Assembly: GCA_032871835.1 (NCBI GenBank)
Contig: CM065303.1
Span: 22,198,001 to 22,262,000, forward strand
Reading direction: 5' to 3'
Source of the DNA: Dipteronia dyeriana
Taxonomy: Eukaryota > Streptophyta > Magnoliopsida > Sapindales > Sapindaceae
Length of the DNA: 64,000 nucleotides
Shown: in pieces, positions 1-64,000 of the stretch
Numbering within the stretch: position 1 is the stretch's first letter
Layout of the letters: every line of letters starts with the position of its first letter
Position numbers and translations under genes: made by a program
Notes under the pieces: generated by a model
Seen by the model: only the letters and a program-made list of their open reading frames with translations
Database searches by the model: none
Told to the model about the DNA's origin: nothing

Positions 1-828
1 TAAATTTAAATTAGAATTTAAGTTTAAATTTAAAATACTTATTATCACTTCTAATATATTAGATATATTTGAAATAGATATATTTGAAAAAGATAATTAA
101 AAGATATATATCAATTATAACACAAGAGATTGCATTGCATGTAAATTGGTGTGTATATGAAACAATAGTATAAGAAGAATTTGCATAGGATGCAAATACT
201 TAATTTATAAATATATATGTATTTTGTGAACCAAGGAGCATGAGATAGATATAGAGATAGATATTGGTTAGTAAAAAAAGGCGTAGATTTGTGGTGACAA
301 AAAGAGAAGCAATTAACTATATATATATATATTTGTGAGCAGCAGTGCGCTGATATATAGATTAAGATCAGCAGAGTTTGATATATATTATTTTTGCAAA
401 AAGCGAGATCAGCAGAGTTTGATATATATATTTGCAAAAAGCGAGATCGGTAGAAAGAAATATATATATATATACATATATATATATTGTTTCTTGTTTT
501 GTGTGTTTTTGAAACACATAGAAGAAAGAGTTTCTTCAAAGTTTCTCTACATCCCCCATTTAAGTTCCTGAGACCATGACACGCCCACACGCAGTTATCA
601 GATCCGGAAGATAGCAAGGAAGATCGAGTGGTTCAGACAGGAGCATATCGAAAAGTGAAGGAACCTCCAAACGTTGGTAATATTTTCTTCTTCTGATTTT
701 TGTTGATTACAATTTTCTGTGTATACATATTGTATGTATTGGTTCCGAAAAATAATTACGATCCAAAGTTCACTGGTCCCATATACAGATATAATATGTA
801 TAAAAATTTTAAAACCTAATTCCGCTGT
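1..828 (+). repeat. LTR of copia A family, plus orientation, cut by window edge
   Basis: This segment is the reverse complement of 7,590-8,388 joined to 1,160-1,255, so it is a second copy of the copia A LTR facing the other way. Shared landmarks are the AATTTAAA-rich start, the (TA)n runs near 320 and 460, and the end near CCTAATTCCGCTGTGT. It stops at the window edge, so its true start is not visible. No primer-binding site follows it. Short open stretches inside it are low-complexity and not genes. Confidence 0.75.
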
Positions 829-1159
829 GTGACTGGTGAACGGGGTTCGTAATTATTTTTCGGAACCAGTAGATACAATATGTATACACAGGAAATTGTA
901 ATCAATAAAAATCAGAAGAAGAAAATCTTACTAACGTTTGGAGGCTCCTTCACTTTTTGATATGCTCCTGTCTGAACCACTCGATCTTCCTCGCTATCTC
1001 CCGGATCTGGTAACTGCGTGTGGGAGCGTCACGGTCTCAGGAACTTGAATGGAGGATGTAGAGAAAATTTGAAGAAACTCTTTCTTCTATGTGTTTCAAA
1101 AACACACAAAACATGAAACAATATATATATATATATATATATATATTTCTTTCTGCTGA
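829..1159 (-). repeat. Partial copia A LTR, minus orientation
   Basis: Positions about 840-1,130 are an inverted, diverged copy of about 490-790: the GTTTGGAGGCTCCTTCAC, TCTGAACCACTCGATC and TTCAAAAACACAC stretches recur on the opposite strand. It ends in a (TA)n run at about 1,120-1,147. Together with the neighbouring LTRs it makes a large palindrome. Confidence 0.7.
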
Positions 1160-1255
1160 TACACAGCGGAATTAGGTTTTAAAAATTTTATACAGATCAT
1201 ATATGTATATGGGACCAGTGAACTTTGGATCGTAATTATTTTTCGGAACCAATAC
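1160..1255 (-). repeat. Distal end of copia A 3' LTR, cut off by a gypsy insertion
   Basis: This short segment is the reverse complement of about 735-828 and is the natural continuation of the LTR piece at 7,590-8,388. The two were separated by the gypsy element at 1,256-7,584. Its last five bases, AATAC at 1,251-1,255, are the left target-site duplication of that insertion. Confidence 0.75.
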
Positions 1256-2136
1256 TGTTGACGTCGATTTCTGGATTGTGTCAGAAAAGCCAACAAGATT
1301 GGATTTCAGCTATTAATTCAAAGAGAGAGAGAGAGTAACGAAGACACAAGTTTTACGTGGTAAAACTTCGATGACCGGAGAAACGTCCACGGGTGGTTGA
1401 TGGGTCAACCGAGCCAAAATCCACTATGAAAATATGATGTTTACAAGCTCTCGATCTCTCTTTCTTCTCTCTGTATTTGTCTGTTGCTATCTTGCCTACA
1501 TATCTTTTGGAACGAGATTATGGGTCTATTTATATGTTTATAGAACCTTAATCTGCTTTTTACAAGTAATACAAGATCTTTGTATTTAATTGTGATTCGG
1601 TTACTTGCTTGAGGTTGATTTGTCTTCTTTCCTGTTTCGGAGTCTCTTATGGAAATCGAGTGAGATTCTAGTAGTGCAGTTTTATTTGGACTTGTTTCCT
1701 TATAAGAATGTAGTCTTTGTAGCGAAATCAAGTTGTTTCCTGATTGAGGATTCTTCTAGCTCAGTATTCTGTTCTCTTTGGGATTCTTCCTGATGGATAT
1801 CTTTGCGTATTTAATGACTGAATCCGTGTGAATTAAGCACTAAGTTTCTTACTCGGGTCGCATTTATCCCGAGTAAGAATAACACTTGTTGGTCCCGAGT
1901 ATCGCCGTTTAAGCCCGAGTAGAAGATGCTTTCTTGTCTACCCCGAGTACTTTTAATTGATTTAGAGTAATTTAGTTGATCCCGAGTAGGTCTTGCCATG
2001 TTACTTGTTTACTTGGGCTTTCTTCTCTTTAATGATGCCTCGTAGGATATTTCCTGAGTGACTATTTAGGTGTCCACCTGGCAATTTTCTCCTTCCTATC
2101 GATGACATGTATGCTTGGTAAAATTCACATACGACA
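1256..2136 (-). repeat. 3' LTR of the gypsy derivative
   Basis: The 881-bp LTR starts TGTTGACGTCG and ends ACGACA on plus, with TG/CA termini. Positions 1,938-2,136 match 7,386-7,584 over equal length with few substitutions. It contains several CCCGAGTA motifs, which recur throughout the element. Confidence 0.8.
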
Positions 2137-2158
2137 ATACCCCCTTAAATTTTTTTTG
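2137..2158 (-). promoter_or_regulatory. Polypurine tract of the gypsy derivative
   Basis: On minus this reads as a purine-rich run ending in AAGGGGGTAT directly before the LTR start TGTCGTATG. This is the position from which plus-strand DNA synthesis of a minus-oriented element is primed. Confidence 0.65.
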
Positions 2159-2628
2159 CCGAGTAAATTTCATTTCGGGCAAGAGTATTTTAATCATCTT
2201 AATTTTTACGCGTCAGAATAGCTGTCTTGTCATAATGGCGTGTATTAATGGTAACCCTTTAATTTCGATTCGCTTCATTACGTGAGATCTTAAATGATGG
2301 TGACATTTTGAAGTTCTGACGGTCGATGGCTACTTCCTGTTTTGACACGTGTCCCTCGTCTCTACATTTTTCAATATCATTTATGAGAAATGATTTTTGT
2401 GTCTCCCCAAACGCCGCCTACGTCATCGAGTTTCATCATAAGTTTTTTCTGCCTTGAAATCCTAGGGTTTCGTGCCGTCTCCTTTTTAAATTCTTTACTG
2501 AGAGACATCGTTGGTTTATTCTCAACAATTTTCAGCAGAAATTTCTTTAAATTCAGATTTCTTTATCCAGAAGTTCGCGTTTCTCCATTTGAAGATCTTG
2601 CATCAATCTCAATTCAAGGTTAGTTTTA
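2137..2628. other. Leader between LTR and antisense frame
   Basis: About 490 bp with no recognisable coding domain. An open stretch at 2,390-2,623 on plus is in TTT-rich sequence and has no family features, so I read this as promoter or 5' leader of the antisense frame. Confidence 0.4.
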
Positions 2629-5600
2629 ATGGGGCCATCTTCCCGCCACCGTCTCTTAAAAATCGCTTTTGATGCATTAGAACGTGGGGATTTCCAGTTA
2701 GTTTCTTGCATTAAACGATTACTGGGAGATATCCCAATAGATGAGCCTCCATTCTTAGAGATTGATGTTTCTGGGCTTCACTCTGACGTCACTTTCAGCC
2801 CTGTATCGAGTTCTCTATCTAGTTCTGATTCTGATATTTCTGATCACAGGGTATCTTTTCGAATGATGGGTAAACATCAGAGCAGAAGTGAGGTATACAA
2901 GCACGGCTCGAGCAGTGTTCAGATCAGGGAACAGACTGTTAACGAGGGTGATATTGATGAGGTGTACAAGGCATCTCGTCTTTCATTTTCTGATACTCGC
3001 CCGAGTGGCTTTGATACTGAGCTGAATGTGGTTGGGCCAACTGAAATAGAAAAATACCGCTCCCGATTCGACTTGCCTGACTCTGTCACTTTGGTTCCTA
3101 CGGGGGATAGAGCCGTATGGAATCCTCCTGAGGGTATGGTCACGGTTTATGGATCAATGCTATGCTGTGGTGTCACATTTCCCTTTCAACCATTTATTGC
3201 CTGGTTTTTGGCTGAAGCAGGGATAACCCCAGCTCAGTTGGCCCCGAATAGTTATAAAGTCTTGATGTGCATGTGACATATGTTTAGTAGAATGAACCTT
3301 CCACCGTCTTCCCCAAATGAAATTAGGCATTTCTTTTCGCTGAGGCAGGTTAGCAAAACGGGGACCTATTTTCTTGCATCTACTCCATCGGACGGTTGGG
3401 TCCCCAAAGAAGCAAAGGTGAATCGGGAGGTCAAGGCTTCTGATGACCTAAAAAAGAAGGGTTTTGTATGGGGATTCCCTACATCCAACAAGTTCTGGAA
3501 GAACAGTTGGTTTTTTACTAGAGGGGCTCTCGGGCTCAACGTTACTGTTGGATCTGAGGATTCCTGAAAGGTGTTGAGTGTTCCCCGTTTCTTCTGTTCC
3601 CTCGAAGTGTGGAACAAGAAAATAATTGATTATAGTGATTCTGAGCTGAAGAGGCTGACTCGGGCAACTGTTCGTACTCTGGAGAAGAGGAGCAAGAGCT
3701 ACCTTTTTAAAGAGGAGGATTTGATAAAGCTCTGCTTCTTCAGACAGATTTCGGGCCATCACAGGCGATGTAAGTTTCCCCATGCGCTCTTTCTATTGTA
3801 ATTTTCTGCCTTTCATCTTCTGACATGATTTTTTTTTTTCAAGTGTTCGATACGGACGTCGTCAGCAATCTTCAGGCTCGCCAGGTGAAGTTGATTCTGC
3901 AGGCGATTAGAAAAAAAGCTTCCCGTCAGGGCGATGAGGGTATTGCTCCACCCGAGCTTGATGAGGAAACCGACACTGCTGAGGAACAGATCCCCGAGTA
4001 CGTTCATCAAGGTGCTCAGCCTTCTAAGGATTTTGCTGGTCCAAGTGACCAAAGTGAGCCAACTGACACCCAACTGCCTGATAATAGGGAGATGCAATGT
4101 GAAGGCCCGGGTGAAGAGCCCGTTGGACGGTTAGTAGCCGGCGACGGTGGTAACCTCTTGACGGATCAAGTGCCTGCAGGTGCCTAATTCTTTGAGTCTT
4201 TCCGGGACGATCAGCAGGAAGATCCTGCTGCTGACCTTAACTTCCACCGTTCTCGGGGTGAGAAGCGAAATACAGTTAGTTTGCCGTCTCGTCCTCTCAA
4301 AGTTCCTCGAGTAGTCTCATTTATCAACTCCAGTGATGAAGATTTTGCGGATAAGATTGCCCTGAGTGTTGGCGCTGGAGCATCAGTAGATGCGGCCGCT
4401 TCAGAACCGAGTAGGTCTTCTTCTACCCCTGAGGTTGGAGATATGAGGGCTCAACCTTCGAGGGTTCCTTCTCCATTTTTAGAACCGAACAGGGCTTCTC
4501 CTGCCCCCGAGTTTGGAAATCAGGGAGCTGAACCCTCGGGGGTTCCTTTATTCCTTTCTCCCCAGGATATGCTACGGGAGATGTCCTCTGATCGGGCTTT
4601 TATCAGGGAAGACCGCTGGAGCAGCTTTCGGGATGGTTCCCTGACCGAACGTCTTCAAAATATTTTCAACGGTGCATCTTATGTAAGTTAAATCCGAATC
4701 ATCTTTTGTTTTGCTTCTGTTAGATTTCTGAATATACCTCTTCGCAGATGGTGGCCGAATTTGCTGAATTAGTTCAGACGCAACAACATCAAGTTGATCG
4801 AATAAGGCGTCTGGAGGCTCAGTTGAAGGCGAGTGAGGAAGGTCTAGTTAGAGCTGAAGAAGCTTATCAGCAGGAGGTCGGTTCTATACAGATATTCACC
4901 GACCATTGTCTGGTGAAGCAGGTTGAAGCCGATGAGAAGGTATCTTTGGCAGAAGAGAAGGTTGCATCACTTTAACATCTCCTATCTTCTACTGAAGAAT
5001 TCGTGCTTAAGTTCGAGCAGGAGGCGGAGCAGTCAAGGTCGGTATATGACCAAAAAATCGAAGATCTGGAGCGCCAGGTGTAAACAGTTGAATCCATATC
5101 CCGATAGGCAAGGTTGGAACTTGAAGTCCAAGGGGTGTATCGTTTTAAAAGATCCCCTGCTTATGATGCCTTACTTCTTCGGGAGTTTCAACGTGGGTTA
5201 GTTTAGGCTGGCGAGTTCTTCAAAGTTAAGAATAGGGCGACCGAGAAACCTAGAGCTAATTGAGAGCTATCAATCAAACATCACGTGGACCGGTCCTTGG
5301 AGTCTTTTCGGATTCAGATGAAGGAATGGATATCCTATTGTCGTAGTCAAGGCAAATAGCCTCATCCCATACATTTAGAGATTCCGTTCGAGCATTCTCT
5401 CTCGAGCTTTTATGCAAGTCAAGAGTCGGTTGAGGGCGCAGTCCCAGATGTCGGGCCAGTCCCGGGTGAAGATTACAGCCAGTGGAGGGATGATATTGTC
5501 AACAATATCGCTTGGCCGTCTAATGAGAGCCTGCTTCGTGAGTACGAGATGGTGCCAGATCCGAGTATTGGCAAAGGCTCGAAATCTTCGCAACCTTAAT
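2629..5600 (+). pseudogene. Antisense extra ORF, putative gypsy-type transposon protein (PF04195-like), broken
   Basis: The frame opens at ATG 2,629 and can be followed to about 5,600. The first part (2,629-3,770) resembles the plant 'putative gypsy type transposon' domain: a phenylalanine- and proline-rich stretch (FPFQPFIAWFLAEAGITPAQL), a PNSYKVL motif, and later KGFVWGFPTSNKFWKNSWFF. Two in-frame TGA codons (3,274 and 3,565) break it. A second exon from about 3,842 is acidic and Ser/Pro-rich, with a TAA at 4,185. A clean intron lies at 4,683-4,747 (GTAAGT...CGCAG). The exon from 4,748 is a coiled coil (LVQTQQHQVDRIRRLEAQLK) interrupted by further stops. The function of such proteins is unknown. 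It runs opposite to the element's gag-pol. Confidence 0.65.
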
Positions 5601-5736
5601 TTTGTAGAACTGTATAAAATTCTGATCTATTTTTTACTTGTAAAGAACCACTCTTTGATCTGTAACCATTCTTTTAGGAGCAATAAAATTTTATTTTATT
5701 TTGAATTGAATGGTCTTGATTTATTTACTGCTGATT

Positions 5737-6222
5737 GTTGCCGAGTGTTGTATTAAACTGGCTGATGTTCGGGTAACTTAACCAAGTATCATATTAAACC
5801 GGTTATTACCCGAATGACTTCAATTGCCAAGTGTCTTATTAAACTGGCTTCTTCGAGGTTCGGGTAACTTAACCAAGTGTCTTATTAAACCGGTTGTTAC
5901 CCGAATGACTTCAATTGCCAAGTATCTTATTAAACTGGCTTCTTCGATGTTCGGGTAACATAACCGAGTATCTTATTAAACCGGTTGTTACCCGAATGAC
6001 TTCAATTGCCAAGTATCTTATTAAACTGGCTTCTTCGATGTTCGGGTAACTTAACCGAGTATCTTATTAAACCGGTTGTTACACGAATGACTTCAATTGC
6101 TAAGTATCTTATTAAACTGGCTTCTTCGATGTTCGGGTAACTTAACCAAGTATCTTATTAAACCGGTTGTTACCCGAATGACTTCAATTGCCAAGTATCT
6201 TATTAAACTTGCTCTTTATTAT
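5737..6222 (+). repeat. Tandem repeat, 91-bp unit, about five copies
   Basis: The string TTCGGGTAAC recurs at 5,768, 5,859, 5,950, 6,041 and 6,132, an exact 91-bp spacing. Each unit holds two related half-units: TTATTAAACCGGTTGTTACCC, and TTATTAAACTGGCTTCTTCG. A partial unit precedes the first. The array lies inside the gypsy derivative just after the antisense frame. Confidence 0.9.
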
Positions 6223-6840
6223 TAACTGAGTCATCTTGAAACAGGCAAGTTTACACTTGTGTTTCATACCCAGTTGCTACCCGAACATTACATCAAGGCT
6301 CACCATGATCATACGTTCGAGTCCTTACGCAATACCAATGACGTCTCCCCAGTTTTTATGCGCAAGGGTTTGCCGAATCGTTGAGCTCTTTTTAAAAAAA
6401 ATTGTTCAACACAGCTACGCATTTCACCGAAATTTCTCCCGATAGCGTCCCGAGCATTTTTCCAAAGTCTGGTGCATCGGGTTTGCCTTTTTGCGAAGGT
6501 CATTTTGACCCTGCTCGGCTGGCATGCTCTTTCGAGCTTCTCTGCCTATTCGGGATTTGATGGTCCCGAGAATTCTATTTGCATGTTCTTATTATCATGC
6601 TCTTCTTTCATATGTTCTTATTATCATATGCTTTCTTTTGGAAATCCCGAGCTAGATGCTTTCCTTTCGAAAATTCCGAGTAGTTTTATTTATTACTGTA
6701 AAAAATCAACAAAGATATAAATTACAGTTAAATATTTATCCTGACTAATATTGTCCTGACTAGAAAAAAGAATAAAATATTTAATATATATATATATATA
6801 TATATTAAGGATAGAAAATCTTCAGATATTGGGCATTGCA
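6223..6840. other. Non-coding gypsy interior with (TA)n run
   Basis: No domain can be read on either strand. The CCCGAG motif typical of this element recurs, so it belongs to the gypsy derivative. A (TA)n microsatellite lies at about 6,784-6,806. Confidence 0.5.
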
Positions 6841-7380
6841 TGATCGGGGTAAAACCCCTCCATTGGGTCGAGCAATCCAATGAGCTCCATGGCCGACTAT
6901 TCCTAAGATCTTGTATTCTTTAAACGGATTGGTGAGGTCTTGCTTGATTTTTCCTCCCAGTTAGCCCCGATCTTGACCACCTTATCTGGTTCTTCTTTTA
7001 ATCACTTCAACTGGTTCTGCTTTGGATTCATTTGAGTCCTCCATTGGATCCAACTCGAATGATAGGGATTCTTTACACTGATTTTGCTGCATTATGGTGC
7101 ACACATGTTCAACATCATTCTTGCCTTTGTATAGTGACAGGTTTGCTCTCCTGACCATCTCTTGGGATCCCTTGACTATCCCGACCCCCTGGTCTGTCGG
7201 GAACTTGATCATTAATGCATAAATGGCGGTTACAGCCCTTGTTTTATTCAAGAATGGCCGACCCAATAATGCATTATACGGCCAATTGTCTAAGTCAACT
7301 ACCACGAAGTCGAGCAGGACAGTCCTCTGGTATGGTGCCTTTCCAATCTTTACGGGTAGTTTTACCGTCCCGAGTGACAT
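6841..7380 (-). pseudogene. Ty3/gypsy pol fragment, end of protease and linker
   Basis: Read on minus from 7,380, the translation contains VLLDFVVVDLDNWPYNALLGRP followed by a KFPTDQGVG stretch. This matches the region just after the retropepsin active site in Tat-lineage Gag-Pol, where the 'YNALLGRP' loop is strongly conserved. The catalytic DSG/DTG lies upstream and is missing, because the fragment is joined directly to a truncated LTR at 7,386. After the stop near 6,982 the decayed reading continues into the pol linker (KVVKIGANWEEK). No reverse transcriptase motif follows. Confidence 0.75.
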
Positions 7381-7385
7381 GACCT

Positions 7386-7584
7386 CTACCCCGAGTACTT
7401 TAAATTGATTTTGAGTAATTTAGTTGATCCCGAGTAGGTCTTGCCATGTTACTTGTTTACTTGGGCTTTCTTCTTTTTAATGATGCCTCGTAGGATATTT
7501 CTTGAGTAACTATTTGTGTGTCCACCTGGCAATTTTCTCCTTCCTGTCGATGACATGTATGCTTAGTAAAATTCATATACGACA
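7386..7584 (-). repeat. Truncated 5' LTR of the gypsy derivative
   Basis: This 199-bp segment aligns end to end with 1,938-2,136 of the 3' LTR. The other roughly 680 bp of the LTR, the primer-binding site and gag are deleted, so the LTR abuts pol directly. It is followed by the AATAC duplication. Confidence 0.85.
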
Positions 7585-7589
7585 AATAC

Positions 7590-8388
7590 ATACAATATGT
7601 ATATACAGGAAATTGTAATCAACAAAAATCAGAAGAAGAAAATCTTACCAACGTTTGGAGGCTCCTTCACTTTTCGATATGCTCCTGTCTGAACCACTTG
7701 ATCTTCCTCGCTATCTCCCGGATCTAGTAACTGCGTGTGGGCGCGTCACGGTCTCAAGAACTTGAATGGAGGATGTAGAGAAAATTTTAAGAAACTCTTT
7801 CTTCTATGTGTTTCAAAAACACACAAAACATGAAACTATATATATATATATTTCTTTCTACCGATCTCGCTTTTTGCAAATATATATATCAAACTCTGCT
7901 GATCTCGCTTTTTGCAAAAATAATATATATCAAACTCTGCTGATCTTAATCTATATATCAGCGCACTGCTACTCACAAATATATATATATATATATATAT
8001 ATAGTTAATTACTTCTCTTTTTGTCACCACAAATCTACGCCCTTTTTTACTTACCAATATATATCTATCTCTGTATCTATCTCATGCTCCTTGGTTCACA
8101 AAATACATATATATTTATAAATTAAGTATTTGCATCCTATGCAAATTCTTCTTATACTATTGTTTCATGTACACACCAATTTGCATCCAATGCAATCTCT
8201 TGTGTTATAATTGATATATATCTTTTAATTATCTTTTTCAAATATATCTAATATATTAAAAGTGATAATAAGTATTTTAAATTTAAACTTAAATTCAAAT
8301 TTAAATTTAAAATACTTAGATAAATGATTTAGTAAAATAAAATAATCCTATTATTTTATCTTCACCCAAATCCATATATCAACTAACA
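7590..8388 (-). repeat. 3' LTR of copia A, proximal part
   Basis: On minus the LTR starts TGTTAGTTGATATATGG at 8,388, directly after the purine tract ATTGGAGGG. It continues across the gypsy insertion to 1,255-1,160. Total length is about 900 bp. The inverted copy at 1-828 matches it throughout. It contains (TA)n runs near 7,840 and 7,980. Confidence 0.75.
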
Positions 8389-8698
8389 CCCTCCAATTAA
8401 TAGTTAATTAATAATTCACAATTATCAATATAATTAAATAATCTAATTATTTAATTAATTAAATATTGACATTCATTAATTAAATAATCTCATTATTCAA
8501 TTAATTCATGAAAATATACGTGTCACTTTTGTAACACAATTAATTGGACAATCCAATTAATTAACCGTGACCCTTGTTACCTTAATCGATCGGGCTAGCA
8601 AGGGGACCTAATGGACCCACAGTATTTTGAGCTCCAATTATCCTCGGAATCATTAATTAAACTCTTTAATTAATATTCCTTGATTATTAACTCCGGTG
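8389..8698 (-). other. Copia A 3' untranslated region and purine tract
   Basis: About 310 bp, rich in TTAATTAA motifs, between the broken reverse transcriptase and the LTR. The minus-strand purine tract TTGGAGGG sits at 8,389-8,396. RNase H coding sequence is absent. Confidence 0.55.
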
Positions 8699-10980
8699 TT
8701 ATTCCACTACAAGAATCTTGTCGATATATGATGTCTGAGACAGTGCTATGAGTTTGTTCTTACAATTCCTTATAAGCTGGATCCCAAGAACATAACTCGC
8801 CTCTCCCAAATCTTTCATTTGGAATTGGCTAGCCAGCCAGCCCTTTACAACAGACAATACTCCCACATTATTCCCAATGAGTAGGATATCATCTACGTAT
8901 ATGACCAAGAAAACTACTTTCCAATCAATGATGTTCTTGTAGACACAAGGCTCATTGACATTCTGCTCGAAGCCATAGGTTTTGATCACATCATCAAACC
9001 TGATGTTCCAAGATCTAGATGCTTGCTTAAGTCCATAGATGGACCTTTGCAGCTTGTAAACCTTTGACTCTTGATCTGGAGACACGAATCCCTCTGGTTG
9101 CATCATATAGAAGCTCTCATCAAGATTGCCATTCAAGAATGCAGTCTTGACATTTATTTGCCTAATTTCGTAATAGAAATAGACAGCAATGGATAAGAGA
9201 ATCCTAATAGACTAAAACATGGCTACTGGCGAGAAGGTCTCTTTATAATCAACCCCCTCTTTCTGGGTTATAACCCTTGGCCACTAGCCTTGCCTTGAAG
9301 GTCTCTACCTTCTCATCTACTCCTCTCTTTCTCTTGTAGATCCACTTACACCCTATGGGTTTTACCCCATCCGATAAATCTACAAGATCCCAGACTGAGT
9401 TAGAGTACATGGACTCCATCTCGAGATTCATGGCTTTAAGTCATTCCTCTTTATCAGGATCTTCCATTGCATTCTTAAATGTCAATGGATCATCAACACT
9501 ATCAGCAGAGACAACACATTGTCCCTCACCTATAGCTAAATAGCGTTCAGGTTGTCTCACAACCCTCTCACTACTTCTAGGTGGTAGTGTATCCTGATCA
9601 GGAACCATCTGACTCTCAGATGTTTGTGGAACAACAACTCTTGTTGATGAAGCACTAGTCTCACCAGGCTCCAACTCATTTAATACAATCTTTGAACGAG
9701 GTTTATGGTCACTAATGTAATTGTCCTCAAGAAATGTTGCATTTGTCGATACAAATACTTTGTTATCTTCAGGACTATAGAAGTGTCCACCTCTGATCTC
9801 GTTGGAGTATCCTACAAATAGGCAGACAACAGATTTGGAGTCTAGCTTTCCAGTTATATTCTTCAGCACGTGTGCTGGACACCCCCATATGCGAACATAT
9901 AGCAAACTAGCTTTACGACCGTTCCACAACTCTAGGGGAGTCTTAGAAACATATTTGGATGACACTACATTCAAAATGTATGCCGCTGTTTGTAACGCAT
10001 ATCCTCAGAAGGAATTTGGTAATGATGAGAAACTAATCATAGATCTAACCATTTCCATTAGGGTTCTATTTCTCCTCTCCGCTATACCATTTTTGCTGAG
10101 GTGTACCGAGAGCTGTGAGTTAGGAAACTATCCCATGCTCGACCATGAAGTCTTCAAACTCTTGGTCAAGGTACTCACCTCCATGATCCGATCGTAGTGA
10201 CTTGATAGTCCTACCTAATTGATTCTCAACTTCAGCTTGGAATTCTTTGAACTTTTCAAATGTTTCCGAATTTCGTTGCATCAGGTAGAAGTATACGTAT
10301 CTTGAGTAGTCATCTATAAAGGTGACATAATACTCATAACCACCCCTAGCTTTAACATTCATCGGTCCGCAGACGTCTGCATGTATAAGCTCTAGCGGTT
10401 CTTTAGCTCTAAGCCCTTTTTCAGTAAAAGGTCTCTTAGTCATCTTACCTTCCAGACAAGATTCGCAGACAGGTAAGGTGCTAACCTTTAACTCAATTAA
10501 AGGTCCACTTAAAGGTGCTAACCTTTAACTCACGTAAAGGTGCTAACCTTTAACTCACGTAAAGGTGCTAACCTTTAACTCGCAGACAGGTCGTTTAGTT
10601 TTTGGTTTTTCAACCTTAAACATTTCAATGTTGAGCAGTGTAGTATGTATTAACGGTCTTAACACATACAAATTGTTTTCATTAATTCCTGAACAAATAT
10701 TTAGACCATTCTTTCCTATAATAACATACTTATTATTAAAAGAAACATAATATTTTTGTTATAACAACTTAGAAACAGAAATCAAATTCCGTGTAAATCC
10801 AGGAATATAAAAAACATTGTTTAATAATAAAAAACTATTATTATTACAAAATTGCAATCTTATTGCTCCCACTGCTTTGGCCGATACGACATCCCTCCTC
10901 AAGCCGTGTTTCTTTCATTTTGTGTAGTTATCACCAGTTAATTTATCGTTTGCAAGAATTTGAAGTAATGCAGAAGACAT
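8699..10980 (-). pseudogene. Copia A gag-pol remnant (Ty1/copia)
   Basis: Reading on minus from ATG 10,980, a copia gag start (MSSALLQILANDKLTGDNYT) is cut after a few codons and runs straight into the end of protease (YIPGFTRNLISVSKLL) and the GAG-pre-integrase region (NNLYVLRPLIHTTLL). Integrase follows at 10,443-10,120 (IHADVCGPM, FIDDYSRYVYFYL, SDHGGEYLD) and 9,974-9,441. The RT opens at 9,431 (PIGCKWIYKRK) and continues at 9,136-8,699 with the Y-V-D-D active site (FLVIYVDDILLIGN). The frame is broken several times, the gag body, zinc knuckle and protease active site are deleted, and RNase H is missing after YIDKILV. It cannot encode a working polyprotein. Confidence 0.9.
10474..10583. 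repeat. 25-bp tandem repeat, about four units
   Basis: The unit AAAGGTGCTAACCTTTAACT recurs with CACGT linkers. Each unit contains the inverted pair AAAGGT / ACCTTT and could fold into a small hairpin. It interrupts the copia A integrase zinc-binding region on minus. Confidence 0.85.
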
Positions 10981-12300
10981 TGCTGAAATAAATAAAACAT
11001 TCATTCAGTCATTTATTTAAAACAAGTGCGAGTGTTTTGGCATAAATTTAAACATGATGCATGCACATGTTTAACGAATTAGAACTACCCTAAAACTAGT
11101 TATTATACCACGACAATCCAACATACCACAAAGAAGTGCCGCCTTAGGGTCGGTCAAGTCTTTGCATGTTGGACCGAGACATTCTCAATCAAATGATATT
11201 CTAGAATAACTCTTATTCCATATCATTCAACCATCGTTCATTCAGTCAGGTTTTTAATTAACAAACTTAATCAAAACTTTCGTGACCACCATTTCAGATC
11301 TCACGAGCTTAACTCGAGAATTGCCACCTTAGGGTTGGTCAATCACGAAATACCCTCTGAAATCCTTTCTGTTAGGAAGTCAACCTTGGTATTGACCTTT
11401 GTGGAAACCCTCCTTAGGGAGGACGAAAGCAAAGCCGTCACAAGGCCCCACTTGGATCTCACGGTGTTGAACTAATAATGGAGACCGCGGGATATATATG
11501 TCATATATCCCTCTCCCACTCACTATTTTAAAATTAGGTTTTCTTTTAACCGTTAATGCACCTAGACTCTACCGGATTAAACGACTAACTTTAATCAAGT
11601 TATCTAGCGCATTAACTAATTAGAACCAAATTCTAATTAACTAATAAATTATTAATGATTTTTAACAATTAAAAATCTAATCTATTAGTGAATAATTTAA
11701 GCCTTTGTAAACTATTTACTAGGGTTAGATTATTTTGTTAGTGTTTACCAAATTTTAACTATTAAAACTCTAAAACTTTATTCGGTTCATTTATTATTAG
11801 GTAATTAATCATATTAATCATAATTACAATAAATGACCCTATTAATCTAACTTATTAAACTCTTTAATTACTAGATTAATATTAATGAGAATTACCAAGT
11901 TTTCTAACCATTAAAAACTAATCTTATTATTCATAGCCAGTTATGTATATTACACATTTTAATCACATTAAAAAAAACATAAAATATCAGGTTATGATGC
12001 ATGTATGACATATCAAATATATTTGTATAGGCACATCTAATCTAAATGACATACGTATGCATGACAATGCTTTTATCATCACATAATATAAAACATACAT
12101 GAATTGACCGAGTATTGTTGATTATTTAACCTAAAAAATTGGAATCTAAAATTACAAAAAAAAAATCCAAGGCATTCATTGGTCTTCTTGTAATTTCCGA
12201 GTCCTATAGTCTTTTCAGGTCACTCTGATTCATCTCATGAATCCGAAAAGGGAAATCTGCACGGAACACACTAGGTAACACTTGCCAACGGAACCGTGCG
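10981..12300 (-). other. AT-rich stretch upstream of copia A gag, probable 5' leader
   Basis: No coding domain is readable on either strand. A motif is repeated at about 11,139 (GCCGCCTTAGGGTCGGTCAA) and 11,325 (GCCACCTTAGGGTTGGTCAA). No copy of the copia A LTR and no TGGTATCAGAGC primer site is found here, so the 5' LTR is missing or lies elsewhere. Assignment to copia A rests on position only. Confidence 0.35.
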
Positions 12301-12460
12301 TAAACAGTATCCGGTGAACAGTATTGGTGAATAGTGCCGACCATGAACAGTGTTCGGTGAACAGTAACGCATTGAACATTAATGTCGTAACAGTACCGGT
12401 GAACAGTAACACCCCTGAACAGTACCCTCCAGTGAACAGTAACGTTGTCGTGAACAGTAC
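12301..12460. repeat. Cluster of TGAACAGT motifs
   Basis: TGAACAGT occurs seven times in about 150 bp, with further one-base variants (TGAATAGT, GTAACAGT), at irregular 15-30-bp spacing in GC-richer sequence. It lies at the junction between the copia A leader and the copia B remnant. A valine/asparagine-rich open frame through it is a by-product of the repeat. Confidence 0.75.
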
Positions 12461-12486
12461 CGACGTCGCGCGCGTTTCCAGTTCTT

Positions 12487-14637
12487 CGTTTACAGGTTAC
12501 AATTTTTTTTTTATTTACATTGACTACTATTGCTTAAAAGTTTTTGAATGTCTTTGTTATGCAACAAATCTTCACCCGTTCAACAAATTTGACACTCGAG
12601 CCAAAAAATGCATCTTTATCAGTTATCATGTAGGCCAAAAGGCTTATTTCTTATTTGGCCTACACACTCATCGATTCTTTTCTAGCCATGATGTTGTCTT
12701 TCATGAGACTGTTATCCCTTTTCTTGCTTCAGAAAAATTATCAGATAACACACCACCACCACCACCACTTGTGAGACCAGATTATACCTATGAACCAAAT
12801 CAATCAGTGACTAACCCTGCTCTTTTACCACCAGAGACCAACACACAATCACTGTCATCTTCTCTTTCTCCATCCATCAACTTATACACTCTCTATTCGC
12901 CAAAGTGAACATGTCAGGCAACCATCCATCTTTCTTTATGACTTTCATTGTGAACAGGTTAGTACGATGCCATCAACTGTAACTTCAAACCATACATCTT
13001 CTACTAAGTCACAAACTCGATATCCTATAAGTAACTACATTTCCTAAGATTCTGTCTTTGACCTGTAAACACTTTGTTAATACCATTTTGAGTGCCCAAG
13101 AAACAACCTTATATGCTCAGGCTATTTTAGATCCAAAATGGAGAGAAGAAATGTAGCATGAACTTGATGCTCTCAATGCACAGAGAACCTGATCCTTAGT
13201 CCCTTTGCCATCTGGTCATCGCCCCATTTGTAGCAAATGGGTCTATCATATAAATACAATTGAAATGACACAATTGAACATTATAGAGCTAGATTGGTTG
13301 CTAAAGGATTTTCTTAAGAAGAAGGTCTGGATTACACTAAAATATTTGCCCTTGTTGCCAAATTAACAATGGTTCGATGTCTATTTGATGTTGCTGCTGC
13401 AAGACACTGGCCTTATATCAAATAAATCTGACCAATGCATTTCTTCATGGCGATTTATAAGAAGAAGTCTACATGACTCTATTACAGGGACTTTGTTGAC
13501 AAAAGGAGAAGCTAGTATGTCAACTGCATAAGTTCCTTTATGAGCTTAAACATGCACCTCGAAAGTGGTTTGCAAAATTTTAGATGTTTTCAAGAAAGCT
13601 GTTTTTATTCAATCACATTCAGATTATTCATTGTTTATGAAGACAAAAGGCTCATCTACAATTATGGTCCTTATCTATGTTGATGACATGGTGATCATTG
13701 GAAACGATGCAGAAGCAAACACAACCTCAAGCAATTTTTTCATCAGCAATTTCACATCAAAGATCTTAGTCTACTTAAGTACTTTCTTAGATTAGAAGTT
13801 ACAAGGTCCAAAACAGATATTGTTATCTCTTAACGAAAATACACTTTTGAGATCATTGATGATATAGGTTACTTAGGTACTCAACCTTCAAATTTTCCTA
13901 TAGAGATGAATCTAAAGCTCACAAACCACCAAGGCGATCTTCTACGTGATCTAGCACGCTACATGAGATTAGTTGGATGACTAATCTACCTTACTATTAC
14001 AAGAACAGATATTACGTACTCAGTTAACATTCAAAGTCAATTTATGCATGCTCTGAGAAAGCTTTACTGGGATGTTACTCTTTGTATTATCAAATATTTG
14101 AAAGGAAGTCCTTGTTTAGGTCTGTTGTTCTCCTACAACAACTCTTTTACTTTAAAGGCTTATTGTGATACTAATTCGTAAAATTGTTCTATGGTAAGAA
14201 GATCAATTATATGCTAATATGTATTCTTGGGAGATTCATTGATTTCTTGGAAAGGAAAGAAATAGAAAACTGTTTCAAGATCATCCTCGGAAGCTGAATA
14301 CAGGTCCATGGCAGCTGTAACCTGTGAGCTAACTTGGCTCAGATTTTTTCTAAATGATATATGCAAGTCGCTACAGGACCAACAAGGCTGCTATGTGATA
14401 ATCAAGTTGCTCTTCACATAGCAGCAAATCCGGTATACCATGAACGCACCAAACATATAGCACTTGACTGTCATGTTGTAAAGGAGAAGATACAAGTTGG
14501 ACAAATTAGCACCAAACTTGTTCCATCTCATTTGCATCCGGCAGATGTCTTCACAAAAGCTCTCGGAGGAAATGTGTTCAAGAAGTTAACATCTAAGTTG
14601 AACATGCTTAATATACATGCTTCAACTGGTAGGGGAG
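12487..14637 (+). pseudogene. Copia B pol remnant, integrase end to RNase H
   Basis: The remnant begins inside the integrase C-terminal region (LKVFECLCYATNLHPFNKFD, then FSSHDVVFHETVIPF). The RT follows at about 13,090-13,800 with many stops and frameshifts but a clear active site (VLIYVDDMVIIGND at about 13,669). RNase H runs to about 14,660 and ends with the conserved copia tail ([34 protein letters not shown]). gag, protease and most of integrase are missing at the 5' side, where the sequence meets copia A. A purine tract (GGTAGGGGAG) at 14,628-14,637 closes the internal region. Confidence 0.88.
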
Positions 14638-14813
14638 TGTTAAGATTTTTGTTTAGCTTAATTTGAGTAACTAAGAGTCAAATATTTTATTAAGAGAAAT
14701 TCTCTCCTTGTATCATTTATTTATGTGATTTGTAATCCCTTTGAATATGGTAATTAGTATAAGATCTACATTTACTTTCCTTTGATCTAGGATCTTAATT
14801 TGTGAATATTATA
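14638..14813 (+). repeat. Start of copia B 3' LTR
   Basis: The sequence starts TGTTAAGATTTTT directly after the purine tract, as expected of a copia 3' LTR. It is interrupted at 14,814. It may resume at 16,498 and end at TGTTCCAACA near 16,597, but with no 5' LTR for comparison that end is a guess. Confidence 0.6.
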
Positions 14814-15853
14814 GAGGTGTATTGGATTGAGATTTTAATAGACAATTATGGAGTGTAAGGATTTTATGGATTTGCAAGACTATTATGATTATTAGGATTG
14901 TTAAGATTACACTTTAGGATTATTAGGATTATATGAACTAGACTTTTAGGATTCTGAAAGAGTTTTTGAACTTTATTTATAGGATATTAAAATTATCTAG
15001 ATTTTATTTCAAGTCTTTTTGGACTTTTAACAATATAGACTTTCAAGAGTCGATTGTAGTATTCAATTTTCTCCCCAAGTTCCAGTGCTCTATAATCTTA
15101 TTGAGGGCAGTCACTGGACAACAAAAATTGAATGAGAAACATGTATAAGCTATGAAGAGAAGTAATAAAAATTTAAAATACCACCAACCAACACATAACC
15201 TTCAGCTGGTTCATATGGTGCAGAAAATGTCACCATATGAAATAAATATAATAACCAACAACCCATCCCCCATTACCTCACTAAAAATGACATGAAACTG
15301 GGAAAAAAAATAGCTTGAACATTGAAGTATTTCTGTTTGGCTTGTTGGACTTCATTAATTCATATGTTATCAAACTCTGATTCACTGCTCTTTAATATCT
15401 TTTTTTTTCCTCTAATGGTGTGTATAGTGTAAGTCCCCTTTCATGTTAATTAGTGATGGATGATTCAAGTCCTGTGAGATAAGTTGATATACAGACTATG
15501 TATGCATTGGTTAAATTTGGAGGGTTGGGACATGACAAGATTTTTTTTTAATATAAATGTAAATAACAAAAATATTGATATATAAGATTTAATTATACAT
15601 ATTTTAATGAAAAATAACTCCAAACGGTCAATTAGTTATTGCTCTCGACAGGTTTCGACATGCCCTTTCGTTATGGAATTTCAAAAAAAAAACATGTATC
15701 TAACTTTTATAGAAGCATGGTTTTATGCGTGACCCATATCTTTTTAACTTGCTCAAGCAAGAAATCAATATAAATGATGCTCTTCTTTTGTCTTTGAACT
15801 CAATCTACACAAATGACAATATTATCAATAATGAACCAGCTCTTTTTATCAGG

Positions 15854-15888
<35 letters not shown>

Positions 15889-16497
15889 TTTAAAAAACTT
15901 AACTTCCTCTTATCTTTACCTTTTGCCAAATCTATCTTTTATAGATGTAGATAAAACATTCGATCAATTTTTGCCAGTGGTCCTAAATATTTTTTAGATA
16001 CCGATGGTGGTGGTGAGATCATGGAAATCTATCTAAAACTATTTTTAACCCACATAGGCATTTTATTGGCCATTTGGTACTCGACTTTCAAGTATAGTTT
16101 TATACTGTCTTTTGCATATTTGGTCGCCACATTTATTATATACCAATACACCCACCAAATATCTGAAATCAAATAAAAAGTCTGGAAAGTATTGAGAGAG
16201 AGAACAATATAATTTTGGGTTCAAACTATTTATACATATCACTTAAAGGGTTTGGAAAATCTATTTTATCATATAATCCTAAAAATCTTGATCTCAATTC
16301 AATACCAACAAACAATTTGCTGCCTCTTGAAAGTCTAGATCCAATGCCACAAGACAATATGGACTTTTTAAATAAATCTTAAATGTCTTGATCGAATACC
16401 ACTAGACTTATCTAACTTATTAAAAAGTCTCAATCCAATACTATCAGACTTTTACTTCTCCAAATTGTCTATTAAAATCTTGAACCAATACACCCCC
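14814..16497. mobile_element. DNA element with long inverted termini (non-autonomous)
   Basis: The left end GAGGTGTATTGGATTGAGAT and the reverse complement of the right end GGGGGTGTATTGGTTCAAGAT match closely for about 45 bp (also ATTTTAATAGACAAT). Beyond that, lower similarity continues with repeated GGATT(A/G) motifs. The 1.68-kb interior has no transposase and holds a (CA)n run. I find no clear target duplication, so the superfamily is undecided. Confidence 0.6.
15857..15888. repeat. (CA)n microsatellite
   Basis: About 16 uninterrupted CA dinucleotides inside the inverted-terminus element. Confidence 0.95.
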
Positions 16498-16597
16498 ATT
16501 AGTTCTTATAAAACTTGTATATATGTAATATGATCGACAAATGTAACAGATAAGAAATACACAAATTTTCTTCAAACTTTTTTTTTATGTTCCAACA

Positions 16598-17467
16598 AAA
16601 GCTGTCTATTTAATGAGACATTTATCTCAATAATGATTTAATTAAGAGAAAATAGCACTAGACACCATTAATTGGTAGGTGGAGTCTCAAAAAGGTCATA
16701 GATTGTTTAAAATGTTCCAAAAAAGGTCATTTTATCAAAACATTGTTTCAAAATCACTATTTTGATAAAAAATTATTCATTGACAGATGTTTTGTTAAAA
16801 TTTAACATTAAACTACCGTTATCCGTGATGTGTCAACCATAAAGAATTTTATGGATAATATTTTATATATTTTGATTATATATAAAAATTATTGAGTTGA
16901 TTAATTTATTATTTTTATGGGTAATATTTCCTGTTCATGGACGACACCAAACTTATTATATTACATGATTAATTTGAGGTTACATCAAACTTATTTTATG
17001 ATTAATTTATTATTTAATTATATATATATATATAAAGTAATGATTTGATTATAAGAATTTTATGGACAATATTTTCAGTTTTATAAAGTAATCATTATTA
17101 AAAAAATATTCAAAATGTGTAAAAAAAAAACTAGTTTAAAACCTGTTAAAAACCAGTTCAAAAACCAGTGTAAAACATGTTTTACTAATTTTGACATATA
17201 TTCTAACAAGTTATAAAATATGCAAACGGACTTCAAACAATTAACGGTCAAAGTAACAACAATTGATACTTTCATACTATAAAATGGCTAATCTGAGACA
17301 TTTTAAAAAATTAATGGTAATTTTAGGACTTACTTATCAAATCAGTGACTTTAGATATCACTGACTCTTTAATTGACCATGTTAGATAATGAAAGAGGTT
17401 TCGGTCTGTCTAACCCATCTAAATCACAAAGAGTCGAGGACCGTATGCAACTGATCATGTAACATAT
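16598..17467. other. AT-rich sequence without recognisable gene
   Basis: Around 870 bp, strongly AT-rich, with no coding domain, terminal repeat or array that I can support on either strand. Confidence 0.5.
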
Positions 17468-17475
17468 GACATAGG

Positions 17476-18512
17476 TAGGGATGACAAAATTACCAGCGGG
17501 GACGGAGGCCCACTGGGACCTGCACTTTTGGGGTGGGGACGGGTTTCAATTTAGTAGAGATGGGGTGGGGATGGGGATAGATAGTTTAACTCACAATTGG
17601 TATGGGGCCGGGATGAGTTTTATACTCCCCACCCCGTCCCGCCCCGCTTAAAATAATATTTAGTTAAACTACGTAGTTTCAAAGAAAATAAATATATCTA
17701 AAAAAATGAAATATATATAAATACATTAGCCCTAACTTTACATATATTTGCTGTTATTTAACATAAAGTGACAATACAAAATACAATTAAAAAAACCCTA
17801 GCCGCTAACTGCAACTCTAAGTCTTTATTCCATAAACAACTCAAAATTCACCATTCAAGCTTCAACCTCAAATACAGTAAGTTTTTTATCTTATGATTAG
17901 TTTCATGTTTTTCTACGACAACTGAGCGTTCCACATATCTTGAAGAATAAGATTTTAATGAAGAAAAATAAATCATGCATATTAAATCAAATTAAGTTAT
18001 TGATATTCAAATCAGATTGAATACAATTTTTTTTGTTGGTTCAGAATGTTACAGAAACCATGTGAGTGGGTGTCAACATCTTGAGGAAATGCCAGATGAA
18101 GTTGATATTACGAAGAGTGAACAAGAGAAATTGCAACTATTAAATGATTAACGTTACGATTTTCGAACATTTTAACTTCATACTTTATGTTTATGTTTGA
18201 GAATGATAGAATTTATTTGTGAGAATTATGTTTACGAGATGTTTTTTTAATAGTTTCATCGAATTATTTACTATTTTATATATTTTATCATATTCAATGG
18301 CTATATATTTATAATTTTAATAAATAAAAAAGTTATAAATAGTGTAAATGGGTGGGAATGGGGAAAACACTCCCCGTTGTAACCCGCCCCTCCCCAACCC
18401 GCTCCATTTAAGGTGAGGGTTTATGAGAGGATGAGTTTTCAAAAAATAAATGGGGTGGGGTGGGGTGTGGAGAAGGCCACCCTACTCTGAACTCGCCCCA
18501 TTGTCATCCCTA
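17476..18512. mobile_element. hAT-type non-autonomous transposon
   Basis: Perfect 12-bp terminal inverted repeats (TAGGGATGACAA at 17,476, TTGTCATCCCTA ending 18,512) are flanked by a perfect 8-bp duplication GACATAGG (17,468-17,475 and 18,513-18,520). An 8-bp duplication with such termini is the hAT signature. Subterminal regions of about 150 bp are GC-rich (GGGGTGGGGA on one side, CCCCGCCCC-like on the other) and can pair. The 1,037-bp interior is AT-rich and lacks the hAT transposase domain. It holds a transcript-like segment with splice-like signals near 17,880 and 18,045. Confidence 0.92.
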
Positions 18513-18520
18513 GACATAGG

Positions 18521-19780
18521 TATTCATTATGGATGGTCCTAAACTCTTTATGATTTAATTTCAATTGGTTAGACGCACCAAAACTTCTCTCGTGATTCAA
18601 ACTTTTTTATGAGTAAGCTAATTTTTAAACTACAAATAAGCTAATTTATTCACCCTTAAAGTTAATTTCCGTGTAAAAGAAGTGACGATCACTCGAACAA
18701 AAAAAAGTTTTCATCAATATTATCCTAATTAATAGATTATCTGGGTGTAGTGCACCATAGTTGACTATATGTACGACTTAAAAAAAAAAAAAAAAAAAAG
18801 AAGAAGGGCGATACAGAGAATTTGTAGACTAATTGTTAAAGTTACTTGTTTGTTGTTTGTAATGCCCTCTTACCCAGGGCTTAATAGTATTAACCTTGTC
18901 ATGAACAAGTGTTTCTCAGTTCTCACATTGTCCAAACCATAATAAATGGACCATATATATGTCCAACTTAATTTATTATTGATTTAGACATTTCTAAATA
19001 ATCATGCATGCTTCAACCTTAAATCAAGTTCCAATTGGGTAAAAAATTATGTTGCCACTTAAATTTCTAGGTGGCAATATCAAATCTGAATGGACTATAC
19101 GTTAAAAATTTAGACCTTCTATGTTTAAAAATATCAATTAATCGATCATTTTGATATTTCTAATTAACATGCATGATTCAACCTTAAATCAAGTTCTAAC
19201 TGGGTAAAAAATTATGTCGCCACTCAAATTTCTACATGGGAATATCAAATCTGAATGGTCAATGAGTTATAAATTTAGACATTTTGTGTTTAAAATATCG
19301 ATTAGATTTTTGGAGGGATCAATATATTAAAATGAAAAAAAGTAGAAGGGGCAAAATATAAATTTTACAAAATTGATAAGCAAATATATAAATTTTTTAT
19401 AGTCTAAGATTCATTGTTGAAAAAGAACAAACATAGGATTTAAAGCTATTCAATATATATATATAGAAATTTAAACGTATGGTTCTCTCGAAGAGAATTA
19501 ATTACGGTTCTTTTTCAGAGATTAATTTTATCCATTGAAATTTATCCATATGCATGCATGGAATATGACTCCTTGGAGAAGAAAATTTCCAAAAGAAATT
19601 TCATTTTCTTCATAATCGGGACCACTTCTATCATTTTCAACAAAGTAATATTATATATTTATAGTGTATGAAACTTATCAAAAGACTTGTTTTTTATTCT
19701 CCAATCAATTCATCCAAAATTCTTGGTAATGTACCGTAACCGAATAAACCCCATTTGACACTTCTTTCAGCACTGGAGAC
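18521..19780. other. AT-rich sequence with poly-A run and a local duplication
   Basis: No gene is seen. A poly-A run occupies about 18,779-18,799, and a 166-bp duplication lies at 18,987-19,315 (annotated separately). Confidence 0.55.
18987..19315. repeat. Tandem duplication, 166-bp period
   Basis: The segment with CATGCATG-TTCAACCTTAAATCAAGTT, GGGTAAAAAATTATGT and AATATCAAATCTGAATGG occurs at about 18,987 and again at 19,153, with roughly 10-15% differences. Confidence 0.85.
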
Positions 19781-20133
19781 TAGGCATACCCACGGTTCCA
19801 AACGGTTTCGGTTTCGGTTCCGGTTCCGGAAGGAGCCGGAACCGGAACCGGAACCGGAACCGGAATCGTTGGTCGACGGTTTCGGTTCCGATCTGGTTCC
19901 ACCGGTTCCGTCGGTTCGGTTCCTTTTTTTTTTCTACAATTTAGCATAAGAAAAATAATATATATATATATTTCTGGAACCGAAGGTTCCAAACCGGAAC
20001 CTAACAGAACCGTCGTTTCCAAGGCGGTTTTTTTAGAGGAGGAACCGGAACCGAACCGTTTCTCCCACGGTTCCGGTTACGGTTTCGGTTACGGTTTGGT
20101 TCCACGGTTCGAACCGAACCGTGGTCATGTCTA
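19781..20133. mobile_element. Short hAT-like element (MITE) rich in CGGTTC
   Basis: The ends TAGGCATACCCACGGTTC and GAACCGTGGTCATGTCTA are inverted repeats matching at 15 of 18 positions. The 353-bp body is built of GGTTCC / GGAACC runs that fold on themselves. Flanks (CTGGAGAC, ACTGTCTC) do not form a clean duplication, so the hAT assignment rests on terminal pattern and composition. Both strands have Pro-Glu or Pro-Val dipeptide frames that are composition artefacts. Confidence 0.65.
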
Positions 20134-20450
20134 ACTGTCTCCCGTCAAAGATGGGAAACCTTCTTGCCTTAATAAAGGTTATATATACAAAAGTCAGAAT
20201 TCCAAGACTTCCAATATGAACACATGATTATTAATTACTTGAAAAAACTTGGCTTCTATATCGATTGATATATTCAATTAAACGTGTCAAGTGTTTTATC
20301 AAAAGACTTTTAATTTTATTTATAAGAATATCTAAAGACTTGTTTTTTGGAATTATATATATATATATATATATCAATGTGAAAACATTAACATCGTATG
20401 TGAAGTAAATTTAATGGGTTTCTTTTAAAGACAATTTAAATTTAGTTTAT
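20134..20450. other. AT-rich spacer
   Basis: About 320 bp with a (TA)n run near 20,356 and nothing recognisable as a gene. Confidence 0.5.
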
Positions 20451-20813
20451 TGTGGGTGTATCGGTTTAGGGAATATACATAATCAAACACACAAGAAAAA
20501 AGAAAATAAAAGGGCACACGATTTTACGTTGTTCAACGTAAACCTACGTCCACGGAACGCACATACACTCAACTTCCACTATGAAATCAGTGTTTACAAT
20601 ATTGAAGCAATATCTCTCTCTTTACGACTCTCAATATTCTTTTCTCTCCTCTCTTTTCAGCACACACTACACACAAGAATTACAGGAGTATTTATAATAA
20701 GGTCTAGCCTAAAGATAATAGGAATCATTTCCTAAATAAACCTATAAAACACTCCTAAATAGAATAGAGAACCAATCCTAAACATAATAGGATTCAGGCT
20801 TCACAACCCAACA
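20451..20813 (-). repeat. 3' LTR of copia C
   Basis: On plus it runs TGTGGGTGTATCGG...AACCCAACA; on minus it starts TGTTGGGTTGTG and ends CCCACA. The same sequence, inverted, occurs at 25,566-25,926. Confidence 0.9.
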
Positions 20814-20905
20814 ATCTCCCACTTGAAGACTAAAACTAAAGTATACTTCTTCCTTCTTCCTCGATGACTAGTGGACATGTACGGTGCGCTCTTCCTCCTC
20901 TGTCT

Positions 20906-23900
20906 TCAACCTTGAAGACCTACTGAAGCTGTGCACAGCTTCAGTTTCTCCGTAGTGTCTGACTTGGTTAACATATCAGTTAGATTCGTACTCCCTGGGA
21001 TATTCACAAGCTTTAACACTTCATCGTCGATTAGCGACCAAATGAAATGATACCGTAATCCTATATGCTTGGTCCTAGAATGAAACACTGAATTCTTGGC
21101 CAAGTATATCGCACTCTGACTATCACTGTGCAAAACATTTATCACTTGCTCGAATCCCAACCCTGCTAACAACCCTTGTAACTATATAAGCTCCTTGCTA
21201 GCTTCTGTCACAGCCACATACTCTGTTTCAGTTGTAGATATTGTCACTATCTTCTGCAACTGAGAAACCCAACTAATAGCGGTACTCCTCATTGTGAACA
21301 CATATCCAGTGGTGCTTCTCTTGTGATCCACCTCTCCAGTAAAATCATATTCCACATAACCTTTTAGCTTGAGTTTATCTCTCTTGAAGGTTAGACACTT
21401 CTCTATCGTACCCCGCATATACCTTAGGATCCACTTTACTGCTTCCCAGTGTTGCTTGTCTAGATTAGACATGTATATGCTCGCAACTTCCACCGCATGG
21501 GAAATATCTGGTCTAGTGCAAACCATGGAGTACATCAGGCTTCCAATGGTTGAGGCATATGGTACTTTAGCCATGAAGTCTTTTTCTTCGTTCGTCTCTG
21601 AACACTGTTCATTGGACAATCTGAAGTGACTAGCTAGTGGTGTTTTGACCAACTTTGCATCACCCATGTTAAATCTCTGTAACACCTTACGACCATACTC
21701 TACATGAGAAAGCTGTAAAGTACCCATCTGTTCATCTCTGATAATCCTCATTCCAAGAATCTGCTTTGCTGTACTTAAGTCCTTCATCTCGAACTCACTC
21801 GATAGTTGCTTATTCAAGTTGTTAATCTCTTCCAAATTTGCACCAGCTACTAACATGTCATTGACATAAAGTAGCAATATTATGAAACTCGATTTGACTT
21901 TCTTGAAGTAGCAACAATGGTCAGCATTACATCTAAAGTAGCCATTATGTTGCATAAACCCATCAACCTTTTTGTACCACTGTCGGGGAGCTTGTTTCAA
22001 ACCATACAAACTCTTCATCAATCTGCAAACCATCTTTTCTCTGCCATGTTTCGTAAACCCCTCTGGTTGCTGCATGTATATCTCTTCCTCTAAGTCTCCA
22101 TGAAGAAAGTCAGTCTTCACATCCAACTGCTCAAGATATAATTCATTTGCTGTGACAATGCTCAACACTAACCGGATCGCAGTTAGTTTAACAACAGGAG
22201 AAAAAATATCGGTGTAATCAATACCTTCATTTTGCTGAAAGCCTTTGACCACCAGTCTCGCCTTGTATCTCTTTGAACCATCATGTTCCTCCTTGATTCG
22301 AAACATCCACTTGTTCTATATGGCTTTCTTTTCTTCAATCAACTCGGTTAACTCCCAAGTTTGATTGGACACAAGCGACTTCATCTCCTCCTTCATTGTA
22401 AGCTCACATTTGCTTGCATCTTCACCCTGGCATGCCTCATCATAGCATTCAGGTTCTCTCGCATCTGTTAGCAACAAGTAATGCAAGTACCTTCTATTTG
22501 GTACATGTGGGCGAGTGGATCTTTACGGTGTACCTTTGGCCTGTGGGGATCTTCTCAAAGCATTCCCAAATTATGGATTTAGAACACTCTGACCGATCAG
22601 ACTCTGTGATACTGGAACTTCATTTTATGGTAAAAGATTTTCAACTTGGAGTTACACACCTTGCTCTTCAACTTTACCACCTGATACATCCTCTGGCCCA
22701 AAGTAGTTTGGCTCTTCCTGCTCAAACATATGTATGTTTCTGTCCTTGTACATGATCTTCTCGTTGAAGACAACATCTCTACTCCTAATCATCTTCCGAT
22801 TTAAATCATCCCAGAGTTTATAACCAAACTCGTCTTCACCATAACCTACCAAGGTGCACTTCACTGATTTGGTGTCTAACTTGCTCATTGAGTGAACACC
22901 TGCATGTACATAAGAAACACAACCAAACACCTTCAAATGAGAAAGTTTTACCTCTTTCCCAGTCCAGATCTCTTCTGGTAAGCGAGGTCCAAAGGATTTG
23001 ATGGTCCTCTATTGATCAAGTATACTGATGTATTGACTGCTTCTGCCCAGAATTGCTTCGGCAACCCTGATTGTCGGTGCATGCTTCTGGCTCTCTCAGT
23101 CATTGTCTTGTTCATCTGTTCTGCTATACCATTCTGCTACGGCATTCTAGGAACCGTCCGTACGAGCTTTATCCCACTATTGTAGCAAAACTTCATGAAC
23201 TCGTTGTATTCATATTCACCACCATTATCTGAATGCAGCTTCTTGATCTCTAAACCTGTCTCGTTATCAACCATAGCTTTCCACTTCTTGAAAGCCTCAA
23301 ACACATCAGACTTGTGTCGTAAGAAGTAAACCCGTACCTTTCTGGAATGATCATCGATGAATGTGATGAAATACTGTTTACCCTCGTTTGATGAGACTGA
23401 AGCTGGACCACAAACATCGGTGTGCACTAGTTCCAGCTTCTCTTTTGCTGGTGCTCTTTCGGTCCTCTTGAAGTTTACTCGCTTATGCTTTCCAAGAATA
23501 AAACTCTCACAGAAATCAATCTCAACGGATTTTAACCCTAACAGTTTACCTCTTGAATGCAGACACTTCAGCCCTTGATTACTCATGTGTCCAAACCTCT
23601 GGTGCCACAGATTCAGATTCTCTCTACCCTCCACCACTGCGGCCAAACCATACCCATCGGTAGTTGTGTAAAGAAACCCGTTCATAGTTCCTCGGGCGAT
23701 TGTCATAGCTCCTTTCGAGATCTTCCACTTATCACCTATGAAAGTCGTCACATAACCATCTGACGCTAACTGCCTTATGGAGATCAAGTTCTTCCTCAAG
23801 TCCGGTACTTGCCTCACGTTGTCGAGTTTCCAAATTGACCCATTCAGATGAATCTTCACATCTCTCTTCCCGATAATGTCGCATGCTTGATCGTTACCAA

Positions 23901-24917
23901 GATACACATTACCTAAATTTACGGAGACGTAGTTCTCTAACAAATCCCTATGTGAGGTGGCATGAAATGACGCCCCTGAGTCTAACACCCAAGATTCCGT
24001 CTTACTTTCTAATGAGCAGATAAGGCAGTCATCTGACTCCTCTGAAATACAATTCGCACCGCTCTTGCCATCATCTTTCTTGGTGGACCTACACTCACTC
24101 GAGTAGTGACCCATCTTGCCACAATTCTGGCACTCAATGTCTTTCTTACTTCGCTACTGATTACTCAAATTGTTGCCCTGACGATTCCTGGACTTGGATC
24201 TTTCTCTTGACTTGATCTACCCCGTTGATTTGTGTTCCGATTCTTGTTTCTGCCTTCTCTACCTTCCATGTTCAGTGCTGAAGATGATGCCCATGATCCC
24301 TCTTCACGCATCTTGATCTCTTGGGTCATAATCATGTCTACGACCTGTTGGAATGCTAGCTTTTCTTTTCTGAATGAGTTGGCAATTGATTGGCATGTCG
24401 TACTTCAATTCTCTGGCATCTGGCCAAGAATTATGCTTGCCAACACCTCATCATCGAATACAATGGAAACCAAATTTAACCCAACTGTTACCTCGTTGAA
24501 CACATTCAGGTGCTCTTTAAAACTCTGATTTTCTGACACCTTCAGATTCACTAGCTTCTTTAACAGATGGACATTCCTTGCTGCTGAAGGTTGATCATAT
24601 AAATTCGATAGGGCCTTCATGAGATCTGTCGTTGTCTTTTGACCCTTGATGGTGAAGGCAACTGATTTCGACAATCTGAGTCGAATTGCTCCCAACGCTT
24701 TACGATCCAAAACCGTCCATTCTGCATCGGTCATGTCTTTTGGCTTATGTTGGACCATCCATTCTTCTTTATACATGCCCTTCGGCTTCTCTACTATCGG
24801 TAGATACAAGTCCATCTGGTACATATAATCTTCCATTTGTATTTTTCTAAAGCTGAAATTCGTATCGTTGAATTTCTCAATCTTGTATGTATCCTTCTCG
24901 GACCCCATTGCTCCCAC
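20906..24917 (-). pseudogene. Copia C gag-pol, frameshifted
   Basis: Reading on minus from ATG 24,917: gag (170 codons to 24,405) has the copia gag core, ending VLASIILGQMPEN. After a frame break, 24,114-23,137 holds the second half of a zinc knuckle (MGHYSSEC), the protease active site (SWVLDSGASFHATSHRD), the GAG-pre-integrase domain (LNLWHQRFGHMSNQGLKCL) and integrase (HTDVCGPASV, FIDDHSRKVRVYF, LHSDNGGEYE). The integrase C-terminal part is at 22,936-22,652 (KVFGCVSYVHAG). RT is an intact 374-codon frame at 22,306-21,182 with LLLYVNDMLVAGAN, so the usual first Asp of YVDD is Asn. RNase H continues to 20,906 (NSVFHSRTKHIGLRYHF). At least four breaks make it non-functional. Confidence 0.92.
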
Positions 24918-25503
24918 TCAAACCATGAATGGCAAGCAATTTGAACCGGTCAACAAAAAAGTCAAACCGGGACGAAATCAGACCAAAATCCAAAACGTTC
25001 AGTTTCAAAGTAAAAAGTACTGGATCTGGAAGATTTCACCACACTGAGTTCGTTGGTGGTGTCGATTTTCTCAGATTCGTGATGGATTTATGTAGATCTG
25101 ACGATAACCATTCGGTTGTTCAACACTTTGACGACCGATTTGAGGACTTTTCGATGCTCGGTTGACGACGACCCAGAAGACAATCTTAAAGATCTTCTCT
25201 TTCCACTTTTTTTTATGGTGGTGGTGCCGCTCAACTCGCCAACGACAACTGGGGGACGAAACCACTCCTCTGCAATCTTCGTCAACCGATTTGACCACTT
25301 TTCGGTGATCTTTTGACGATGGCCCAGAAGGAAAACTTGTAGATCGACCCTTTCTAATCCTAATGGTATGGGAGGTGACTACTCACTCTCCGTGACCGGC
25401 GGCTGCTGTTCCGGCTGCGCGGCTGCTATTCCGGACTCTTGGAACCTTGTGCTACATAATCCTCAACTCTGGATCCTACCCTAGTCTGCCCTAAGCCTTA
25501 AAA
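24918..25503 (-). other. Copia C 5' leader
   Basis: About 590 bp between primer site and gag, GC-richer than its surroundings, with short overlapping open stretches on both strands that carry no domain. This fits an untranslated leader. Confidence 0.6.
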
Positions 25504-25520
25504 CCTAGGCTCTGATACCA
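25504..25520 (-). promoter_or_regulatory. Primer-binding site, initiator-Met tRNA
   Basis: On minus the sequence is TGGTATCAGAGCCTAGG, complementary to the 3' end of plant initiator tRNA-Met, six bases from the LTR remnant. Confidence 0.85.
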
Positions 25521-25526
25521 TTTTTT

Positions 25527-25564
25527 TGTGGGTGTATCGGCTTAGGGAATATGCACAATCAAAA
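25527..25564 (-). repeat. 38-bp remnant of copia C 5' LTR
   Basis: TGTGGGTGTATCGGCTTAGG and the following bases match the first 38 bp of 20,451-20,813 in the same orientation, then stop abruptly at an inverted LTR. Confidence 0.85.
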
Positions 25565-25565
25565 T

Positions 25566-25926
25566 TGTTGGGTTGTGAAGCCTGAATCTTATTATGTTTA
25601 GGATTAGTTCTCTATTCTATTTAGGAGTGTTTTATTGGTTTATTTAAGAAATGATTCCTTATAACTTTAGGCTATACATTATTATAAATACTCCTGTAAT
25701 TCTTGTGTGTAGTGTGCTGAAAAGAGAGGAGATAAAAGAATATTGAGAGTCGTAAAAAGAGAGATATTGATTCACTATTATAATCACTGATTTCATAGTA
25801 GAAGTTGAGTACAGGTGCGCTCCGTGGACGTAGACTTACGTTGAACCACGTAAAGTCTCGTGTCCTTTTATTTAGTTTTTTCTTGTGTGTTTGATTGTGC
25901 ATATTTCCTAAGCCGATACACTTACA
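25566..25926 (+). repeat. Full copia C LTR, inverted orientation
   Basis: The 361-bp sequence starts TGTTGGGTTGTG on plus and ends CGATACACTTACA, the reverse complement of 20,451-20,813 over its whole length. No primer site, purine tract or 5-bp duplication flanks it. Confidence 0.88.
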
Positions 25927-26121
25927 ACATAGTGAAATTTAACAATTATGCTTGGTTGACACAAACTTAATTAAGATAATTTTTTACACGACCAACAATT
26001 GAATGCGCACGTCACACGAAAATTAAGGTTTTAAGTTTTATTTGATAAAAAAACGATAAGACAAAACAAATAGTCACTCCTCATTTAAATATAATTTACT
26101 ATACTGATTACTTTCTTTAAA

Positions 26122-26232
26122 GTGAAAATGGTGAGATATGTCACCTTTTTTAAGGTGTGTTGTGATGATGTCGCCCATTTAATAACTTAAGTTTAAAAGG
26201 CACCTATTATGGTGAATTGTCCAAATTGCCCC
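26122..26232 (+). repeat. Left terminal inverted repeat of the MULE
   Basis: Begins GTGAAAATGGTGAGATATG and contains TAACTTAAGTTTAAAAGGCACC. The last motif pairs with TAATATAAGTTTAAAATGCACC on the opposite strand at the right end. Identity is moderate, with small gaps. Confidence 0.75.
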
Positions 26233-26545
26233 TAAACTTTAATTTTTTAAAAGCAACTTTCTGGACTCGTTGGTATCTCCCCAAAAAACTTGTCTGAAAA
26301 ACTTGACTCTATCTCTAAAAAAGTTGTCTCTCTCCAGGTTCTGCAGTAGAAGGTAACAAATATTTATGATCTTTACTTAAATTTCTTTTATGCATTTCAG
26401 ATATTTTACATTCATTTCTGTGTGGGTTAACAATGTATCCATTCATCGATAACAATGTATCCATTTCAGATTCTGCACTAGAATGTATGAAAAAAGGAAA
26501 ACATCCGTGCTTTTTTCTTGTGTCACCGAGAATGTTTAAAGATGA

Positions 26546-27305
26546 ATCGAGCTTATTTTGTATTGGAACGAGCTTTTGTTTAGTTTGAAAAAAGCTCGAT
26601 TATTTGAAAAAAATGCTCGACAAAAAAATGCTCGATCCCTTAGGAAAAGTTCTCGATCCCTGGACAAAAGTTCTCGAACCGTTATAAAAGTTCTCTATAA
26701 TTTGACAAATAATCTTGATCCCTTAAAAAAATTCTCGATCCCTTAAAAAATTTCTCGATCCCTTAGAAAAAGTTATCGGTCCCTTAGAAAATGTTCTCGA
26801 TCCCTTAGAAAAAGTTCTCGATCACTTAGAAAATGTTCTCGATCCCTTAGAAAAAGTTCTCGATCACTTGATAAAAGTTCTCGATCCCTTGATAAAAGTT
26901 CTCGATCTCTTGATAAAAGTTATTGATCATTTGACAAATATTCTCAAACCCTTAAAAAATTTCTCGAACCGTTAGAAATGTTCTCGATCCCTTATTAAAA
27001 GTTCTCGTTCCCTTATTAAAAGTTCTCTATCCCTTGATAAAAGTTCTCGATAATTTGACAAATATTCTCGATAAAAGTTCTCGAATCGAACCGTTATGAA
27101 AGTTCTCGATCCGTTGTAAATTATTCTCGAACCCTTGAAAAAGTTCTCGATCCCTTAAAAAAAGTACTTGATCCATTTGAAAAAAGCTCGATCACTTAGA
27201 AAATGTTCTCGATCCCTTTCTAAAAAGTTCGATCTGTTTGCAAATGTTGTCGATCCATTACAAATGAAGCTCGATTCCGAAGAACATGTCGTTGATCCGT
27301 TACAG
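26546..27305 (+). repeat. Left 21-bp repeat array (CTCGATC core)
   Basis: Some 30 imperfect copies of GTTCTCGATCCCTTAGAAAAA in 21-bp register lie between the left terminus and the transposase start. Variation is mostly in the TTAGAAAAA half; CTCGATC is well kept. Open frames through it are repeat artefacts. Confidence 0.9.
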
Positions 27306-27393
27306 TTGAGAAATTTTTGTAATTCTTAGTACTTGTAAAAGTAATTTTTTTTATTTGTTAATAATTGTTTGTGATGATGATTTTCACAGGACA

Positions 27394-30081
27394 ATGGATA
27401 GGGTTAGATTAGTAATATCATACAACAATCGATAGGAGCAATTACCTTATGGAAGTCATAGGTTTCTTGGTTCCGATAACCAAAGAATGTATGTGTCCAG
27501 AAATATGACTTACGAAGAGCTGGTGTCGATCGTACAAACCGTTGTGAAGTACGATGTGAACAAATACATTGTTGATCTACAATCTATATCAATCGTTCCC
27601 GGGATAACATGTCGCACATTTATAAGAAATGACTACGATGTTTTGTTTATGCTAGGGGAAGATAGGGTGATCCCTCAAGTATGTGTCAGTTTAATTGAGA
27701 GGGTTGCAGGAGGTGTCATAGGTGAAGAAATCACTCCTCATGATAACACCCAACATTTTCGATCTTCAGGTGAAAGCAACCAGTTGTTCACAGAAAGAAG
27801 TGGGATTGATGGTAGGGAAAACCTATGCGGTGTCCCACCGGAAGTAGCCGACCATGGTGATATAGTTGAAGCTCAATTGGAAGATGATTTCGGTTGTCAT
27901 ATTAAAATGAATGTTGGCCAGTAAAACCACCAATACAATGACATGAACAATGAGCGGAATAATGAACCTCATAACTTACCAATCCATGAGGTGGCTAATG
28001 AGCCAAATTTACATCCGGTACATAATGTAGCGAACAATGAGGAAGATGAAGAACCGTTTGAAAGGGAAAGACGTGCAAAACTTGTACACAGATGTAGTTC
28101 CACTGCAGTACATATAGCTGGGACATCTGAGGTCCGGCCTGATGTAACTCAATTCTAAGAATGCCAGAACATGGGTTATTCCAGGAGCAGAATCATACTT
28201 GTTTGGTATGGGTGGAAGCAGGAACTTGGTAGAAGATGAACCTACCAGCATGATATATAAAGGTTAATTTTTTCCTACTAAAAAGGATTTGAAGAGATTG
28301 GCTGGGCATTTTGCAATGCGGCACAACTTCGAGTGGAAGGTGAAAAGATCGAATAAGACAATATTACATCTGGTTTGTTTGATGGACAACTGTACGTGGA
28401 AGTTAAGAGCGGTTAGGAGAGATGAAGCGACATACTTTCAAGTAAGAAGTTTTATCAACGAACACACTTATCCGTTGGAGGAGATTCACCGCTGCAATCG
28501 ACAAGCTAGTGCAGTCATAATTGGAGAGATGGTTGCACCTAGATTGCAACAACAAGATGGTAGACTAATGCGTCCGAAGGACATAATCATCGACATGAAA
28601 ACAATGTATGGCATCCAAATAATGTACAGTAAGGCACATCAAGCCCTTGATTATGCATTGTCACTGACTTATGGAACGCATGAGGAAAGATTACTGACTT
28701 ACAGTGCGATGAAAATGGTAAATTCCTATACTTTTTCATTTTGTTAGGTGCCTCAGTCAGAGGATTCCAGAGGTGTATGCGTCCAGTTATTGCCGTTGAT
28801 GGTACCCATTTAAAGGGTAGATTTAGGGGCACAATGTTTGTTGCAACTGCACAATATGGGAATGAACAGGTTTATCCAATTGCTTTTGGGTACGGTGACT
28901 CGGAAGACAACCTATCATGGGAGTGGTTTTTGGATTGCTTGAAAGGTGCCCTCAGCCATATAGATGATTTGGTTTTCATTTCTGATCGACATGCAAGCAT
29001 TGAAGTAGGGATTTCTAAAATGTTCCCTTATGCCACCCATACCATATGTTGCTGGCACTTTTATAAAAATATTAAGAAGCGATGTCATAGAAAGGATGTT
29101 GCCGCAATAATGGACAAAGCAGTCCGAGCGTACACCGAGTTGCAATATAACCGGCACACGGAAGAGTTACGAAACTTGCACCCGAATGCATATGAATATG
29201 TAATTGATACCGGTCCACAGAAGTGGTCCCATGTACACTGCCCCTATAGAAGGTATAGGGTCATGACAACAAATGTCGCAGAATGCATACACTCATGCCT
29301 TAAATTTACACGGCAACTGCCTATATTGACTTTGGCAGAGTTCATTAGGAATATGCTACAACGTTGGTTTCACGATCGCTATAGGGCTGCACAATCCATG
29401 CGTCATCAGTTGACTGACGCAACATATATTGTGATCCTCAAACGTGTTGATAAGTGTAATTTTATGATAGTTAATCTAGTTGACTGGAACATATTCTCGG
29501 TGAAGCGGGTTGGCAAACAGTGGACTGTTGACTTAGCCCGGAAGACCTGCACATGCAACAAATTCCAAATGGACCTTCTTCCATGTTCTCACGCTCTCGC
29601 TGCCGCAAGGTACATCATACAATTTTGTGTACAGTTAATATTACTTAAACGTGAATCCTAACGTTTTCAATGTTTTTACAGGGACCGAAACATGGATTTC
29701 ACATCTCTCTGTGCGGACTACTACAAGCGACAAACACTTATTGATGCCTACTCGGTTCCTATTATACCGGTTGGACATCCTTCCACTTGGATTGTGTCAT
29801 CTGACATCGCTGAGAGAGTCGTTTTGAATCCAAGCTCCAGGAGACAAGCAGGCCGACCGAGGGCTTCACGCCGTATCTCGTCTTCGGAGGGAACAACAAC
29901 ACAGAATTGTAGACGATGTCGACAACCAGGGCATAATTCGAGGAGATGTTCTAACCCAGCTTTGACTAATGAAGGTCCGAGCACAGTTATTCTAGAGGAA
30001 TACAGACGCAAGTGTAGTATCTGTCATACAATTGGTCACAACAGACAAACATGCCCTACTAGAGACTCCACCGTGGAGTGA
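27394..30081 (+). pseudogene. MULE transposase, mudrA-like, with disabling mutations
   Basis: The reading starts at ATG 27,394, just after a splice-like TTTTCACAG. An N-terminal region (MTYEELVSIVQTV) is followed by a MuDR DNA-binding domain (28,289 on: RLAGHFAMRHNFEWKV). The DDE domain from 28,744 shows Asp in VIAVDGTHLKG (28,798), Asp in FISDRHASI (28,984) and Glu in TTNVAECIHS (29,281). A SWIM finger (CTCNKFQMDLLPCSHAL) ends at a 72-bp intron, 29,610-29,681 (GTACAT...TTACAG). The last exon carries two CX2CX4HX4C knuckles (CRRCRQPGHNSRRC, CSICHTIGHNRQTC). Breaks: in-frame TAG 27,433, TAA 27,922, a frameshift near 28,155, TAA 28,265, and a frameshift with probable small deletion near 28,720. 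It would cut and paste its own element if intact. Confidence 0.92.
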
Positions 30082-30374
30082 TTTGAGGCGTTATCATGAT
30101 GACATTGTGATAATTTGAACTCGTATGACTTGTTCATTAACTAAAATGCAATTGTATTTAAATTTTATTTGAGACTGAAATGCAATTGTATTTAAATATG
30201 ATTTGTATATATATAAATGTAAACATTTTTATACAAAATAATTGGTAAATATACAAAAGAATTGGGACATATACAAAACAATTGGTACATATACAAAAGA
30301 ATTTGTTAATTTACAAAATAATTTGTACATATACAAAACAATTGGTACGTATACAAACGAATAACTACATAAAT
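30082..30374. repeat. Spacer between convergent MULE genes with a roughly 22-bp repeat
   Basis: From about 30,228 to 30,363 the motif ACATATACAAAACAATTGGT recurs six times with variants at about 20-22-bp spacing. It lies between the two 3' gene ends and may hold both polyadenylation regions. Confidence 0.7.
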
Positions 30375-31739
30375 CTAAACAGGCCAGAAGTTTCTAAATA
30401 TTTCAACGGCCATCTTCTCCTGAATGATCCCCATATCGTCTTCCGACCAATCAAAATCCTTTTTGTCCGTCAGTAAGTACTCGATCAATCTCAATGTGTG
30501 GGGACCACAGTTACCCCTGCAGTTGGACACATTAAAAAGTGTTAATAAAATATTAGGTTTATAATAATACAATCTTAAAGTTACTATTACGAAATGTCTT
30601 ACGATTTCTTCTGCTAAGGGACATGTTTTTCCGACATCAAAGGGCTTACTTGTCTTCTCAAATTTCTGAAGTCCAGCCGGTTGTGCAGTATGAAACCCAG
30701 CCTGATGCAACATCGAGAGCACAAAGTAGCACAACGGGGCTACCTACTGCTTCCGGATATGAGCTGGGACCTTCTGTCTCCAGGGGTTGACTATGAACAT
30801 CTTCCAGCATGTGAGGTCCACAGTCACCAGTAGCCAATGTTGCCGCCCAATGTTGTACGGTATCAGGACCTGTAAACGTAAATAGCAGGTGTTAGGATGT
30901 ACAAAGACAACTATATATACAATTGCAAACCATGTCAATTAACACTTACCATGTCAACCTCGTGCCTCAGACGGCATCCATTTGAGGCACCCCCAAGCAC
31001 CGTCGTAAGGTCGACATCCTTCCAGCACGACCTCAAAAGATTCCAACGCCTCGAGGTGATTTGCCCGGGAGAATCACGAGACATCATTTTCCTATACTGG
31101 TGCTCTAGAAAGGACTGTAGAAACAAAAACTCAAAGTTATTACTGTTTTCCATACAAATGTACAAGCATGCGTAATCATTACTAATTTCAATACTTACAA
31201 AAAATTGCAAGTTCAATATGTTGACCATCTGACTATACACATTCGGGAAAGCCCGTTGACGCTTCCGAAGAATATGGAGGTACGCGTCCATATGCTAGGA
31301 ATATAAACACGTAAAGATATGTTAGGAGACTTACATATCTAAAACAAATACTATAAACAGAATTTACGGTACGGTCCCGTGTACCTCATCATTTACATCC
31401 GTGAAGTTGGTCTGCAACCGATGGAACCATGCAGCATCAACCGGTGCAAGCAAATCAAGATCACGTCTGCATTAATGTTCCATCAGCTACACATTTATAT
31501 AATGCATTAGAAGAAAAACTGCCACCTAAATAACAAAGAAATTTACTTACAGCTCCCCATTTACGTTATTCTTGAAGGCTCGATAAACCTTCAACTGGTC
31601 ACCATCCACCAGTCCCTGAGGATTAAATACGTGCTTAGGTCCCTCTAGTATTACCCTCGCCCTCTTAGGTCGGCACAGATCAGTGTACCCCTTCAGTACA
31701 CGCCTCTGCTGTTGAACTCCCCCCGTCGGGGTATGCTGA

Positions 31740-32170
31740 GATGAAGACGGAGGAGGGGAGCCTGCTGCTAGAGGGAAGGTGGTGGATGAGGCGCATGCTC
31801 TTCGCTCTGAGGGGGATGGGAGGCGGCTGTTAGAGGGAAGGTGAAGGGGGCGCCTGGTCATGGCTCCGAGGGGGATGAGGGGCCTGCTCCTTGCTCGAAG
31901 GTGGAGGTGGATGTGGAGGTGGAGGTGGAGGGGGAGTCTGTTGCTCGTTCGTCAGTGGAGGGGAAGGGGGAGCCTGCTGCTGGGTCGTCGGTGGAGGGGG
32001 AGCCTGCTGCTCACTCCGAGATTGAGGGGGAGCCTACGAAATGCTATGAGCAAGATGGGGGGTCGGCTGCTCGCTAGAAGGTGGAGAGGGAGCCTACTGC
32101 TCGCTCCGAGGTGGAGGGGGAGCCTGTGAATCTCTATGAACGAGAGGGGGGCTGCTGCTCGCTAGGGGGG
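31740..32170 (-). repeat. GC-rich minisatellite coding a Pro/Gln-rich linker
   Basis: Units such as GGTGGAGGGGGAGCCTGCTG and CTCGCTCCGAG repeat at about 30-36-bp spacing. On minus, in the gene's direction, they give CTCCCCCTCC-type codons for Pro-Pro-Pro and Gln-Gln. The composition is far more GC-rich than the rest of the window. Confidence 0.8.
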
Positions 32171-33914
32171 AGAGGGGGAGACTGAGCCCCACTCTCCAGA
32201 TCTGCCCCTCCGGTATGTGGATATTATGTATGCTCATACATATGATGGCCTGAAGCCTTGAAAGTCCCCGATCAATGCAAGCAAATCCCTATGTTGTTGC
32301 TGTCGATCCTCTTCGCTCTTCCGGATCAACTCCAGCAACTCCCAGTACTGTTGTTGTCGATCATCCTCACTCTTTTGGAGAGCTTCACGTAACTCGTTCA
32401 ACTGTTGTTCTAAACGGGCCTGAAATCATGCAACATTGTTAATACTAAAACAATCATGTGTCCTTCGGTAAAAAAAAAACTACCATCTCAACTTACCTCC
32501 CCATCGAGTGCAACGCCTGCATGGGAATCCCCTGTATGGTCACCATTTCCTGGCGTGGTAAACCGAACCTTTCTACACCTCACTCATCGAGGAGACGGCA
32601 AAGATCCGCCAGTGTCCATGCCATTGAAATCTGGATCTGCACTTGTAGTCGGACCCTCACCCTCCTCATCGGGACGAACTACACTTGTAGTCGGATCAGG
32701 GACAATAGGAAGGTGAACCTTGTCATCCTGCACATATGGGCTCCCCACCTCACTTAGGCCTGCGAAGTACGGTGCCACCGTCTCAGCTGCTGTGAGCACG
32801 ATTTTCATCCTCACAGACATCTGAAATCGTAGTTAGATGAATGTCATTGTTACTTATAATAAGTAATATAACATACTGTTAACAAATAAATTAATTACCC
32901 TAGCACTAAAAATCTTGTCAAGCTTCTTCCCTCTGGGTTCTTTCGCCAACTCCCACTTCAACATACGAGGACAAAGGTCTGTAATCCATCGAGTCCCTAA
33001 ATCGATGCCCAGTTGGGGGATCACCTCGAAAGCAAATATCTGCATCAAAGATAAGTATAGTTATAATAAAAAAAATTGGATTAGAAATGAAATGTACATG
33101 TTGGAAATCAAATTTTTACCAAAAGAGCGTGTGATAGACCGTATATGTTGTACCCCTCCACGGAATGTCCAATATCGCCCTGTGACTGCTGGCATCTTTC
33201 CTTACGACGTCGTGGTAACGCATGCTTGAATGAAAATATAGAATGACTATAGACGTCGGCACCCCACGGGAACACATCGAAGGCATTGAGGTCCTATACC
33301 AACCGAAACTGTCAAACTGGAATCTTCAATCTCTCGTCAACCCCCATCAATATCCAGTTCAACATGTAAATGAGGCACAACCTCACAGCATCGTACACTT
33401 GTTCAAACTCTTTGCGGGTAAGAACAACCCTCAAGTCATCCAACGATACCTCATCATGTGCAGGAAAGTACTGTTGATGTATGCCATTCTCAACTGCAAC
33501 ATACATACTCGTGTCCGGTACGACTCCAAAACGTAATCCGGTGATGAGGCTAAATTCCACCTTCGAAAACCTGACCATATGGTTCCCTAACAAGAACCGT
33601 ATCTCATCTGTCGGCCCGTCATGGTCCAACTCCTACAACAACAACTGATGAATAACACCACCCGAAAACTTCAGCTCCCGGTGCATCGACATGAAATGCC
33701 CAAAACAGAAGGCTATGAACCGACGCTGATCCTCAACAGCAAACTCTTCAGGGACCCGGTTAAGTGCATCGTCTATACGGGCGAGGGCTTCAAAATGGTC
33801 GTGTCGGGTCAATTTTCCCTTGAACCAATATCCCTCTGGAGTTTTAAGCAATTCCTTCAAACTGTTTGTCATCTGCAATGTCATAGAAACAATACATCAG
33901 CAAACTGTAAAAAA

Positions 33915-34845
33915 AAAAAATATATTCTCGATCGTTTGAAATAAAATCTTGATACTTTGAAAATATTTTCAATCCTTTGTAAAAGTTCTCGATCCCTTAC
34001 AAAAGTTCTCGATCCTTTCAAAAAGGTCTCGATCCTTTGAAAAACCTCTCGATCCTTTGAAAAACCTCTCGATCCTTTGAAAAACCTCTCGATTCATTGA
34101 AAATTCTTCTCGATCATATTATAAAATCTCTACCCTTTCAAAAACATTATCGATCGTTTATAAACATTCTCGATCCTTTGAAAAACCTGTCGATGCTTTG
34201 AAAAATCTTCTCGATCATTTTAAAAAATCTTGACCCTTTCAAAAACATTCTCGATCGTTAAAAAAAATTATCGATCCTTTGAAAATAGTCTCGATCTTTT
34301 GAAAAACCTCTCGATTCTTTGAAAAATCTTTTCGATCATTTTATAAAATCTGGACCCTCTCAAAAACATTCTCGATCGTTTGAAAAAATTCTCGATCCTT
34401 TCAAAATTGTCTCGATACTTTTAAAAACTCTCGATTCTATGATAAATCTTCTCGATTCGATAAAAAATCTTCTCTTCTCGATTATTTTAAAAAATCTTGA
34501 TCATTTGAAAAACATTCTCGATCGTTACAAAAATATTCTTGATCGTTTTAAAAAATTCTCGATCCATTGAAAAAAGTCTCGATCCTTTAAAAATCCTCTC
34601 GATTTTTTAAAAAATCTTCTCGATCATTTAACAAAAGCTCGATCACTTTGAAAAACATTCTCGATCGTTTAAAACAATTTCTCAATCCTTTAAAAATATT
34701 CTCCATACTTTTAAAATGTTCTCGATCCTTTGAGAAATAATCTCTATCGTATGAAAAATTTTCTCGAATCTTTCAATAAAATTTTCTCGATTTCTCTTGA
34801 AATATTCTCGATTTTTTTTTAAAAAAAAAAAATGCTCGATACCAC
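33915..34845 (+). repeat. Right 21-bp repeat array inside intron 1 of the Ulp1-like gene
   Basis: About 40 imperfect copies of CTCTCGATCCTTTGAAAAAC in 21-bp register. The array reads in the same strand direction as the left array, not inverted. It lies wholly between the exon 1 donor (35,011) and the exon 2 acceptor (33,873). Confidence 0.9.
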
Positions 34846-35164
34846 AATTTCGTCTTCGTCATAACATATTCAATCTCATTTCAAACCAAAACCAAAACCA
34901 AAACCACAACAATTGTAAACCCTAATCTATAATTTCATTCAACAGAACAAGTCTAAAATGCAATGATAAGTTATCAACAACAAATCGATAAATAAAACAA
35001 ACTGAACTTACCTCTGTCAATCGTTGCGAAATGTACTGTATTCCCGTTCCGGTCAATAAGTTGTCGATTTCCTCGCCGTCGATTTCGTTGTCGTCAGTTT
35101 CTTTCTCACTGTTGCTTTTCTCAAACTCACAAAACGACAACTTTTTCTCTTTTTCAATTTTATC

Positions 35165-35273
35165 GGGGTATTCTCGTCTCTTTACGTTAAATGGTGCATT
35201 TTAAACTTATATTACTAAACTGGTGATATTTGTACAACACCCCCTCTGAAATAGTGCCATTTATTTTTCGAGC
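35165..35273 (-). repeat. Right terminal inverted repeat of the MULE
   Basis: The reverse complement contains AAATGGCACT, GGGTGTTGTACAAATATC and AAGTTTAAAATGCACC, matching the left terminus in order. It ends 25 bp from the Ulp1-like start codon, so the terminus may supply its promoter. Confidence 0.75.
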
Positions 35274-35284
35274 CTTTCTTTAAA

Positions 35285-37227
35285 AATACCCCATATATTT
35301 TCTTAAAATAAAATTAAAAAATACCCATTAATATATTTATAAAAGTAGTTATATATATATATATATTGTTTATTTATTTATATATATTTTTCTTAATTTT
35401 TTTAGGATGAATATTAACCAAATAAACTCAAACCCAAACTCCTCTCACCCTACCCTAGGTAAGCTTTTATTCGACAATAAAAAACTTTACCGAGTAATTA
35501 AGTTATCTAATATATATATATATAGTACTAAAAGCTGTCTTAAATATATTATGTAACTCCAAAATCAAGAAAATGTGAAAATGGTTGCCATTTTAATCTT
35601 GGCTTCTTCTATTAATATTATTCTATTTGCTATCTTCATATACAATTCAACGTATTGTTCGTGATGGGACAAATCTATCAGTCAAGTTGCATGTTTATTG
35701 TCCCAGAAGCACTAAAGTGAAAAGTCTTTCATTTACTATTAAATAAGTCCCCAAAGTTCTGCTTACCGTAAGTTAAATTGAAGCTTCACCAATTTGTAAA
35801 TCGTAATCAGTCGAGAAGATTCTTTTAAATAAGAAAATAAATAAATAATTGTGCCAGGCATTTCAATATGATTAGACAGCTTTTGACTTTTTCATAATTG
35901 ATTACTTATAATATAGAAAGAGGAATGCCATATATCATATGTAAAATCTCTATATTCTATCACAAATAGGGGTTAAGGTATTAATTTATGAATAGATGCA
36001 TATCGATAATAATTTATTTTATTTATCTTTATATTTATTAATAAATTGATATATAAATTACTATATTTATTATAAAAAAAATTACTTTTTATAAATGACT
36101 GTTTCAAGTTTCAACCCATGCTAACCCTTAATATATCATTATCAGTTATAACAATCAATCTTATTATAAATTCTGGAAGGTTTATTTGGACCTGTCAAAA
36201 CCAATCATCATACACCACATTTGAGGTATGTATGTTTATTTCTATAATGGATAGGTATATTATCACATAATATTGGAGAGAAATCTCCCTCACATATACT
36301 TATAAATTATAATGATGGAACTCAAATTCATGGTTGCACAAATTTAAATGATATATAAGTTCGAAAATTTATTATATTGAAAATATGAGTTATTGTAGTA
36401 GTCATAACACTTACAAAATAAAAAAAGTATTAGCTCATGAATGCATGGTTACACGAACAGAATATTTAATATTTCTGAAATCTTGTACATATCAAACACA
36501 TTATTTTAAATGTACAGATCATCCATGTGAATATGTCAAATACAATTTCAGTCAGAAATATTTAATTTAATTTTGTCTATTAAATTTTTATATCATCGAA
36601 CTTGAATATTTATTAATAATTGAAATTTGTCATAAACCTTTCTTATGGGCAGGGGCTCTACTTTTTTTTTATATATAAAAAAATTCATATTAAAAATATG
36701 AATTTGTTACTAAATTTTAAATATTTTTCACTTTTCTCCCTCCCCAACTTGAATTTCTAGTTCCAATCTTACTTATGGGACAAATATATATATGGGAATT
36801 AAAAAAATGTTGGTATAATTAGCTCCCATATTCAAACAAAAATAATCAAAAAAATAAATGAATAATCAAATCAATGGATGCATTCTCGTCACGAGGAGCT
36901 CCAAGTCATGATATGACGACAACAAGTGAACAACATTTGAATATTAAACGACCTAGAAAATGTACGAATCAACCAGAGACTAAAGGAAACATCCACAAGA
37001 ATGGACTGCTTTCGAACCATAAGAACTCTTGATTGATCAATACCCTCGGAGGGTGCATAAAAAAATATCATTTCAGTCGTATGCAAAACGGCACTCGTCA
37101 TGATAAGCAAAACAAATAATGCCACTCACAACCAAGACACCAAGTAACAACACCATAATTAACGGTACAGAAGACAGCTTATAGAAGTGTTCAAGCTGGT
37201 AACTAATGACAAGTTTGTACTCATTCT
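35285..37227. other. AT-rich spacer without recognisable gene
   Basis: About 1.9 kb, very AT-rich, with (TA)n runs near 35,350 and 35,510. An open segment on minus at 36,889-37,125 is hydrophobic in its first 25 residues but resembles no family I know and has no supported neighbours. Confidence 0.45.
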
Positions 37228-37763
37228 TGTAGAATTTGATTAACATTAACACTGAATTTTACATGCATAGGCACATAATTCATCCAAAAATTTGACCTAA
37301 ACATGTTTCCATATCATACTTTAATCAAACCCTAAATACATGTTACTAACCCATGTCAATTCATGAGAAATGAGAGATAAGAGAAAATGGAAGCGTACCT
37401 GAATCTATAATCAGAGGTTGGTGGACGGATTGAGATCTTCCAAATTATCACAATCCTTGGAACATAAAAATATTTTCTCTTTTTCTGGTGATGGGGATAC
37501 AGACAAGCCACAAGTATCGTATAATTTGGGGACCATAACCCTAAATATAATAATTAGATTATTACATGTTTTGCTACTTCTAATTCGGCCCCTTATCAGA
37601 TTAGAAATAACACTTTGTTATCTACACATTAACTCCATAACAATTATACCCTTAAGCTTTAACACTTTAACTCTTAATTATACCACTTTAATTTAGACTT
37701 AACCAAAGATAACATAACACATTTAATATTTACATGTGTGGCCCCACATGATGGAATTTTTCA
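37228..37763 (-). repeat. 3' LTR of copia D
   Basis: Runs TGTAGAATTTGATTAAC...GGAATTTTTCA on plus, with TG/CA ends. It is about 90% similar to 49,629-50,158. The purine tract CCCAGTGGGAGATCG (minus) follows at 37,764-37,779. Confidence 0.9.
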
Positions 37764-37779
37764 ACGATCTCCCACTGGG

Positions 37780-38318
37780 CCACATATGTAACTTTACAAA
37801 TGTGTATGGCTTTATGGGCTCCACAATTTTACTATCACAATTTTAGGGTATATCCGAACAATCTCGTCTATTGATTATGCCGATATAGGATCAAAATGGT
37901 TTTTATCATATTTAGCATGACTAACCCCATCAATTGTCACGTATACCAACATAACCAAATGACATAGATCAATCATGGATGAGTAGCTTGGAAATTACAT
38001 GCAATGTGATCTATACATGTCTATTTCCAACTAGTTCTGCTTTATTCTTTAGTGAGATCAATACTTAACACAATGTAACAGAGTGAAATGAACTGAATAC
38101 TTTATTTTTGACCATAAAAATATCCAAAATACATAAGTATGTCCAAAATCAAACATAAAGCAATAAAATACAAAATGATACAAACTCCCACTATAATGTG
38201 ATATTCTCATACAAAATAACACCCATATGAGCAGTGTGCTCATGAAAGTCCTTAGGTGGTAACCCTTTGTAAGCGGATCCGTTATCATAGAGTTTGTCTC
38301 AATGTGCTCTATGGATAT
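37780..38318. other. Copia D 3' non-coding region
   Basis: About 540 bp with no domain. It lies between the decayed RNase H end and the purine tract. Confidence 0.5.
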
Positions 38319-40168
38319 TTATCCACTCTGCACTTTCTCCTTCACAACTAGAAACTTAATGTCAATATGCTTTGACCTAGATGAGCTCCTGTTGTTGTTA
38401 GAATATAGCACTACTGACTTATTGTCATAATATAGTTTGAGTGGTCTTTTAATACCCTCCAGAATGTGCAGCTCGATGATAAAATTCTCCAGCCATATTC
38501 CATGATTGGATGCCTCATAGCATGCTACAAATTCTACTGCCATAGTGGAAAAAGCTATGAGTGTCTATTTGGAGCCAACATGTATATGTATAGTGATGTG
38601 GATCTCCTATTGTCTTGGCATCAACCATATCGGAGTTGAAATACCTTATGGTTTCCAACTAATCTGATCTCCTATATCTGAGCATGTGATCTTTTATTCT
38701 CTACAAATACCTCATAACTCGCTTGACTGTTTTCCAATGATTCATCCCATAGTTACTTAAATATCTGCCTAACATAACAACACTGTATGCAATATCCGGA
38801 CGTGTACTCACATGAGCATACGTTAGACTCCCTACAGTTGATGCATAAAGAATCTTCTGCATTTCCTTTACTTCAAGGTTATTTTTAGGGCACTAACTGA
38901 GACTGAAGTTGTCTCCATTAGCGATAGGGGTGTCACCTGGTTTGCTGTCCTGCATGCCAAACCTTTTGAGCACTTTATCAAAATAGTTCCGTTGTGATAA
39001 TCCAAGAATACCCCGAGAGTGATCTCGTTGTATATGGATCCTTAATACAAAGTAGGCGTCATCGGGATCTTAATCTCAAAATTCTTTGATAGAAATCTCT
39101 TTGTTTCGTGCAACATGCCTATATCATTTGTAGCAAGCAATATGTCATTGACATACAAAACCAGTAATATATGCTTACTCTCACTGAATTTGTGATACAC
39201 ACAATTATCAACAACGTTTATCTCAAAACCAAACGAGATAATCACTTGATGAAAGTTGTAGTACCACTGACGGGAAGCTTGCTTGAGTCTATAGATGGAC
39301 TTTGTCAATTTTTAAACCATATTCTTTAGGTTTCCTGACTCAAAGTTTTATAGTTGCACCATATAGTTGTTTCGTCAATGTCACCATTGAGAAACGTCAT
39401 TTTGACATCCATCTGATGAAGCTCAAGGTCAAAATGTGCAACAAGTATCATGATTGTCCTAAAAGAGTCTTTCATTGAAACATGAGAGAAAATCTCTTTA
39501 AAGTCAATCCATTCCTTTTGGGTATAACCTTTAGCTATAAGAGGAGCCTTATACCTCACCACATAATCTTTCAAATCCCTTTTGGTTTTAAATATCCATT
39601 TACAACCAATGGATATTTAAAACTAATGAAGATCACACCTTCTAGTAACGGGACAAGTTCCCAAACCTTATTGTCTTGCATAGACTATACTCCTTATTCA
39701 TGTCATCAATCCACTTTTGAGAGTTGGAACCCTGTATGGCTTGATGGAAGTTGATTAGATCATCTTCCACCATTCCAATTTCTTCCTCATGTCCCTGGAG
39801 AAATACGAAAAAGTCATACAGAATAGCATTTCTCCTTTCTTTAGTGAATCGCTTTAATGACACTGGTTCTTGAGGTTGTTGAGTTTGTTCCTCAAGAACA
39901 ATTACCTCATCTTGAATGAGGGGTTGTTCAACATTGTCTGGTTGAAGATCCGGATTCGCTTCTTAATTAATGATAGGTATAGAAACCTGTACATTTTCAA
40001 TGGGAATCGGTCCTCAAAGATAATGTCTCTGACCTTATTTCCCCCTTTAACTCAACATCCTAAAAAAATGTTGCAGTTCCTGTCTAAAAATGAAATACTA
40101 TTGGCCATTCTAGGAAACCATAAGGAATGGTCCACACATATCCGTGTGTATCAATTCTAAGACATTCG
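38319..40168 (-). pseudogene. Copia D pol, integrase start, RT and RNase H
   Basis: On minus from 40,168 the reading enters the integrase core at the sequence equivalent to 'HTDICGPF'; most of the core is missing. RT appears at 39,863-39,642, 39,574-39,326 (KGYTQKEWIDFKEIFSHV, LELHQMDVKMTFLNGDIDE) and 39,308-39,042 (RLKQASRQWYYNFH, LLVLYVNDILLATND), with Asn in place of the first Asp of YVDD. RNase H remains at 38,543-38,319 (AVEFVACYEA, SRSKHIDIKFLVVKEK). Frames are interrupted many times and the segment 39,042-38,544 is badly decayed. Confidence 0.88.
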
Positions 40169-41942
40169 TGATCGTGCCAAAAATACCATACATTTTGGCT
40201 CTCAATTCCATATCCTTTATCTTGTTTTCGAGCATATTTCGGTGTATAATGACTCGTTTTATAGTGATTGCAGGCATTCAATGGATTACAGATGCTGGAG
40301 GTGGAAATGGGATTTTCAAGCGCAAACGAGCATAATTTGTCAAGGAAAGGGACCTAGTGTGCAGGTCAATGCACAGGTTTTGACCCATGCACCACTAGCG
40401 CACAACCATCGCATGTACCAGTCCACCGGGATGAAAAATCTTACATCAGTGGACTATGCGGGTACATACCCACGCACTGCGCGTTCTAAATCAATACCTG
40501 ACATGTTTTCAAGTGTTTTCAAGTATTTTCATAAGGGTAAAGTTGTCAAATCATGTCTATTTCGTACCTTAGCCTCTCAAACCTATAAATACATCACTTT
40601 TTCTACAAGACTGATATCATCTAATCTATTGATTCATCCAATTAATCCTATTCAAATTATAGAATCTTCTTCACCAAATTAAGAGAGCGAGGAGCTTCTA
40701 AGGGCATCCATAAAGGTTTTCCTCCATGGATGCCTCATCACCATCACCTTCTACCTTCACCCAGTCATCTTTAGAAGAGATTCAATAGGAAAGAGCACCC
40801 TACATTATCTATGAGTAGAAGGAGCTTCAATAGAGCTTGGAGATTTGAGATTACAATTGGGCACCTATCCGAGCCTAGAGATCCGAGAGTAGCACCTTAG
40901 GTTTCTTATATTTACTCTCCTCATTTTTTTTCTTCTTTGATGTGTATCCCCATTTGGAAATATGTAAACCCTAATATTAGTTCCATTTATTTGATTGACT
41001 TGTATTTGATTTCTTCTTTTATTGTCCCATTCAATTTGCACTTAATTGATTCTTGACTTGTATTGAGTAGGATTGACAACCCAACACTTGATGCATGTTT
41101 AGGGATAGCTCTTGTCTTTACATTCATGGCATGTAGAGTTGAAACTGATATGTGTTTATGATTGAGATTTTGAGTAGATTAATGTAATTTAGGATTGGAT
41201 TAATTAAGCATCCCTTGATTGCTCATATGTCGATGGATTATTTGAAATGCATGTTTTGGATTGGCTTGAACACTATTATTTGTTTGGGTGGAATTCATGA
41301 AGAGCATATATCTGTCTTTGTGGGTTTCGGTTCTATGAACCTATATGCTTACATGACCCTTGAGTGTTGCTCGCATGATACATCTTGGTGAGTAGCACTT
41401 GGGTTGCCACTCTTGGTCATCTCTCGCACGATACATCTCGATAAGTGGCGTTAGATGACTAGTCAACTCTCTCATTACCATATCTAGAGGTCATACTAAA
41501 GGCTAGGTTGAACCCAATATAAGAGTGTCTTTGCGGTTAGTTATTTTAGGTGGCAAGAATATTTTGAGTTGTCATGAGTACCATATGTATCCATTCTCTT
41601 GCATCTCTCCTATCCATCCGTTTTTGTTTATCACTGTAATCACCATCCTCGTCCCCCCCATGTTCTCTTATCTTTCTTATCTTACTTTAATAATATTTGT
41701 TTCCCTCACGCACATACAACATGTTACACTTCACACACACCACTCTCACCCTTGCCATGTTCTTATATACATTGCTTTCAATAATCACTAAAATGTGAGA
41801 CAATCGACCGACAACACCTCTCCGTGGACGATACCATCGCTTACCGCTTAACTAGTTTTCAAAACTATAATTGCACATTGCGTATGAACAAAATTATAAA
41901 TATCTTTTGAATTTGCGTTTTCTTACCGACGAAAAAAGCGCA
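40169..41942 (+). repeat. 5' LTR of the large derivative
   Basis: The 1,774-bp LTR is about 85-90% similar to the right copy, with shared blocks such as CTTGACTTGTATTGAGTAGG and CACACACCACTCTCACCCTT. Open frames inside it are not conserved between the two copies. Confidence 0.9.
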
Positions 41943-41950
41943 ATAAAAAA

Positions 41951-41970
41951 TGGTGTCGTTGTTGGGGACA
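41951..41970 (+). promoter_or_regulatory. Primer-binding site, decayed tRNA-Asp type
   Basis: The sequence TGGTGTCGTTGTTGGGGAC lies eight bases after the LTR. It differs from the usual plant tRNA-Asp site TGGCGCCGTTGCCGGGGA only by C-to-T changes. Confidence 0.7.
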
Positions 41971-42772
41971 TGGCCAATTCGTTAATTGTTTCTTGTTTTA
42001 ACAAATAATGCAGTAATGTAAATATCCCATTAGTTTTCTATTTTTTTGTTTTTGTTGTTTTTGTGTGTTTGTTTATTATTTCTATTTTTGTTTAAGCAAA
42101 TGCATTTAATCTTGTTTGAGTTGTGTTTGTGCAAGGAATGATAAATTTTCAGGTTGGCAAGCTATCAATGAAAGTTGGAGTAGGGACAAACAATCGCAAA
42201 GAAGAGTGTGAAAGCCAATACCAACAACTCAAGATAACAACGAGTGCATACTGCACTCCAACAACTTCACCAAGCTAAACTGCAGTGCCATGATGACCTA
42301 AGTGGTTGATACAACGAATGACACAAGTAGGGTCGCGAAGAGCATCATGTGAAAAGAGGTTAGAGCGTAACTAGAGGTAGTATCTCTACAAGCGTCTTCC
42401 TAAAACTTGGATTTCTGGTATCGATTCCTCTCACTGTTTCTATCTTTTTATATTACCCTACTTATGAGAGCAAGCTTACAAGATTATAAGTAATGTGTGT
42501 ATTGTCGAAGCATGTGTGAGTGAGTTGATTAGGGTGTACCGATGCATGTGCTTATATGCTTTGGGAAGGGTTTGATGTTATAATTGTGCTTGTGTGAATG
42601 GTTGTTGATATTGAGGCGTAAACCGCCTATGTGCTTCATGATAAAAATGTTATGCTTGTTTAAATTTATTTACTCTTAAGTATCTTATGATTGCACAATT
42701 TTTTTTTCTCTTGTAAAGTAAGCTCTCATCCCTCAACTTGTTATTATGTGCTAAAATGTATGAGAAGGGCTA

Positions 42773-42803
<31 letters not shown>

Positions 42804-45390
42804 CTTCTATTGTAGGATTGCTTAGTTGGTTTAAGGTTGTTTTCTCTAATAAGTGGTATATCGCGATTTGGCTTGACAATAGGCATGTTTAGAAAATTTT
42901 ACTTACCTGAACTTTCTAATATGTTTTGTAAGTTTACAAATTTTCTATAGCTTCTCTAGGAAGCAAGTTTTTGCAGCCTGTGCTTCAAAGCGAGGTTTCT
43001 CATCTCTTGGGAAGAAACACCAACGAATTGTGTGTCAGGAGGGACAAACATGTCAAGAGTGCTCATAAAAAAGGCAAGAACCTCATTTTCATGAAGGAGA
43101 GCAACAAACTAGAGTTCGAGGAGTCGAAGTGCCATAACAACGTCTTGCCCAGACGATAACTAGAGCGCTTATGAGAGGCTACGTATCTAAGTTTGCATTT
43201 ATAATTTCCTTTTTCTCATTTTCGTTTTTATTTGCTATATTCAATAATTGCTGGAGATTTTTGTGAATATTGTGTGGATGATATACTTGTGCATGATTGA
43301 ATATTTTCAAGGGATATATTATTGATATTATTGATTATTTTTCATGATGAATGAGCCGAAGGCTCTTATTCACAATTTTGATAGATCACTTGTAAACGAT
43401 GATATTTGATTTTTGGATTTAATTGATTTATTCTTTTATCGATGAACGAGCCAAAGGCTCTGATGGATGATTGCATGTGAGTGTACAGTCTTAATTGCCA
43501 TATATAGCCCAATTTAGTTTGGGGGTTTTACGTGCATGCATTACTTTTGTAGAGGTCTTGATGTATATAGTTAGATTCGGTTTAAGGGTTGTTATGCCCC
43601 ATTCCATCAGTTTTGGTAAATGCATGATGTAGGTTTTGAGCATGAGTTAATGTGTTTTTGTCCCTAATTGCTTATGCATTGTTGCCTTGATTTATAGGTT
43701 AACCAGTGTTTGAGTCACGATAGGTGCCCACCTCTAGGCCGAACTCTCATCATCGAGGACGATGTTGAGTTTATGTTTGGGACTGTAGATGCCTTTGTGA
43801 GTCGTTTTTTTGAGTCTTGAGTCTTTTTAGTGTCAATTTTTTTAAAAATTGTCGCAGAGATAAAATTTTCGAGCTTTAATTAACTTGGGTGTGATAACTT
43901 GAGCCTGTGCTTATGGCGAGTTTATTTATGCTTGGTGTGCTTAATGTCGTAGCTCTTAGTCACTCTAGGGTTTCACTTGCACTTCATAGGCTAGTCCCAT
44001 CCTTTTAATGTTTAAGTTGAGGGGACTCGGTGCTCAAGCTCCTTGTTCTAATAGTGGAGACTACCTAGAGAGTTCACAAACACAAGCTTTAAAAAATGCA
44101 TTTAAGTGTTATCATTGTTCTATCTTAAACACTTATCTCGTCACATGGATCACTTGCCATAGCACATTACAATGCGTTATTCTTGTTAACTGCTTGATGG
44201 ATGCTAACATTTCCTTGATAGATTGAATTATTGAAATGATCTTAGGCAATGTGTGTGCATTAACTACCTATATATAGCCTAAACACATTTCCAAGTCCCG
44301 TATGTATGCTCCAAAGCCAAACTTGAGGCCAAACACATATCCCTTTCATTTGGTACCATAAAACTATATAGCCCATAGCCAAACACATTCCTACCCTTGT
44401 TGCCAATCATGTGAGGATGTGTAGGTGTGGTGGTTGAAAGGTGAAAAGCTCTAAAATGTAAATATAACGTGTACTTAGGTAATATTTGTAAATGTGCAAG
44501 ATAAATGGCCCACAAATGTAAAAGTGTGAAAAATGTGCACTTAGAACCTAAATAGTCAATTGTGAAAAGTGTGCACAAATTCAAAGAAAAAAAATAAGAA
44601 GAAGAAGAAAATAAAAAGAAAAGTAAAGAAAGGCACAAAAGAGCCGTGAATGTTAAATGTAAAGTACTCACAAAGTAGAGTACTTATGTGCATCATAATG
44701 TATGTGAAAGTTAAGCCTAGACGCTAGTGTTCATAAGTAGGAAGCAAGTAAAGCTTAAGAAAAGGGTGTGTATTGTGTTGAGCCTAGCATGGTTGGTGAC
44801 CTTTGAACTCAAATTTTCCTATTTCTTATGTTCACCACATTTCATCCCATGTCCTCATTATAACCAAAAAGGAAGTCCTAAATGATCTACGAAGAAATCT
44901 AAATTGGGAATGTATGTTGAAGCATGATCTTCCATGTCCATGACATTTGATTCTTTTCCTAGGCTAGTTTACCAAGACATTGGCATTCTTTCAATGATAA
45001 ATGTATGCAATGCATTAGATTCCTATGCATAAATTCTATCTTGCATACCTTTTATGAGTGTGAACATAGGACTCCGAGTGGAAAGAAAAGAAAGTATCCA
45101 CGTGAGGCATAGAGTCGAAGAGAATTACACTCGAGGTGTTAGAGTGAGTAGTTCCTAATATGAGAGCACGTTTTGGTGTGGGATTCGTGATTATACGAGT
45201 TTCCCATGAGTGTCTTCGAGTTGCCTTAGAACAATTTGCAGTGTCTACTCTTCTCTATCACACATCATTGCATCCCACTATTAGTTGGAAATGCGACATT
45301 TAAATTATTATCTTTGTGTTCGGAAACATCTAGATAGAGTCATGTTTGTTGCGTCTTGTGTCTTTTTGTTTGCTCGAGGACGAGCAAAGG
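41971..45390. other. Non-coding interior of the large derivative
   Basis: About 3.4 kb with no recognised domain. Paired motifs (GATGAATGAGCCGAAGGCTC at about 43,345 and GATGAACGAGCCAAAGGCTC at about 43,440) recur. A poly-G tract is annotated separately. Open stretches at 42,971-43,159 (plus) and 44,279-44,671 (minus) carry no family features. Confidence 0.6.
42773..42803 (+). repeat. Poly-G tract of about 31 bases
   Basis: An uninterrupted G run follows AGAAGGGCTA. Such a run could fold into G-quadruplexes; length may be uncertain because homopolymers are hard to sequence. Confidence 0.85.
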
Positions 45391-45407
45391 TTTGGTTTGG
45401 GGGTATT
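45371..45407 (+). promoter_or_regulatory. Purine tract region of the large derivative
   Basis: GCTCGAGGACGAGCAAAGG, which contains the inverted pair GCTCG / CGAGC, is followed by TTTGGTTTGGGGGTATT and then the LTR start TGATCG. Confidence 0.75.
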
Positions 45408-47250
45408 TGATCGTGCCAAAAATGTCATACATTTTGGCCCTCAATTCCATATCATTTTGCTTGTTTTCGAGCATATTTTGGTGTCTAATAGCTCATTTTA
45501 TAGTGATTGCAGGCATTAAATGTATTACAGGTGTTGGAGGTGAAAACTGGGATTTTCATATGTAAATGAGCATTATTTATCCAGGAAATGGGCCTAGTGT
45601 GTGGGTCAATGAGTGGGTCTTTACCCGCGTACCACTAACGAATAACCAGCGCATGTACTAGCGCACCGAGATGAAGAATCTAACATCAGTGGACTACACG
45701 GGTAACAGCGAGGGTACATCCCTGCGCATTACCCGAGCATTGTGTGTTCCAGCTCAGCACCAGACATGTTTTCAAGTATCTTCAGAAGAACATAGTCATC
45801 CAATCACGCCTATTTCGTACCCTAGCTTCTCTAGCCTATAAATAAATCACTTTTACCACAAGACCGATATCATATAATCTATTGGTTCATTAAATTAATC
45901 CAATTCAAATCCTAGAATCTTCTTCACCAAATTATGAGAGAGAGAGAGAGAGAGAAAGGAGCTTCCAAAGGCATCCATGGAGGTTTTCCTCCATGAATGC
46001 CTCATCACCATCACTTAGCCATCTTTGGAGGAGATCAAGAGGAAAGACCGCCCTACCTTGTCTATGAGGAGGATGAGCTTCAATAGAGCTTGGAGATCAG
46101 AGAAGACAATTGGGCACCTCCCGAGCCTAGAGATCCGAGAGTAACACCTTAGGTTTCTTCTATTTACTCTTCTCTTGTTATTTTCTTCTCTGATGTGTAT
46201 CCCTATTAGGGATATATGTAAACCCTTATACTAGTTCCATTTATTTGATTGACTTGTATTTGATTTCTTTAATTGTTCCATTCAATTTGCACTTAATTAA
46301 TTCTTGACTTGTATTGAGTAGGATTAACAACCCAATACTTGATGCATATTTAGGGATAACTCTTGTCTTTACATTCATGGCATGTAGATTTGAAATTGAT
46401 GTGTGTTTATGATTGGGATTAGGAGTAGATTAATGTAATATAGGAGTAGATTAATTAAGCATTCTTTGATTGCTCATATGTCGATAAATTATACGAAATG
46501 CATGTTTTGGATTGGCTTGAGTATTATTGTTTGTTTGGGTGGAATTCATGAAGAGCATACATCTGCCTTTGAGGGTTTTGGTTCTATGAACCTATACGCT
46601 TACTCGACCCTTAAGTGTTGCTCGCACGATACATCTCGGTGAGTAGCACTTGGATTGCCACTATTGGTCATCGCTCGTACGATAATGAGTAGTGGTCAAG
46701 GGTCCCCTATTATGCTTAAACACATTCCTTAGTAGTTTCTCACGCAACACATCTTGATGAGTGGCTTTAAAGGACTAGTCAACTCTCTCACTGTAATATC
46801 TAGAGGTCGTACTAAAGGCTAGGTTGAACCCTATATATGAGTGTCTTTGCGGTTAGTTATTTTAGGTTGCGCGAATATTTTGGTTTGTCATGAGTACCAT
46901 ATGTATCCATTCTCTTGCATCTCTCATATCCACCCTTTTACGTTTATCACTCTGATCACTATCCCCACCCTCTCATGTTCTCTTATCTTTCCTGTTTGAC
47001 TTTCATGTTATTTCTTTCTCTCACGCACATACAACATGTTACACTTCACACACACCACCCTCACCCTTGCCATGCTCTTATTTACATTATAATCACTAAA
47101 ACGAGAGACAATCGACAGATAACACCTCCCTATGGACTATACCCTCATTTACCGTTTTACTAGTTTTCAAAACTATAAGAGCACATTGCGTAGGAACAAA
47201 ATTATAAATATCTTTTGAATTCACAATTTCTTAAAAATGAAAAAAACACA
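45408..47250 (+). repeat. 3' LTR of the large derivative
   Basis: The 1,843-bp copy of 40,169-41,942 has a (GA)n run at about 45,938-45,956 and a short insertion near 46,690. Right of it, copia D sequence resumes with the codons for the GAG-pre-integrase/integrase junction. Confidence 0.9.
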
Positions 47251-48491
47251 TTTAATCCGTAGTTCTGTTGGCACCTAATTTATTTATTTTTATTTGTTTT
47301 CCCTTGTTTTAATTAGTACAGACATCAAAGTCTGTAAAGTCAAGGGAATCTAAAATCTCATTAGACACAAGTCACTCAACTCTAGTCTTAGAGATTTGAC
47401 CTAAGTTTTTGTGCCATAATGTGACCTAATTTTCTTTACTTAGTTCGCGTTAGGTACCTCGTGATTCCACATGCAAGGTTTCATTATAAGAAATGATTGT
47501 ATCAAGCAAATATAAATTGTCATATATACATAGAGAACCAATTCCAACAATATTTGAAATTATAGATAAACTAAATCAATTGTTTCCAAATGAACAATAA
47601 TAACCAGACTTGTCCAACAAAGAAACTGAAACCAAATTCCGTATAAGAGATGGTACAATAAAAGTATCCAATAAATCCAAATTATAACCAATTCCTAATA
47701 ACAACCTAAAATGCCTTATCGCCTAACTTCTACCAACTTCCTATTGCCCAGAAAGATGTGTCTTTCAACATCACTTGGCCTTCAGTAGCTCAGACAACCC
47801 ATGTATAAAGAAACAACCCTCATTGTCTTGATGTTGCTTTTTTCGAGCTGGACCCTTAGTAGCTTCATTATTCTTTCTCTTTTTTGCCCTTGTCCTTAGA
47901 GTTGTTGGACAAATGAGCACTTTTTGACCTGTCTTGCATCAATCTCTCTTCCTCTTGCACACAGTAAGAAATGAGCTCACTAAGAGTCCATTTATACTTT
48001 TGACAGTTGTAATTGACCTTAAACTGGTTGTATTGTGCAGGAAGTGATATTCATACCAAATGCATGGGCAAGTTGTCAGATAGCTCAAGCTTTAGTGCCT
48101 TAAGCTTAGAAGCAATATGAGTCATTTCTATGTGCTCCCTCATGTTCCCTTTGCCTTTGTACTTCATAGAAATCAAACTTTGCAAAAGCGTGCTTGTTTC
48201 TGCCATATCATTTTTCTGTAAACACTTTTCAATATCGGCTAGGAACTCTTTGACATTGGTTATCCCTTCAGATACCACACCCCTAAATACCTGTGGAATG
48301 CCGCGCTTGATGATCGTAAGACTAATGCAATTTGAGTGATCTCACTTCTCAGAGTTCTTCTTGTCATCAGAAGAACTTGCATCCGTAAGAGAAGCAGGTT
48401 GTTCAATCCAAAGTGCAAGGTCCGGATCTATGCAGCCAAAAACAATAAGTATGTTCTCTTTCCAATCCTTAAAGTTTGTCCCATTAAACAT
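47251..48491 (-). pseudogene. Copia D gag, protease end and GAG-pre-integrase
   Basis: Reading on minus from ATG 48,491 gives a copia gag start (MFNGTNFKDWKENILIVFG). A stop interrupts it near 48,343, and the same frame continues with NVKEFLADIEKCLQKND, the conserved YKGKGNMREHIEMTHIASKL block and the gag tail (QYNQFKVNYNCQKYKWTLSE). Nearer 47,700 a decayed protease end (FIVPSLIRNLVSVSLLDKSG) is visible. The GAG-pre-integrase domain follows (VTLWHKNLGQISKTRVERLV, near 47,400). The zinc knuckle and the protease active site are not readable. The segment ends at the nested insertion. Confidence 0.85.
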
Positions 48492-49611
48492 GATATATAG
48501 TTGATATTAGCAAATATAGTAGAAACACTAGCTGTAAGGAGAACCAAACAAACAAACAAACATGCTCACATTAATAACCAAATACAATAATCAACAAATT
48601 CAAATAATGGTAAGTCTCATCTCAAGATACCTAGCACAACATTAATATGAAGTCTTTGGACAGTAATAATAATTTTAATTGGTACTCTTGTTGTAGTGAT
48701 CAAACAGTGATAATAATTCATGTCAAATAATAAATCTTTCTTTGGATAGATTTATTATTCACATGTAAAATCTTATAATCGTCACATGTTTACCACTACA
48801 GGTGTGTGTGTGCAATTCGGTAAAGTATTAACCTTTCTTTAGGCCAGCTAATTCCCGTATGAATTTACACAGACACATAAACATCCAACATCCCTCATGA
48901 ACAATCTACACAAGAGATGTCACTTTAGCGATATCTTGTTTCAATTAGCCCATAAAAATGGACTACTTTATTTAATCATAAAAGATATACCAAAAAATAT
49001 TTGAATTTGAGTTGATTCTTTAATTTGTTTTTTACAAAATTACATAATGACTAAAATTTTATAAAAAATTACATAATGCCCCAAATTTTATCAAAATTAC
49101 ATAACGGTCCAAAATTTCATCAAAATCACATAATGGCCGAAAATAATTACAAATCAGACCCTTATATTAAATCAAACTTTCAAAACATGGCCCAAGCAAA
49201 ATCAAGGTTCTAAAAACCCTAGGACTGTGTTCGTCACCGCCTAGACAGTCCAGCCGTCACCTGAAAGCAACACATGGCGGTGCAACCCTTCGACCCACAT
49301 CCGCGGATCTCTATCGTTGACCGACGATCGATCCACGTGGATAGAACGAACGGTGATGCAAACGCTTGTTCTGGACCAGACGTGTTGCAAACAAACGGCG
49401 ACGCAAATGCCCGATCTAGACCAGCGGCGTTGACGCTGTAGGTGGCGTAACAACGCCCATACAATGGGGACAAATTTTGATCCCAAAACTCAAACATTTT
49501 TCAAAGAAGATCGAAGAACCCTAACATTTCAGATTTTTTTTTAAACCTAAAATTCGTAACTCAAATCTCTAAAATTTCTCAATTTCTCAAATTCTCAAGA
49601 ATCGATCATGG
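48492..49611 (-). other. Copia D 5' leader
   Basis: About 1.1 kb without gag-pol domains. A GC-richer part at 49,220-49,470 has overlapping open frames on minus in two frames, which reflects composition rather than coding. A short internal similarity (GGACCAGACGTG / AGACCAGCGGCG with GATGCAAACG / GACGCAAATG) suggests a small duplication. Confidence 0.55.
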
Positions 49612-49626
49612 GTGGCTCTGATACCA
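49612..49626 (-). promoter_or_regulatory. Primer-binding site of copia D, initiator-Met tRNA
   Basis: TTGGTATCAGAGCC on minus, next to the LTR end TTCTACA. Confidence 0.8.
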
Positions 49627-49628
49627 AT

Positions 49629-50158
49629 TGTAGAATTTGATTAACACTGAATCTAACATGCATAGGCACATAATTCACCTAAAATTTTGACCTAAACATG
49701 TTTCTATATCATGCTTTAATCAAACCTTACATACATGTTACTAACCCATGTCAATTCAAGAGAAATGAGAGATAAGTTAAAGCAAAAACGTACTTGAATC
49801 CATTGCCGAAGGTTGGTGGACGGGTTAAGATCTATAAAATTATCACGATCCTTGAGACACAATATTGTTCTCTCTTGTTCTAGTGAAGGGGATACAGACA
49901 AGCCAAAAGTATCGTGTAATTTGGGGACTATAACCCTAAATATAATAATCAGATTATTACATGTTTTGTTATTTCTAATTCTGCCCCTCATCAAATTAGA
50001 AATAACACTTTGGTATCTACACATTAACTCCATGACAATTATACCCTTAAGCGTTAAAACTTTAATTGTTAATTAGACCACTATAATTTAGGTTTTACCA
50101 AAGATAACACAACACATTTAATATTTATATGTGTGACCCCACATGATGGAATTTTTCA
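49629..50158 (-). repeat. 5' LTR of copia D
   Basis: The 530-bp LTR runs TGTAGAATTTG...GAATTTTTCA, the partner of 37,228-37,763, with the same internal landmarks (GTTGGTGGACGG, GGGGATACAGACAAGCC). Confidence 0.9.
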
Positions 50159-50170
50159 ATAATTCTTAAG

Positions 50171-51177
50171 TGATAGAAACTGAGTATGAAATTGTATTTC
50201 TCAGAAAAAACTGAGAATGAATTGTAAAAACTCAAAATGATTGATATTTACAATATGAGACCTATTTATAATCTATACAAGAAAATCAAATCAAGAACTA
50301 AGTCTACCATAAAGGAAATAGACCATATGAGAACTATAACATATAGGAAATAGACCGTATCAAATCATATTGTATTTGATATGGTAATATCCCCTTGTAA
50401 ACTCAAGATAGCGAAAACAGAAGCAAGCTTGAGTTTGAAAACCAAGTCAAAGCAAGCTTCTGTTGAAAACCAAGAGAATGAGATTTGGTAAAGATGCGAC
50501 TAAATACCAGATGCTTACGGAAAATACCATATAGAAAAAAGGTCAGGATAAAATCACCAATGATACCAAACCAAAAAATCATCAATGATACCAAAAACCA
50601 AAAACAAACTGAGGAAGTGGTGCGAGTGTGACCTCCACAGAACGCCGATCGGATCATGGCAAGTGGCTTTTGAACCGCCAGAAGCCTCTAAAGACGACGA
50701 AGGTGGATATGTATAGAAAAACCCACAACAGAGACAAGAGTGCCAACGAAACGGCTACCAGGCTAGTCAAGTACACACGTTGATTGCATTGACAAACGCA
50801 TGTGGTACACACGCGATGAGGAATCTGACAAAGAATATGATGCACACACGGAAAACCAGACACTCACGCGGAAAGCCAAAAATCAACATGAGGAATACGA
50901 GATTCATAGAGAAATATAATAATGATAATAATAAAATTACCATAGCTCTGATACCATGATAGAAACTGAGTATGAAATTTTATATATCTCAGAATAACTG
51001 AGAATGAATTGTGTATTACTCAGAATAATTAATATGTACAATGTGAGACATATTTAAAATCTACACAAGAAAATCATATCAAAAACTAAATCTACCATAA
51101 AGAAAATATGCCATATGAGAACTATAACATATAGGAAATAGACCGTATCAAATCATATTGTATTTGATATGGTAACA
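50171..51177 (-). mobile_element. TRIM (terminal-repeat retrotransposon in miniature)
   Basis: Two LTRs of about 220 bp (50,171-50,389 and 50,957-51,177) start TGATAGAAACTGAG and bracket 567 bp of non-coding DNA. A perfect 5-bp duplication TTAAG lies outside (50,166-50,170 and 51,178-51,182). The primer site (TGGTATCAGAGCTAT, minus, 50,956-50,942) touches the right LTR with no spacer, and a purine run (CAAGGGGATA, minus) precedes the left LTR. The left LTR has lost its canonical terminal TG on minus. No protein is encoded, so movement would depend on another element's enzymes. Confidence 0.93.
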
Positions 51178-51328
51178 TTAAGATTCTGTTAACTATTAGA
51201 AATTATCTTTGATCACTACTTATGATAAAATATACCACTTATCAATTTAGCATAAGAAGGTAAATGCAAACAACACCAGCCGGTTGACATTCCTTTACAA
51301 GTTCATTTGCGTGTTAATTAATTAACAT

Positions 51329-52560
51329 GGGGGTATTATCACTAAAGTCCCTAATTTTTTTAATGAATTGTCACCTTTTTAAACGGTTTTACCATATTAG
51401 TCACCTTTAGTCTGTTGTTTTTTCAAAATACATCACTGTAATCCGGTCAACTATAACAGAATGTGTAAAAATACAATTTTACCATTTATTGTTATTTTTT
51501 TAATTTTTTCTTTTAGTTCGTCTATTTTCAATAATAGTTTGTCAACCCCTAAAAACCCCTAAAAAAATTTAAAACGCCTCCATTAGGGATTGAACCTTCA
51601 ACCTTAAAGTTAAAAACGACAAGCTCTAACCAATTGAGCTACTATAGCTCATCATTAAGGTTTGTTGATTTAAATGTATAAAAATAGTTATATAATTTGT
51701 TTAAACTAATTTAAATCATTTAAATAATTTAAAATAAACTCATATATGTATGTATATATATAAAATAAACTCATATTGAATAATAATAGTACATAAAAAC
51801 ATATTTATGAAAATGAAAAAAAAAAACAAAACAAAAGGAAACCTAGAAAATCCAGAAAAATCAAAGCCCGTAAATTTTTTCTTTCTTTTTTTGGATATTT
51901 TTCTTTTTTAAAAATATATTATTTCTATTTAATAAAAAAACCCGGAAAATCAAAGCCCATAAATTGAAAAAGAAAAAAAATCAACAAAAAAAGAAAAAGA
52001 AAAAGAAAATTTCCTATTTTTTATTCCTTTTTTCCTTTTGTTTTGTTTTTTTTTTCATTTTCATGAATATGTTTTTATTTATTATTATTATTTATGAGTT
52101 TATTTTAATCTATATAAATATGAGTTTATTTTATTTTACTATTTTTTTTTGTTGATTTTTTTCCGTTTTCATTTTATGGGCTTTGATTTTCTAGAGTTTT
52201 TTTTTATAAAATTGAAATAATATATTTTTGGAAAAGTAAAAAAATCCAAAAAAGAAAATAAAGAAAAAATTTGCGGTCCTTTAATTTTTTAGATTTTCTG
52301 GGTTCCTTTTGTTTTGTTATTTTTTTTTTCATTTTAGTAAATATGTTTTAATATATTGCTATTATTAAATATAAATTTATTTTAGATTATATATATATGA
52401 TTTAGTTTATATAAACAGATTTAAATTAGTTTAAATAAATTATATATATAACAATAAATCTTTAACAATGAGTTAGAGTAGCTCAACTTGCTGGCAATCA
52501 GAACTTGTGACTTTTAACCATAGGGGTCCAGGGAAGCATTTTAGTGACAATAACACGGGG
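51329..52560. mobile_element. Foldback-like element with long inverted arms
   Basis: The left end GGGGGTATTATCACTAAAGT and the reverse complement of the right end (CCCCGTGTTATTGTCACTAAAA) match. About 300 bp further in, both arms share TTGAGCTACT plus a CTCATNNTTAA block. The AT-rich middle is also self-complementary: TCAAAGCCCATAAA against TTTATGGGCTTTGA-like copies, and AAACAAAACAAAAGGAA against TTCCTTTTGTTTTG. No transposase and no clear target duplication. Confidence 0.7.
51576..51648 (-). other. tRNA-like sequence in the left arm (pseudo-tRNA)
   Basis: On minus the sequence contains GTAGCTCAATTGGTTAGAGC, a good A-box and D-arm, and GGTTCAATCC, a good B-box/T-arm, at tRNA-like spacing. 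Acceptor and anticodon stems do not pair, so this is not a working tRNA. A weaker copy lies at about 52,475-52,535 in the other arm. Confidence 0.55.
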
Positions 52561-53060
52561 AAGATATATATCCACATAAGATAGTAAATTAGGACCGGAT
52601 TCGCCTTCGAAAGAAAAAAAAAATACTGCTTAATTAAGTTGAAAAGGATATATATATTAAAAGAAATTATGAAGAATAAAATAACTATTAGCTAGAATGT
52701 TCAACAAGTCAAGTCAAGTAAGAGCTAAATACACAGGCATAAAAGAGATAGGGGAGGTCACAACTCACAATTTCATTCATGATGTAACTGTTTTACATTT
52801 TGAATACTCAATTTAACTGAATCCAATCCTGTAGCTAGTATTATTCTATTTCAATTAATTTGTATTAATTTGTATTAATTTATTGTGAGATGGGTGTTGA
52901 TTGTTGGCCTATACCCATATATATTTGATTTATTGATCAGAAAAGTTGAACAGGATATAATTATTAGATTAGTGTATGTGTGAGTTTTTTTTCTTACAAA
53001 AAATTGTATTTTAAAACATATATGATGGTAATAAATAGATAATAAAAAATTATTATATAT
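52561..53060. other. AT-rich spacer
   Basis: About 500 bp. I see no gene, repeat boundary or array in it. Confidence 0.5.
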
Positions 53061-53325
53061 TGTTATAAATCAAACCATAAAATATAGAAAGTAATACTAA
53101 CCGAAAAGAGAAAGAATGAAAGCAAACCAATTCTATTAGTTTATTTCTATGTATATATTGAATGCTTACACAATAAGCCTATATATAGATATTGGGAGAA
53201 TTGAATCTACAATGAAATAGGAAATAAGATCAAGAGATGTAATTGCCCTACATTGTAATAGGAAATGTGATCAAGAGAATTAATTGTGGATTATTCTCTC
53301 GGTGGTGAAAGCTAATTATTTCACA
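53061..53325 (-). repeat. 3' LTR of copia E
   Basis: A 265-bp segment with TG/CA ends (TGTTATAAATC...TTATTTCACA) lies directly beside a minus-strand purine tract CCAAAGGGGAGTGT (53,339-53,326). It contains a TATA-like CTATATATAGATA on plus. No second LTR is in the window. Confidence 0.65.
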
Positions 53326-54100
53326 ACACTCCCCTTTGGACGTACACTACCTAGATAATAATTTTGAAGATTCTTCTAAAAAAAAAATTTGGACGTACTT
53401 AAATACTACCTCATTAAAAACTTTACCAGAAAAATCCAGTGGGACAAAACCTGATCAAAGAAAAAAAAAGTAGTATACAAATGTCCAAAATGAAGAATGT
53501 TCTCCCATTGAAAAGTGTTTCATTCTCAATTTTGTTGTTCGATAAGTTGACGCATCTCAATGTCATATATCAATTTCTCTAACATTGTTGTCATTAAGGT
53601 CTTCATAAATAAGAGATTAATTTGTCGACTTTCTTAAAGTTCATGACTGTAGAAGAACTTTGGTGATATGTGTTTGGTTCTGTCTCCCTTGATGTATCCT
53701 CCTCCGACTAGTGTAATACAAACATCATTATTTTCATATATTGAGATAAGGAACACCTGCATTGTGCTAAAATATAATACAACCGTATGGATGGTCAAAG
53801 AATAATACACATTTATATTGAGACTGAAACAAGTAATCCATTTAAAATATGCTCGATCTTCAGACCGAAACAATATATTATTTTCCCCAAAACTTTCATC
53901 TTAAATTCTCGTTTCAACTATTCAGTAGTATTAGAAACTCTTCAGCAGTTCTAGTTAAATTCATATCATTGACATATATTGCTTCAATTGCAAATTCGGA
54001 TTCCGATGTTTTTATGAATACACATGAGGCATATAGAAACTTTAATTTATATGCCCATTTTATTATATTTTCTCTAAAACAGTCATATCACATTCTTCTA
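53326..54100 (-). pseudogene. Copia E pol remnant, RT end and RNase H tail
   Basis: Reading on minus in changing frames: CVFIKTSESEFAIEAIYVNDMN at about 54,035-53,965 (RT, YVDD position with Asn), KMKVLGKIIYCFGLKIEHI at about 53,890 (the usual 'DLGKTKFCLGLQIEHL' block), then IYENNDVCITL and GGYIKGDRTKHISPKFF at about 53,740-53,650 (RNase H), and a decayed ADLF-like tail near 53,600. Most of RNase H is deleted and stops are dense. Confidence 0.75.
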
Positions 54101-55256
54101 AATTGTTTCAAAACATATAAAAATTGTTATAACTTTATTGAACATAAGTTATGAGCATTTTAATTATATATTTATGGCATTTCGAATCCTTTAGGGATTA
54201 CTCTGGTCATAGAAATATTAATTATAATCTAGTAGGTTTTGATAGTAAACACGTCGTTTCGGAATATAAGTTATATCTCGTTATCTTAAATTTTGTACGG
54301 ATAATCATTTTAACAAAAACGCTTGACATCTTTAAGCGTCTACACTATATGTCCATGAATATAACTCTGTCTTTCGGACAATAGTATCATGTCAACATTC
54401 ATCCACAATTTGTGGTTCAAGATCCTCAACAATTCATAATATGCAAAGCAACAATATAGAAGATCTATACTTTTGTTTACATTACATATTCCTCTTCAAA
54501 GGCTAATGTAAAATTTTACTATAGGGAATTGTAATATTTGTATACTTCCAATATACGTGCCTTTGTATAGGCAAGTGAGATCTCTTTAATTTATAAGTCT
54601 CAGAAGGGGAGATCACGTTTCATTATTTTGTACCTCTTCCAAAAAACAATTATCTCTTCAAAGACATTTAACTCTTCAAGAGTCATGATGAGGATTATAT
54701 ATAGCTCGAGCATTATTCTTAATTAACATAATCATGATCTTTTATATTCGCTTCAGAGAATAATAACTTTTAAATAAAAGTCGTATTTCACACTTCTAGT
54801 GTGCCACGAATAATTTATTTGTTACCATTTGCATAAATTGTTCTTCAGAAACAATCACCCGAGTTAATATTAGTAATTAATAAATTCATTCGAATATGCA
54901 ATTTGCAAGTAAATGATCCAATGAACGCCAAATAAGGATCAAGATAAAATAAAGATGATGTATACCAACTACACTTACACGTCGTTAATTTTTCAGATTG
55001 TATCTTTCTCCCCCAAACAACATGAATTTATTTGTTTGTCGGTCTTATCTTGTTATCCTTCATGGATTTGTTTGCATCATCAAAATGTCATTTTTAGACA
55101 TATTTATACTATCATATCATTTTTCAATGAGATATTGTACTATTATATTGTCGTTCAGGGACTTTTACTAAAGAATCTGTATATTCTATATAATAGACTC
55201 AATTGTAAGAATATAATTACATGCTTCTAACATTAGACAGTATAAAATAATACAAC
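54101..55256. other. AT-rich sequence, possibly upstream copia E remains
   Basis: About 1.15 kb upstream, in copia E direction, of the readable RT. I could not read a further domain; open stretches on plus have no family features. It may be heavily mutated pol. Confidence 0.35.
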
Positions 55257-56745
55257 TGTAAGTTCATCGGTGTTTGATTGGCTTATTTCGTTGACAACCA
55301 CATTCGGGGATCAATATGTAAGGGTAGTTTAGGGCTTCATTGTTCTTAACCAAGCTCAAGCATCAAAGGTAAAATCACTTGCTTAACTTTTACTGAAGAG
55401 GTATTAGTGCACACAGACACTCATGCATTTTCTTTTAATTATCTTGCTTGCATGCTTATTTGCCATTTTGAGTGACTTGGTTGTCTTGTTTTTGTTTATG
55501 TGTTGAATGCATTTTTGTGCCTTAAAAAGAGGAGTTTCTTTCTCTGTTCCGCTGCTTAGACCGCTCTCTGTACAGTGCCTAAGTCGCGGTCTGCACAGCA
55601 GTGTTTACCAGAGGCTACACGCTGTGGCTACCGCGGTCTGTGCATGTTGCATGCACCGCGGTCTCCTAAGCGGAGTTTCTTAAGCGTTGCATGCTGTCTA
55701 GACCGCGGTCTGTGCACCTTCATGGACAGCGGCCTACAGAGCGGCGTTGTCCAGGCGATGCACCGCTCTCTGTGCCATGGTAGGGATTTGGTTGCCTTTC
55801 TTTCAAAACAACGCCACTTTGTGTAGGGCACCATATGTATATGTTCTTTTCTCTTCTCTTTTGTTCTTAAGAGTCCATGAAACAATTTTTGTTTGTTCCA
55901 GCTTTTCTAGAGAGAGAGGGACTCCCAAACACTCATTTTTACTCAACCCAACTTCATCTCATGATCATCTAGCTTCATTCTAGGATTATTCAAGCATGGA
56001 GCATCATCTTCTTCTTGACTAGGTAACTTCTACATGCTCTGGACTTCATAGTTTCATTACAAAGACATGTATACCTAGGGTTTTAGTCTCTATTGCTTAT
56101 TAAATGCTTGCTTGTATGGTTAATTGCTTTTATGACATGCTTATGTATTGATTGTTGGTTGAGATGCATTAATTTGTGATAGCTAGAATTTAGGATGGAT
56201 TTACCCTTCTAGCTAATTCTTCTTGCCTTTGTATTTAGAACATTGATATCTAGGATTTGCTTCAATTGTCATTATTAATCCTAGATAAGCATGAATGTCT
56301 TGAACTAGAATTTTTGCATATAGAATATTCTTGCATATTCTCCTAGGTTGCCATTATCTCTTCATTGTTGGTTAAGCTTGTGGCTATGTGATTAGTGCAC
56401 AAAGTTGGTGATCCAAAATCACTTTTAAGGCTCGTTGGGTAGAGTGAAAGGGTTAGTAATTGAAGGGTTAGACGGGAGGTCAACCTAAGTTGTAAACTTT
56501 CTCTCAATAGTGGATTTTGAGGATCGAGTATAGCGCACTGAACAGCCCGTGGTTTTTCCCATTTTAAGGGCTTCCACGTATATATTGCGTGTTGTTACTG
56601 TTTTATGTTTGTTGCCTCTTGCTTGAACACTTAGTAGAATGGGGTAAATCAATAATATTGATTAATTCACAAAATTGATAATCTATCGAATTAAAATCTA
56701 TTCACCCCCCTTCTAGGTTATAGACACACTTTCTAGGGAATTTCA
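55257..56745 (+). repeat. 5' LTR of the Sirevirus
   Basis: Starts TGTAAGTTCATCGG and ends GGGAATTTCA. It includes a CG-rich palindromic cluster at 55,555-55,780 and CTAGGGTTTTAGTCTC near 56,075. The left flank ACAAC would be one half of the target duplication; the other half is outside the window. Confidence 0.92.
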
Positions 56746-56747
56746 AT

Positions 56748-56765
56748 TGGTATCAGAGCCGGTGC
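56748..56765 (+). promoter_or_regulatory. Primer-binding site of the Sirevirus
   Basis: TGGTATCAGAGCCGGTGC, matching the 3' end of initiator tRNA-Met, two bases after the LTR. Confidence 0.92.
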
Positions 56766-56884
56766 CTAGATATACTTAGATGATCTGTGCATTTTGTGTG
56801 TCTTACCTTGTGCATTTTGGTTGTTTGCATTTTGTGTGTTGCATTACATTTCCATCTTCATATCATTTATTACCTTTAAACACT

Positions 56885-58860
56885 ATGAGTAGAAACGGAA
56901 ATAGTCATGAGGGAGCCTCAAGCACGAGACCCCATTTGCTCAATGGGGTGAAATATGCTTTTTGGAAGAGCAAGATAGGAGCTTATCTTTGCCAAATAGA
57001 TGACCGTGCTTGGATGGCTATTGAAGATGAGTATATTCCTCCAACAATAACCAATAACGATGGTATAGAAGCTCTTAAGCCCAAGTCTAGTTGGATTACT
57101 CAAGAATTTGAAGCATCCAAGTGGAACAACAAGGCCATGCATGCCATCATTTGCGTCATGGATGATAATCAATACAAGTTGGTCCAAAACAATAGGATTG
57201 CAAAAGAGGCTTGGGACATTCTTCAAATGGCACATGAGGGAACCGAGGTAGTTAAGGACTCAAAGCTCCAAGTCCTCCAAATGAAATTTGAGATGATTAG
57301 GATGGAGGAGCATGAATGCTTCAATGACTTCCAAGTGAAGTTGATAGATATTATCAACCAAAGCCATCAACTTGGTGACGTCTATTCAAATAGGAAAGTC
57401 AAGCAAAAAATTATGAGGTCACTTCTTTCAAGGTTCGAATCAAAGGTGATGGCACTTGAAGAGAATAGTGAGTACAAGAATATGAAGCCAAGTGAAGTCA
57501 TTGGAAGACTTCTAGCTTATGATTCAAGATGGAACACCTCACCCACACCTCCAAATAAGCAAAAGAGCATTGTCTTGAAGACCACTAAGGTTGAAGAAGA
57601 GAAGGAGGACTCAGATGAAGAAATGTCCCTCATGGTTAAAAGATTCAAGAAATTCATGAAGTTTGAGATGAAAAGTTTTGGGTCAAAGGGAAATGAAGTG
57701 AAAAAGAAAACTCCCTTCAAGAAGATTGAAAAGTCTCAAGAAAGTAACTCTAAGAAGAGCATTCAATGCTATGAATGCAGTGGTTTTGGTCACATTGCTC
57801 CAGAATGTGCAAAAAAAAAATTAAAAAAAAGGGAAGGCGATGGTGGCCACTTGGAGTGATAGTGAAGACTTAGAAGAGGAAGAAAAATCTTCGGATGATG
57901 AAGATAGAGTTGCAAACTTCATTGCCTTCACAACATCTCATAATGGTAAGGAAGTTGTGAGTGATAAGGAAGAAGTGATGAGAGTACCTCTTCTAACTCT
58001 AGGTTTGAGATTGATGAGGAAATGGACTACGTAGACTTTATGAGGTTTTTCAAAAAGTCTAGATTGAAAAAGAAGAAAGAGATTCAAGAGTTGAAAAAGG
58101 AGAATCGAGAGTTGACTTTCAAGATAACTAGCTTGAGTGAGAAAGTGAATAGTGGAAACGAGTTAGAAGAGAGCATGAAATTGGAGCTTGTGATCACTAA
58201 GAAGAGTGAAGAGAACCTGAAGATTGAGCTTAAGGAAGCAAAGGAATTGGTTGTCAAGATGACATCCGGAACCGAGAAACTTGACAAGATGTTATCATCT
58301 GGAAAGAGTCCTAGTGATAAAACGGGCTTAGGATATGTGAAAGGCAAGGATGCCACTTCCTTGAAGAAGACCATCTTTGTCAAGATTCGAGAGGACAAAG
58401 AGGTTCAAGAGTCACACCAACAAATGAGATCAAATGAGGTTGGTGAATTATCAAAGCAAGCTCAAACAAAGTCTCAAGCTAAAACATATCCACCAAAAGC
58501 TAGAGCTCATCAAACAAGACCTCAACCTCCAAGGAACTCTCAAAGTCAACAAATGATCTTTCACCCACAACCAAGAGGGAGAGTTAATTTAGCTCAATCA
58601 CAAAGGGTCTTTCAAGGAAGAGATTCGGCTCAACATCAAAGGACAACTCAAATGAGAGTGAAGTCTTCCATGCTTGCATAAAGATATGGTATGAATTCTT
58701 ACTTTACTCCCATTTGTCATTATTGTGGTGTTGAAGGTCACATAAGGCCGAATTGTTTTAAATTTATTAAGTTATGTCGTTTTGAAAGCATGATTGAGAA
58801 GAATATGATTAGAAGAGCCAAAATGCATGAACCTAGGAATTTTAGAGAAATGAACCCATG
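56885..58860 (+). pseudogene. Sirevirus gag with coiled coil and two zinc knuckles
   Basis: The start chosen is ATG 56,885 (MSRNGNSHEG), where family similarity begins; an upstream ATG at 56,780 only adds leader translation. The gag core (YAFWKSKIGAYL, WDILQMAHEGTEVVKDSKLQ, RLLAYDSRW) ends in a CCHC knuckle, CYECSGFGHIAPEC, near 57,768. An A-rich run at about 57,810-57,832 shifts the frame. The acidic stretch TWSDSEDLEEEEKSSDDED continues in another frame and the first frame resumes near 57,980. A Lys/Glu-rich coiled coil follows (58,040-58,330). A Gln/Pro-rich tail ends at a TAA (58,679). Beyond it lies a second knuckle, CHYCGVEGHIRPNC, near 58,717. Gag would form the virus-like particle and bind RNA. 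Confidence 0.9.
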
Positions 58861-61800
58861 ACTCCTAGAAATAGTAATATTTCATCTAGGTGGACTAGAA
58901 ATAATGAATTTTGTTATCATGTGGCTCAAGTAGCCTTGAAAGCCAAAGCCATCAATACTTGGTACCTTGATAGTGGGTGTTCTAGGCACATGATCATAAA
59001 CTCTTGTGATGGAGGATGGTGGATTTATCACCTTTAGTGATGGTTCACGTAAGAAGGTTCTAGGAAAAGGAAACATTTCCATCCCCGGTTTGTCCTCCTT
59101 GCCTAATGCTCTTTATGTAGATGGCTTGCAAGCCACTCTTATTAGCATATTTTAAGTGATGAAGGGCTTTCGGTTATGTTTAGCAAAGTTGATTGCTCTA
59201 TTCTAAGAGAAGATGGACAAGTTCTATTCAAAGGCAAGAGATCAAGTGACAATTGTTATTGTCTTGATTCCAATGACATCTCTTGCAATTTGTCTAGTTG
59301 TGATCAAGTTGAATTATGGCATCAAAGGTTAGGTCATATGAATTTCAAAGGCTTAAAAGTTCTTGAGATGCTGAATGTTGTGAGAGGCCTTCCTAAGTTT
59401 GGAAATAGGATTGAAGGAGTCTATGAACCTTGTCAATAAGGAAAGCAAACTAAGAGTGTGCATAAAAAGGGTAAGTATCTTGCCACCAAGGAGCCACTAG
59501 AGCCTCTTCATATGGACCTTATGGGTCACATGCAAACCGAGAGTCTCGGTGGTAAGACGTACATCTTTGTATGTGTTGATGATTTTTCTAGATTTATATG
59601 GACCTACTTTCTTAGAGAAAAATCTGAAACTTTTGAAATTTTTAAAAAACTTTGCACTAAAATTCAAAATGAGAAGGATTCACACATAAAATGCATTAAG
59701 AGAATTATGAGTGACCATGGGAGAGAATTTGAAAATATTTGCTTTGAAAATTTTGTGATAGTCTTGGAATCTCCCATAAGTTCTCAGCTCATCGAACTCC
59801 TCAATAAAATAAAGTTGTAGAGAGGAAGAATAGGGTCCTCCAAGAGATGGCTCGTGTAATGTTTCTTAGCAACAATGTTCCTAGGAATCTAGTTACTTCC
59901 ACTCATTTGGAAGCAAGTGTTACATTCTAAATGACCATGATCAACTTGTCAAGTTTGATGCTAAAAGTGATGAAGGGATTTTCATTGGCTATGCTCTAAA
60001 TAGTAAGGCCTATAGAGTTTTTAATTTGAAGACACGAAGTGTTATGGAATCATCAATTGTGATCATAGATGATTGTAGGCCTAAGGTTAGTAACCATGAT
60101 GAGAATATTAGTATGGCTGATGATTCTCCCTTGGAGAAGATTGGTGAGACTTCAAGTGATGAAAAGTCAAATCTTGAGAAAGAGGTCTCTCAATTTCTTG
60201 ATAGAGATTCTACCTTGGACTCTAAGGAACCTGCTCCTTGGGTTAGACATCTTCACAACAAGAGTGACATCATTGGAGATGTGAATGAAGGTGTTAGTAC
60301 TAGACATCAATTAGCAAATCAAATTAGCTATACTTGTTACACCTCTAAAATTGAACCCCAAAAGGTTGATGAAGCTTTAAGTGATGAGTTTTGGGTACTT
60401 GCTATGCAAGAAGAGCTAAATCAATTTGAAAGAAATGAGGTTTGGACTCTAGTTTCTAGGACTAAGAATGCTAATGTGATAGGCACCAAGTGGGTCTATA
60501 GGAATAAATCCAATGAGGATAGCAACATTGTCCAGAACAAGGCAAGACTTGTAGCACAAGGGTACTCACAAATTGAGGGTATCGACTTTAAGGAGACTTT
60601 TGCTCCCGTTGCCCGATTAGAGTCCATTAGGCTTCTCTTATCCATTTCTTATGTGCACAAGTTTAAATTGCATCAAGTGGATGTTAAGAGTGCCTTCCTC
60701 AATGGCTTCTTGCAAGAGGAAGTGTTTGTTGAGCAACCAAGGGGTTTGTGGATCCATATCATCCCAATCATGTTTATCGTCTCAAAAAGGCTCTATATGG
60801 GTTGAAACAAGCACCAAGGGCTTGGTATGAGCGTCTCACTCTTTATCTTGTTGACAATGGCTATTCTAGAAGAAGTGTTGACAAAACCTTGTTCATCAAG
60901 TGTACTAAAGATGAGCTATTCAAAGCTCAAATTTATGTTGATGACATAGTTTTTGGTTCCACAAACAACTTGAAAGTTAAATTGTTGATGTCATGACTCA
61001 TGAGTTTGAAATGAGCATGGTTGGTGAACTCAATTACTTCCTAGGATTACAAATCAAGCAAATGCATGATGGGATCTTCATATCCCAAGCTAAATATGTC
61101 AAGAACCTAGTGAAGAAATTTGGCCTTGAGAATGCTAAGCATTGTGACACACCTATGAGTACCACATTGAAACTTATCAAGGATGCTAGTGGAAAAAATA
61201 TGGATCAAAGTCTATATCATGGCATAATAGGGAGCTTGCTATACTTGACTACTAGTATGCCCGATATAGTTTTTAGTGTTGGTGTGTATGCTAGGTATCA
61301 AGCCAATCCCAAGGAATACCATCTCTCCTCTATGAAGATAATCATTCGATATGTGAATGGGACATCCAACTATGGGATATGGTACTCTTTTAACACTAAT
61401 GCTAGTTTAGTTGGCTTTAGTGATGCAGATTGGGCAGGTAATTGTGATGATAAAAAGAGTACATCGGGCGGTTGCTTCTTCCTAGGGAACAATCTTGTGT
61501 CATGGTTTTGCAAGAAGCAAAATTCCATATCATTATCCACAGCCGAGGCTGAGTATATAGCTGATGGGAGTGCTTGCACACAACTCCTTTGGATGAAGCA
61601 AATGCTTGTGGATTATGGCTTTAAGCAAGGTACTCTAACCCTTTATTTTGATAACATGAGTGCCATTAATATTTCAAAAAATCCTGTCCAACATTCTAGA
61701 ACTAAACATATTGACATTAGACATCATTTCATTAGAGAGCTAGTTGAGAGCAAATGCATGCACTTGAACATGTGGGCACAAATGAACAACTAGCGGACTT

Positions 61801-61873
61801 GTCTACAAAACCATTAGATTCAACTAAGTTTAAATCTCTTAGTAGGTCTATTGGGATTTGTCATAAGCATTGA
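58861..61873 (+). pseudogene. Sirevirus pol, broken by frameshifts
   Basis: Order is protease (WYLDSGCSRHM, about 58,960), GAG-pre-integrase (ELWHQRLGHMNFKGLKVL, 59,308), integrase (PLHMDLMGHMQTESLGGKTY, VCVDDFSRFIWTYFLREKSE, MSDHGREFEN), RT ([14 protein letters not shown] at 60,490; [52 protein letters not shown] with intact YVDD) and RNase H (GFSDADWAGNCDDKKSTSGG; LSTAEAEYIADGSACTQLLW; HSRTKHIDIRHHFIRELV). A stop at 59,437 falls between GAG-pre-integrase and integrase. Frameshifts near 59,760, 60,748, 60,990 and 61,770 break the polyprotein, and the terminal Pol codons read ADLSTKPLD in a new frame to the stop at 61,871. Confidence 0.93.
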
Positions 61874-63128
61874 TGAGTTTTGGTGTTTGACCCATATGGG
61901 GAGCTCAAGCAAAGAGAGCGAACTTGCATTCTAATAAGCAAATAATTGTTCAATTTTATGCTTTTTAATTAATTGCTTGAGTATCTTGGCTACATATATT
62001 ATCATATGACTTCTTATTTAATAAGTATGTTTTTGCCTTATTCGAAATGCATGTCTCATTTGTGTTCAAACATGTATTTTTGGACTAGAAAATTTGATTG
62101 GGAAGTACATTTGATTGACCCAAAGTTTATCTCCATGTTTATGAAAACTTGATCTTGACATGCTTAAAGTGTTATGCATGATGAATTTATTGAATGCTTA
62201 AAAAATGATTGCAAATATGTGTGCAAGTGACTTTTGAGACTTCATTCAATAAGGATATTGTATCCATTTCAAGGATTTCACAATCCAATAGTCTCTCTCT
62301 TTACTTGTTGAACAAGGCTACTATCATACGGGCATCTTGCCCGGAAAAATCTAATAGGGCGCAACAGTCGCTTTTCTTGTTCAACTTGTAAAGTTTGATA
62401 GTTGCTCTTATTTTTTTTGTTAACCTATATCTTATGTTCCATTGAAAATTTGGTGCAAATTGGTTTGACTTCTCTTGGAACCTCATGTGCTATTTTCCTT
62501 TGCCAAATACCATACTTTTGGAAGTTGATGTTGCATGTATTTCATTCAAGGCAATCTTTTCGCACATATTCCAATCAATAAAACTTCCATGAATTTCTCT
62601 CTCTTAATTAAACTGCATAAAGTTTTTGTGTATGATTATGCATTTACATTGCAAATATCTCTCTTTGCTACAGCATCTCGGTTGGGGAATACTCCTTCAC
62701 CTATCTTGTAACAAAAAGGGGGAGTAATGTTGGATTTATGGGGGATTTAGGGGGAGTTTGTGTTGGTTTTGCATATAGGAGGAGAATGTCATTTTTAGGG
62801 GGAGTTGTCTTTGTGTTGTTAGCTTATGTGCGTTGTTGATTGCATGTTACTTGTTTCTAAATTCATGCAAATTGCACTTGTTTTTATTTTTCTTGATCCC
62901 TCTCATACACTTGTCTTGGAAAGTGTAGTTCTTTATTTTGTAGGGATGATCATTCTACAAGAGATGGAAGATTTGAAGATTTGAAGATTTGAAGATTTAT
63001 CTTTAGGTATCTCTTGTAATATAGAATGTATTTGCTGACCTCTTGTTGTTTCTTGTTGTTTTTTTGTTTTGTTGTGAGGATACTTTGTGAGTGAGTGGTT
63101 TTGTCACAAAATAGCCAAAGGGGGAGAT
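61874..63128 (+). other. Sirevirus 3' non-coding region with multiple purine tracts
   Basis: No envelope-like domain is readable. Purine runs occur at about 62,713-62,724 (AAAAAGGGGGAG), 62,749-62,756, 62,777-62,784, 62,797-62,804 and finally 63,116-63,127 (CAAAGGGGGAGA), next to the LTR. A GAAGATTT triplication lies near 62,970-63,000. Confidence 0.75.
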
Positions 63129-64000
63129 TGTAAGTTCCTCGGTGTTTGATTGGCTTATTTCATTGACAACCACATTTGGGGATCAATATGTAAGGGTAGT
63201 TTAGGAATTTATTGTTCGTAACCAAGCTCAAACATCAAAGGTAAATTCACTTGCTTAACTTTTATTGAAGATGTATTAGTGCACACATACACTCATGCAT
63301 TTTCTTTTAATTATCTTGCTTGCATGCTTATTTGCCATTTTGTGTGACTTGTGTGTCTTTTTTTTGTTTAAGTGTTGAATGCATTTTTGTGCCTTAAAAA
63401 GAAGAGTTTTTCCTCTGTTTCGCGACTTAGACCGCTCTCTGTGCAGTGCCTACGCCGCTGTCTGCACATCGGTATTTACCAGAGGCTACACGCTGTGGCT
63501 ACCGCGGCCTGTGTATGTTGCATGCACCGCGGTCTCCCAAGCGAAATTTCACAGGCGTTGCATGATGTCGAGACCGTGGTCTGTGCACCTGCATGCACAG
63601 TGGCCTACAGAGTGACGTTATCCAGGTGATGCACCGCTCTCTGTGCCGCAATCTGGACACCTGCCTATACCGCGGTACAGCCAGCGGTCCTGACAGGATT
63701 TGGTTGCCTTTCTTTCAAAACGATGCCACTTTGTGTAGGGCACCATATATATATGTTCTCTTCTCTTCTCTTTTGTTCTTAAGAGTCCAATAAGCAATTT
63801 TTGTGTGTTCTAGCTTTTCTTAAGAGAGGGGAACTCCCAAACACTCATTTTTACTCATTATAGGATCATTCAAGCATGGAGCATCATCTTCTTCTTGACT
63901 AGGTAAAATCTACATGCTCTGGACTTTATAGTTTCATTACAAAGACATGTATACCTAGGGTTTTAGTCTCTATTACTTATTAAATGCTTGCTTGTATGGT
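63129..64000 (+). repeat. 3' LTR of the Sirevirus, cut by window end
   Basis: Starts TGTAAGTTCCTCGG and follows the 5' LTR to the window edge. In its CG-rich part it keeps a segment of about 45 bp (around 63,645-63,695) that the 5' LTR lacks. It also lacks about 25 bp near 63,860 that the 5' LTR has. Confidence 0.92.

Follow-up and report, generated by a model that had tools for sequence, protein, structure and literature searches.

A locus in the genome of Dipteronia dyeriana, contained in a 64-kb window (the whole stretch of DNA analyzed here), combines a transposase gene with a gene for a Ulp1-like protein, and raises the question of whether the second gene is captured cargo or a working part of the transposon. 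Gene capture is frequent in Mutator-like elements (MULEs), according to the available part of PMC2528002. We consider it probable, judging from its sequence, that the locus is an inactivated Sapindaceae MULE that had its own VANC/Kaonashi (KIU)-type DUF1985-Ulp1 protein together with TTCTCGATC arrays as the targets of that protein. Transposon-encoded anti-silencing has so far been worked out in Arabidopsis, and a separate plant family would provide an independent protein-word pair for testing DNA choice and the role of Ulp1.

Boundaries and genes of the element

The features of the element are listed in Table 1. The 11-mer CTTTCTTTAAA, identical at 11/11 bp, occurs within the 64-kb window only at the two junctions, and matching 11-mers were found in 0 of 200,000 random pairs drawn from that window. 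MULE target site duplications are usually about 8–11 bp in size. When the 120-bp ends are aligned as inverted repeats (79 identities, 31 mismatches, and 10 gaps), they score 71, compared with best scores of 40 against the left end and 44 against the right end among 3146 control windows; over 220 bp the alignment scores 74, the maximum of 300 shuffles being 47. The duplication and the transposase domains together place the element among the MULEs, and a single MULE with an 11-bp direct repeat and diverged inverted termini, as in the preliminary description, is upheld.

Table 1. Features of the MULE and its junctions (positions in the 64-kb window)
Feature	Position	Strand	Basis or remark
Mutator-like element, whole	26122-35273		Dipteronia dyeriana, 64-kb window
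Target site duplication, left copy (CTTTCTTTAAA)	26111-26121		
Target site duplication, right copy (CTTTCTTTAAA)	35274-35284		
Left terminal inverted repeat region	26122-26241	+	alignment to right end
Right terminal inverted repeat region	35154-35273	-	alignment to left end
Putative transposase 5' leader intron (AAG/GTAACA ... TTTTCACAG/GACAATG)	26353-27388	+	sequence inference
Left array of 38 tandem units (period 20.6 bp; consensus TTCTCGATCCCTTAAAAAAA)	26536-27309	+	motif chaining; phase scan
Transposase gene, broken	27394-30081	+	comparison with relatives
Open transposase piece, MULE domain and SWIM zinc finger	28684-29661	+	domain profiles
Third array (short), 20-bp unit TATACAAAACAATTGGTACA unlike that of the other two, 6.4 copies	30230-30357		between gene ends
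DUF1985-Ulp1 gene, broken, nine coding exons	30375-33872	-	
DUF1985-Ulp1 exons 1-5	33872-33120, 33039-32899, 32820-32497, 32419-31551, 31466-31385	-	
DUF1985-Ulp1 exons 6-9	31294-31199, 31114-30950, 30869-30603, 30516-30375	-	
Ulp1 (Peptidase_C48) region	30375-31721	-	profile on joined exons
Repeat-rich, proline-rich coding region of DUF1985-Ulp1 gene, frame lost	31752-32176	-	
DUF1985 domain, open piece	33312-33632	-	profile, 47.4 bits
Putative DUF1985-Ulp1 5' leader intron (GAG/GTAAGT ... CATTGCAG/ATG)	33873-35011	-	sequence inference
Right array of 44 tandem units (period 20.4 bp; consensus TTCTCGATCCTTTGAAAAAA)	33925-34825	+	motif chaining; phase scan

The anticipated transposase, which lies on the plus strand, is confirmed by three profiles that all pass their cut-offs: DBD_Tnp_Mut (the MuDR DNA-binding domain, PF03108; 26 bits against a cut-off of 25), MULE (PF10551; 69.6 bits), and SWIM (PF04434; 32 bits). 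Its DDE residues presumably lie in VDGTHL (28795), ISDRHA (28978), and NVAECI (29272). The gene is interrupted by three premature stops (27433-27435, 27922-27924, and 28265-28267) and by two frame breaks, near 28150 and near 28688, at the second of which about 17 residues of its relatives are absent. Best identity in the protein comparison reaches 86% for the transposase and 90% for DUF1985.

The DUF1985-Ulp1 gene is convergent to the transposase gene and carries at least five stops (33633, 33312, 33294, 32584, and 30744); its frame is lost within exons 32419-31551 and 30869-30603. Tandem repeats of about 30, 36, 62, and 90 bp occur in its proline-rich coding region. The Ulp1 domain scores 15.7 bits on the raw open reading frame, under the cut-off of 20.7, and 58.3 bits (E 1.3e-15) after the exons are joined, so that both domains expected on the opposite strand are present. 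Of the catalytic residues, His (codon 30839) and Cys (codon 30509) are kept and the Asp position is occupied by Asn (codon at 30788); most relatives keep them. Predicted relatives with both domains from Acer negundo are long proteins, for example P0196 (908 amino acids; Ulp1 domain 77.4 bits) and P0203 (1006 amino acids; 68.5 bits). This copy of the element is dead, because its transposase and DUF1985-Ulp1 genes carry stops, frame damage, and an altered catalytic Asp. "Complete-length" therefore describes its boundaries and gene layout but not its reading frames, and the proposed use as an intact reference copy fails on the state of both genes.

Kinship with VANC21 and linkage to the transposase

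Several comparisons connect the DUF1985 domain with the Arabidopsis protein VANC21. The DUF1985 profile (PF09331) gives 105.3 bits on the VANC21 segment, 74.9 bits on P0196, and 47.4 bits on the copy in the window, and a profile made from alignment A2 matches the VANC21 segment with 95.6% probability (E 1.3e-8). A single-sequence search with P0196 gave an alignment to the VANC21 chain 9lnj covering residues 57-265 at E 0.022, a weak match of low similarity. VANC21 was absent from the profile search with alignment A1, in which nine chains were listed, all of them Ulp1/SENP. AlphaFold models of P0196 and of P0213 (DUF1985) were of low confidence (mean pLDDT 45.8 and 46.0, respectively) and too poor to be informative: chain 9lnj was not among the 50 Foldseek matches listed for either, P0213 gave no match worth naming, and no match for P0196 reached E 0.001, the 47 best being Ulp1/SENP-like (CE clan) proteases with low TM-scores and E values from 1.3e-3 upward. 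Homology of the gene's DUF1985 domain to VANC21 is supported by the profile scores, and would group the gene with the VANC anti-silencing proteins.

A host fragment captured by chance, as in Pack-MULEs, could also account for a DUF1985-Ulp1 gene, given how often MULEs capture genes in the account of PMC2528002 available to us. DUF1985 is, however, a domain of transposon-encoded VANC proteins, and the convergent layout recurs at a second place in D. dyeriana, at the predicted protein P0204. Linkage, defined by locus tags as a transposase gene no more than three tags from a DUF1985/Ulp1 gene, was counted among the best 120 of 208 transposase matches and held for 8 of 58 transposase genes in D. 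dyeriana, a number reached in 0/5000 circular shifts and 0/182 local shifts, for 1 of 27 in D. sinensis, and for none of 15 in Acer negundo LWI28 (Acer negundo QYF36, Acer saccharum, and Tripterygium lie outside these counts). In D. dyeriana, transposase and DUF1985/Ulp1 genes thus adjoin more often than in shifted controls, and chance capture appears very improbable.

Tandem arrays ahead of both genes

One long tandem array lies ahead of the start of each gene. The unit consensus is nearly identical in the left and right arrays (common consensus TTCTCGATCCYTTRAAAAAA), both arrays have the same orientation, and the period of about 20.4–20.6 bp approximates two helical turns. The word TTCTCGATC occurs 27 times in the 64-kb window, always on the plus strand and always within the two arrays, compared with a maximum of three occurrences in 100 shuffles. 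Shorter forms are found in the window outside the element, CTCGAT nine times and TCTCGATC once. A short word in tandem arrays within non-coding DNA of the element is what a VANC-like system has, and the layout appears similar to that published for VANC targets. The preliminary description of Ulp1-like cargo was right about the presence of a Ulp1 gene but overlooked both the VANC affinity of its DUF1985 domain and these target-like arrays.

Two other origins of the arrays can be considered. They could be neutral minisatellites, produced by slippage in non-coding DNA, with the DUF1985-Ulp1 gene as cargo; tandem arrays form readily, the DNA between the gene ends holds a third array whose 20-bp unit is unrelated, and a coding region is tandemly repeated as well. 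We think this unlikely, given that two arrays separated by about 6.6 kb repeat one word (68–76% in blastn matches between left and right), that the layout is like that of published VANC targets, and that unit positions 4 and 7 are constant at 89–100% while some spacer positions reach only 41–53%, a contrast biased upward by the chaining of units on the word itself. Subterminal repeats that bind the transposase occur in several plant DNA transposons, and the arrays could be of this kind, the DUF1985-Ulp1 gene then acting elsewhere. Their distances from the element ends are similar (473 bp for the first CTCGAT and 438 bp for the last) and they share one unit. Symmetric ends would nevertheless be expected to carry the word in inverted form, whereas both arrays run in the same direction and the 64-kb window has no copy of the reverse word GATCGAGA; the arrays are moreover 0.8–0.9 kb long and directly ahead of both genes. 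This alternative seems to us quite unlikely, a little more so than minisatellites.

A simple pattern scan for the translated arrays found none among 239 proteins. Contigs were also scanned for two TTCTCGATC words at array spacing. This returned 53 stretches in viral contigs and at least 118 in bacterial/archaeal contigs, 80 of the latter being listed; with only one match in each stretch listed, these look like chance occurrences and not arrays.

Relation to known systems and the CG in the word

VANC systems, including the gain and loss of their domains among eudicots, the density of motifs, and helical periodicity, are reportedly treated by Sasaki 2022 (EMBO J), and van Leeuwen 2007 is said to deal with MULEs that contain Ulp1 in melon, rice, and grapevine. 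In the available sections of PMC5735166 and PMC10398659, VANDAL21/VANC21 and VANDAL6/VANC6 of Arabidopsis likewise have a DUF1985 protein beside the transposase, short-word tandem arrays within introns and ahead of the transposase gene, and a repeat-rich variable protein region, as in the DUF1985-Ulp1 gene here. For VANC21, the same sections describe the targets as tandem repeats that lie within introns of VANC21 and VANB21 as well as upstream of VANA21, and report tandem peptide repeats in variable VANC regions (PMC5735166). The words differ, that of Dipteronia (TTCTCGATC) containing a CG and those given for VANDAL21/VANDAL6 being YAGTATTAY and AGTTGTCC/AGTTGTAC. The Dipteronia system, known from sequence alone, also differs from these in its Ulp1 domain and terminal inverted repeats (TIRs); where one of these papers compares VANC proteins, DUF1985 and DUF287 are named and Ulp is unmentioned. 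VANDAL21 has a third gene, VANB, whereas only two genes were recognized between the ends of the Dipteronia element, VANB not being among them in a survey that had no VANB-specific model.

In the Kaonashi/KIU elements of Arabidopsis, from the portions of PMC6117577, PMC2528002, and PMC13317346 at hand, a Ulp1 (Peptidase_C48) gene is reverse to the transposase, as it is here. The accessible part of a review states that Ulp1-bearing VANC genes (KIU) recognize motifs of VANDALs that carry KIU and bring about hypomethylation (PMC13317346). Kaonashi MULEs are described there as non-TIR (PMC2528002, PMC13317346), whereas the Dipteronia element has diverged TIRs of about 115 bp. The label "Kaonashi-type" accordingly suits the Ulp1 content (58.3 bits) and the reverse gene orientation and is at odds with the TIRs (score 71). 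MULEs of melon, rice, and grapevine share the Ulp1 domain, which runs either with or against the transposase, and target-like arrays go unmentioned in the section available (PMC2528002). A transposon of the DUF1985-Ulp1/VANC type is a known kind, from which the Dipteronia element is set apart by its TIRs and by the CG that its word contains.

In the reading that we favor, the transposase would have moved the element while it was active, and the DUF1985-Ulp1 protein would have bound the TTCTCGATC arrays ahead of both genes, which probably lie in the leader introns of those genes. Binding may have removed silencing marks or methylation and so made both genes expressible, and the two-turn spacing may have lined up several copies of the protein along the same face of the helix. 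Because most relatives keep the Ulp1 catalytic residues, we would guess that the Ulp1 part stripped the bound chromatin of SUMO or a similar tag.

A more specific proposal, which we regard as doubtful, is that a lineage of MULEs with TIRs in the maple family evolved a VANC-type system whose target word has a methylatable CG at its center (CTCGATC) and stands in two-turn repeats in both leader introns. Were it true, binding and silencing would compete at the methylated base, giving a direct on/off switch, and the relatively low decay of these CGs would be a trace of long-term hypomethylation. A CG-containing word would also let the coupling of binding to methylation be probed, with the Acer negundo relatives P0196 and P0203 as starting material.

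The ratio of CG to non-CG transitions is 0.76 in the left array and in the right array; of six other repeat pairs in the window, five range from 1.8 to 4.0 and one lies at 0.7. The CG steps of the arrays show no excess mutability in this weak test, which had 5 to 45 usable CG sites per repeat pair, two overlapping pairs, and array units picked by likeness to the CG-containing word. Selection or homogenization would yield the same result. CpG observed/expected is high in the arrays because CG is part of the word; it is also high outside them, at 1.57 in the element's right-hand end (34850-35273).

Structure and coding capacity of the element

The region from 26122 to 35273 is a single Mutator-like element (MULE), as the preliminary description had correctly recognized from its duplication, inverted ends, and two genes. 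The 11-mer CTTTCTTTAAA, duplicated at the target, occurs in the window only at the two element junctions. The element ends are inverted repeats (79 identities, 31 mismatches, and 10 gaps) with an alignment score of 71; when each end was compared with 3146 control windows, the highest scores were 40 and 44. A long tandem array separates each end from the nearest gene start.

Features of the MULE in the window
Feature	Position	Strand	Details
Target duplication	26111-26121 and 35274-35284		11 bp, CTTTCTTTAAA
Left array	26536-27309		38 units, motif chaining
Right array	33925-34825		44 units, motif chaining
Transposase gene	27394-30081	+	MuDR-type DNA-binding, MULE, and SWIM domains
Putative 5' leader intron, transposase gene	26353-27388	+	Holds left array; splice signals
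DUF1985-Ulp1 gene	33872 to 30375	-	Nine coding exons
Putative 5' leader intron, DUF1985-Ulp1 gene	35011-33873	-	Holds right array; splice signals

A search with the transposase protein gave 208 matches; the best 120 of the 208 carry the source names Acer or Dipteronia (111), Tripterygium (2), or none (7), with a best identity of 86% among the matches listed. Comparison with four of these relatives reveals a broken gene, with stops at 27433, 27922, and 28265 and frame breaks near 28150 and 28688, the second lacking approximately 17 residues of the relatives.

The exon junctions of the DUF1985-Ulp1 gene were picked by splice signals; seven of the eight agree with the relatives' sequence in alignment, and the last falls at a frame break. 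DUF1985 scores 47.4 bits, and the Ulp1 domain 58.3 bits on the joined exons versus 15.7 bits, under the cut-off, on the raw open reading frame. The best DUF1985 identity is 90%, and the named matches are mainly Acer and Dipteronia. This gene, too, is broken: it carries stops at 33633, 33312, 33294, 32584, and 30744, and its frame is lost twice, once in the proline-rich exon and once close to the 3' end of exon 30869-30603, where SEKHVP*QKKS can be read in a different frame (SETRIPQQKKS in the relative P0202). The catalytic Asp position is occupied by Asn (IVNPW, versus IVDPW in P0202 and LMDPF in P0196 from Acer negundo). With both genes disrupted, the copy is dead, and not the good reference copy that had been proposed.

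Catalytic His, Asp, Gln, and Cys are all kept in 7 of 10 aligned relatives (P0196-P0200, P0202, and P0203); of the others, P0204 is without the Gln stretch, P0208 has an altered Cys motif, and P0201 is without the domain. A profile from 39 relatives finds solved SENP1, SENP2, SENP5, and Ulp1 (nine chains, best E 1.2e-4).

Arrays of a new word

The consensus units are TTCTCGATCCCTTAAAAAAA (left) and TTCTCGATCCTTTGAAAAAA (right), with periods of 20.6 and 20.4 bp by phase scan and mean unit spacings of 20.35 and 20.47 bp by motif chaining; Tandem Repeats Finder counts 29 and 43 copies, respectively. All 27 occurrences of the 9-mer TTCTCGATC in the window lie within the arrays and on the plus strand (100 shuffles: mean 0.44, maximum 3), and the reverse word GATCGAGA is absent from the window. 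Of the 60 occurrences of the shorter CTCGAT, 49 fall within the arrays, 2 in the rest of the element, and 9 outside it. Judging from splice signals, each array may lie within a 5' leader intron of its gene.

The ratio of CG to other C/G transitions is 0.76 in each array; in six control repeat pairs elsewhere in the window, two of which overlap, it is 1.8 to 4.0 in five and 0.7 in the sixth. The arrays, whose word itself includes a CG, have CpG observed/expected values of 1.77 and 2.63, and the two genes and the flanks on either side have values of 0.50 to 0.74; a high value (1.57) also holds for the element's right end outside its array. Low CG decay and high CpG would be compatible with arrays that stayed unmethylated, a weak trace; selection on the word, homogenization, or choice of units would give the same pattern.

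A third, short tandem array (30230-30357) lies in the convergent spacer between the gene ends; it shares the 20-bp period of the long arrays, and its unit, TATACAAAACAATTGGTACA, is unrelated to theirs.

Relationship to VANC and Kaonashi systems

Among solved structures, P0196 matches two: SENP2 through its Ulp1 part (E 0.0079) and VANC21, the VANDAL21 anti-silencing protein of Arabidopsis (9lnj, 9lnk), through its DUF1985 part (residues 57-265, E 0.022). The VANC21 segment is itself a strong DUF1985 match (105.3 bits), and the DUF1985-Ulp1 family profile matches it with 95.6% probability (E 1.3e-8). According to passages of PMC5735166, a short word is the binding target of VANC proteins, the VANC21 words form tandem repeats 5' of the transposase gene and in VANC21 and VANB21 introns, and variable parts of the VANC protein contain tandem repeats. 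Passages of a 2026 review (PMC13317346) describe Kaonashi (KIU) genes as Ulp1-bearing VANC genes that target motifs in KIU-carrying VANDALs, leading to hypomethylation, with the role of Ulp1 given as unknown.

The element follows this pattern in the genes it carries and their orientation, in where its arrays lie, and in the repeats of its protein. It shows the MULE features tested and the two testable sequence features of a VANC system, but it has terminal inverted repeats, whereas Kaonashi MULEs are described as non-TIR; for this reason we say, from sequence, that it would work like a Kaonashi/VANC element rather than being a Kaonashi MULE. What makes the locus informative is that a VANC-type gene is paired with two arrays whose word is new; this kind of biology is already known from Arabidopsis.

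Both genes also occur together elsewhere. P0204, a predicted D. dyeriana protein, continues from the Ulp1 end into an antisense transposase tail (47 residues aligned with window 29748-30023 on the minus strand at 68% identity, E 2e-18); its locus is a second place with the same convergent layout. In D. dyeriana, 8 of 58 listed transposase genes lie within three locus tags of a DUF1985/Ulp1 gene (n = 84), a count reached by 0 of 5000 circular and 0 of 182 local shifts. Linkage among listed genes is 1 of 27 in D. sinensis and 0 of 15 in A. negundo LWI28.

Neighbouring repeats

A 380-bp inverted repeat pair (20436-20815 and 25564-25942, 89% alike), whose right arm stops approximately 180 bp short of the MULE, encloses a minus-strand Copia-like element (21182-24917), for which LTRs would be expected as direct repeats. 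A second Copia-like element (55257-64000) has direct LTR-like repeats (55257-56120 and 63129-64000), which served as one of the six CG-decay controls. A direct pair of approximately 1.8 kb (40169-41937 and 45408-47245, 82-85% alike by blastn) is surrounded by an outer pair (37227-37764 and 49628-50159), and these are possibly nested elements. A tandem repeat at 5738-6213 has a period of approximately 90 bp and units >90% alike.
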